Notes under the pieces: generated by a model
What the model was told of the DNA's origin: nothing
Seen by the model: the letters and a program-made list of their open reading frames with translations, nothing else
Database searches by the model: none
DNA from: a virus
IMG/VR virus record: IMGVR_UViG_3300005647_000013
Span: 1-36,372 of that record
DNA: 36,372 nt
Direction: 5' to 3' (one strand)
Translations under genes and position numbers: made by a program
Part shown: positions 1 through 36,372 of the stretch, piece by piece
Position numbering within the stretch: position 1 is the first letter of the stretch
Layout of the letters: the number at the start of each line of letters is the position of its first letter

Positions 1-1505
1 GTAATTTTGGAACAAATAAAGGATTGCCAATATCTTGTAATTTTGGAGTGGTAGAAGATACGATGAACGATATCGCTTATGGTGAATATGAAATGTCGAT
101 GTTAGCAAAGAACGGTGCAGGCACAGCCAAAAATTTTACACCTATTAGAGGTCTTGGTGAAAAATATGGCAAAGATAAATCTGGTACATCGCCTGGTCAA
201 GTTAGTTGGATCCAAAGTTACGCTTCTAAAATAGCAAAGATGTCACAAGGTGGAATGAGACGTGGGTTTTTAACAGCTTGGAATTCAATACTTCATGCGG
301 ACATAGATAGTTTTTTAAACATTGGAATGGACGGTGATCCTAAAGAAGATATAGGATATTCAATTCAAAATATTACAACTGGTGTTACAATTCCAGCTGG
401 AGTTATGGAAAGAATGGAAGAATTGAAAATGATATCACCTAATGAATGGACTGCTGACGATACAAAACTTATGTCGGCATATGCAAAATTAATAAAACGC
501 AGATCTGAAAAGGGATTTCCTTATATTTTATTTGAAGATAATTGCAATAAGGGCAAGGCTCAAGTTTATAAAGACAACAACATGCATATCTTCACCAGTA
601 ATATCTGTACAGAAGTAATAGAGTATTGTGACAAGGACACTGAATTTGCATGTGCTTTATTATCTTTGAATGCATTGCATTATGACGATTGGCCAAAAGA
701 TTTAGTTTGGTTGGGAATGATTATGTTAGATGCAGTAATGGAAGAATATATTAAATTAGCCACAAATTTACCAGGGTTTAAAAAGGCTATGAATTTTGCA
801 AATAAACACCGCGCAGTAGGTTTGGGCTTATTAGGATTTCATAGTTATTTGCAAAAAAATATGATTTCATGGGGGTCGATAGAATCTTATCAAGTAAACC
901 ATAAAATTTTTAAAAGAATGGATGTAGAATCTTTAAAAGCATCTAAAGAACTAGCTAAAGAACTAGGAGAACCAGAAATTCTTAAAGGCTATGGAGAGCG
1001 TTTTACAAGTAGATTGGCCGTGGCACCAAACAAGTCGTCAGGGGAAATAATGGGCGGCGTATCGCAAGGAATTGGGGTTATAAAGAGCAATTACCATGAA
1101 AAGGCGAACGCAAAAAATCAAACAACCTATAAAAATCCATTATTAGTCGAATTGTTAACTAAAAAAGATTTAAATCATCGAGCTATATGGCAAAGTATTT
1201 TAGAAAATAATGGAAGCGTTCAGCATATAACACAATTGACGAAGCATGAAAAGGATGTGTTTAAAACATATGAAGAGGTTTCGCAAGTAGATATAATTAA
1301 ATTGGCAGCGCAAAGGCAAAAATTTATCGATCAGGGCCAGTCCCTAAATTTAATGATATCGCCACACGCAACTGCAAATGATATTCACAATTTAATTAAA
1401 TTGGCACATGAAGAAGGGATAAAGACTTTATATTATCAACATAGTACTAATGGTGCCCAAATATTTAATAGAAGTTTATTGGAATGCTCTGCATGTGATG
1501 GCTAA
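1..1505 (+). CDS. nrdA: Class I ribonucleotide reductase large subunit (5' partial)
   Basis: This is the catalytic alpha subunit that reduces ribonucleoside diphosphates to deoxyribonucleotides for phage DNA synthesis. The reading frame is already open at the left edge (first whole codon at base 3), so the N-terminus lies outside the window and the TTG at 24 is not the true start. The visible part carries LPISCNF with the first redox cysteine, the NICTE motif (bases 600-614) that matches the family N-x-C-x-E active site with the thiyl-radical cysteine, a downstream partner cysteine in FACALL, the LYYQHS tyrosine pair of the radical transfer path, and a C-terminal CSAC pair that re-reduces the active site. 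About 500 residues are seen, against 750 or so for a full subunit. The small subunit is not in the window. The family is certain; the exact subclass is not. Confidence 0.95.
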   Translation, partial: NFGTNKGLPISCNFGVVEDTMNDIAYGEYEMSMLAKNGAGTAKNFTPIRGLGEKYGKDKSGTSPGQVSWIQSYASKIAKMSQGGMRRGFLTAWNSILHADIDSFLNIGMDGDPKEDIGYSIQNITTGVTIPAGVMERMEELKMISPNEWTADDTKLMSAYAKLIKRRSEKGFPYILFEDNCNKGKAQVYKDNNMHIFTSNICTEVIEYCDKDTEFACALLSLNALHYDDWPKDLVWLGMIMLDAVMEEYIKLATNLPGFKKAMNFANKHRAVGLGLLGFHSYLQKNMISWGSIESYQVNHKIFKRMDVESLKASKELAKELGEPEILKGYGERFTSRLAVAPNKSSGEIMGGVSQGIGVIKSNYHEKANAKNQTTYKNPLLVELLTKKDLNHRAIWQSILENNGSVQHITQLTKHEKDVFKTYEEVSQVDIIKLAAQRQKFIDQGQSLNLMISPHATANDIHNLIKLAHEEGIKTLYYQHSTNGAQIFNRSLLECSACDG

Positions 1506-1513
1506 AAAATAAA

Positions 1514-1545
1514 TTTGGATAAGTGAATTATTTTACTTATATTCG
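1514..1545 (+). promoter_or_regulatory. Bacteroidota-type promoter, conserved spacer class
   Basis: TTTG at 1514-1517 is followed after exactly 20 bases by TATATTCG at 1538-1545. This fits the Bacteroidota primary sigma consensus (about -33 TTTG, -7 TAnnTTTG). The spacer contains GTGAATTATTTTAC (1523-1536), nearly the same as in the promoter before the sliding clamp. It lies between the nrdA stop and the 99-residue gene that starts at 1569. Confidence 0.7.
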
Positions 1546-1568
1546 TTAAAACTTAAAAATAATATTAA

Positions 1569-1868
1569 ATGGAAACGACAATAGTATTTGGTTATAAAGA
1601 CGTAGACAAACCGGTTATATTAAAATCCTGCAAGATTGTATTAGAAAAAACAAATCCAGAATTAGATGAGGCCATAGATGGACTTAATGGCGTAATATTA
1701 ATATCTGAAAATGATCCAACATTTGATATTTTCAATTATTTATCTAAACAAGGTTTGATGAAATTTAGACAAGTTGAAAATACTAACGATGTTACTAACG
1801 ATCTAATAGAAACTATAATACTTCAACAATTAGATAGTGAACTTGTTTTAAGTACGACTATTTATTAA
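1569..1868 (+). CDS. Hypothetical protein, 99 aa
   Basis: I do not recognise this protein. It is acidic, with no membrane segment, signal peptide or cysteine cluster. A short hydrophobic stretch near residues 40-46 (NGVILIS) suggests a small soluble alpha/beta fold. It is the first gene after the promoter at 1514-1545, with a leader of a few dozen bases rich in A, and it is separated from the next gene by 14 bases, so the two are probably co-transcribed. The start is the first ATG downstream of the promoter. Confidence 0.65.
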   Translation: METTIVFGYKDVDKPVILKSCKIVLEKTNPELDEAIDGLNGVILISENDPTFDIFNYLSKQGLMKFRQVENTNDVTNDLIETIILQQLDSELVLSTTIY

Positions 1869-1882
1869 AAAAGGAATTTAAA

Positions 1883-2374
1883 ATGGACAAGAAAATTTGG
1901 AACGAAGTAAAGCAGGAAAGATTATACGAAAGCACTTCTGCACTTCAAAAACTTAGAAATAAGTATACTCCCGAAATATTAAAAAATGGCGGCGATGCAA
2001 GGGATGAACTAGAAGCTTCACTACCATCTATTACAATACCATTTCCACCAACGGCGAGACCAAAAACAACTAAAGGATATAAACTAAAATATTCAGCGGC
2101 TCAAAGTATACTTTCTACTAGAACTACAAAAAACCTAGCAACAATTTCTGGCAGGTTAAATGTAAAATGGAAAGACATATATGTATTACCAATAATTCAA
2201 TTGGGCAATGGTTTCAGAGCAAGCAATAAATTGCAATTTGGATTAGCAATATTTGGAACATCGGCTGACGGAAAAACAGTTGCATTGGAAGTCCAAAAAG
2301 GAAACCGAGCTGGATCCGGCAATACATTTGTTCACGTAGAAGGCAATAAAAAGACTAAGATAACTTATTTTTAA
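1883..2374 (+). CDS. Hypothetical protein, 163 aa
   Basis: No family is recognised. The N-terminal 50 residues are charged and probably helical. A proline-rich linker (SITIPFPPTARPKTTKGYK, residues about 49-67) leads into a basic C-terminal half with predicted beta strands. There is no signal peptide or membrane segment. The start ATG follows an A-rich AAAAAAGGAATTTAAA leader. The basic charge and linker would suit a nucleic-acid-binding role, but that is only a guess. Confidence 0.65.
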   Translation: MDKKIWNEVKQERLYESTSALQKLRNKYTPEILKNGGDARDELEASLPSITIPFPPTARPKTTKGYKLKYSAAQSILSTRTTKNLATISGRLNVKWKDIYVLPIIQLGNGFRASNKLQFGLAIFGTSADGKTVALEVQKGNRAGSGNTFVHVEGNKKTKITYF

Positions 2375-2405
2375 GTCAATTACATAGAGGAGAAAGTCTT
2401 CTTTT

Positions 2406-2441
2406 AAAAGTTGTTTTTTAGGTTGATTCCTAGCAACTTTT
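2406..2441 (+). terminator. Hairpin in the intergenic region (possible terminator or leader structure)
   Basis: AAAAGTTG (2406-2413) pairs with CAACTTTT (2434-2441), and inside it TAGG (2419-2422) pairs with CCTA (2429-2432), separated by an asymmetric T-rich bulge. It sits in the 87-base gap before the gene at 2462. No long T-run follows, so a classical terminator is not certain; it could be an attenuator or a leader structure. Confidence 0.3.
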
Positions 2442-2461
2442 CCAACAAAATAACTTAACTT

Positions 2462-3097
2462 ATGCATTTAGCAAAAGACCAACATCATAACGATAGATTG
2501 GTACAGGACCTCTTAAAAGAGGCCTATGGAAAGGAGGGACCTACAATTGAAGATTTAATTAGAGATGGATTAATAGCAGGCTCAAATTTAGCAGAGGTTG
2601 CAATATCTAGAAAATCGGGAATTGATTTGTGCCCCGAAGGTATTTATCGAGACTTAGTTGACGATACAGATGTAAAGACAATTACTGTTCAGAAAAAGTC
2701 TTTTTTTAGAGTTAAAAATGGCAAAAAAACAAAAGAAAGAGTACCAAGATATCAAGCAGTTGTAAAACATTGTCACAAAAAAATTGGAGTACTTCGTGTA
2801 ATTTGTTATAATCCATTTTCTGGTAAGTATTTTTATTTTATGATACCACCATCTGCATATATTGCGGTAAAGAATATTACTATTGCATTTGACAAAGAAA
2901 CTCAAGAATGCAATAGTCAATATCAAGCATATTTAGTAGAATCATTTGATGATGTATGTAAATCATTATCTTTAAGAGAAAAAATAGATCAATTAGTTTG
3001 CAATATCGATAAGAAAAATGCAACTGAATCTATGGACAAATTAATGACACTTATAAATGAAAAAAATGGATTTAAACAAGATACAGCCAATAGTTGA
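2462..3097 (+). CDS. Hypothetical protein, 211 aa; possible nuclease-like fold
   Basis: I cannot assign a family with confidence. Residues about 65-75 read DLVDDTDVKTITV, which resembles the D-(x)-D-x-K core strand seen in several type II restriction enzymes. The later part has two beta-rich stretches (residues about 100-117 and 119-135), the second containing KYFYFMIPP. There are no membrane segments. The 3' end overlaps the start of queE by 41 bases, so the two genes are tightly coupled. If it is a nuclease, its place beside a DNA-modification gene would make sense, because the phage's own DNA would be protected; this is inference. It could equally be an unrelated phage-specific protein. 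Confidence 0.6.
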   Translation: MHLAKDQHHNDRLVQDLLKEAYGKEGPTIEDLIRDGLIAGSNLAEVAISRKSGIDLCPEGIYRDLVDDTDVKTITVQKKSFFRVKNGKKTKERVPRYQAVVKHCHKKIGVLRVICYNPFSGKYFYFMIPPSAYIAVKNITIAFDKETQECNSQYQAYLVESFDDVCKSLSLREKIDQLVCNIDKKNATESMDKLMTLINEKNGFKQDTANS

Positions 3098-4913
3098 AAT
3101 TTACCCAGCCGTACAGGGAGAAGGAAGCCGCGCAGGAATGCCCACAATCGTAGTTCGGACTTCCGGATGTACACATAGATGCCATGTGAAAGTTCCTGGC
3201 AGGGCGGACCCAATAGTATTTAATGCTAATGGTAAAGGTATAAAAATGTGGGATGTAAAAGTAGGAGATCGAATCTTAGCTTGGGATGAATTATCATCGT
3301 CTATTCAAGAAACCACTATAAATGACATAGAAATAAATGACATAAGCGAATATGTAGTAGTTAAATTAAAAAATGGCCACCAACATTTCAATGTAACACC
3401 AGAGCATCCAGTACTTACAACTCGTGGATGGAAAATGGCTGCAAATTTACTAGAAACTGATGAATTAGTACATTGTTCTGGAAAAATGCGAAATTCTCGA
3501 CGCATGCGAAAATATAATCCAATGTTTAATTCGGATATTGCTAAAAAAACGCATTCGCATCCAAATACGAGACATTTTGGGGACGAATCTGGATTATTGG
3601 AATTAACGCATGAAAGACGATTAGAAAAAAGAGGAACGTTACACCCGGATGGTTTATTATCGGAAACTGAAATAAAAGACAAATATGACAGGATATCCGA
3701 CAATATGAAAGCGAATAATCCAATGTTCAACCCAAATACTGTTCAAAAAGCAATTTCAACTAGAAATAAAAACGGGTATGGATTAGGATGGAAAATGGGA
3801 CAGGGCATGTCCGGACCCGAAAAGAGGTTTTGGAACATTATTAAAGCCGCAGGACTGAACGATCAAATATGGTTTACTGGTGATGGAGAATTTAGTTTGA
3901 AATGCAAGGGAAAAATAAAGGTACCAGATTTCAAGGTTCACGGCGAAAATAAATTTATTGAAGTAGGCGAAGAAGTTTCAACATTTAGACCAAATTGGAA
4001 TGATTATGATAAAGAATTAAATGAAATATATTCCAAATCAAGTCTACCAAATACAAAATATTTGGCAATCAATATGGCTGCTCACGATGATGAAACTATT
4101 TTGAAGAAAGTTAATACATTTTTAACAAATGGTATTAAAATTGAATCTATTAAGAGAATTAAAACTAAGTCTTTATATAAATCATATAATTTTCATTGTA
4201 ATGAATACAATAATTATTTAGTTAGAGTTGGTAGGCATCAATCTATAGTTTCTCACAATTGTTGGTTCGGAGAAAAGGGCGGATTTTGCGATTCTTGGTA
4301 TACTTCAATTCATCCAGAGAAAGGAAAATTTAGCATTCAGAATGTATATGACGAATACAAAAAATATCCATATATTAAAGAAATGATGCTAACAGGTGGT
4401 TCGCCTACAATGCATATGAAAATTGTAAATGAATTAAATAACTTCTGTATTGCCAACAGCATTGTAATGACAATTGAAAGTGAAGGCTCCCATAAATTAG
4501 AACTGGACCGCAGAATAGGATTATATAGTTTAAGTCCTAAATTTTCAAATACAATACCAAAGTTAGGCATTAAAACACCTAAAGGAAAGATTGTAGATGA
4601 GAAAATGATTAAACAACATAATAAATATCGGTTGAATAAAGAAGCAATTCTTCATAATATATCTGGTTATCAATCTAAGGATTATCATTACAAGCCAGTC
4701 TGGGATGGAAGCGAACAGGCATTAAAGGAAATAGAAGACTTTAGGGTAGAGTTTAATATTCCAAAAAGTAAAACATACGTCATGCCGGCCGGAGATAATA
4801 GACAATCTTTATTGTTTACATATCCAGCAACTATTGAGATGTGTATTCGAGAAGGATATAATTTTACAGGCAGGCCTCATATAATCGCATACGATAATTT
4901 AAGAGGGGTTTGA
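3057..4913 (+). CDS. queE: 7-carboxy-7-deazaguanine synthase QueE, interrupted in frame by an intein
   Basis: QueE is a radical-SAM enzyme that converts 6-carboxytetrahydropterin into 7-carboxy-7-deazaguanine, the third step to preQ0. The extein begins with EIYPAVQGEGSRAGMPTIVV (QGEG, RxGxP) and runs to SGCTHR (residue 41). An intein of 360 residues (42-401) follows, and the extein resumes with CWFGEKGGFCDSWYT. After splicing, the cluster motif reads C-x3-C-x8-C, an expanded version of the family's C-x3-C-x2-C. The SAM-binding TGGSPT motif follows. Removing the intein leaves 258 residues, normal for QueE. The ATG at 3057 overlaps the previous gene; a second ATG at 3066 is also possible. With folE, queD, queC and dpdA elsewhere in the window it completes a DNA-modification pathway. 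Confidence 0.93.
   Translation: MKKMDLNKIQPIVEIYPAVQGEGSRAGMPTIVVRTSGCTHRCHVKVPGRADPIVFNANGKGIKMWDVKVGDRILAWDELSSSIQETTINDIEINDISEYVVVKLKNGHQHFNVTPEHPVLTTRGWKMAANLLETDELVHCSGKMRNSRRMRKYNPMFNSDIAKKTHSHPNTRHFGDESGLLELTHERRLEKRGTLHPDGLLSETEIKDKYDRISDNMKANNPMFNPNTVQKAISTRNKNGYGLGWKMGQGMSGPEKRFWNIIKAAGLNDQIWFTGDGEFSLKCKGKIKVPDFKVHGENKFIEVGEEVSTFRPNWNDYDKELNEIYSKSSLPNTKYLAINMAAHDDETILKKVNTFLTNGIKIESIKRIKTKSLYKSYNFHCNEYNNYLVRVGRHQSIVSHNCWFGEKGGFCDSWYTSIHPEKGKFSIQNVYDEYKKYPYIKEMMLTGGSPTMHMKIVNELNNFCIANSIVMTIESEGSHKLELDRRIGLYSLSPKFSNTIPKLGIKTPKGKIVDEKMIKQHNKYRLNKEAILHNISGYQSKDYHYKPVWDGSEQALKEIEDFRVEFNIPKSKTYVMPAGDNRQSLLFTYPATIEMCIREGYNFTGRPHIIAYDNLRGV
3180..4259 (+). mobile_element. Intein in QueE with PD-(D/E)XK-type homing endonuclease domain
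   Basis: The intein begins at Cys42 (3180-3182) and ends with SHN (4251-4259), followed by Cys as the +1 residue. Splicing block A includes VKVGDRILAWD. Block B holds the TPEH motif (family T-x-x-H). Block F reads SYNFHCNEYNNYLV and block G IVSHN. Between the halves are two NPMFN motifs resembling NUMOD3-like DNA-binding segments and a nuclease domain that starts at SGPEKRFWNII, with VPDF (Asp291) and FIEVGEE (Glu302) as probable metal-binding residues, similar to the Vsr-like fold used by EDxHD homing enzymes. All splicing residues appear intact, so it should be active. Confidence 0.9.
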
Positions 4914-4926
4914 TTAAAAAAACAGT

Positions 4927-5160
4927 ATGGATAAGCCAGAGATAATTGAAATTAAAAAATGGTTAAAAGAAAATATGACTTTAACAGTTAGTGAAGAGGG
5001 ATATGGTTTTAATGGATCTCATTCTGTAATTCGGTTAGAGATTGCTGGCGAAGTTATTAGTGAAGATTATATTGATATAAAAAAAGATCAATTTGATTTT
5101 TCTACATTTGATTTTGGTGCCTGGAGACCAATTACTTCAGAAGAGAAGACTCAGTCGTAA
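4927..5160 (+). CDS. Hypothetical protein, 77 aa
   Basis: Unrecognised small acidic protein. It starts 13 bases after queE and is likely in the same transcript. The N-terminal 18 residues look helical, and the rest has alternating hydrophobic residues (VIRLEIAGEVI) typical of a small beta sheet. There is no signal peptide or metal-binding motif. Confidence 0.6.
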   Translation: MDKPEIIEIKKWLKENMTLTVSEEGYGFNGSHSVIRLEIAGEVISEDYIDIKKDQFDFSTFDFGAWRPITSEEKTQS

Positions 5161-5217
5161 ATCATTACGGTGAACTTTGGCAATAATTTGATACTTATAA
5201 ATAAAAGGGTTTTAATT

Positions 5218-5700
5218 ATGAGATATTTTATTATAATATTATTAGCATTTGTATTGAATTCATGCACTAATGATACACCACAAGCTAGAGTGGCACCACC
5301 TACTCAAACAGAAGCCTTGTCTACTTATTATTGGGTATACGATGACTTTGCACCAATGGAAAATGATGTTTGTTGGTATTTTTATGCAGACAACGGAGTA
5401 AAGAATTGCAATTTAAAATTTTTATATGATTGTGATTCTCTGACAGTAACAGATACATTGACATTAGGAATTGAACCAGAAATAGGAAACGCATTTTACG
5501 TAATGGATTCAATTGAAATGGATAGTATTAATACTTATCATTTTTTGCAAGGAAGAGAAACATATAAAGGCGTATTCAATAATAATGGAGTATGTGACAA
5601 GTATATTAATTCTAGAGTATTTGCCTTTGCAATCGAAATCAAAGCAACAGATCAATTTATATTTGAATTTGGAGACACGTTATTTATAAACAAAAAATAA
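5218..5700 (+). CDS. Secreted lipoprotein, 160 aa, unknown function
   Basis: The protein opens with a signal peptide (MRYFIIILLAFVLNSC) that has a lipobox, LNSC, so the cysteine at residue 16 should be lipidated after export. The mature part is rich in aromatic and acidic residues and probably beta-stranded, with paired cysteines. An upstream in-frame GTG at 5170 would put 16 residues before the signal peptide, so the ATG at 5218 is preferred. Phage lipoproteins commonly alter the infected cell surface, for example in superinfection exclusion, but nothing here fixes the role. A second lipoprotein gene lies at 27651. Confidence 0.75.
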   Translation: MRYFIIILLAFVLNSCTNDTPQARVAPPTQTEALSTYYWVYDDFAPMENDVCWYFYADNGVKNCNLKFLYDCDSLTVTDTLTLGIEPEIGNAFYVMDSIEMDSINTYHFLQGRETYKGVFNNNGVCDKYINSRVFAFAIEIKATDQFIFEFGDTLFINKK

Positions 5701-5704
5701 AGGA

Positions 5705-5971
5705 ATGAAAACGTTATTGGGGGAAACAATTAATACTGAAACTAGGGGAATTTTATATATAAATAAATTTGATGGTAATAGTATTAAAGTTATACGGGAA
5801 ATCCAATTCCAAGATACATTTTTAGCACTTACTTATTTTGCGGAAATACCAAATCCAGAAAGTGAATTGGTAACTGGTAATACTTACGTCGAATTGGTAG
5901 AAAATAATTTTAAGCTAAAAAAGAAATTTAATACTCCGAAATATATAGAATCATTAAGATTATGTCTGTAA
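5705..5971 (+). CDS. Hypothetical protein, 88 aa
   Basis: Unrecognised small protein that starts four bases after the lipoprotein stop. It has alternating hydrophobic residues (GILYINKFD, ALTYFAEIP) that suggest a compact beta-rich fold. Its last codons overlap the next gene by 10 bases, consistent with coupled translation. Confidence 0.6.
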   Translation: MKTLLGETINTETRGILYINKFDGNSIKVIREIQFQDTFLALTYFAEIPNPESELVTGNTYVELVENNFKLKKKFNTPKYIESLRLCL

Positions 5972-6249
5972 CACTTCCAGCAATATATAATAAATTAACT
6001 CGATTGCAAAAAATACGAGTTAGAGAAGAATACATTAAATTACAAGATGGTAATTGCTTTTGGTGTAAAGAATCATTAAAATTACCACCACCAATTAACA
6101 TTCAAAGTACAGAAATTAATTTAAATCTTTTTCCACCAAATATGCTTAAATACCCAATTCATTTGCAGCATGATCACTCTACTGGATTAACAGAAGGAGC
6201 AGTTCATGCCAGATGCAATTGTGTTATGTGGCAATATTATAATAGATAG
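5962..6249 (+). CDS. HNH / endonuclease VII-like protein
   Basis: The 95-residue protein has the layout of a beta-beta-alpha metal nuclease: a CFWC zinc pair (residues about 31-34), a catalytic-looking HDHSTG (about 70-75), and a C-terminal ARCNC pair followed by a short helix. H-D-H-x-T-G followed by a cysteine pair with Asn is typical of the recombination endonuclease VII family, which cuts branched DNA in phages such as T4 (gp49). It is shorter than T4 endonuclease VII (157 residues) and lacks the dimerisation and C-terminal parts, so it may be a small HNH nuclease with another job. It is embedded in a run of small genes. Confidence 0.65.
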   Translation: MSVTLPAIYNKLTRLQKIRVREEYIKLQDGNCFWCKESLKLPPPINIQSTEINLNLFPPNMLKYPIHLQHDHSTGLTEGAVHARCNCVMWQYYNR

Positions 6250-6252
6250 ATA

Positions 6253-6483
6253 ATGACAGATGAAATTTCGCAAAGATTGTATAGACCGCAATTAACAAAA
6301 AGAAATCAAATTAAATTTGATTATTTTTCTCCAGAAGACAATTCATTTATTATAATGATAAGGTCGACAGGGCATTCAATTAGTCCAGAAGAGTATCATG
6401 TTATATATGAAGACCCTCATTTTACTCATCATAAAATATTAACAGCAGGCCAAATATTAGAAACTTATGATATTGTTATTTAA
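6253..6483 (+). CDS. Hypothetical protein, 76 aa
   Basis: Unrecognised soluble protein that begins three bases after the HNH-like gene. It has several histidines (EEYHVIYEDPHFTHHK, residues about 47-62) but no clear metal motif. It ends the gene run before the promoter at 6486-6517. Confidence 0.55.
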   Translation: MTDEISQRLYRPQLTKRNQIKFDYFSPEDNSFIIMIRSTGHSISPEEYHVIYEDPHFTHHKILTAGQILETYDIVI

Positions 6484-6485
6484 AA

Positions 6486-6517
6486 TTTGCTTTTTCTAAT
6501 TTAAAATGTTATATTTG
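6486..6517 (+). promoter_or_regulatory. Bacteroidota-type promoter
   Basis: TTTG at 6486-6489, exactly 20 bases, then TATATTTG at 6510-6517. This is the best match in the window to the Bacteroidota consensus, including the final G of TAnnTTTG. Its spacer lacks the GTSAAW motif found in other copies. It lies 16 bases before the ATG of the SLOG gene, so the leader would be very short. Confidence 0.7.
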
Positions 6518-6533
6518 TAATTAAATACACTTT

Positions 6534-6956
6534 ATGAAAACATTAGGAATAACTGGTACGCGAAAATCTTTAACAATAAAACAGGTAAAAGAGTTAAAAG
6601 AATTGTTAATTAATTTTTATGAAACTGAAGATTTTAAATGGTTGGTAACTGGTATGTGTAGTGGCGCAGATGAAACGGCAAATAATATGGCTAGAGATTT
6701 GGGTTATAAGACAATAGGGAGACCAGGTTCTACAAATCAAGCAAATTCTTTTAAAGTTGATATTGAATATGACGCCAAACCTTTTATGGTTAGAAACCAA
6801 GACATTATCGACGAATGTGAAATATTAATTGGATTACCAAATACAGAATCTGAATTATTAAGAAGTGGGACTTGGGCGACATTAAGAAAGGCAAAAAAAC
6901 AATCTAAAAAATTGATAATTATATACCCTTCAGGTAGAATAGAAACAAACTTTTAA
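6534..6956 (+). CDS. SLOG-domain Rossmann protein (YspA/DprA-like)
   Basis: The 140-residue protein has the SLOG layout: an N-terminal strand ending LGITGTRK, a GMCSGADETA nucleotide-binding loop (residues about 41-50), and a C-terminal RSGTWATLRKAKK segment that closes the site. SLOG proteins bind nucleotides, nucleotide-derived signals or nucleic acid; members include DprA, LOG cytokinin-activating enzymes and the DUF2493/YspA group. It has its own promoter just upstream and is followed three bases later by a small unknown gene. A second SLOG protein lies at 27242. The ligand cannot be told from sequence. Confidence 0.75.
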   Translation: MKTLGITGTRKSLTIKQVKELKELLINFYETEDFKWLVTGMCSGADETANNMARDLGYKTIGRPGSTNQANSFKVDIEYDAKPFMVRNQDIIDECEILIGLPNTESELLRSGTWATLRKAKKQSKKLIIIYPSGRIETNF

Positions 6957-6959
6957 GTT

Positions 6960-7286
6960 ATGAGAAGATATATTGATATAATAGTTGATGCTAAAGATGG
7001 TATAATACCAACTCATGAAGAATGTTATTTAGCACTCTTAGCATTGTCTGCACATAATCATTTTGTTGAAGGGCATATGAATTCCCTAGAAGAGAATAAA
7101 AATAAACCAGATCATGTTAGGTTATTTGGTTTAAATTTAAGAACTAAAAATTTTAGGAAGAACTGTATGAATTTTCGGAAATTATCCCCTAGGAAATATT
7201 TGGGGGAAATGGGAAATCCTTTCAATAAAAATGCATTTAAAGATGCATGCCAAGAAATTATTTCAAATTTTACCAAAAATACATAA
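6960..7286 (+). CDS. Hypothetical protein, 108 aa
   Basis: Unrecognised protein with a hydrophobic helix (YLALLALSA, residues about 23-31) and a basic C-terminal half. It is not a clear membrane protein. It sits between the SLOG gene and the broken sir2 gene, with two to three bases to each, and is probably on the transcript from the promoter at 6486. Confidence 0.55.
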
Positions 7287-7288
7287 TC

Positions 7289-7435
7289 ATGAAAATAGTA
7301 GTTTTATCAGGTGCTGGAACATCAAAGGAATCTGGCATTGAAACATTTCGAGGGTCCAGCGGGACTTGGAATAACGTAAAGATTGAAGATGTAGCAACAA
7401 CAAGTAGGCATCTCGTCAGCGTCAACATCAATTGA
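7289..7435 (+). pseudogene. 5' fragment of a Sir2-type NAD-dependent deacylase gene
   Basis: From the ATG at 7289 the product reads [20 protein letters not shown] and continues RGSSGTW, the N-terminal NAD-binding signature of sirtuins (GAG-x-S-x-x-SGI-x-x-FRG). After EDVATT (about residue 37) the similarity stops; a few unrelated codons lead to a TGA ending at 7435, giving 48 residues. Full Sir2 proteins are over 220 residues, with an NxD motif, a catalytic His and a zinc site, all missing here. The sequence that follows encodes part of a different protein in another frame, so this looks like a deletion junction. The stub cannot be an active deacylase. Confidence 0.8.
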
Positions 7436-7457
7436 TGGATCTATTAGTTTTCATTAT

Positions 7458-7898
7458 TTGGATTATTTCTATGAAATTGCAGTAGATGAAGAAATTTATA
7501 ATACATTTCTCAATGTCATTAAAAAGCTACTAAACCATGAAATGGTGCATGTAATACAATTCGCAAAATTAAGAGCAAAGGTTGGTCGATATGGTGCAAC
7601 ATCTATATTGAATAAAGCTAAGTGGAAACATAATAGTGAAAGAGGATATTTAATTGATAAAATGGAAATACAGGCGTTTGCATCAGAGGCAGTTGCCGAG
7701 TTCAGAAACATAGGATATACTGATGCGGCAATTATCAACAAATTGCGAAATTTAAATAATAATAATATTCATCCATCTCCATATGAATCGGATTCATTTT
7801 TAATATATTTTGAAAGTTTTTATGAATATGGAGAAACTCGAGAAGATAAGAAAGTGTGGAGACGATTTGTTAAAAATATGATTAATTTTATACTCTAA
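7458..7898 (+). pseudogene. Zincin-like metallopeptidase, N-terminus apparently lost
   Basis: The protein carries HEMVH (HExxH zinc site, residues about 28-32) and, some 40 residues later, KMEIQAFAS with a glutamate that could be the third zinc ligand, as in gluzincin-type peptidases. No ATG exists before the motif: the frame is open only from 7395, where it emerges from the sir2 fragment, and the first usable start is the TTG at 7458. The open codons from about 7413 ([18 protein letters not shown]) look like genuine protein, which suggests the natural N-terminus was removed by the same deletion that truncated sir2. It may still be translated from the TTG. The substrate is unknown. Confidence 0.55.
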
Positions 7899-7900
7899 AT

Positions 7901-7931
7901 TTTGAAAAGAGAAAACTTTCTTTTATATTAC
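7901..7931 (+). promoter_or_regulatory. Probable Bacteroidota-type promoter (19-base spacer)
   Basis: TTTG at 7901-7904 and TATATTAC at 7924-7931, separated by 19 bases instead of the 20 seen in the other copies. It lies just after the zincin-like gene and 17 bases before the ATG of the small basic protein at 7949. The -7 box differs from the consensus in its last three bases, so it is a weaker call. Confidence 0.45.
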
Positions 7932-7948
7932 GGATATAAATTAGCAAA

Positions 7949-8125
7949 ATGGCAAAGCATTTAAATAATCATCATAGTGAAAGTTCTACTAGCAGAGCAG
8001 ACAAAATGTCTGGTTCCTTTAGTACTGATAAAAATTTTATTGGGAAAAGCAAAAGATTTTTTAAGAAATTTTACGGGAAGAAACGAAGAGCTTTACTTAA
8101 AAATTATAATCTAGACAAAATTTAA
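7949..8125 (+). CDS. Small basic protein, 58 aa
   Basis: The product begins MAKHLNNHHSESSTSRADK. Its C-terminal half is strongly basic (KSKRFFKKFYGKKRRALLK, residues about 33-51), which would suit nucleic-acid binding or a very small structural role. The ATG lies just downstream of the promoter at 7901-7931, and the stop is two bases before the DenV-like gene, so the two form a unit. No family is recognised. Confidence 0.6.
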   Translation: MAKHLNNHHSESSTSRADKMSGSFSTDKNFIGKSKRFFKKFYGKKRRALLKNYNLDKI

Positions 8126-8127
8126 TT

Positions 8128-8601
8128 ATGGCTCGCGTAAACGTAGGAATACATCCCCAATTTTTAGCTGATCAGCATCTTATTGCAGAATCTGTTGAAA
8201 TAACAATGATTACCGGGCAGTTAAAACAACATAACTGGCAAATTAAAAGTGATATACCTAAAGTTTTCCCTACTGGCAAAGGACACATGACTTTCTTTAA
8301 AAATAAATTAATCTATTTAAGCAAAAGATTGAAAGAAGTTAATACAGAAATGACTAGACGTGGATTTAATCCTGGTACATCTCTAGATGATGTATTAGAA
8401 GCAGCCCCACAGTCTTATTTAAATGATTGGAGCCCATCTAATGCAGACAGTGAACTAATTAGAGCTAGAATAGAAAGTAGGCTAACAACACGATTAAAGG
8501 GGCAACCTGGGCAAGGCTATTATAGATATGGAAGAGAAGTAATACCTAACATATCTGAATTTATTGAAAACATGAAATTATCTGAATTAAATAATGTGTA
8601 A
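8128..8601 (+). CDS. denV: DenV-like pyrimidine dimer DNA glycosylase/AP lyase (endonuclease V)
   Basis: This matches T4 endonuclease V along its length: MARVNVGIHPQFLADQHLIA (T4 MTRINL...ELADQHLMA), a glutamate at residue 24 in AESVE that corresponds to catalytic Glu23, GHMTFFKNKLIYLSKR, a KRGFN-like TRRGFN, and the C-terminal YYRYGR that parallels T4 WYKYYGK. The enzyme removes one base of a UV-induced cyclobutane dimer and cleaves the backbone through an imine made with its own N-terminal amino group. Here the second residue is Ala, not the Thr of T4; the amino group would still be available after Met removal. At 157 residues it is slightly longer than T4's 138. Confidence 0.9.
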   Translation: MARVNVGIHPQFLADQHLIAESVEITMITGQLKQHNWQIKSDIPKVFPTGKGHMTFFKNKLIYLSKRLKEVNTEMTRRGFNPGTSLDDVLEAAPQSYLNDWSPSNADSELIRARIESRLTTRLKGQPGQGYYRYGREVIPNISEFIENMKLSELNNV

Positions 8602-8603
8602 TA

Positions 8604-8635
8604 TTTGGTATTGTCAAATATTTTTATTATATTTA
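8604..8635 (+). promoter_or_regulatory. Bacteroidota-type promoter before folE
   Basis: TTTG at 8604-8607, 20 bases, TATATTTA at 8628-8635. The spacer holds GTCAAATATTTTTA (8613-8626), matching the motif in the 1514, 18738 and 33647 promoters. It begins three bases after the denV stop and supports the ATG at 8656 as the folE start, since upstream in-frame TTG codons lie inside the promoter. Confidence 0.7.
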
Positions 8636-8655
8636 TAATCAACAAAAATAACTAT

Positions 8656-9285
8656 ATGTCTAATAAACTATTAGAATACGCTAATTCCAATATAATCCTT
8701 TCTAAAGATGATCAAGCCAAAATGATAAAAGAAGCAGCAAAAGCCTATGAAGGTTTTATGGATGCTTTGAAAATTAATTGGCGAGACGACCCAAATTCAT
8801 CAGATACACCAAGAAGGGTAGCAAAATCATTTGTTAACGATTTGGCAAAGGGGTGTTATAACGAACCCCCAAAAATTACAGCATTTGATAATCTAGATGG
8901 CTACGACGGCATGGTCTTTCAAGGAAAAATCACAGTACACTCTTTCTGTTCTCACCATCACCTCTCTTTTTTAGGACATGCTCATGTTGCGTATTTACCA
9001 GGAAAAAAGGTAATTGGATTATCTAAATTAAATAGAGTTGTAGATTACTTCGCTCGAAGGCCACAAGTCCAAGAAAATCTTACGATGCAAATACACAATT
9101 ATATAAACGATATTTGCGAAGGGAATGGTGGAGTAGCAGTAAAAATATCCGCCAACCATTTGTGTGCATGTGTGAGAGGCATAAAGCATAACTCCACAAT
9201 GATGACATCTAAATTGTCTGGGGGATTCAAGGAGAATATTGACACTAGAAACGAATTTTTTAATTGCATAAACAATTTGAAATAA
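8656..9285 (+). CDS. folE: GTP cyclohydrolase I
   Basis: FolE converts GTP to 7,8-dihydroneopterin triphosphate, the entry step for both folate and 7-deazaguanine synthesis. The 209-residue protein has the TPRRVAKSF segment, the zinc and active-site motif HSFCSHHHLSF (Cys and His ligands), the GLSKLNRVVDYFARRPQVQE signature, and the second zinc cysteine in HLCACVRG. Its length is typical of the family. In phages this gene usually feeds preQ0-type DNA modification, and here queC and a dpdA-like gene follow within 3 kb, with queE and queD also in the window. It has a promoter directly upstream. Confidence 0.96.
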   Translation: MSNKLLEYANSNIILSKDDQAKMIKEAAKAYEGFMDALKINWRDDPNSSDTPRRVAKSFVNDLAKGCYNEPPKITAFDNLDGYDGMVFQGKITVHSFCSHHHLSFLGHAHVAYLPGKKVIGLSKLNRVVDYFARRPQVQENLTMQIHNYINDICEGNGGVAVKISANHLCACVRGIKHNSTMMTSKLSGGFKENIDTRNEFFNCINNLK

Positions 9286-9346
9286 ATTAAATCGTATTAA
9301 CGGCTATACGTAAAAATACCCGACCATCAATAAATTTAAGAATTTT

Positions 9347-10471
9347 ATGAAAAAAATTAGAATTGGTATCATTGGCTTAGGTAATTGTGCATCGTCATTA
9401 TTGCAAGGCATTGAATACTACAAACACAATCCTTCACCAGAAGGTATCATGTCACCAGATATAGGTGGTTACACAATGACAGACATAGAGCCAGTATTAG
9501 CAATTGATGTTGATTCGAGAAAAGTTAATAAGCCAGTAAATGAAGCAATTTGGGCCAAGCCTAATTGTACAATGGTATTTCAAAAAGACTTACCATGGGA
9601 TTTTAAAGTAGTGCAAGGTCCTAGATTGGATGGTATAACTGACGTAATGGCAAATTATCCAGAAGATGAAGCATTTAGGGCAGCTGAAGATCATCCAGCC
9701 TTATCTATTGCAGTAAAAGAGGCAATAAGAAAAGCCCAACCAGACATGTTAATTAATTATTTACCAGTAGGTTCGCAAAAGGCAACCGAATTCTATGCAG
9801 AATTATGTATTGAATTGAAGATACCGTTCTTAAACTGTATACCAGTATTTATTGCATCTAATCCAGTTTGGGAAAAGCGGTTTATTGAAGCTGGTATACC
9901 ACTTATTGGTGACGATATGAAATCTCAGTTTGGAGCAAGTATCTTATCACAGGTACTGCAAGAATTAGCATTTTCGAGAGGCCATAAAGTTAATTGTCAT
10001 ATTCAACAGAATTTTGGTGGAAACACAGATTTCTTAAATATGACTGACAATGACAGATTGCAATCAAAGAAGATTAGTAAAGAAAATGTAATTAGATCGC
10101 AGAACGATATTCACGACATTAAAGACGAAGCATTTTTATTCGCTGGACCAAGTGATTACATTGCATATTATAAAGATAATAAAATTGCTAATTTTAGAAT
10201 TGAAATGGAAGGATTCGGAGGTGCGCCAGTAACTCTAGACGCTAAATTAAGTGTACAAGATTCTCCAAATTCGGCAGGAGTGGTTATTGATGCAATTAGA
10301 TATTTGAAAACTGCTCAAGAGATGGGTATAGTTGGATCCTTAAGAGGACCGTCAGCATGGACGCAGAAAACTCCGCCATTGCAAATGTCTTCAATGGATG
10401 CAAAATCTGAATGCGAATCCTTAGCTAATAGGCAGTTAACAGATATTACAGTAGAACAAAAAATAAATTAA
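9347..10471 (+). CDS. myo-Inositol-1-phosphate synthase (Ino1-like)
   Basis: The enzyme converts glucose 6-phosphate to myo-inositol 3-phosphate (also named 1L-myo-inositol 1-phosphate) using NAD. Visible features are the N-terminal Rossmann loop GIIGLGNCASSLLQG, NYLPVGSQKATEFYAE, the family core IGDDMKSQFGAS (usually GDD.KSQ.GaT), QQNFGGNTDFLNM, SKKISKEN and EMEGFGGAPVTLD. The 374-residue length matches the short bacterial/actinobacterial type. It lies between folE and the HAD-like gene, whose ATG overlaps its stop, in the 7-deazaguanine gene run. Inositol phosphates are not part of known preQ0 synthesis, so its presence is unexpected; it may supply a sugar-like group for DNA or surface decoration, which is inference. 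Confidence 0.93.
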   Translation: MKKIRIGIIGLGNCASSLLQGIEYYKHNPSPEGIMSPDIGGYTMTDIEPVLAIDVDSRKVNKPVNEAIWAKPNCTMVFQKDLPWDFKVVQGPRLDGITDVMANYPEDEAFRAAEDHPALSIAVKEAIRKAQPDMLINYLPVGSQKATEFYAELCIELKIPFLNCIPVFIASNPVWEKRFIEAGIPLIGDDMKSQFGASILSQVLQELAFSRGHKVNCHIQQNFGGNTDFLNMTDNDRLQSKKISKENVIRSQNDIHDIKDEAFLFAGPSDYIAYYKDNKIANFRIEMEGFGGAPVTLDAKLSVQDSPNSAGVVIDAIRYLKTAQEMGIVGSLRGPSAWTQKTPPLQMSSMDAKSECESLANRQLTDITVEQKIN

Positions 10472-10848
10472 TGGAGCGAAGGATAATTCATGGATATGAT
10501 TGCGACGGTGTAATTACCGTCGGGATAAATCCTCCTAACAATGCGGTAATTATTACAGGCAGATCATATGAAGAAATGCCAGAAACATTAAAATATTTAG
10601 AGTCAAGAGGAATACATAACCAAATCTTCTTTAATTCACGACCATTTTTTAAAAAAACGAGAAAATCGTCCGGAGAGCATAAGGCTAGAACTATAAAAAC
10701 TCTATTTGGGATGGGAATAGAAGTCAAAAGATTTTTTGAAGATGACCCAATTCAAATATTAGAAATCAACAAAGCGTGTCCGTGGGTAGAAGTTGTCCAT
10801 ATTAATCACGAATTAACTGAAAAAGAAAACGTACGACATGAATTCTAA
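10471..10848 (+). CDS. HAD-like phosphatase/nucleotidase domain protein
   Basis: This 125-residue protein has the HAD signature: motif I GYDCDGVI (residues about 8-15, nucleophile Asp then Asp), motif II in AVIITGRSYEE (about 25-35), a KxR/K region (KARTIKTLF, about 71-79) and motif IV FFEDDP (about 89-94). These proteins usually remove phosphate from small metabolites. It shares one base with the inositol-phosphate synthase stop and overlaps queC by 11 bases, so all three are translationally coupled. A natural hypothesis is that it dephosphorylates the synthase product to inositol, but it could also act on a nucleotide. There is no cap domain. Confidence 0.7.
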   Translation: MERRIIHGYDCDGVITVGINPPNNAVIITGRSYEEMPETLKYLESRGIHNQIFFNSRPFFKKTRKSSGEHKARTIKTLFGMGIEVKRFFEDDPIQILEINKACPWVEVVHINHELTEKENVRHEF

Positions 10849-11713
10849 AACAAGAAAAGTATTATTTGACGCCTTGGACATTCAAGCATCTTATTACAAA
10901 GGAGAAATGTCAGATTCTTCGTTTCCCGAATTAAATGATCTAATATATTATTCTTATAATCATCCAGAAGCACCAATATTTTTACCGAAAAAAGATTATG
11001 AAGTTGTAGTACTAATGTCTGGAGGCATAGATAGCTATATCGCGTATAAATATGCTCTAACAAAATTTGATAACGTTAAAGCTATTTATATTGATTATGG
11101 ATATCCATATGCATCGGTAGAAAAGGAAGCAATTAACAACCTTAAGTTTGAAACTCCAGTAATTTTTGAAGATTATTCTTACTTAAAAAGTAAGCAACAG
11201 GCAGGAGAAGAAAAATGGGGAGAAATATTTCCCGGTAGGAACTGGATCCTTAGTATTATTGCATCTCAATATATAACAGATCGAGGAGAAATTTGGATGG
11301 CTGCAATAGGTGGAGAAGTAAAAGAATTATGGGGCGACAAATCTGAATTATTTTTTAGTGAAGGAAGCAAACATTTGTCTAATTTAACTGATAAGAGAAT
11401 TCGTATTACGAGCCCGTTTAAAGAGTTAACTAAAGGAGAGATTATACATTGGTATATATCGCAAGAATATCCACTTAACGAGCTTCATTCTACCGTCAGT
11501 TGTCATTATATTACTGATTACACTAAACTACCATGTGGAAAATGTATGGGATGTGCTCATAGATATGTAGGCATGCATTGGAATAATTTATACGAACCTC
11601 ACAGGTTAGATGTAAAAGCATTCACTGAAAAATTATATAAACCGGTACTGAATTCGTTCAATGAATTCTCTCCACAAAGAATAAAAGAAATTGAAGCAGC
11701 AATACAAGGATAG
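10838..11713 (+). CDS. queC: 7-cyano-7-deazaguanine (preQ0) synthase QueC
   Basis: QueC makes preQ0 from 7-carboxy-7-deazaguanine, ammonia and ATP. The 291-residue protein has the PP-loop VVVLMSGGIDS (SGGIDS at residues 61-66) that binds ATP, an N-terminal extension of about 50 residues, and a C-terminal zinc cluster made of SCHY and LPCGKCMGCAHR, the typical four-cysteine site of QueC. It overlaps the HAD-like gene upstream by 11 bases and the dpdA-like gene downstream by 23 bases, so the last step of preQ0 synthesis and its insertion into DNA are made from one transcript. Confidence 0.9.
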   Translation: MNSKTRKVLFDALDIQASYYKGEMSDSSFPELNDLIYYSYNHPEAPIFLPKKDYEVVVLMSGGIDSYIAYKYALTKFDNVKAIYIDYGYPYASVEKEAINNLKFETPVIFEDYSYLKSKQQAGEEKWGEIFPGRNWILSIIASQYITDRGEIWMAAIGGEVKELWGDKSELFFSEGSKHLSNLTDKRIRITSPFKELTKGEIIHWYISQEYPLNELHSTVSCHYITDYTKLPCGKCMGCAHRYVGMHWNNLYEPHRLDVKAFTEKLYKPVLNSFNEFSPQRIKEIEAAIQG

Positions 11714-12959
11714 AAAATATATCTACTTTCCATCATTTTCTGTCGGAAACGTAGCAGCAGCAATGCATCGCAAGGAGACATGGAACGACCCGGAGAAATC
11801 CACCATGCGTTTTTATGACGCCAATTATCCAGATGGGTATAGGCATCCATATTATCTAATTACTGGTGGTCATTATTACAAGAAGCCAACTATATCGCAA
11901 GAAATGGGATTGTTAGAACCTGGCGTATTAACAATAGGCGATTCGGGTGGATTCCAAATTGCATCAGGAGCCGTTAAGTATGTAGGTGAAAAGAAAAAGA
12001 TGCTACGAGAAACAATGTTTTCTTGGTTAGAAGGTAATTCGCACATTGCAATGAATTTGGATATACCACCTCGAATGCAATGGGAAGGAAAATTTCAAGA
12101 AGCACTTGACGAATCGTTAATTAACTTTAAGTACTTTGACGAGAATCAATCTGGTTCAACTAAGTTTTTAAATGTATTACAGGGTTCTGAATATTCTTCA
12201 TACGCTGAGTGGTACAGACAAGTAAAAGACTTTGGATTTAACGGATGGGGAATTGGAGGTGCTGGAAAGATTAGTAATATAATGGTATCTTTAGCAGTAC
12301 TCTTTGAGAACAAAGAACAGTTAATGGATAGAAACCATTATTTGCATTTCCTAGGGGCTTCAAAAATTACAGATTTCTTTGTATTCTCGCAGATGCAAAA
12401 GTCATTGAATGAAATAGGATCTCCTATGCAGGTGACAACAGATAGTTCATCGCCATCTAGATCGATTTTATATGGCACATGTTATGTCGCAGCGGACTGG
12501 AAGAAATTGAATTTCAAAGTTGTACACATCCCGAAGATTACTGGTAAGAGTGTTAAGAATGATAAGGGAATTCATACAACGTCGAATCTACAACCAGGAG
12601 AATTTTTCAAACTGCCAAAGACAACTAAGTTCGACGATACATTAGAAAGGTTATATACCGGCAAGGATATGGCAGAATGGACAATTCAAGGTTGGGCTGC
12701 AATTCAAGCTCATAATTTATTTGTTTTTAAAGATGCAATGGACCAAGTAGAAAACTTTATGGACTTGCATCCATATATTTTAGAACAAGTAACAGGGCCA
12801 GACTTATATAAATTAATGATGGTAATAGACCAAATGGTAAAAGCTCCATTGAATGGAGATAGTGCAAAATCTATATACGAAGATAATTTAAAATTGTTTA
12901 CTAAATTAGATAATGTAGGAGAAGAATTCAAATTAAAAGAACATAATTTTTTCGGATGA
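11691..12959 (+). CDS. dpdA: DpdA-like DNA guanine transglycosylase (TGT family)
   Basis: The 422-residue protein is related to tRNA-guanine transglycosylase: GDSGGFQIASG (Asp84, the TGT base-recognition loop), NLDIPPR (Asp124), LNVLQG, GWGIGGAG, and TTDSSSPSR, whose Asp251 aligns by position with the TGT nucleophile. The CxCxxC zinc site of tRNA enzymes is not seen, as expected for the DNA-acting phage branch. Such enzymes swap guanine in DNA for preQ0 or a relative. With FolE, QueD, QueE and QueC encoded nearby, this phage very likely has 7-deazaguanine in its DNA, which would block many host restriction enzymes. No QueF-like or amidotransferase gene is visible, so preQ0 itself is the simplest product. 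Confidence 0.87.
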   Translation: MKQQYKDRKYIYFPSFSVGNVAAAMHRKETWNDPEKSTMRFYDANYPDGYRHPYYLITGGHYYKKPTISQEMGLLEPGVLTIGDSGGFQIASGAVKYVGEKKKMLRETMFSWLEGNSHIAMNLDIPPRMQWEGKFQEALDESLINFKYFDENQSGSTKFLNVLQGSEYSSYAEWYRQVKDFGFNGWGIGGAGKISNIMVSLAVLFENKEQLMDRNHYLHFLGASKITDFFVFSQMQKSLNEIGSPMQVTTDSSSPSRSILYGTCYVAADWKKLNFKVVHIPKITGKSVKNDKGIHTTSNLQPGEFFKLPKTTKFDDTLERLYTGKDMAEWTIQGWAAIQAHNLFVFKDAMDQVENFMDLHPYILEQVTGPDLYKLMMVIDQMVKAPLNGDSAKSIYEDNLKLFTKLDNVGEEFKLKEHNFFG

Positions 12960-13126
12960 AAATTAAAAGACTAGCCCAATATTTAACATTTATTCATCGT
13001 ATTCATCATATACAGTGGTCGTATGGTTATAAACTACCCTTTATGGATTATGGATATTTTCCTAACAATGGAATCCAAAAGCTGAACAAGAAATATCACA
13101 ATTGTACACAATCTGGCGTTTATTAA
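12956..13126 (+). CDS. Small basic protein, 56 aa
   Basis: The ATG overlaps the dpdA stop in an ATGA arrangement, which supports translation. The product (begins MKIKRLAQYLTFIHRIHHIQ) is rich in Tyr, His and Lys, and has no recognisable domain. It fills half of the 353-base gap between dpdA and the polymerase gene. The AATTTTTTCGGATGA sequence around its start is repeated with one base less before the next small gene. Confidence 0.5.
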   Translation: MKIKRLAQYLTFIHRIHHIQWSYGYKLPFMDYGYFPNNGIQKLNKKYHNCTQSGVY

Positions 13127-13136
13127 AATTTTTCGG

Positions 13137-13292
13137 ATGATGAGAAAATATATAGAGAAATATAGAAGATGGATGCTACAAAAATATGGTCCATGTGTTT
13201 TCGGACATGTTGACTGGGGCGTATTGCTCGCTAGTGGTAAAAATTGTATTTACAAATGTGATACATGTGGAAAGACATGGACTGCCTATTAA
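13137..13292 (+). CDS. Small zinc-finger-like protein, 51 aa
   Basis: The product starts MMRKYIEKYRRWMLQKYG and ends with CIYKCDTCGKTW, a C-x3-C-x2-C cluster that with an upstream Cys (GPCVFG) could bind zinc. The ATG sits in AATTTTTCGGATGA, almost the same context as the previous small gene. The stop is 20 bases before the polymerase start. The function is unknown; a single short zinc ribbon might bind nucleic acid or a partner protein. Confidence 0.5.
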   Translation: MMRKYIEKYRRWMLQKYGPCVFGHVDWGVLLASGKNCIYKCDTCGKTWTAY

Positions 13293-13312
13293 AAAAAAAT
13301 AAAACTTAAAAT

Positions 13313-15139
13313 TTGTATACTAACATTCAATACGATAGAAACGACGAAATTATTCACCTGTGGGATGATAAACTTGGTTATAAAAAATTTCCATACGAAT
13401 CATATGCATATGTTCCAGATGCCAACGGAGAGTTATTAACAATTGAAGGACAGCGAGTGACAAAAGTTGATTCGTGGTCCGAAACTGCCGAGCAAATGAA
13501 CATGGTGTTTGAACATAATGTATCTCCAACCACTAGAACTTTAATAGACCTATATTCGGAAAGTGATGACATAGCTGACAATACAATATTATTTATGGAT
13601 ATAGAAGTCCGTAAAAACGAAAAATATTCAAGCGTAGAAGATGCAGCAAACGAAATCTTTGGAATACAATATTGCGTAAAGGGATCGAATGAATATACAA
13701 TGTTACTTCTTGACGAAGCAGAGACTCCACAAAGAAAAAATGTTCAAGTTAAGATTCCAAAGACTGAAATAATATGCAATGTAGAATTGATAATATTTTC
13801 GGATGAAACGAAAATGCTAGCGTATTTTTTAAAGGAATTTAGAAAGATAAACCCAACTATTATATCCGGGTGGAATTTAGACTACTATGATATCCCATAC
13901 CTATACAATAGAACTGTTAATATATTAGATTATAATTATGCAAATTTATTAAGCCCAATAGGAAAAGTTCGTAGGAATACAAACAAATATTCGAATCGGT
14001 TAACAATCAAAATATCAGGTGTATCTCAACTTGATTATTTAATGTTATATAAGAAATTCGGGTATTCAGAAGAGTCTAGTTATAAATTAGATTCTATTGC
14101 CAAAAAGGAACTATCTAGAGGTAAAATTGAATACTCGGGAAATCTAGATCAATTATTTAGAGATGACTTAATGTCATTTATTGCGTATGGTATTATTGAT
14201 GTAGAATTATTAGTGTCGATGGATCAAAAATTAGATTATATTGATATTGCATTGGGTATATGCCATAAAGGCCATGTTCCATATGAAGATATTATTTATA
14301 CGAGCAAGTATCTAGAGGGTTCATTGTTAACGTATTTACGAAGAAATAATTTAGTTGCAAGTTCAAATGTCAGTCAATCGAAAGGTAAAGCTAAAGGAGC
14401 CTTTGTTAAAGAACCAACACCAGGATTGTATACATGGGTCTACGACTTGGATTTGACTTCGCTGTACCCTTTCAATATTATATCTCTAAATATATCTCCA
14501 GAAACTAAATTTGGAAAAATTGAAAATTGGGATGAAGAAGAGTATGCGAAAAACGCAAATAAAATGTATACACTGACATTTTTTAATGACGAATCTCCAA
14601 CAGCATTTTTCGCTCAAACGGAAGCTACTGACATTCATAAAACTCTAGATGGTTCAAAGGAAGTGCATCAGTATTTGACAGAAAATAATTTATCAATTGC
14701 ATCAAATGGTGTCATGTATAAATTAGATAAAAAGGGACTAATTCCATCGGTATTATTGGCATGGTTTGATGAAAGAAAGGGGTACAAGGATCTTAAAAAG
14801 AAATATGGTAAGTTAAAAGATTCTGTACAAGAAAAATATTATGACAAGAAGCAATTGGTAACAAAAATCCTATTGAATTCATTATATGGAGTATTGTTAT
14901 TACCAAGCTTCAGATTTTACGATAAAGATAATGGCGAAGGCGTGACACTTACCGGAGTCAGTGTAATTAATTGGGCAACAAGAATGGGGAATCGATTTTA
15001 CAATAAAGAGCTAAAAGAATATAATAACATGTATGAAATAGAATTTGAAGATGGCAGCAAAGTGAAAAAAAATGGATTTGATAAAATAGAAGTGGAGGGT
15101 GTACAAAAATATGTATTTGAACTTGTCAAGCATATATAA
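13313..15139 (+). CDS. Family B DNA polymerase, N-terminal part (exonuclease, palm motifs A and B)
   Basis: This is the first half of a T4 gp43-like replicative polymerase. The 3'-5' exonuclease motifs are FMDIEV (Exo I, residues 94-99), SGWNLDYYDIPY (Exo II, about 185-196) and YGIIDVEL (Exo III, 292-299). Polymerase motif A is DLDLTSLYP (378-386) and motif B KILLNSLYG (518-526). Similarity ends near NKELKE (about 569); a further 38 residues (YEIEFEDGSKVKKNGFDKI and on) lead to the stop. Motif C is missing and is encoded in the gene at 17805. Translation must start at the TTG at 13313, because a stop lies just upstream and the next ATG would remove about 60 conserved residues. The two pieces presumably assemble into one enzyme, as in some T4-like phages. 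Confidence 0.92.
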   Translation: MYTNIQYDRNDEIIHLWDDKLGYKKFPYESYAYVPDANGELLTIEGQRVTKVDSWSETAEQMNMVFEHNVSPTTRTLIDLYSESDDIADNTILFMDIEVRKNEKYSSVEDAANEIFGIQYCVKGSNEYTMLLLDEAETPQRKNVQVKIPKTEIICNVELIIFSDETKMLAYFLKEFRKINPTIISGWNLDYYDIPYLYNRTVNILDYNYANLLSPIGKVRRNTNKYSNRLTIKISGVSQLDYLMLYKKFGYSEESSYKLDSIAKKELSRGKIEYSGNLDQLFRDDLMSFIAYGIIDVELLVSMDQKLDYIDIALGICHKGHVPYEDIIYTSKYLEGSLLTYLRRNNLVASSNVSQSKGKAKGAFVKEPTPGLYTWVYDLDLTSLYPFNIISLNISPETKFGKIENWDEEEYAKNANKMYTLTFFNDESPTAFFAQTEATDIHKTLDGSKEVHQYLTENNLSIASNGVMYKLDKKGLIPSVLLAWFDERKGYKDLKKKYGKLKDSVQEKYYDKKQLVTKILLNSLYGVLLLPSFRFYDKDNGEGVTLTGVSVINWATRMGNRFYNKELKEYNNMYEIEFEDGSKVKKNGFDKIEVEGVQKYVFELVKHI

Positions 15140-15174
15140 TTAGTTTTTATGACAACGACAGGAAATATCTCAAA

Positions 15175-16182
15175 ATGTACATCTACAAAATAACAAATAA
15201 AATTAATGGTAAAATCTATATAGGGCAATCTTCTAAGGCACCTGAAGACTCTATAAACTATTATGGTTCAGGTAAATTAATAAAATTGGCGATACATAAA
15301 TATGGCCTGGAATCTTTTAAAAAGGAAATAGTAATTAATGTTGATACACGAGAAGAAGCCGATTATTATGAAATATTTTATATAGACTTGTATAAACCAG
15401 AATATAATATTTCGTCTGGTGGAAATGGCGGAAATTTAGGGCCCATAGTAAATAAAAAAATAAGTGAAGCGGTAAAGGCGTTATGGGCAGATCCAAATTC
15501 AATGTACAACTCAATCGAGTATAGGCAGTTATTAAGTGAAGTTCGTACAGGAAGAAAGGTATCAAATAAAACCAAATTATTAATATCCAATAGCTTAAAA
15601 AATTCTACTGCTTTCAAAAGGTATTGTAATAAGCCAAAGACACAAAAAACACGACAGAAAATCAGTAAAAGTGTAATACAAAGTAGAAAAGATAACGTTG
15701 ATGGGTGGCACGATAAATTTTTAACTAAAATGAAAAGCAGCGAACACAGAAAAAAATTATCAGATTCTCATATTGGTCAAATTCCATGGAACAAAGGAAG
15801 AACTGGAGTATACACAAAAAAACAAATACAACGAATGTCAGAAGCTCAATTAAATAGAATAGTAGACCCAATTACCGAATCCAAACGAAGAAAAAAGATA
15901 GGAGACGCATTTAGGGGAAAGGTATTAACTAAAGGGCATAAACAAAAGATAAGTAATAGTAAAAAGAATAAATCAAAGAAAGAACTTAAACGCTTAGCTA
16001 AAATATCAGCTGATAGAATGAAACTTCGACATCTAGATGGTACTGGAGGCAATTATACCAAGTTGAAATGCCTAGAAACAGGTAAGATTTATAATTCAAT
16101 TAAAGAATATATAGAACTACATTCGATATCAATGTATATTTTCAATAAGAATTATAAAAATATAAAAGTAAAATTAGCATGA
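15175..16182 (+). CDS. GIY-YIG homing endonuclease with NUMOD-type DNA-binding repeats
   Basis: The N-terminal domain has the paired motif MYIYKITNKINGKIYIG (KITN, YIGQS), followed by YYGSG and the conserved ESFKKEIV and EADYYEIFYI segments with the metal-binding Glu. The long basic middle holds repeated NUMOD3-like segments (for example KKLSDSHIGQIPWNKG and KKIGDAFRGKVLTKGHKQKI), and the C-terminus has a NUMOD1-like LETGKIYNSIKEYIELHSIS. This is the layout of phage homing enzymes that cut an intron-less or insertion-free allele. It stands directly after the first polymerase gene, so the polymerase gene is its probable target. It is free-standing, not fused to an intein. Confidence 0.9.
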   Translation: MYIYKITNKINGKIYIGQSSKAPEDSINYYGSGKLIKLAIHKYGLESFKKEIVINVDTREEADYYEIFYIDLYKPEYNISSGGNGGNLGPIVNKKISEAVKALWADPNSMYNSIEYRQLLSEVRTGRKVSNKTKLLISNSLKNSTAFKRYCNKPKTQKTRQKISKSVIQSRKDNVDGWHDKFLTKMKSSEHRKKLSDSHIGQIPWNKGRTGVYTKKQIQRMSEAQLNRIVDPITESKRRKKIGDAFRGKVLTKGHKQKISNSKKNKSKKELKRLAKISADRMKLRHLDGTGGNYTKLKCLETGKIYNSIKEYIELHSISMYIFNKNYKNIKVKLA

Positions 16183-16511
16183 TGGATTTGATAAGCATGA
16201 AGGAAAATATATTTTCGAATATTTCAAGACGATATCGTGAATGTTTAATATGCGGAGAAGTATTTAAAAAAATAACAATAACTCATCTTAAGTACAAACA
16301 TGCCATGGATTTTCAAGATTATTATGCATTGGAAAATGATTATTTTAAACTTGAACCAATTCAGCATAACTTTTTTGAACAACCTGAAAGGGATTTAAAA
16401 ATATTATTTGAAATAATGTATAATTACAATGACATGGAAATTCCAGGTAGCATAAAAGAAGAGGATTTATCATATGACTATAAAATAAAAGACAATGGGA
16501 CTAACAGTTAA
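16179..16511 (+). CDS. MucR/Ros-type zinc-finger protein, 110 aa (possible homing endonuclease remnant)
   Basis: Residues about 22-50 hold CLICGEVFKKITITHLKYKH, a C-x2-C...H-x4-H finger followed by the (A/D)M-F-x-x-Y motif seen in Ros/MucR-like fingers. The same module opens the endonuclease gene at 16976, where it is followed by a nuclease domain. Here only about 60 more acidic residues follow, without nuclease motifs, so this may be a truncated relative of that enzyme or a regulator of its own. It overlaps the GIY-YIG gene by four bases. Confidence 0.65.
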   Translation: MMDLISMKENIFSNISRRYRECLICGEVFKKITITHLKYKHAMDFQDYYALENDYFKLEPIQHNFFEQPERDLKILFEIMYNYNDMEIPGSIKEEDLSYDYKIKDNGTNS

Positions 16512-16674
16512 ACAATTAAGAAATATCAAAGAAGGAGAAATCAACGATTTAAAAATAGCAACTAATCTTATCGATTATGCATTAACTTACGATTCGACCG
16601 ATATGTTATTTAAGATTGATCCTTTGATAGCAAGAGAAGCACTTATTAATTATGTCAATCTAAAGAATGAGTAA
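16495..16674 (+). CDS. Hypothetical protein, 59 aa
   Basis: The product (begins MGLTVKQLRNIKEGEINDLK) looks like a small helical protein with alternating charges. It overlaps the preceding zinc-finger gene by 17 bases and the membrane-protein gene by 8 bases, an arrangement that supports expression. The LTVKQLRNIKEGEINDLKIA part resembles small phage proteins generally, but no family is assigned. It is cargo inside the split polymerase locus. Confidence 0.5.
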   Translation: MGLTVKQLRNIKEGEINDLKIATNLIDYALTYDSTDMLFKIDPLIAREALINYVNLKNE

Positions 16675-16921
16675 ATCTAAAGCATATTTCAAATTATTTA
16701 TTGGCGCATTTATTCAAGTTCTTCTAGTCGTTGTTAATATCGTATATATTGCCAATTCTAACTTAGTTGGAATGACAATATCATCATTTCTATTATCTTA
16801 TAATTGGACATTAAACGTTACCAGCGTTAAGGCTGCAAACAGATTAGAAAGAGTAATATATGCAGCAGGCGCAGCCTTAGGGACAGTAACAGGGTATTTT
16901 TTGAGTAATGTTTTAAACTAG
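16667..16921 (+). CDS. Small membrane protein, 84 aa
   Basis: Two or three hydrophobic segments are visible: residues about 8-28 (FKLFIGAFIQVLLVVVNIVY), a weaker stretch at about 33-45, and a C-terminal segment (AAGAALGTVTGYFLSNVL, about 66-83). The segment between them carries a short polar loop with VKAANRLERV. It should sit in the inner membrane. It is cargo between the two polymerase parts and has no sign of a homing function, so it may be a passenger gene trapped when endonuclease genes inserted on either side. Confidence 0.6.
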   Translation: MSKSKAYFKLFIGAFIQVLLVVVNIVYIANSNLVGMTISSFLLSYNWTLNVTSVKAANRLERVIYAAGAALGTVTGYFLSNVLN

Positions 16922-16975
16922 AAAAGTTATTAAAAAGATACACAGACACTACTTATATATAAAGGTATCAGTATA

Positions 16976-17815
16976 ATGAATGATGACACAAATAGAATCC
17001 AATGCTTAGAATGTTTAAATTGGTATAAACGAATATCAACCACTCACCTGAAACATAAACATGATATGACGTTTAAATCGTATTCAGCAAAATTCCCAGG
17101 CGCAGTTTTAGAACATCCATCAATTACTGCTAAGAGAAAGCAGACACTTGAAAATATGATAAAGCGATATGGTGTTGAAAAAGGACAGCATCGTTGGCAA
17201 ATTTATTGTAATCGTCAGGCAGAAACAAATAGCTTTGAATATATGTCTCAGCAACATGGAATGACTAAAAAAGAATTTGATCAGTTTAATAAAAATAAAA
17301 TAAAGAAAGCACTTCGACAAACACGTATCAACAATAATTTTAATAATGGACCAAAAATTAAACAACCTCATGAGCGTATTTCAGAATATAAATCATTTAG
17401 GGAATTTATAATGTCTGAATATAACTGGACAAGTGATGATTATGAATATTATAAAGATGAAAATCGAATTGAAGCCAATAAGTTTGGAAATTATAGCAAT
17501 ATATCTCAGGAGTTATTTTGGAATATATACGAATTTTTGCCCCCGGCAAAGAAAGACGAGGCCTTATTTGCAGAAAATTATGGAGAATATAAATTGGTAA
17601 CAAATGGCAGATATTACAAATTCGATTTTTTATTGGGAGACAAGATAATAGAATTTGATTGCAAATACTGGCACGACCCAGAAAAAGATAAATTCAGAGA
17701 CGAATTAACAAATTCATTTGGATTTACTATATTGAGGGTAAATTACATAGATTACAAAGAAAATCCATTAAAGGTACTAAGAAAATGTTTAAATTATTTG
17801 GAAAATGAAAATTAA
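16976..17815 (+). CDS. Vsr-like PD-(D/E)XK homing endonuclease with MucR-type zinc finger
   Basis: The N-terminus has CLECLNWYKRISTTHLKHKH (residues about 11-30), the same zinc-finger module as in the gene at 16179. A basic helical middle follows. The C-terminal domain KFDFLLGDKIIEFDCKYWHD (about 215-234), then a Glu-free loop and FGFTILRVNY, matches the Vsr-like (EDxHD) fold with Asp, Glu and His active-site residues, a known family of phage homing enzymes. The stop overlaps the start of the second polymerase gene by 11 bases, so it is flush with that gene and the polymerase locus is its probable target. Whether it or the GIY-YIG enzyme was first cannot be told. Confidence 0.82.
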   Translation: MNDDTNRIQCLECLNWYKRISTTHLKHKHDMTFKSYSAKFPGAVLEHPSITAKRKQTLENMIKRYGVEKGQHRWQIYCNRQAETNSFEYMSQQHGMTKKEFDQFNKNKIKKALRQTRINNNFNNGPKIKQPHERISEYKSFREFIMSEYNWTSDDYEYYKDENRIEANKFGNYSNISQELFWNIYEFLPPAKKDEALFAENYGEYKLVTNGRYYKFDFLLGDKIIEFDCKYWHDPEKDKFRDELTNSFGFTILRVNYIDYKENPLKVLRKCLNYLENEN

Positions 17816-18719
17816 AAATATAACACAACTAGCTGATAATCAACATAATACATATTATAATTTTTGTATATATACTGATACGGACAGCATATTCGAACCA
17901 ATAGAACCATTATTTGTGCATCGCCATGGACCTATGGATAACTATACTGATGAAGAAATTATTGCATTATCAAAACCAATAATCAATGATGTCCAATCTT
18001 ACATTAATAAAAGTTACGATACATATGCTTTAAAGTTGCATAATGTAACAGATCACGGGTGGGATATAAAGCAAGAATTAATTGCAAAAAGAGCATTATG
18101 GATAGCTAAAAAACGTTATGCTCAATGGATTGTAGACGAAGAAGGTGTAGCTAAAAACAAAATGGATGTAAAGGGATTGGATTCAGTCAGGGCAGATTTT
18201 CCATTAAAATTTAAATCATTTGTTGAAAAGATATTAGATTGTATATTACATGACTCTTCGAAAGAGGAATTAAACGAAATGGTAAGAGATTTCAAACAAT
18301 CATTGCCAACACAAAAGCTATCAGACATATTAATACCAGTAGGAGTTAACAGCCTAGACAAATGGAAAACTGGTAAATTTGGAGAGTTTAAAAAAAGAAC
18401 GCCAGTTCATTATAAAGCAGCTTTGAATCACAATGCTTTAATGGATAAATTAGGTATAGCATCGATGCCTCCTATAAAAGAAGGAGACAAAATTATGTGG
18501 GCATATCTAATAGATAATCCATGGAAGTTTGATTCGTTTGCAATATCTAGAGAAAGCAATCCTCCAGAAATATTAGAATATATGGAAACATATGCAGACC
18601 GAGTTAGAATATTTGAAAGCAGATTAGAAAACAAAATCCAAAATTATTGGGATGCATTAGATTTTGGTAATATAGAATTCAATGCATTAATTAATAAATT
18701 TTTCAATTTTAAAAAATAA
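17805..18719 (+). CDS. Family B DNA polymerase, C-terminal part (motif C, thumb)
   Basis: This is the second half of the polymerase begun at 13313. It starts MKIKNITQLADNQHNTYYNF and reaches motif C, YTDTDSIF, at residues 23-30, with the two metal-binding aspartates. Downstream, AKKRYAQWIVDEEG and KMDVKGLD match the T4 gp43 segments KAKKRYALNVYD and LKIMGME, and the C-terminal region forms the thumb. The 304 residues plus the 608 of the first part equal about 912, close to the 898 of T4 gp43. The ATG overlaps the endonuclease gene stop. The first 20 residues have no clear match in the first gene's tail, so the exact join is unknown. Confidence 0.9.
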   Translation: MKIKNITQLADNQHNTYYNFCIYTDTDSIFEPIEPLFVHRHGPMDNYTDEEIIALSKPIINDVQSYINKSYDTYALKLHNVTDHGWDIKQELIAKRALWIAKKRYAQWIVDEEGVAKNKMDVKGLDSVRADFPLKFKSFVEKILDCILHDSSKEELNEMVRDFKQSLPTQKLSDILIPVGVNSLDKWKTGKFGEFKKRTPVHYKAALNHNALMDKLGIASMPPIKEGDKIMWAYLIDNPWKFDSFAISRESNPPEILEYMETYADRVRIFESRLENKIQNYWDALDFGNIEFNALINKFFNFKK

Positions 18720-18737
18720 AATGGAAATGCAGATAAA

Positions 18738-18769
18738 TTTGGATATGTGAAATATTTTACGTATATTTA
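18738..18769 (+). promoter_or_regulatory. Bacteroidota-type promoter before the sliding clamp
   Basis: TTTG at 18738-18741, 20 bases, TATATTTA at 18762-18769. The spacer contains GTGAAATATTTTAC (18747-18760), a near-perfect inverted repeat (6 of 7 pairs) and the closest relative of the copy at 1523-1536. It lies 22 bases before the clamp ATG. Confidence 0.72.
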
Positions 18770-18791
18770 AGCCACTTCAAAATTAAAAAAA

Positions 18792-19523
18792 ATGATAAAT
18801 AAATCGAGTATCTTAAAATTCATTCAGAAATATAATCTGGATGCAAACGCTTCAGGAAGACCTGATAATGCTATAAAAATGGTTTCAGATGGAACAAAAT
18901 TAACGACGTCTTTTATTACTGAGGATAAGAGTTTATTAGGTTTCGTCCAAGTTTTGAATGTTGAATTTCCAATAGGAGAATTCGGTGTTTACGAAACCAC
19001 TAAGTTGGAAAACATGATCAAGATCCTTCAAAATGAATTCAACATTACTGTTCAAGAAGTTGGAGGAAGAAAAGCTAACATTCTATTAAAAGACGATCAA
19101 TTCAATGTAACATTTGTATTGTCAGATTTAGATGTTATAAAAGCACCACCAGAATTAAAGGATATACCAACTGGAGAAGTAACAATTGAAGTAAACTCAA
19201 TTTTTACAGATAACTATATTAAGGCTAAAAAGGCGATCGCTGAATCAGATGTTATAGCCTTTACCAATAACAATGGATCTATTGAGTTAGTTGTTAATTA
19301 TTCCAAAACAAATACAAACAACATTAAAATTCCAATAGACGTTGAAGCACCTGCTGGTTTTGAAACATTGTTATTTGATGGAAATCAATTTTTAGACGTT
19401 TTAAACTCAAATAAAGACGCAGAAACAGGAAAGGTTTCATTGAGTTCTCAAGGATTGTTAATAGCAACATTTTCTGGAGAAGATTTTAGATCTAAATATT
19501 ATTTAGTAGCTGGACAACAATAA
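18792..19523 (+). CDS. Sliding clamp (T4 gp45-like)
   Basis: This 243-residue protein should form the ring that tethers the polymerase to DNA. The length is close to T4 gp45 (228), and the order of strands fits: an N-terminal helix (SSILKFIQKYNLD), the acidic FPIGEFGVYETTKLENMIKI, the two-domain layout with LLFDGNQFLDVLN in the second half, and the C-terminal FRSKYYLVA that matches the last clamp strand. It follows the polymerase with its own strong promoter, which would make the clamp more abundant than the polymerase. The clamp loader is encoded at 22772-26299. Confidence 0.85.
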   Translation: MINKSSILKFIQKYNLDANASGRPDNAIKMVSDGTKLTTSFITEDKSLLGFVQVLNVEFPIGEFGVYETTKLENMIKILQNEFNITVQEVGGRKANILLKDDQFNVTFVLSDLDVIKAPPELKDIPTGEVTIEVNSIFTDNYIKAKKAIAESDVIAFTNNNGSIELVVNYSKTNTNNIKIPIDVEAPAGFETLLFDGNQFLDVLNSNKDAETGKVSLSSQGLLIATFSGEDFRSKYYLVAGQQ

Positions 19524-19528
19524 TTCAA

Positions 19529-20188
19529 ATGAAATTATCAATAGAAGAAATATTAGAAGAAGCAAGCGGGTTATATATTAGGAATGAAGTGATTAGTGCG
19601 GTAAATAGCTTTGAAGCAAATGTGCCTTACGAATTATTGCCACAATTATATGATATAGCTTTTAAAAGCATTGTTCACGAACATGAAGAAACTTCGCCAA
19701 TGTATAAAGACCATACGATCTTGCAAGGAAAACACATCACTCAGGCGATCAAAAAATTAGCTAAAAGATTGAATTTATTGTATCGGGGTAAGGATATCGA
19801 TATTGTGGTATGTAACATGCAAGACTCTTTCATGTTTGTATCTAAGTTGTTGTCATATTTAGAATTTGATTTTGAATTCTATACTAAATATCAATATGAC
19901 AACAAAGCTGAGCAAGACGATGTTGACAACGAAAGGTATTCAGTTGTCATAGCTTATGAAGAAACAGATCAGATAGTGGATTATTGCGCCGAAATTCAAG
20001 GACAGGAAGTATACTTAGTAGGTCCCAACAAGCCAGCAGTAATAGCCGATAATCGAAACTTTGCAATGTCTGCAATAACTTTAGTAGATGATGAAAGTGT
20101 TAATGGGTATGTCTGTGGCTATGGTAAAAAAGACCACAATAGTAGGTGGCCACAAACAAAATCAATTTCTTTAATGGAAAAAATATGA
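19529..20188 (+). CDS. Degenerate phosphoribosyltransferase-like protein
   Basis: The 219-residue protein aligns with the phosphoribosyltransferase at 20473: IVVCNMQDSFMFVSKLLS against SICVLRGGFMFFTHVMKS, then a strand reading YSVVIAYEETDQ in the place of the PRPP loop YFYDDILDSGNT, and a C-terminal GYVCGYGKKDHNSRWPQTKS against EWLTGWGMDDLNGLNRNSR. The PRPP-binding D-D-x-x-D-S-G-x-T is therefore lost, so it is probably not catalytic. It might act as a partner or regulator of the active copy. The N-terminal extra domain (about 75 residues) is unrecognised. It follows the clamp by five bases. Confidence 0.55.
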   Translation: MKLSIEEILEEASGLYIRNEVISAVNSFEANVPYELLPQLYDIAFKSIVHEHEETSPMYKDHTILQGKHITQAIKKLAKRLNLLYRGKDIDIVVCNMQDSFMFVSKLLSYLEFDFEFYTKYQYDNKAEQDDVDNERYSVVIAYEETDQIVDYCAEIQGQEVYLVGPNKPAVIADNRNFAMSAITLVDDESVNGYVCGYGKKDHNSRWPQTKSISLMEKI

Positions 20189-20391
20189 TAGAAACAATTC
20201 GACATTTATTAGGTATTTGTGGAGAAAATCATCCATCTTTATTAACAATTATATTTGGCGCCAGCGGGTTGGGCTTTTCAATTAAATATTTTTATTTTTA
20301 TTATGGCGAAAAAATTCAAACGTGGAGACAGGTTTTTAGCAAAATACGAAGGAAAGGTAAGGAACTTTATATACGCCCAACATCGAAGTAG
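20185..20391 (+). CDS. Small hypothetical protein, 68 aa, hydrophobic segment
   Basis: The ATG overlaps the stop of the previous gene in an ATGA arrangement, which is why the start at 20185 is preferred to an ATG 39 bases upstream. Residues about 18-41 form a hydrophobic stretch (SLLTIIFGASGLGFSIKYFY) that could span the membrane, followed by a basic tail. Its 3' half overlaps the next small gene in another frame by 89 bases, so one of the two may not be real. Confidence 0.45.
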   Translation: MIETIRHLLGICGENHPSLLTIIFGASGLGFSIKYFYFYYGEKIQTWRQVFSKIRRKGKELYIRPTSK

Positions 20392-20476
20392 AAAGACCTT
20401 TTATGCCGTATTAGTAAGCGAAAATAATCTCTATATTGTAGAAAAATTAGTAATACTTGACAAAAGAAACTTATGA
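20303..20476 (+). CDS. Small basic protein, 57 aa
   Basis: The product begins MAKKFKRGDRFLAKYEGKVR and is strongly basic with a beta-strand pattern (FYAVLVSENNLYIVEKLVIL), suggesting a small nucleic-acid-binding or SH3-like fold. Its stop overlaps the phosphoribosyltransferase ATG (ATGA), which supports coupling. It lies out of frame over the 3' half of the gene at 20185. Confidence 0.5.
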   Translation: MAKKFKRGDRFLAKYEGKVRNFIYAQHRSRKTFYAVLVSENNLYIVEKLVILDKRNL

Positions 20477-21000
20477 AAAAAGCATATTTTGAACATGATA
20501 TTGAAAATGCAATCAGAAGAAACATAACTAAGAAAATTGAAGAATGCGAATACGATAATTCAGATCCAATATTATCAATATGTGTTTTAAGAGGCGGATT
20601 CATGTTTTTCACGCATGTTATGAAATCAATTAGCTTAGATATTAATACTCACATTGATTTTATTCGAACCCGTTCGTATAATGGAAAGACACAAGAAGAG
20701 TTCATAGAAATTATGAACAACATTAATATTCCAGAAGGTGTTAAAAGGATTTATTTTTATGACGACATTTTAGATTCTGGAAATACTGCAAAGGGCCTAG
20801 CGAAACATGTTAATGGAGCTTATGATTTATATTTTGTAGCATTATGTAAAAGGAAAGGAGTTGACCATTCATTTTTAAATGACTACTACAGAGAAATAAT
20901 CACTGGAATTGAGGTGGAAGAAGGAGAATGGCTCACGGGATGGGGTATGGATGACCTAAATGGTTTAAATAGAAATTCAAGAGTAATAAATATCATATAA
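20473..21000 (+). CDS. Hypoxanthine/guanine-type phosphoribosyltransferase
   Basis: The enzyme class joins a purine base to PRPP to make a nucleotide. The 175-residue protein has the class I features: VLRGGFMFFTHV (purine-site loop region LRGG), RTRSYNGK (flexible loop, usually SxYxG), the PRPP loop RIYFYDDILDSGNTAKGL with the two acidic residues and SGNT, and a C-terminal purine-binding segment EEGEWLTGWGMDD (usually ...vGyGlD). This matches the bacterial Hpt/Xpt layout. It is immediately followed by queD without a gap. In a phage with preQ0 DNA a guanine salvage enzyme could reuse the guanine released by DpdA; that is inference. Confidence 0.88.
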   Translation: MKKAYFEHDIENAIRRNITKKIEECEYDNSDPILSICVLRGGFMFFTHVMKSISLDINTHIDFIRTRSYNGKTQEEFIEIMNNINIPEGVKRIYFYDDILDSGNTAKGLAKHVNGAYDLYFVALCKRKGVDHSFLNDYYREIITGIEVEEGEWLTGWGMDDLNGLNRNSRVINII

Positions 21001-21459
21001 ATGTATCAATCAACAAAAATAAAAGACGGTTATAGTACTACTTTCAGGCAATGGAGAGCAGAAAAGACTCATTGTCGTTTCTTACATGGTTATGGGACTT
21101 CTGTAAAATTTACATTTCAAGGCCAATTAGATCCTAGAAATTGGGTGTTTGATTTCGGAGGCTTTAAAAGGGCAAAATGCCTGATAGATGGAGTAAGCCC
21201 AGACGAATGGTTAAGTTGGTTACTAGATCATACTACGATTATAGCAGAAGATGACCCAGCATTAGAGCAATTCCTAGATCTAGATTCCATGGGAATAATT
21301 CAATTGAGAATAGTAGAAGATACTGGAGCAGAAAGATTTGCAGAATTTATAGGAAATCACATAGCGGCTTGGGTAGACGCCGAAACTGGGGGAAGGGTGA
21401 GACTAGTTTCATGTGAATTCAGAGAACACGAAAAAAATTCAGCAACGTATTTCTTATAA
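21001..21459 (+). CDS. queD: 6-carboxytetrahydropterin synthase QueD-like protein
   Basis: QueD converts dihydroneopterin triphosphate to 6-carboxytetrahydropterin, the second step to preQ0. The 152 residues match the variant PTPS branch with TTFRQWRAEKTHCRFLHGYG, then NWVFDFGGFK, LDHTTIIAEDDP, AERFAEFI and a C-terminal CEFREHEKNSATY. The Cys in THCRFLHG corresponds to the catalytic cysteine, and the DH of LDHT and the Glu of CEFREH to the other active-site residues. The usual second zinc His of the LHGHS motif is Tyr here (LHGYG). It begins one base after the phosphoribosyltransferase stop, far from the other preQ0 genes of the window. Confidence 0.82.
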   Translation: MYQSTKIKDGYSTTFRQWRAEKTHCRFLHGYGTSVKFTFQGQLDPRNWVFDFGGFKRAKCLIDGVSPDEWLSWLLDHTTIIAEDDPALEQFLDLDSMGIIQLRIVEDTGAERFAEFIGNHIAAWVDAETGGRVRLVSCEFREHEKNSATYFL

Positions 21460-21463
21460 TATC

Positions 21464-21513
21464 TGCGCATAAGAATGGTCAAAAGGCCTTGTGTGTTAAA
21501 TTTTTGCGCATAA
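21464..21513 (+). repeat. Direct repeat TGCGCATAA (two copies)
   Basis: TGCGCATAA at 21464-21472 and again at 21505-21513, 41 bases apart start to start, in the 82-base gap after queD. Each copy contains the palindrome TGCGCA. The second copy is followed by an A/T-only stretch (AAAAATTTTTAAATTTTTAAA). It might be a protein-binding site; no promoter with the 20-base spacing is seen here. Confidence 0.4.
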
Positions 21514-21541
21514 AAAATTTTTAAATTTTTAAATACAAATT

Positions 21542-21757
21542 ATGAAAAAAACAAATTTATACTGGAAAGTTAAAATAACTAGACTAGTCGAACAAGCAGA
21601 TACTGGAAAGATTAAAAAATCTAATGAAGATTATCTAGTCAATGCCGTCAGTCCAACAGATGCAGAAGCAAAGATTACAGAGATGCTAAGGACCGATGTA
21701 TTTGAATGGTCTGTGACTAGTATTACAGAGACTAAATACCTTAAGATAATTGAGTAG
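21542..21757 (+). CDS. DUF4494-like small protein, 71 aa
   Basis: The sequence pattern LYWKVKITRLVEQADTGKIK, then SNEDYLVNAVSPTDAEAKI and a C-terminal FEWSVTSITETKYLKIIE, follows the layout I recall for DUF4494 (W-x-V-K...G...YLVxAxSxTEAEA), a family found mainly in Bacteroidota and their phages. Its function is unknown. It supports a Bacteroidota host. The stop overlaps the start of the next gene. Confidence 0.6.
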   Translation: MKKTNLYWKVKITRLVEQADTGKIKKSNEDYLVNAVSPTDAEAKITEMLRTDVFEWSVTSITETKYLKIIE

Positions 21758-22775
21758 GACTCTACACATTATTGACACAATATGTCCGTATAATTGGATA
21801 AATTCTGAGTGGAGAGTTATCCAACCACATTTATCGGAAGATCTTCAACTATACGGACTAAAAACAAATCTAATATCAGTTAATCGAGTCATTCCAAATA
21901 GCAATTATTTGCATCGAGTAAATTTTAATAATCTATTAATGGCAAAATTGTTTAAAGAGATCGATAACATTAGATCTGGAGACATTGTATTATTCACAGA
22001 TGCAAGAAATGACATTGCAATGCATCTTCAGGAATATACAAAGTTAAACTCTGTTGACATATTTTCAATCGGAATTTGGAATGACGGAATTTGGAATGTA
22101 ACTGGAATGTATTATAATAGCTTCCAACGTTCTAGGAAAGCGTATGTCGTGAGATATGAGAAGCACTTAGCCAACATATACAATATTAATATAACAACGA
22201 CACAGAAGCACCAAAAAGACTTTACAGGTAAAATATTCAAACCTGCAACCTTAATGAATTTACCATTCGAATATCTAAAGATAGAATATGGTAATGATAA
22301 GTTAATGACTTCTGAAATTGCATTTAATGTAAAATCAAATCCATATACAAAAAATGCATCCCAAAAAATGATAGGCATTTTACAAAAAGAATTAACAGAA
22401 TATAATTTTATAGATTTGCAGCAAATTAAAAATAATTTTTATCTGCAAACTAAATATATTCTTAAATCTGCCATGGCATTAATTAACATGCAAGAATTAA
22501 ATTTAAACCCAAGTGACTATTATCATGCATTATGTTTAGGGGCATTGCCATTAACAATAAAATCTCAGGCATTAATTGACATGGGTATAAATATTGGATG
22601 TAGTCCTAAATTAATAAAACCTCCTTTTATAAATTTTATTAGAAATCGAAAGGAATTTTTAAACACTATTAAATCATATATAGAAAATTATCAAGAAAAT
22701 AAAATTAAGATCTTTAAACAATTTGATCCTCATTATACTAAAGATAATTTCATTTCATTAATAACTAACTTATGA
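21750..22775 (+). CDS. Possible GT-B glycosyltransferase-like protein, 341 aa
   Basis: I recognise this only weakly. The N-terminal half has a Rossmann-like beginning (TLHIIDTICPYNWINSEWRV) and GDIVLFTDARNDI. The C-terminal half has YYHALCLGALPLTIKSQALI, which resembles the xxEAxxxGxxPxI sugar-nucleotide site of GT-B enzymes. There is no signal peptide. The best start is TTG at 21750, which overlaps the previous stop, because no ATG precedes the conserved N-terminal strand. The stop overlaps the clamp-loader ATG by four bases. Two clearer glycosyltransferases lie at 28455 and 29731. It could also be an unrelated phage protein. Confidence 0.55.
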   Translation: MSRTLHIIDTICPYNWINSEWRVIQPHLSEDLQLYGLKTNLISVNRVIPNSNYLHRVNFNNLLMAKLFKEIDNIRSGDIVLFTDARNDIAMHLQEYTKLNSVDIFSIGIWNDGIWNVTGMYYNSFQRSRKAYVVRYEKHLANIYNINITTTQKHQKDFTGKIFKPATLMNLPFEYLKIEYGNDKLMTSEIAFNVKSNPYTKNASQKMIGILQKELTEYNFIDLQQIKNNFYLQTKYILKSAMALINMQELNLNPSDYYHALCLGALPLTIKSQALIDMGINIGCSPKLIKPPFINFIRNRKEFLNTIKSYIENYQENKIKIFKQFDPHYTKDNFISLITNL

Positions 22776-23407
22776 ACAAATTAACTAATTCGTTATGGGC
22801 GGAACGCTATCGTCCAAAAACAATGTCTGAATATATTGGAAACGAAGATATTAAAAAGGCCATAGCAAATTATATTGATAATAATGACATGCCACATTTA
22901 TTGCTACATGCAAGTTCTGGGACTGGAAAAACATCCCTCGCAAAAATTTTAGTATCAGAAATTAATTGCGATCACATTTATATTAATGCTTCAGATGAAA
23001 ATAGTGTAGAAGTTATTAGAAATAAGGTAAAAACATTTGCTTCGAATGTAGGATTTAATGACTGGAAAGTTATAATTCTTGATGAGTGTTTATTAGAAGG
23101 GACGCTAGTAAGTATTCTCAGAGAGGGAAATTATATAAAGGTTCCAATTGAAGAATTAATAGAAGAAACTGACTTAGTAAAAAGTTACAACTTCAAAACA
23201 AATCAAATCGAATGGCAACCATTTTATTTTTGGGATAAAGGAGAACAAGAATTATGGGAAATAGAATTAGAAAATGGAGAAACAGTGAAATGTACTGCTG
23301 AGCATAAATGGCATGTTTACGATGAGAACAATGAAATAAAGGTTGTAAAGACCGATGAATTGCATACGTATGAATCAATAATTTCTCCAGGTACACCGAT
23401 TATTTAA
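22772..23407 (+). CDS. Clamp loader ATPase subunit (gp44/RFC-like), N-terminal half fused to an N-intein
   Basis: This encodes the first 105 residues of an AAA+ clamp-loader ATPase. SLWAERYRPKTMSEYIG is the family's N-terminal signature, LLLHASSGTGKTS (residues about 43-55) is the P-loop, and KVIILDE (99-105) is the start of Walker B. At Cys106 (23087) the sequence changes to an intein N-fragment of 106 residues that ends at the TAA at 23405. The rest of the ATPase is in the gene at 24396. Protein trans-splicing would join VIILDE to CDFLTP, restoring Walker B. The uncleaved N-half has no Walker B aspartate pair plus sensor motifs, so without splicing it could not be active. Confidence 0.93.
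   Translation: MNKLTNSLWAERYRPKTMSEYIGNEDIKKAIANYIDNNDMPHLLLHASSGTGKTSLAKILVSEINCDHIYINASDENSVEVIRNKVKTFASNVGFNDWKVIILDECLLEGTLVSILREGNYIKVPIEELIEETDLVKSYNFKTNQIEWQPFYFWDKGEQELWEIELENGETVKCTAEHKWHVYDENNEIKVVKTDELHTYESIISPGTPII
23087..23404 (+). mobile_element. Split intein, N-terminal fragment (IntN)
   Basis: The fragment starts with Cys (CLLEGTLVSI), has the block A-type opening with a threonine (EGTLVSI), the QIEWQPFYFWDKGEQELWEI linker, and block B ETVKCTAEHKWHVYD with the T-x-x-H motif. It ends after 106 residues, a usual size for a natural N-intein. The stop (TAA, 23405-23407) is the only in-frame stop between it and the endonuclease gene at 23441, which is in the same frame. Confidence 0.92.
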
Positions 23408-23440
23408 TAAGTTTTGCTCAAGCAGAACTATATATTAAAC

Positions 23441-24442
23441 ATGAAAGTACAGGTAAAAAATACATCACCGTTTGTAATATGGAAAGAAAAACTAGCGGCA
23501 GGAATCATTAGTAAAGTTCAATACGATGAACTAGTTTTTGAATATAAAAGAAAATTGTCAATTGCAGCAAAAAGAAATAATTTTGGCGGAGTAGTATACT
23601 TCAAAGAGCACATATGCGAAGATTGCAATAACGGGTATACTGCAAATGCTTGGAATTCAAAATACTGTAAGGAATGTAAAATACTTGTTAAAAAACATGG
23701 TACTATTAAAAAATGTTCTTGTAATCGAGAAGGTAGATTCACAGGAAAATATTGCAAAGAGTGTGTTAAAAATCGAACATGGAACAGAAAACCACAAAGT
23801 GAAGAAACTAAAGATAAGATATCTAAAGCAAAATTGAATTTTTATAAAACATCTGAAGGCAACAAAGTAGCTAAACGGATCGGAAAAAAGAACTCAATTA
23901 AAATGACTGAATTTTACAAAACCGAAAAAGGGCAGGAAAATTTAAAGCAAGTGGCTTTGAAAAATAGCATTACAATGAAAAGGAAAATTGCAAACGGAGA
24001 ATTCTTTCCTCCTATTAGCAATAGTTGGACGCATTGGACATCTATTATATATTTCGATGGTAACGAATTTAAATTTAGAAGTTCTTGGGAGGCATGTTTC
24101 TGGGCTTCAAATAAGCATTTGCTATATGAAAAATTAAGAATTCCATATGTAGATGCAAATGGAAAGTCCCGAACATATATTGCAGATTTTCATGATCTAG
24201 AGAAGAATATACTATTTGAAATAAAACCAAAATCACAATGGCAAAAGCAAAAACATAAAATGCAATCTGTCATAAATTACTGCAAGGACAATGATATAAA
24301 ATTCATATGGGTTAATGAATATAATATACTTGATTATATTGACGAAACAGATTTTAAATTAGAAAAAAATAAAATACAACTTCAAAAATTATACGATGGA
24401 ATTGGAACAAATAAAAATAAAAAGCGTAAAGAAATTAAATAA
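23441..24442 (+). CDS. Free-standing PD-(D/E)XK homing endonuclease between the intein halves
   Basis: The 333-residue protein begins with two zinc-ribbon pairs (CEDCNN...YCKECK and CSCNREG...YCKECV, within about residues 50-110), followed by a NUMOD3-like repeat SEETKDKISKAKLNFYKT and a copy of it (GKKNSIKMTEFYKTEKGQEN). The C-terminal nuclease domain has FRSSWEACFWAS, YIADFHDLEKNILFEIKPKS (D, E and K of the PD-(D/E)XK core) and IKFIWVNEYN. The ATG at 23441 is preferred to a TTG at 23414. The gene sits exactly where a contiguous intein would carry its endonuclease domain, and its 3' end overlaps the C-intein start by 47 bases in another frame. The clamp-loader gene is its probable target. 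Confidence 0.85.
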   Translation: MKVQVKNTSPFVIWKEKLAAGIISKVQYDELVFEYKRKLSIAAKRNNFGGVVYFKEHICEDCNNGYTANAWNSKYCKECKILVKKHGTIKKCSCNREGRFTGKYCKECVKNRTWNRKPQSEETKDKISKAKLNFYKTSEGNKVAKRIGKKNSIKMTEFYKTEKGQENLKQVALKNSITMKRKIANGEFFPPISNSWTHWTSIIYFDGNEFKFRSSWEACFWASNKHLLYEKLRIPYVDANGKSRTYIADFHDLEKNILFEIKPKSQWQKQKHKMQSVINYCKDNDIKFIWVNEYNILDYIDETDFKLEKNKIQLQKLYDGIGTNKNKKRKEIK

Positions 24443-24521
24443 GACTGGTCACGTATACGATATATCTGTAGAGGGAAATCATAACTTCTATATCGGGCAA
24501 AATGAAACGTTAACTCACAAT
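24396..24521 (+). mobile_element. Split intein, C-terminal fragment (IntC)
   Basis: Starts MELEQIKIKSVKKLNKTG, has block F GHVYDISVEGNHNFYI and ends with block G ETLTHN (42 residues), followed by Cys as the +1 residue. Together with IntN it makes a full Hint fold of about 148 residues. The catalytic residues (Cys1, TxxH, HN, Cys+1) are all present. Confidence 0.92.
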
Positions 24522-25130
24522 TGTGATTTTCTAACCCCCAACGCCCAGGCGGCATTGCGTAATGTAATGGAAACTTTTTCAAAGCATTGTAGGTTCATAT
24601 TAACATGTAATTATGTAGAGAAAATAATCGAAGCATTGCAATCTAGATGTGTTTCTTTTAACGTTATACCTCCATCTAAAAAGGAAGTAGCATTGCGAAT
24701 GGTGCAAATACTTAAAGAAGAAAATGTTGAATTCAATAAACAAGATTTGGCTACGCTTGTAAACCAAGGATATCCGGACATTAGGTTGGTTATAAATTTA
24801 CTGCAAACAAATTCAATTGGTGGTAAACTAGCATTGTCAGAAGCCACTAGAATGGAAAGTAATTATCTTTCAAAAGTAGTAACCGAATTGGCATCTAATA
24901 AAAATCCAAAAGATAAATTTAAATCTATTAGACAAATAGTTGCAGATAGTAAAGTTAGGTCTTTTGATGAATTATATTCCTACTTATTTAATAATCTAGA
25001 CCAATATGCTCCAAATAAAATCGCTCCAGTTATTTTAGTTATTGGGAAATATGCATATCAAGACAGTTTATGCATTGACAAGGAATTGAATGCAATGGCA
25101 TTGTTAACCGAATTAATTATGGAAATATGA
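24396..25130 (+). CDS. Clamp loader ATPase subunit, C-intein fused to the C-terminal half
   Basis: After the 42-residue IntC, the extein resumes at Cys43 (24522) with CDFLTPNAQAALRNVMETFS, which completes Walker B and enters the RFC box with the arginine finger (SRC in ALQSRCVSF) and sensor 1 (FILTCNY). The remaining residues form the AAA+ lid and collar. The mature spliced protein would have 105 plus 202, or 307, residues, close to T4 gp44 (319). The ATG lies inside the endonuclease gene's 3' end, so the gene is probably expressed from the same transcript. The stop overlaps the MazG-like gene (ATGA). Confidence 0.93.
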   Translation: MELEQIKIKSVKKLNKTGHVYDISVEGNHNFYIGQNETLTHNCDFLTPNAQAALRNVMETFSKHCRFILTCNYVEKIIEALQSRCVSFNVIPPSKKEVALRMVQILKEENVEFNKQDLATLVNQGYPDIRLVINLLQTNSIGGKLALSEATRMESNYLSKVVTELASNKNPKDKFKSIRQIVADSKVRSFDELYSYLFNNLDQYAPNKIAPVILVIGKYAYQDSLCIDKELNAMALLTELIMEI

Positions 25131-25597
25131 AATTAGGAGATTATGATGTATGGTATCAGCCTTGCAAAAACTGCGGCCACGATACAGGCAAATCAACAAA
25201 ACCAGAAGATGGATTTAAAGCATGTTGGAAATGTGGCCATTCAATTGAAAGAGATTATACTGATCGGGCTTTAAAAGATAAAGAATTAATAAAAAAACTA
25301 ACAAAGATATCAGATGATCAAATATACGCAGGCGCCGTAGAATTATGGGGGCATGACCAACAATTGGATATGGTTCAAGAAGAATGTATAGAATTGGCAT
25401 TGGCAATAAGGAAATATAGGAGAAGTCCTAATAACAAAACTTACGATAATTTATGCGAAGAATTAGCAGATGTCATGATTATGTTATCCCAAGTTGAAGA
25501 AATGGGAAATCTAATAGATGATATAATGCCTCATAAACAATATAAACTAAATCGATTACGAAACAAATTATTAGACAATGGATGGACCTTTGAATAA
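25127..25597 (+). CDS. MazG-like nucleotide pyrophosphohydrolase with N-terminal zinc ribbon
   Basis: Residues about 10-40 carry two CxxC pairs (CKNCGHD, CWKCGHS), a zinc ribbon. The second part has the all-alpha NTP pyrophosphatase motif: QEECIELALAIRK (EExxE, about 84-96) and CEELADVMIMLSQVEEM (ExxD, about 110-126). These enzymes hydrolyse dNTPs or ppGpp-type nucleotides to monophosphates, and phages use them to shape nucleotide pools. The zinc ribbon fused to it is unusual. The start overlaps the clamp-loader stop by four bases. Confidence 0.8.
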   Translation: MKLGDYDVWYQPCKNCGHDTGKSTKPEDGFKACWKCGHSIERDYTDRALKDKELIKKLTKISDDQIYAGAVELWGHDQQLDMVQEECIELALAIRKYRRSPNNKTYDNLCEELADVMIMLSQVEEMGNLIDDIMPHKQYKLNRLRNKLLDNGWTFE

Positions 25598-25838
25598 AGC
25601 AGTATTATCTAAATCTACTGGAGTTACTTGTAAAGAGTGCGATGGTATATTCTTCAAACAAGTTGTGGCACTAAGGACAATTTCTAAATTCGCCTTAGCA
25701 ACTTTGTCAGCGACTCCAATGGACAAACCTGGAAATGTCATGATACCAATACCTATACATTTATGCAATCAATGTGAAACCCCATTGGAAGCAGATATAG
25801 ATGGTTTAATAAACATGGAAGCAGAAACAGGATCATAA
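25578..25838 (+). CDS. Zinc-ribbon protein, 86 aa
   Basis: The protein has two cysteine pairs, CKECDG (residues about 18-23) and CNQCETP (about 63-69), separated by 39 residues, which should hold a zinc ion. Between them is a hydrophobic stretch (VVALRTISKFALATLSATPM). The function is unknown. It overlaps the MazG-like gene by 20 bases and abuts the gp62-like gene, so it belongs to the replication operon and could be a replication or late-transcription factor. Confidence 0.6.
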   Translation: MDGPLNKAVLSKSTGVTCKECDGIFFKQVVALRTISKFALATLSATPMDKPGNVMIPIPIHLCNQCETPLEADIDGLINMEAETGS

Positions 25839-26299
25839 TGGGAGTAATAAAAACTAAATCATTATTTGATCATATTCGAAATCTGTTTACTAAAAAAGTA
25901 AAATGGTCAGATTTATCCGAAGCAGATAGAAAATCGTTTTCTGTATATATGGTTAATAGATTTTTGTCTATGGATATGGAATTAATTGGATTTATCAACA
26001 TGTTGCAGCCATATACAATGCAAACATTAAGTCCGGAAATGGTATACAAACTATATCTAGATCTTTTACCAAAACAAAAAGGATTTTATTCAAAATATAT
26101 TAAAGCTTCTAAGTCTGCTAAATTTAAAGATGATCTAATATCTATGATATCAAGGACTGAAGAAATTAGTAAGACAGAGGCTATAGATATGATGAATATA
26201 TTATTAACATTGAATGGTTTAGACCTAGTTTCAGATTACTTAATTGCATATGGAAAAACTAATTCGGAAATTAAAAAATTATTGAAAATTGAAAAATGA
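25838..26299 (+). CDS. Clamp loader small subunit (T4 gp62-like)
   Basis: The 153-residue all-helical protein has the pattern of gp62: SDLSEADRKSFSVYMVNRFLS at the start (T4 has KDYSKFMVENALSQF), then MELIGFINMLQPYTM, YKLYLDLLPKQKGFYSKYIK (T4 YLMAAVPRGKRYGKW), SMISRTEEISKTEAIDMMNI and NGLDLVSDYLIAYGK at the end. Gp62 binds the gp44 tetramer to form the clamp loader, and this gene lies just downstream of the gp44 homologue with only the MazG-like and zinc-ribbon genes between. Conservation is low, so the call relies on position and layout. Confidence 0.72.
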   Translation: MGVIKTKSLFDHIRNLFTKKVKWSDLSEADRKSFSVYMVNRFLSMDMELIGFINMLQPYTMQTLSPEMVYKLYLDLLPKQKGFYSKYIKASKSAKFKDDLISMISRTEEISKTEAIDMMNILLTLNGLDLVSDYLIAYGKTNSEIKKLLKIEK

Positions 26300-27254
26300 A
26301 CAAACGTGGGTTAGTGGTATTTTCAAATTGGGAATTGCCGGCAAATCTGAAACAGATAACGTAATATCTGCATCGCAAATATCTAAATATAATACTTGTC
26401 CAAAGCAATGGGAGCTTCGATATATTAAAAAGGAAAGACTTGATGGACCATCTATTCATTTAGTATTTGGAAATGCAATGCATGAAGTACTTCAAGAGTG
26501 GCTAAAAATTATGTACACAAAAACAGTAAAAGCCTCGATGGCATTGCCAATAGAAGATATGCTTAAGGCACGGATACGAGAACTGTACCTAGATGATTTT
26601 AAAAAATATAAAAAGCATTTTTCTACGCCAGAACAATTAGCTGAATTTTATACCGATGGAGTAGAGATACTTAAATTTATAAAATCAAATCGGGGCAAGT
26701 ATTTCACGACAAAAAAGGTGCAATTAATTGGTATAGAGTTACCAATAATGTGGTCTCCATCAGAAGAATTTGAAAATTTAAAATTTATGGGATTTTTAGA
26801 TCTCGTATTTTACGATGAAAATGCCGACGAATATCATATAATCGATATTAAGACAAGTACACGAGGATGGTCAGAAAAAGACAAAAAGAATAAAGATAAA
26901 TCAGATCAAATATTACTGTATAAACGGTATATGTCTGCTCAATATGGTGTTCCCGAAGCGAAAATAAAAGTGTCATTTTTTATTGTTAGAAGGAAAATAA
27001 ATCCAGACAGTATGTGGCCAATTAAAAGGGTGCAAGAATTCAAGCCATCATCAGGGAAACCATCAGTTAATAAATCAGAAAAAAAGTTATTAAAGTTTAT
27101 TAACAAGGCATTTAATCCAGATGGTTCATATAATAAAGACATAGAATATCCTGCTATAAAAGGAGTAAATTCATATAATTGTACATTTTGCGCATATAAA
27201 GATAGAGAAGATCTTTGCCCAAAAAATAAAAGAGTAACGGCATGTTTTACGTAG
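26289..27254 (+). CDS. Cas4/RecB-like exonuclease with likely Fe-S cluster
   Basis: This 321-residue protein has the Cas4/AddB-type arrangement. An N-terminal Cys appears in ASQISKYNTCPKQWELRY, a nuclease core lies at EYHIIDIKTSTRG (Asp, then DIKT, Asp-x-Lys) after the acidic GFLDLVFYDENADEY, and three Cys close the protein, NCTFCAYKDREDLCP (C-x2-C-x8-C). These four Cys hold a 4Fe-4S cluster in Cas4-like exonucleases, which resect DNA ends. In phages such genes serve recombination-dependent replication or DNA degradation. The best start is the TTG at 26289, because the next in-frame ATG would remove the first Cys; it overlaps the gp62-like stop by 11 bases. Confidence 0.82.
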   Translation: MKNEQTWVSGIFKLGIAGKSETDNVISASQISKYNTCPKQWELRYIKKERLDGPSIHLVFGNAMHEVLQEWLKIMYTKTVKASMALPIEDMLKARIRELYLDDFKKYKKHFSTPEQLAEFYTDGVEILKFIKSNRGKYFTTKKVQLIGIELPIMWSPSEEFENLKFMGFLDLVFYDENADEYHIIDIKTSTRGWSEKDKKNKDKSDQILLYKRYMSAQYGVPEAKIKVSFFIVRRKINPDSMWPIKRVQEFKPSSGKPSVNKSEKKLLKFINKAFNPDGSYNKDIEYPAIKGVNSYNCTFCAYKDREDLCPKNKRVTACFT

Positions 27255-27640
27255 GAGTATTCGGAGATCCAGATTATATACAAAAGTCTAAAGTTATAAA
27301 GACAATGGCGTCGTTACATGATAAATTTAAATCAAATGTAACAATATTATCGGGAGGTGCAACTGGACCCGACGAAGTGATTAAAAAATATGCATTGCAT
27401 TTTGGCATGACATATGTCGAGTATAATCCTTCTTGGACTGGAAGAAAACTATATTCGGCTGAAAAAGATTCTTATTATGGAAAGGCGTATCATATTAGTC
27501 AGGAATTCGATAGGTATAAAAAACTAATAAAAAAAGCAGAAAAAGTAATTATTTTTGGTAATTATAATAACAGACCGGCATTAAAATATGCGCATGGTTT
27601 ATTGCAAAAATTTAAAAAGGCACATGTTGTCATCAATTAA
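27242..27640 (+). CDS. SLOG-domain protein (YspA-like)
   Basis: The 132-residue protein begins with FYVGVFGDPDYIQ and has the glycine-rich loop LSGGATGPDEVIKKYALHFG (residues about 37-56), then EYNPSWTG and a C-terminal KAEKVIIFGNYNNRPALKYA, the pattern of the small Rossmann SLOG family that includes YspA (DUF2493-like). It probably binds a nucleotide or a nucleotide-like ligand. It overlaps the Cas4-like gene by 13 bases and is followed 10 bases later by the metalloprotease lipoprotein. It is distant in sequence from the SLOG protein at 6534. Confidence 0.72.
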   Translation: MFYVGVFGDPDYIQKSKVIKTMASLHDKFKSNVTILSGGATGPDEVIKKYALHFGMTYVEYNPSWTGRKLYSAEKDSYYGKAYHISQEFDRYKKLIKKAEKVIIFGNYNNRPALKYAHGLLQKFKKAHVVIN

Positions 27641-27650
27641 AAGTAACCTT

Positions 27651-28451
27651 ATGAAAAAATTATTTATAATATGTTTAATATTAATAATCTCTGGATGTAA
27701 AACAGATAATACATCTAAATTGCCAACTGAGGAATTGCCATTAGAATGTGTAGGAAACGAATGCAACCCTGAAATAATCGACAGTTTAATTAATGAGGAT
27801 ATAAGCATTGACAAATCTCCAATTTTTAATATTAAATATCATATTGGCGTTTCAAATGACACTGTCAAACTAAACGAAAATGATATAGAGTTATTGATCG
27901 CTTCTCACAATTCTCTTAATGAAGCATATAAAGGATCAATAATTTTTAGTATGATTGACTCTATACATTATTTTAATTCTGTATACAGTTTAGATGAAAT
28001 GTACGACGATTATTTATACGGTGGAAAGAATCCTATTAAAACATACTATGGAAAACTATTAGCTGATTACAGTGATAGTACATCTATAAATATATTTGTC
28101 ATGACAACTAACAAAAAGAATGGGCAAACCTTATTAGGATTTACGCCAACGCTAAAGAAGCCAGAATTATATCCATTATTTTCTCCAGAATATAATGCAA
28201 TTGCTATTTCATTTGAGGGCCTGTTTCAATATGAAGTAGGATCTTCCTTAATCCATGAAATAGGGCATTGGTTAGGCCTTGATCACCCTTGGCAATATCC
28301 AGACTCAACAAAAGTAGACATGGGACTAGATTCTAAATTAGAATATTGTATTAATCATATGAATTATAGTTGCTTCGTTGACAGATTTACAGATGAACAG
28401 TTAAATTTTCAAACAAAATTTGCAATTAAATTCAGGAACTATTTAAACTAA
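27651..28451 (+). CDS. Secreted lipoprotein metalloprotease (M43 pappalysin-like)
   Basis: The protein begins with a lipoprotein signal peptide, MKKLFIICLILIISGC, and a lipobox ISGC, so it should be exported and lipidated. The C-terminal part has SSLIHEIGHWLGLDHPW (HExxHxxGxxH, zinc ligands and catalytic Glu) and, about 40 residues on, CINHMNYSCFVDRFTDEQLN, whose Met corresponds to the Met-turn of M43 pappalysins (family pattern N-Y-M-(D/N)-Y...C...F-T-x-x-Q). The 266 residues include an acidic linker after the signal. A phage-encoded surface protease could process a host or competitor protein; that is inference. In-frame codons from 27588 precede the signal peptide and would break it. Confidence 0.82.
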   Translation: MKKLFIICLILIISGCKTDNTSKLPTEELPLECVGNECNPEIIDSLINEDISIDKSPIFNIKYHIGVSNDTVKLNENDIELLIASHNSLNEAYKGSIIFSMIDSIHYFNSVYSLDEMYDDYLYGGKNPIKTYYGKLLADYSDSTSINIFVMTTNKKNGQTLLGFTPTLKKPELYPLFSPEYNAIAISFEGLFQYEVGSSLIHEIGHWLGLDHPWQYPDSTKVDMGLDSKLEYCINHMNYSCFVDRFTDEQLNFQTKFAIKFRNYLN

Positions 28452-28454
28452 ATA

Positions 28455-29738
28455 ATGAAGAAAAAGAAGATCTTATTATTAGGAGACAACATAACCAAAT
28501 TTACAGGCGTAGGAATAATTGGTAATTCCATAGTAAAAGGAACAGTTGATTCGTTTGATTGGATACAAATTGCTGGAGCATCCACAACTGATATAAATAC
28601 TAGAATAGATGTTAGCAGTGATTACAAAGAAAAGACATCAGATGCAAATGTAATATTATATCCAGTTAAAGACTATGGTAATCAAGATTACTTGCGATTT
28701 GTAATAGAACAAGAAAAACCAGACGCAATATTGCATATAACAGATCCAAGATATTGGATGTGGATGTACGACATGGAATATGAAATACATCAGCATTATA
28801 AAATTCCAATTGTTTATTACGCCATATGGGATAATTATCCAGCTCCGAAATGGAATTATCCTTTATATGAATCTTCAGATGTAATAATTTCAATAAGCAA
28901 ACTTTCTGATGAAATTCATAAAGAGGTAACTAAGCAATGTAAAAATCAGCCATCATTGCAATATGTACCTCATGGAGTAGATCCGGACATTTTTTATCCA
29001 ATCAATTCTACTGATTCTGAATATGAAGAAGTGCTTAGAATTAAGGATGAATTTTCCCAAAGACATGGGGCAAAGAAAATATTTTTCTGGAATAACGTTA
29101 ATATGAGCCGAAAACGCCCAGCAGATGTTATGCGAGCATATGCAGTATTCTGTAGAAGAAATAAAGAATATTTAAAAAATTCATGCCTAGTGATGCATAC
29201 TTCTATAGTCTCTCAAGCTGGAACCGATTTATTAACTGTTAAGCGACATTTATTTGATGATTGTAACATAATTTTTAGTACAGAAAAAATAAGTCCTGAG
29301 CTATTAAATTATTATTATAACATTTCAGCCGCAAGTATAAACATATCTCATTCGGAAGGATTTGGGTTGTCGAATTTAGAATCATTAATGGCAGGATGTC
29401 CAACAATAACCCATCAAACAGGTGGTTTAAAAGATCAGTCAATTACAGAAGCAACATACAAAGTAGAAACGTCACATAAAGTACTTTCTGGATCATTGGC
29501 AACTCCATATATATACCAAGACTATTGCAGCGTAGAAGACGTGGCAAACGGTTTAGAATGGGCATATAACATTACTCCTGAACAAAGGCAAGAGTTAAGT
29601 AAAGAATCTCGAAGACGAATGATAAAAAATGGATTTACGTCCAATCAAATGGCATATAAAATTGAATCAATACTTCTTAGCACATTGCAGACGTGGAAAC
29701 CTGCTAAACCATATCAAATAATATCAATAAATGATTAA
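28455..29738 (+). CDS. Glycosyltransferase, GT-B fold (GT4-like)
   Basis: A 427-residue retaining-type GT-B enzyme. The N-terminal half opens with KKILLLGDNITKFTGVG, and YVPHGVDPDIFYP marks the domain boundary (family P-x-G-V-D...F). The C-terminal half has ISHSEGFGLSNLESLMAGCP (EGFG...E...G-x-P), the nucleotide-sugar site. It has no signal or membrane segment, so it works in the cytoplasm. It begins four bases after the protease and overlaps the next glycosyltransferase by eight bases, so the two probably act in sequence. Targets might be phage DNA, a phage protein, or a host glycan; the sequence does not decide. Confidence 0.85.
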   Translation: MKKKKILLLGDNITKFTGVGIIGNSIVKGTVDSFDWIQIAGASTTDINTRIDVSSDYKEKTSDANVILYPVKDYGNQDYLRFVIEQEKPDAILHITDPRYWMWMYDMEYEIHQHYKIPIVYYAIWDNYPAPKWNYPLYESSDVIISISKLSDEIHKEVTKQCKNQPSLQYVPHGVDPDIFYPINSTDSEYEEVLRIKDEFSQRHGAKKIFFWNNVNMSRKRPADVMRAYAVFCRRNKEYLKNSCLVMHTSIVSQAGTDLLTVKRHLFDDCNIIFSTEKISPELLNYYYNISAASINISHSEGFGLSNLESLMAGCPTITHQTGGLKDQSITEATYKVETSHKVLSGSLATPYIYQDYCSVEDVANGLEWAYNITPEQRQELSKESRRRMIKNGFTSNQMAYKIESILLSTLQTWKPAKPYQIISIND

Positions 29739-30876
29739 ATTTCCTATCATATTAGAAGGCCCGTTATATTCTCAAAGTGGATATGGCGAAAGGTTTAGGT
29801 TTTTAGTACAGGACATTCAAGCTTTTTGTGAAGATGTAAGTGTATATCCAACTAAATGGGGGAAAACCTTAAATAATGCAAAATTTGAAAATGTAGATAT
29901 TATAAGTGAGATTCCAAATGAACAAAAGTTTATCTATATTCAATGTACGGTACCTAATGAATTTAAACCAAAGTCAACCTACTATAATATAGGAGTAACG
30001 GCTGGCATTGAAACTGACACATATCCTTCTAACTGGTGGCGTCCAATGAATTCAATGGATATGATATTGGTTAGTAGTACGCATTCTAAAAATATTTTAA
30101 GTACTAATAATCCCAATGATAATATTCATGTATTACCTGAAAGGGTCAATGTACAAACAAATGATAAAACTGTATTTAAATTAAAAAATGATTTTAATTT
30201 TTTATGTATGGGAGCATGGCTTCCAGGTACAATGGGTAACGACAGAAAAAACATACCCTTTACAGTCCAATTGTTTTACGCAGCATTTGCCAATCATCCT
30301 AACCCACCATCATTATTATTAAAAACCGATCAGGGAACTTTTTCTAAAATAGAAGCATTTAGGATTAAGGAACTAATGAATAATATTAGAATAAATATGT
30401 TATCTCAAGATGGCATAAACACACTACCAGAAGTAAATATATTACATGGAAGATTATCATACGAACAAATGTCAAATTTAATGCTTCATAATAATATTAA
30501 AGCCTATATTACATTAAGTCACGGCGAAGGGTTTGGTAGACATACTGCTGAATTTTTATCTACTGGAAAACCAATCATAGCATCTAATTGGTCTGGCCAT
30601 AAGGATTTTATAAAAGCCAAGAAGCATTGTAATTATTTAGTTTCTGGAGAATTAAAAACAGTAGACGCTTCGGTAGTAAACAAATATATCGTTCCTCACG
30701 CAAAGTGGTATTACCCAGATCCAAACGATGCCATTGTTGCCATGCAAAGTATATATGAAGATTATACTAACTATTTAAGTGGTTCGGGAGAAGTTAATAT
30801 TAAGAAATTTAATTCATTACGAGGCAACAAATCAATTAACAAGTTAAAATCATTTATTAAAACAGCAATGAAATGA
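29731..30876 (+). CDS. Glycosyltransferase, GT-B fold
   Basis: This 381-residue protein opens with IILEGPLYSQSGYGERFRFL (GPLxxxSGYG, common in phage GT-B enzymes), has the middle block GITAGIETDTY-like GVTAGIETDTYPSNWW, and the C-terminal donor site LSHGEGFGRHTAEFLSTGKP (HGEGFG...E...G-x-P). It pairs with the enzyme at 28455 and is followed by a small gene whose ATG overlaps its stop. It has no signal peptide. The overlap arrangement suggests that the two enzymes are made together, perhaps for a two-step glycan. Confidence 0.85.
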   Translation: MIKFPIILEGPLYSQSGYGERFRFLVQDIQAFCEDVSVYPTKWGKTLNNAKFENVDIISEIPNEQKFIYIQCTVPNEFKPKSTYYNIGVTAGIETDTYPSNWWRPMNSMDMILVSSTHSKNILSTNNPNDNIHVLPERVNVQTNDKTVFKLKNDFNFLCMGAWLPGTMGNDRKNIPFTVQLFYAAFANHPNPPSLLLKTDQGTFSKIEAFRIKELMNNIRINMLSQDGINTLPEVNILHGRLSYEQMSNLMLHNNIKAYITLSHGEGFGRHTAEFLSTGKPIIASNWSGHKDFIKAKKHCNYLVSGELKTVDASVVNKYIVPHAKWYYPDPNDAIVAMQSIYEDYTNYLSGSGEVNIKKFNSLRGNKSINKLKSFIKTAMK

Positions 30877-31253
30877 AATTAGAATACGACAGAAAAAATC
30901 CAATAGATAATGAATTAACTGTTATATCAGAAACTGAAGTTTTTTTGGGCCGTGAAGTAGATATACATGTGTGCATGAAGCATGGTCTATTATCATTTGG
31001 AACATCAATAATTCCAGATCTCGAAATAAAACCCCCATATCTTAAACTTAAGAAAATTGACGTAGAAGGTTTCATATGGTATCCGTTTTATAATGCATCT
31101 CATGACGGCAAAGTTAGATTAGAATTAGATTATAATAACATGTGGCGGGTTATAACATCTGGAGATACATTAAGTACTTTCAAAGAATTCGAACCAGCCT
31201 TTGATTATTATAACGAGGTACTTAATGAGTATAATCAAAAAATTAACCAATGA
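30873..31253 (+). CDS. Hypothetical protein, 126 aa
   Basis: Not recognised. The sequence suggests a beta-rich soluble protein. Features are the CMKHGLLSF segment near residue 34, a PPYLKLKKIDVEGFIWYPFY stretch (about 54-73) and an acidic C-terminus. It overlaps the glycosyltransferase stop in an ATGA arrangement and the next gene by four bases, so it is part of the same coupled run. Confidence 0.6.
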   Translation: MKLEYDRKNPIDNELTVISETEVFLGREVDIHVCMKHGLLSFGTSIIPDLEIKPPYLKLKKIDVEGFIWYPFYNASHDGKVRLELDYNNMWRVITSGDTLSTFKEFEPAFDYYNEVLNEYNQKINQ

Positions 31254-31522
31254 ATCAATTCAAAATAAAAGCAAAGCCTCAGGCAAATGGTTTGTTTGGT
31301 ACACCAATGGAATGTGTTTTCATTGACAAGGTGATTTTTGGCAATAATAATCTTTTACAGTCAGCGATTATAATTGGAATCTCAGAACGATATCCCAAAG
31401 AACCATTTACAATAATTAATAGTACTTTGGAAGGCTTTACTGTTCGATTGAACAAAAGAATTTTTGTAATAAAATATAAAAACTACTCCTTTAGTGGAGA
31501 TACAATTACATGGCTTAAATAA
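31250..31522 (+). CDS. Hypothetical protein, 90 aa
   Basis: Unrecognised. The alternating hydrophobic pattern (ECVFIDKVIFG, FTVRLNKRIFVIKYKNYSF) suggests a small beta barrel. The ATG overlaps the preceding stop, and the next gene starts six bases after its own stop. Confidence 0.55.
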   Translation: MNQFKIKAKPQANGLFGTPMECVFIDKVIFGNNNLLQSAIIIGISERYPKEPFTIINSTLEGFTVRLNKRIFVIKYKNYSFSGDTITWLK

Positions 31523-31528
31523 AATATT

Positions 31529-31780
31529 ATGAAATATTATATTCTTTTCTCCGGAGACACTGAACAAGACACTATTAATGACGTTAATCAAATTGGAGAT
31601 GTCTCCTTTAATCAATTATGGCCTGCGGCTGGATATAAAATAATGATGAAAATGATATCCGATGCTAATGTCGAATATTTAAATAACTGTAAAATTGTCA
31701 ATGAGAAGGGACAATATTATTCTCCTGAAGAATTTATGGATTTAATGATTAAAAATAAAACCAAAGTCAAACAGATTTAA
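31529..31780 (+). CDS. Hypothetical protein, 83 aa
   Basis: The start MKYYILFSGDTEQDTINDVN, with FSGDTE..T.ND.NQIG, is a pattern I have seen in small phage proteins of unknown function. The C-terminal half is helical (FMDLMIKNKTKV). No catalytic motif is visible. Confidence 0.58.
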   Translation: MKYYILFSGDTEQDTINDVNQIGDVSFNQLWPAAGYKIMMKMISDANVEYLNNCKIVNEKGQYYSPEEFMDLMIKNKTKVKQI

Positions 31781-31827
31781 TCGATTGAAATAATTTTATA
31801 TATGTATATGCAAACTAGGAAAATGGA

Positions 31828-32043
31828 ATGAAACAAGTCTCGGCAAGAGTTAGAAAATTTCAAGAATTTGTATTAGTAACAATTGTATATGGTATATTAG
31901 ACACAGATGATTTACAGTCATTGACTTCTTTCATATTACATGTAGATCCTACAGATACAAATTTGATTAATGATGAAATAGAAACATACTTCAAGGAGAA
32001 TGCAGAAAAATACGGCCTCTTATTCGATGAACAGTCAGTCTGA
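31828..32043 (+). CDS. Hypothetical protein, 71 aa
   Basis: Unrecognised. The first 27 residues are basic and amphipathic (MKQVSARVRKFQEFVLVTIV), the rest acidic. It follows a 47-base gap with AT-rich sequence but without a promoter of the 20-base-spacer kind. It overlaps the next gene by 17 bases. Confidence 0.5.
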   Translation: MKQVSARVRKFQEFVLVTIVYGILDTDDLQSLTSFILHVDPTDTNLINDEIETYFKENAEKYGLLFDEQSV

Positions 32044-32290
32044 TTGTAATAACTGTAAAGATCAGAAGTACGAAGTTTATATAAATACTTCTGAAAAACC
32101 TGATAATTTATATGACGTCATGAGGATGATTGGAATAGGAACTTCACCAATGCATACTAAATTATTAATAGATCATTATAAAAAAGAAGAATATACTATA
32201 TTATACATTGGAAATGAACAGGAAGCTAGCCCAATTTTAAGGGATTTATTATATCATGGAATATCTTATGCAAAAATAAGAAAATTATGA
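32027..32290 (+). CDS. Hypothetical protein, 87 aa
   Basis: Unrecognised. The ATG at 32027 is preferred to one 27 bases upstream because it gives a natural start, MNSQSDCNNCKDQKYEVYIN, with a CxxC pair. The middle and C-terminal parts look like an alpha/beta fold (YTILYIGNEQE, LRDLLYHGISYAKI). Its stop overlaps the membrane-protein gene start. Confidence 0.5.
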   Translation: MNSQSDCNNCKDQKYEVYINTSEKPDNLYDVMRMIGIGTSPMHTKLLIDHYKKEEYTILYIGNEQEASPILRDLLYHGISYAKIRKL

Positions 32291-32622
32291 AAACATTATT
32301 TTGGATAACATTGAATATTGGAATGGTAGAATTAATAGTTAGTTCGTATTTATTTATGCCAATTCGAGAATTTTTTAATCATACAACTAATTCATACACA
32401 AAAAAATGGCACATCTTTAAATTTAAAATAGATGCATTTATGTATAACTTATTAAATTGCCGGATATGTACTGCATTTTGGACTGGATTAATGCTATCTA
32501 TATTCGTATGGAGTCCAATATTATATTATTACAATATCAACTTCGGTCCCATTGATGGGATATTTTCAATTGGAGTTGTATTTTTAACGGAGAAACTTAT
32601 ATATGCCACTTTGGAAAAATAG
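32287..32622 (+). CDS. Membrane protein, 111 aa
   Basis: Three hydrophobic segments: residues about 4-24 (LFWITLNIGMVELIVSSYLF), about 62-82 (FWTGLMLSIFVWSPILYYY) and about 91-107 (IFSIGVVFLTEKLIYA). The sequence NCRICTAFWTGL just before the second one resembles small DUF1360-like membrane proteins with a C-x2-C-T-x-F-W pattern. It should sit in the inner membrane. It overlaps the neighbours by four and 20 bases. Confidence 0.6.
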   Translation: MKTLFWITLNIGMVELIVSSYLFMPIREFFNHTTNSYTKKWHIFKFKIDAFMYNLLNCRICTAFWTGLMLSIFVWSPILYYYNINFGPIDGIFSIGVVFLTEKLIYATLEK

Positions 32623-33139
32623 GGCTTTAAATTTAACTGAACAAGATTGTAGGTATGCAATGTTGCATTCAAAGTCAAATGCAGGCGCAGCAAGGTTCAT
32701 AGGGTGCGAAGTAAGAACCTATAAATCATACGCTCAACGATATGTCGATAAAGAATCTGGTAAAACATTGTGGGATTTACATGCTAATCCTACTGGTAAA
32801 GGTGTCACTCGAAGATTTTTAAAGGGCAATAATCCCAAATTTAGAAAGACACCAATGACCGAAATCCTAGAGGGATTGCATCCAGCATATAATCGAAAAA
32901 AATTGCAAGATCGGTTGATTAGAGAAGCAATTTTAGAAGAGGTATGTTCGTGTTGCAAATTCGAAGAAAGAAGAGTAACTGATTATAAAGTTCCTTTAGT
33001 ATTATGTTGGATTGATGGAGACAAAACTAATCACAAACGAGAAAATTTAGAATTAATGTGTTTCAATTGTTATTTTTTACAATATGATGACATACACCAT
33101 AGGGCAGGAGTTGCAAGATTTAAAGTCAGTACCAAATAG
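32603..33139 (+). CDS. HNH-fold-like zinc protein, 178 aa
   Basis: The C-terminal half has the order of an HNH/zinc-ribbon module: CSCCKF (residues about 114-119), then VPLVLCWIDGDKTNHKRENL and ELMCFNCYFLQYDD. This follows the common HNH pattern (L-x-(H/C)-x-D-G-D...N...N-L...C-x-x-C), but the first His of the catalytic centre is Cys here, so nuclease activity is doubtful. The N-terminal half contains AARFIGCEVRTYKSYAQRYV, which resembles a short helix-turn-helix. It could be a DNA-binding phage protein. The ATG overlaps the membrane-protein gene by 20 bases. Confidence 0.62.
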   Translation: MPLWKNRALNLTEQDCRYAMLHSKSNAGAARFIGCEVRTYKSYAQRYVDKESGKTLWDLHANPTGKGVTRRFLKGNNPKFRKTPMTEILEGLHPAYNRKKLQDRLIREAILEEVCSCCKFEERRVTDYKVPLVLCWIDGDKTNHKRENLELMCFNCYFLQYDDIHHRAGVARFKVSTK

Positions 33140-33326
33140 TTATAATAAAGAATTAATTGAACAATGGATATTGTCGCAATCTAAAGAAAACTTAGAATCG
33201 AATCCAATTTATAAATTGGCATGGATGGGAGTAGTTGCACAATATGAACTATATATAAAAAATACTTATTGTAAAAAGAATCACGACGTGTTAACTAAAA
33301 TACTAGAAATAAATAAAGAATTATGA
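33084..33326 (+). CDS. Hypothetical protein, 80 aa
   Basis: Unrecognised helical protein (MMTYTIGQELQDLKSVPNSY). It overlaps the previous gene by 56 bases, a long overlap, but its stop shares the ATGA arrangement with the next small gene, which supports it. No domain is visible. Confidence 0.5.
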   Translation: MMTYTIGQELQDLKSVPNSYNKELIEQWILSQSKENLESNPIYKLAWMGVVAQYELYIKNTYCKKNHDVLTKILEINKEL

Positions 33327-33472
33327 GTATTAAAGAAACAGAATTGTATACTTCCTATGGACAAATGTATTATGAATATCAGGCCCTTCAAGAGAAACTA
33401 GAAGTACTTGAACAGAATATAATAGAATGTAGAAATGCAATCAGCGAAATTAAATTAATCAAAACCAAATAA
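33323..33472 (+). CDS. Small coiled-coil protein, 49 aa
   Basis: The product is MSIKETELYTSYGQMYYEYQ and onward, with heptad-like ALQEKLEVLEQNIIECRNAI, a probable short coiled coil. The ATG overlaps the preceding stop (ATGA). Its role is unknown; small coiled-coil proteins in phages often bind partners. Confidence 0.5.
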   Translation: MSIKETELYTSYGQMYYEYQALQEKLEVLEQNIIECRNAISEIKLIKTK

Positions 33473-33476
33473 AATT

Positions 33477-33647
33477 ATGATAACGTTATATGTACCAATA
33501 GACCAAGTTACCAAAGAGACACCAAATCAGTGGTCTTTTGCGCGAAGGGAAGGATGGGCCCAAATCCAAGTTTCTCAGGAAACGTTTAAGACTTGGCAAA
33601 GTAAAAGTGAATCCGTAAATTCAGCAAAAAAATTATTGCATGGATAG
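33477..33647 (+). CDS. Small hypothetical protein, 56 aa
   Basis: The product begins MITLYVPIDQVTKETPNQWS and has no recognised domain. It starts four bases after the coiled-coil gene and ends at the promoter region of the metallophosphatase. Confidence 0.48.
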   Translation: MITLYVPIDQVTKETPNQWSFARREGWAQIQVSQETFKTWQSKSESVNSAKKLLHG

Positions 33648-33678
33648 TTGAAATTGTCAATTATTTTATTTACCTTTA
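33647..33678 (+). promoter_or_regulatory. Probable Bacteroidota-type promoter before the metallophosphatase
   Basis: GTTG at 33647-33650, 20 bases, TACCTTTA at 33671-33678. The -33 and -7 boxes are weaker than in other copies, but the spacer holds GTCAATTATTTTAT (33656-33669), the same motif as in the promoters at 1514, 8604 and 18738, at the same position. The metallophosphatase ATG is five bases further on. Confidence 0.5.
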
Positions 33679-33683
33679 CTTAA

Positions 33684-34394
33684 ATGAAAACTTTATTACT
33701 TGGAGACACTCATGGAAGAGATGTATGGAAACGTATAATCAAAGAAGAAACTCCAGACAAAGTCATTTTTGTTGGAGACTATTTTGATTCATTTGATATT
33801 AAAGCTGTTGATCAGTTAAATAATTTCAATGAAATAGTCAAATATCAAAGGACTTCTGATATAGAAGTTATCCTATTAATAGGAAATCATGACCACCATT
33901 ATTTAGTAGATCAGCGGTATGAGGGATATCAACCAACTTTTAGATGGGACTTTGAATTTGCTATACGAGATAATTTACGTAATATGTCAATAGCACACAT
34001 TCATGATAATTTGTTAATTAGCCACGCAGGAATTAGTGAAAAGTGGTTAGATAATAATTTATTGGGGTGGGACATTGAAACATTAGAAGATTCGATAAAT
34101 GATTTATATAGGTATCGACCAAATAAATTCGATTTTGTTGGATTTTCTCCAACTGGAAATGATCCTATTTCAGGCCCACTTTGGATTAGACCACCATCTT
34201 TAATGAGGGCAAACAAAAATGGAATATTAAAGAAGAATTTTATACAGATTTTTGGTCATTCTTATAGCCAATCTATATGTATAAAGCATTTTGAAAAGGC
34301 TACTGGGTCTAAATATTTAAATATAGATTCTATTGAAAATGGTTGGTATGTTATATACGAACACAATAAATTAACAATTAAACAATTAAACTAA
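33684..34394 (+). CDS. Calcineurin-like metallophosphatase
   Basis: The family motifs are all visible in order: LLGDTHGRD (residues about 5-13), VGDYFDSF (about 31-38), LIGNHDHHY (about 65-73), LISHAG (about 111-116) and IFGHSYSQ (about 189-196). This is the full dinuclear metal site of the calcineurin superfamily, whose phage members act as protein phosphatases or nucleotide/polynucleotide phosphatases. The 236-residue length fits the phage protein phosphatase type, such as lambda PP. It has its own promoter and is followed by an unknown gene whose ATG shares one base with its TAA. The substrate cannot be told. Confidence 0.86.
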   Translation: MKTLLLGDTHGRDVWKRIIKEETPDKVIFVGDYFDSFDIKAVDQLNNFNEIVKYQRTSDIEVILLIGNHDHHYLVDQRYEGYQPTFRWDFEFAIRDNLRNMSIAHIHDNLLISHAGISEKWLDNNLLGWDIETLEDSINDLYRYRPNKFDFVGFSPTGNDPISGPLWIRPPSLMRANKNGILKKNFIQIFGHSYSQSICIKHFEKATGSKYLNIDSIENGWYVIYEHNKLTIKQLN

Positions 34395-34708
34395 TGACAG
34401 CTAAATTTGCATACGAATATTTAATGCATCGGTTAAAACTTGAACAATCAAATCAAAATAATGCATACAATGACCGAGATATAAATTTTATAAAATCTTA
34501 TATTGAACATGTACATCCCTCTAAATCTGTTAGAGAAGATGATATAGTAAGATCAATGCAAATGAATTCTCCAAAGTTAGTTCTGCATTATTTTAGAAAT
34601 ATGCATTTACACATCGCAAATTTATTCAATATACAAGTATTAACTAGTCAGTCTCAAGATTTGTTTGGAAATAGCTACGAAAAAACTATTAATTATACAT
34701 TAAATTAA
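34394..34708 (+). CDS. Hypothetical protein, 104 aa
   Basis: Unrecognised helical protein with several His and Asn (MTAKFAYEYLMHRLKLEQSN). It begins in a TAATG overlap with the phosphatase stop, so the two are translationally coupled. No metal or catalytic motif is clear. Confidence 0.52.
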   Translation: MTAKFAYEYLMHRLKLEQSNQNNAYNDRDINFIKSYIEHVHPSKSVREDDIVRSMQMNSPKLVLHYFRNMHLHIANLFNIQVLTSQSQDLFGNSYEKTINYTLN

Positions 34709-34725
34709 AAATAATATCAAATTAA

Positions 34726-34757
34726 TTTGGAAAATAGTAAATTTAATTGTATATTTA
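34726..34757 (+). promoter_or_regulatory. Bacteroidota-type promoter upstream of the tRNA genes
   Basis: TTTG at 34726-34729, 20 bases, TATATTTA at 34750-34757. The spacer is different from the GTSAAW group. It lies 63 bases before tRNA-Thr, so it probably drives the tRNA region. Confidence 0.65.
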
Positions 34758-34820
34758 ACTTATGAAAGGATATATACTTTAAATGCCTTAAATTAAGTTC
34801 ATTGACATGTTGGTTAAAAT

Positions 34821-34892
34821 TCCGGGTTAGTTTAGATGGGAAAACGGGGACCTTGTAAGTCTTTGTCACAGGTTCGAGCCCTGTACTCGGAG
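34821..34892 (+). tRNA. tRNA-Thr (anticodon TGT)
   Basis: The cloverleaf can be folded by hand. Acceptor TCCGGGT pairs with ACTCGGA (one G-T). The D-stem is GTTT/AAAC with loop AGATGGGA. The anticodon stem GGGAC/GTCTT has loop CTTGTAA (anticodon TGT, 34-36). The T-stem ACAGG/CCTGT has loop TTCGAGC. The discriminator is G, and CCA is not encoded. A phage tRNA-Thr(TGT) suits the AT-rich codon use. Confidence 0.92.
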
Positions 34893-34932
34893 CGAAATAA
34901 AATCATTAACACAACTTTAAAAAGTAAAAATT

Positions 34933-35001
34933 ATGTTCAAACGAAAATTCATCAGAACAAAATTAGTACCTGCACCAGCAGTTCCAGTAACTAAAGGTTA
35001 A
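34933..35001 (+). CDS. Very small open frame between tRNA genes, 22 aa
   Basis: ATG preceded by A-rich TTTAAAAAGTAAAAATT gives MFKRKFIRTKLVPAPAVPVT and two more residues before TAA. It has a good Bacteroidota-style translation context but is too short to judge; it could be a basic peptide or chance. Confidence 0.2.
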   Translation: MFKRKFIRTKLVPAPAVPVTKG

Positions 35002-35014
35002 TGGTATTAATGAT

Positions 35015-35088
35015 GTCCCGCTGGGCAAACTGGCTAAGCCGTTGCACTTTCTATGCAAAGATTCTCGGTTCGAACCCGGGGCGGGATA
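35015..35088 (+). tRNA. tRNA-Glu (anticodon TTC)
   Basis: Acceptor GTCCCGC pairs with GCGGGAT (one G-T at the end). The D-stem is GGC/GCC. The anticodon stem TTGCA/TGCAA has loop CTTTCTA, giving anticodon TTC. The T-stem CTCGG/CCGGG (one T-G) has loop TTCGAAC. The discriminator is A, and CCA is not encoded. The cloverleaf is complete, so it should be functional. Confidence 0.92.
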
Positions 35089-35164
35089 CACAACTCTAAA
35101 CTTGAATGAAAGACCCGACAAATAATTAGCGTTATTTATGGGGCTGGGATGTTGCAACGTTCCA

Positions 35165-35280
35165 ATTGTCATAGTGTAGTGGGCACACCGATCAACGATA
35201 TCTTTTGAAGAAAACATTAATAGGTTGGAAAAAGAGACAATAGGTTGGAAGTTTAAAAGTTCAAATCTTTTAAAGGCAGT
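35165..35280 (+). other. Degenerate tRNA-like sequence with a 20-base duplication
   Basis: The parts of a tRNA are visible but not a working whole. ATTGTCA (35165-35171) could pair with AGGCAGT near 35280 in 6 of 7 positions. TA is followed by a good D-arm GTGT-AGTGGGC-ACAC, and a T-arm AAAAG-TTCAAAT-CTTTT lies near the end. Between them about 70 bases hold no proper anticodon arm, and a 12-base repeat AATAGGTTGGAA occurs at 35219-35230 and 35239-35250. It is probably a tRNA gene that decayed after an insertion or duplication. Confidence 0.4.
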
Positions 35281-35282
35281 CA

Positions 35283-35314
35283 TTTGGATTTTAAAATATA
35301 TATTTGTATATTTA
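35283..35314 (+). promoter_or_regulatory. Bacteroidota-type promoter before the 113-aa gene
   Basis: TTTG at 35283-35286, 20 bases, TATATTTA at 35307-35314. It lies 24 bases before the ATG at 35339 and starts three bases after the tRNA-like remnant. The spacer begins GATTTTAAAATATATA and lacks the GTSAAW motif. Confidence 0.65.
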
Positions 35315-35338
35315 CATTGTAATTAAAAACAATTGACA

Positions 35339-35680
35339 ATGAATATAATAGAAACAAGAAATGGAAATTTAAAATTCACACATGCAACTGAACTAGAACG
35401 AATAGAGTGGGAATGGAAAAATGAATTAGTGAGATATGATGCCGTTCGAGTAGTTCAAAATAGAGGGACTTATTCAGAGGACGAGTACGGATATATAGAT
35501 TTTCCAATAAAAAGCCTAGAAGAATTTAAAGAGATAATTGCATATTGGAGGAAGCAAATTCCAAATTTAATTTGTAAGGTTGGGTCTAAAAATGACATTC
35601 CACCCCAATTATCGGAAAATATGTTATTTATATATCAAGAAGAACATCTTTACGAAAATAAACATAGATATTATGGCTAA
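35339..35680 (+). CDS. Hypothetical protein, 113 aa
   Basis: Unrecognised. It begins MNIIETRNGNLKFTHATELE and has the acidic-aromatic pattern of a soluble alpha/beta protein (LERIEWEWKNELV, FKEIIAYWRKQIPN). The ATG at 35339 follows the promoter above; an upstream TTG at 35333 is in frame but less likely. It overlaps the next gene by eight bases. Confidence 0.55.
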   Translation: MNIIETRNGNLKFTHATELERIEWEWKNELVRYDAVRVVQNRGTYSEDEYGYIDFPIKSLEEFKEIIAYWRKQIPNLICKVGSKNDIPPQLSENMLFIYQEEHLYENKHRYYG

Positions 35681-35858
35681 AAAATTTATTGGGCAAGACA
35701 AATTAACAAAATATTCAATTGGAAGTTATAATGACAGTCAATTAAGTGATATTGAGAAAAAGAAATTAGAAAAAGAAATATTAAGTTCTATTAAAGACTT
35801 GACATGGAAGCTCCACAAAATGGGTCACACAGTTAGCAAGTTGGACATAGAATTTTAA
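35673..35858 (+). CDS. Small hypothetical protein, 61 aa
   Basis: Begins MAKKFIGQDKLTKYSIGSYN and is mainly helical with charged residues (SDIEKKKLEKEILSSIKDLT). The ATG overlaps the stop of the preceding gene. No family is recognised; 44 non-coding bases follow before the homing endonuclease gene. Confidence 0.5.
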   Translation: MAKKFIGQDKLTKYSIGSYNDSQLSDIEKKKLEKEILSSIKDLTWKLHKMGHTVSKLDIEF

Positions 35859-35902
35859 GAGATAAAGTTGTGGTAACTGCCTAGCCTACTATATATTACT
35901 GT

Positions 35903-36372
35903 ATGAAATGTAAATACTGTAATATAGAAGTTGACAATAAAAAGAAATTAACAGGACATCAAACTTTCTGTAAATCAAACGAAAATAGAATAATTCGGAA
36001 AAAGTGGACTATAGAAAGAAAGCAACAGCATTCAAAAATAATGCAAGAAAAAAGTCCATATAAGTCACGGAAACCACAATATTGGTCTGAAGAATCTAGG
36101 GCAAAGATGAGGAAGAGGAGTAAGGAATTTAATTCTAAGTTTTGGACTAAAGAAAAAAGATTGTTACACTCCATAAAAATGAAAGAAGTCGTTGCTAATA
36201 ACCCAGATTCATATAGCAAAAATAATGTGTCGGGTAGAGTAAAAACGTACGAATATAAGGGTACTAAGTTAAAAGGTCGTTGGGAATTAGAAGTAGCAAA
36301 ATGGTTAGATAAACACGGTATTAAATGGACAAATGAAATGAAACCATTTGAATATGAATGGAATAATAAAAT
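35903..36372 (+). CDS. Homing endonuclease with C2HC-type zinc finger and NUMOD3-like repeats (3' partial)
   Basis: The product starts MKCKYCNIEVDNKKKLTGHQ and continues TFC, a C-x2-C...H-x4-C finger, followed by a basic NUMOD3-like stretch (SEESRAKMRKRSKEF and similar repeats). The last visible part, GTKLKGRWELEVAKWLDKHG, then IKWTNEMKPFEYEW, has the look of a PD-(D/E)XK nuclease domain of phage homing enzymes, similar in plan to FRSSWEACFWAS in the clamp-loader enzyme. The gene runs off the window end (36372), so catalytic residues are not seen. Its target is probably a neighbouring gene outside the window. Confidence 0.72.
   Translation, partial: MKCKYCNIEVDNKKKLTGHQTFCKSNENRIIRKKWTIERKQQHSKIMQEKSPYKSRKPQYWSEESRAKMRKRSKEFNSKFWTKEKRLLHSIKMKEVVANNPDSYSKNNVSGRVKTYEYKGTKLKGRWELEVAKWLDKHGIKWTNEMKPFEYEWNNK

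Follow-up and report, generated by a model that had tools for sequence, protein, structure and literature searches.

The defining trait of the M43B pappalysins is a long stretch, containing Cys/Asp-Thr-Pro, between the third histidine of the zinc site and the Met-turn. Mirolysin and ulilysin, both placed in M43B, have the metzincin fold, a HExxHxxGxxH zinc site and a Met-turn with Tyr at Met+2, and are preceded by a plain signal. The latency of mirolysin is ascribed to a cysteine switch at Cys23, just past the signal peptide (PMC8259862). Some Bacteroidota lipoproteins are placed on the cell surface, and the published export signals, K-(D/E)2, Q-A-(D/E)2, SDDDD and SDDFE, follow the lipid-bearing cysteine (PMC5080379).

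A metzincin has also been linked to phage lysis. In the Listeria Mtz/Tim system, as reported, an exported metzincin of phage origin acts in the envelope, where it cleaves its lipoprotein partner, which makes the cells more sensitive to lysis by phage; with both proteins, phage-driven lysis and the release of virions rise about 5-fold, an effect that for lysis is absent with an inactive enzyme (PMC8235301). This precedent makes a lysis role possible for such proteases, although the Listeria system, likened to ours by description only, differs in having a Gram-positive host, a separate lipoprotein partner (Tim) and a temperate-switch locus. Here we describe P0001, a protease encoded in a virus record of 36,372 bases (the window). 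Like mirolysin and ulilysin it has a HExxHxxGxxH site, Tyr at Met+2 and, as modeled, a metzincin fold, but it carries a lipobox in place of the plain signal, stops after the catalytic domain and is encoded by a phage.

Results

Sequence features of P0001

P0001, of 266 amino acids, is read from an ATG-to-stop open reading frame on the + strand (window positions 27651-28451). The frame continues open in the 5' direction as far as an ATG at 27588, and 27651 was chosen as the start because the signal peptide then sits at the N-terminus. Read by eye against the lipobox consensus, a short hydrophobic stretch is followed by I13-S14-G15-C16, giving a lipoprotein signal peptide (27651-27698) in which the lipid-anchor Cys16 is encoded at 27696-27698; this lipobox predicts a membrane anchor, and on its account a role for P0001 as a virion protein was set aside. 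Residues 17-52 (27699-27806) form a linker and putative latency prosegment that holds Cys33 and Cys38, and the metzincin catalytic domain, as delimited by an AlphaFold model and VIA-align, extends from about residue 53 to the C-terminus at residue 266 (27807-28448). The zinc site, HEIGHWLGLDH, occupies residues 202-212 (28254-28286) and the Met-turn, NHMNY, residues 235-239 (28353-28367), as located from the sequence and from alignments. Accordingly, the lipoprotein signal peptide and the complete HExxHxxGxxH site with matching Met-turn, both of which had been noticed in the original prediction, were borne out.

Conservation was evaluated in two alignments, one of P0001 with 11 compact bacterial relatives (A1, 12 rows) and one of 29 rows that includes 26 longer viral M43 proteins (A3). 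His202, His206, His212, Glu203, Met237 and Tyr239 were invariant in both (12/12 and 29/29 rows), while the column of Gly209 held glycine in 10 of the 12 rows of A1 and 19 of the 29 of A3. Two A1 rows are imperfect: that of the closest relative (L161) begins one codon too late and runs into the stop, and that of L130 is partial. Searched for at the DNA level, the zinc motif has a single occurrence in the window, and 100 dinucleotide-shuffled versions contained no copy; a chance origin of the motif was set aside on this control. The signal with lipobox, the complete catalytic set, the family relation and the location in a phage can all be read from the sequence, and P0001 is very probably an exported metzincin.

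Predicted structure

An AlphaFold model of P0001 built from a 29-row alignment had a mean pLDDT of 72.5 and a pTM of 0.73, compared with a mean pLDDT of 36.1 for the single-sequence prediction; pLDDT was below 50 at residues 16-38, 218-221 and 223-232. When the model was compared with solved structures by VIA-align, the top 17 rows were all mirolysin, ulilysin or PAPP-A/A2 (Z 13.4-15.2), led by promirolysin (Z 15.2, rmsd 3.6, 208 residues aligned), with proulilysin at 14.4 and PAPP-A at 14.3. The mirolysin and ulilysin rows spanned Z 13.9-15.2, and mature mirolysin (6r7w) reached Z 14.3 over model residues 53-266. Snake-venom metzincins came next at Z 13.3, level with the lower pappalysin rows. 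Foldseek placed PAPP-A first; below it, mirolysin (rank 10) and ulilysin (rank 12) were interspersed among ADAM and venom enzymes, and in BFVD giant-virus ulilysin-like proteins were on top, with weaker matches to phage proteins. On the model, P0001 would have a metzincin fold with mirolysin and ulilysin as its closest solved structures.

Family assignment and bacterial relatives

The M43 type given in the original prediction was supported as an M43-like identity. The Pfam M43 (PF05572) score of P0001 itself, 16.7 bits, is below the cut-off of 23, and its M43-like identity rests on its relatives and fold because of this. L161, its nearest full-length relative, scores 28.5 bits and is over the cut-off, and all but one of the 12 A1 rows reach E 0.01 or better against Pfam M43 (best 7.2e-11), P0001 being among those that do. 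Comparison of profile A1 with a profile of viral M43 proteins (A2, described below) gave an hhalign probability of 97.1 (E 5.8e-11); P0001 alone against A2 gave 89.5 (E 2e-6) over residues 82-218. The top matches of a profile search were mirolysin (E 2.5e-4) and ulilysin (E 3.9e-4), for which reason identity as a serralysin (NCBIfam E 3.7e-4, below cut-off; PDB sequence E 0.056) was not preferred. The TIGR03952 (BF0631) proteins are zinc-dependent metalloproteinase lipoproteins, as is P0001, which matches that model over the zinc region (E 5.3e-5); membership in the metzin_BF0631 family failed, at 22.4 bits where 208.1 is required. PHROGs returned three weak matches, all at the N-terminus (E 0.094-0.26).

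A homologue in a Saprospiraceae MAG led the search to bacterial relatives. In one Bacteroidota order, 12 of the 396 genomes searched have close homologues (E 1.6e-18 or better), at 13 places in all; at E 0.001 the number rose to 85 of the 396, the remainder being weaker and mostly short zinc-site matches. A phylum-wide search of 395 genomes gave matches beyond E 1e-15 in three only (G046, G033 and G002), all of them also in the order sample, and from this distribution we infer that the compact family is centered on that order. The best bacterial homologue, L161 in genome G292, is 37% identical to P0001 over residues 7-265 (E 1.7e-34), and the nearest relatives as a whole are 37-44% identical and keep the catalytic residues. 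Gene neighbourhoods were examined at 2 of the 13 bacterial places, and the neighbours of L161 are housekeeping-type genes as judged by eye. In a tree, P0001 and 14 bacterial rows formed one group (support 97/95) with the position of P0001 among them unresolved; 8 of the 19 inner branches were open, and two long branches (L173, a second viral compact form, and L145) make the separate placement of L173 unsure. The gene was probably acquired from bacteria.

The compact Bacteroidota proteins resemble P0001 in size (about 230-270 aa), in the conserved Met-turn and FT..QL region and, in L161, in the lipobox. The distance from the third histidine to the Met is 25 residues in P0001 and 24-25 in 9 of the 11 bacterial rows, the exceptions being L130 (34) and L145 (8); in A3, the 26 longer viral M43 proteins have 44-64. 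A Cys/Asp-Thr-Pro-type stretch before the Met-turn is seen in viral M43 members, and P0001 has none. Because the long stretch ahead of the Met-turn is absent, we do not class P0001 as a typical M43B protein and call it M43-like, of a compact type; the compact family is a small M43-like variant that has bacterial members. Among the bacterial sequences, three ORFs (L165, 4660-5955, - strand; L169, 4258-5499, - strand; L170, 3769-5031, + strand) join a peptide methionine sulfoxide reductase (PF01625) to a compact M43-like domain in a single frame, with the M43 score of L170 slightly under the cut-off, and may represent a fusion or an internal start.

Localization and latency

Residues +2 to +6 after Cys16 are KTDNT, which matches none of the four export signals taken from the published account (PMC5080379). 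Because these motifs are absent after Cys16, P0001 is more likely to face the periplasm, although the published consensuses may not be those of Saprospiraceae. The predicted anchoring of the protein in the host envelope thus has the ISGC16 signal in its favor, and a surface position is less likely.

A cysteine switch like that of mirolysin (PMC8259862) is possible in P0001 too, in which a prosegment cysteine would perhaps confer latency. The column of Cys33, where the model is poor, holds cysteine in 27 of the 29 A3 rows and in 2 of the 12 A1 rows (P0001 and L161 only), and an N-terminal cysteine is absent in 7 of the 11 bacterial A1 rows, one of which is truncated. If the putative switch exists, the anchor would lie in the removable prosegment, so that activation would free the enzyme.

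Genomic location of the protease gene

Positions 19651-36372 of the window, which include the protease gene, are 100% identical to a stretch of a 188,518-bp IMG/VR contig, and the gene therefore lies inside a 188.5-kb viral contig; identity at this level means that the two records are the same virus population and not an independent lineage. The GC content of the gene (0.292) and its GC3 (0.236) lie within the spread seen in 18 other genes of the window (0.277-0.359 for GC and 0.207-0.321 for GC3). Upstream on the same strand are an exonuclease gene (26289-27254; phrog_69, E 4.6e-24), of the PD-(D/E)XK type by analogy with annotated relatives, and a gene for a YAcAr/SLOG-family protein (27242-27640; Pfam PF10686), which overlaps the exonuclease gene by 13 bases and stops 10 bases 5' of the protease start. 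A glycosyltransferase gene, also on that strand (28455-29738; phrog_2170, E 4.9e-18), starts 3 bases past the protease stop and is followed by a second (29731-30876, + strand; phrog_2170, Glycos_transf_1).

A nuclease-glycosyltransferase neighbourhood that has no protease there is annotated in Flavobacterium phage immuto and Microcystis phage Mel-JY01, and was recognized by eye in contig L005. Since related phages keep the neighbourhood without the protease, we take the protease to be an insertion of this phage lineage. Megablast of window positions 13000-36372 against isolated phages gave no match, and searches for closer phages with the first glycosyltransferase and the exonuclease returned only the same contig and one distant contig.

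Other genes of the window encode a ribonucleotide reductase, a pyrimidine-dimer glycosylase, a clamp loader and a myo-inositol-1-phosphate synthase (9347-10471; PF01658, E 4e-24), and 7-deazaguanine genes, a split DNA polymerase and a sliding clamp were recognized by eye from translations, as were a helicase and a UvsX-like recombinase adjoining the window. Several further features were observed. Intein-like insertions were seen by eye in two proteins, one of them QueE-like and the other the clamp loader ATPase, and endonuclease-like ORFs between the two parts of the DNA polymerase (13313-15139 and 17805-18719), the regions concerned being window positions 3057-4913, 13313-18719 and 22772-25130. 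Two small ORFs had no Pfam match, one with HEMVH, possibly a second small zinc protein (7458-7898), and one that is a second small predicted lipoprotein (5170-5700; LNSC, by eye). The last 150 bases of the window (36223-36372) match a second contig site (L277, 9827-9976) at 87%, perhaps a repeated endonuclease gene, and the 188.5-kb contig also encodes an SPFH/Band 7 lipoprotein (L277, 1709-2527, - strand; PF01145, phrog_200).

Longer M43 proteases in other phages

Seeds were obtained from a motif scan of IMG/VR that gave at least 120 stretches, for which motifs were listed for all fetched loci and 8 loci were examined closely, and a profile from 4 seed proteins was then used to search for longer viral M43 loci. 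Sixty-six IMG/VR loci (L210-L275, the A2 group) encode a longer M43 protease; their phage context is indicated, where checked, by neighbours that recur across loci and, in L210, by a terminase gene. Pappalysin-like proteases had been considered unexpected in phage; that view did not hold, and the proposed search of phages for relatives found these 66 loci and, in addition, contig L173, which encodes a compact lipoprotein M43 protease at 36.8 bits, over the Pfam cut-off. Clustering at 80% identity gave 34 A2 representatives, of which 32 are 331-699 aa long and two are fragments; by a simple pattern, 33 of the 34 have no lipobox. A2 proteases such as L210, L227 and L263 share with P0001 the M43 catalytic domain and the phage origin, and most representatives also have an N-terminal signal-like stretch and a cysteine, but they are longer, nearly all without a lipobox, and often located near a holin gene. 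L210 itself scores 65.3 bits for Pfam M43 and has a dockerin-like tail match under the cut-off.

A frequent A2 gene order is a long unknown gene, a holin-cluster gene, a small membrane protein, the M43 protease, and an amidase or DUF5675 gene. The main holin cluster is represented by a protein that matches phrog_3427 (holin) at E 2.6e-22 and a second type by one that matches phrog_2359 (holin) at E 5.7e-12, and the amidase cluster corresponds to phrog_822; neighbour genes were taken as predicted by a greedy ORF caller, and each cluster was assigned to holin or amidase by testing a single representative. The 66 loci fell into 47 clusters at 95% identity, and the 37 with at least 2 genes on each side of the protease were counted against 67 control genes located at least 5 genes away in the same loci. 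A holin-cluster gene was present within 3 genes in 26 of the 37 dereplicated loci and for 4 of the 67 controls (Fisher p 5.7e-12, a value that overstates independence, as these are related viruses). When amidase and DUF5675 genes were included, DUF5675 being scored as lysis-like despite its unknown function, the counts were 29/37 and 10/67; amidase or DUF5675 alone accounted for 12 of the 37 loci, and 8 had neither kind of gene within 3 genes. In some cassettes there are also small proteins that weakly resemble spanins (E 0.0026), and the protease may consequently be dispensable for outer-membrane rupture. The A2 M43 metzincins sit in probable lysis cassettes of uncultured phages.

The compact forms in viral contigs are two, P0001 and L173. 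The L173 protease precedes an HNH-like gene (by eye), a terminase and a portal gene, with small genes upstream, one of them weakly spanin-like (E 0.0064). Neither compact protease had a match among 50,697 phage records, and three longer M43 queries matched a single record in that set, the same 7.6-kb fecal record without annotation, so that M43 proteases are nearly invisible among isolated phages. We found no report of M43 proteases in phage lysis cassettes among titles and abstract starts of open-licence PMC articles, which is not proof of absence. M43-like domains were also seen in long proteins with repeat-rich tails in viral contigs (L034, 3834-6395, - strand; L101, 1098-2903 and 2990-4891, + strand), the L034 protein adjoining other long ORFs.

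Discussion

The explanation that we favor, tentatively and at somewhat less than even confidence, is that P0001 is an exported, lipid-anchored zinc endopeptidase of bacterial origin that cleaves envelope proteins and assists lysis. A phage lineage would have taken the gene from a Bacteroidota chromosome, in the order of the Saprospiraceae MAG, and P0001 would be made together with its tightly packed neighbours and go to the outer membrane, facing the periplasm. There it may be kept latent by the prosegment cysteine, and a cut in the prosegment may release it from its anchor. The active enzyme would cleave host envelope proteins, and the most likely benefit would be an envelope weakened late in infection, making lysis and release of progeny more complete.

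A contribution of P0001 to lysis, considered separately, is also a little short of an even chance. The 188.5-kb phage encodes a membrane-anchored M23 peptidase (PF01551; anchor by eye) and a cell-wall hydrolase with a signal-like N-terminus (PF07486; signal by eye). The protease gene is located between the exonuclease/YAcAr pair and the glycosyltransferases and not in a lysis cassette, and the nearest recognized wall enzyme (M23) is ∼13 kb away in the approximately 58.6 kb of the contig that were read. The lysis-linked A2 proteases, from which a role in lysis is extended to P0001 by analogy, are a different, longer subgroup than P0001, which counts against a direct transfer of their role. Among the roles first proposed, help with lysis nevertheless has the best circumstantial support, from the A2 holin neighbourhoods, while receptor editing was weakened by the KTDNT sequence, which fits none of the export signals of PMC5080379.

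That second role, in which P0001 edits host surface proteins (receptor shaving) and, with the downstream glycosyltransferases, blocks superinfection or stops progeny from sticking to debris, appears rather unlikely. The 3-base gap to the first glycosyltransferase gene is consistent with it, phage glycosyltransferases may alter surface glycans, and some Bacteroidota lipoproteins do reach the surface, as the cited source describes; one of the weak PHROGs matches is to the Cor superinfection-exclusion family (E 0.26), over residues 1-19, which are the signal peptide only. Against this, KTDNT fits none of the export signals given in that source, and related phages retain the nuclease-glycosyltransferase neighbourhood without a protease there. 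It is quite unlikely that P0001 is a passenger acquired from the host that does nothing in the lytic cycle or instead benefits host nutrition in long infections: the rarity and patchiness of bacterial homologues (12/396 genomes) and the finding of only two compact forms in viral contigs would fit such a gene, but the frame is intact, the catalytic residues are kept at 37-44% identity to the nearest relatives, and the gene is tightly packed in its row. Inactivation of an envelope-located host defence or stress protein in early or mid infection is suggested by the placement of the gene among replication and nucleotide-metabolism genes, and not structural ones, in the annotated part of the window; with no target indicated, we regard it as distinctly improbable, and we know of no phage protease that inactivates an envelope-located host defence. 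Contamination by a host gene, for which the original prediction had allowed, is unlikely because the gene is inside the 188.5-kb viral contig and matches it in composition, and the joining of a host gene to phage sequence during assembly is hardly credible with phage-type composition and phage-type genes on either side, even though the homologues of P0001 are mostly bacterial and the two viral records, 100% identical where compared, are perhaps not independent assemblies.

The reading of P0001 as an envelope protease that assists lysis raises a broader possibility, which we consider doubtful, that exported M43 metzincins are an undescribed class of lysis proteins of Bacteroidota phages, with P0001 and L173 as separately acquired, anchored cysteine-switch zymogens. 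If this is true, M43 metzincins would cut the protein links of the envelope alongside holin and endolysin. The lysis-linked phage M43 proteases are a larger lead than P0001 itself, and their gene neighbourhoods suggest that in some phages rupture of the host cell is assisted by such proteases. To our knowledge, breach of the outer membrane by Bacteroidota phages has been little studied, and a protease that recurs close to holin and amidase genes of uncultured phages makes a concrete candidate for a contributor to this step.
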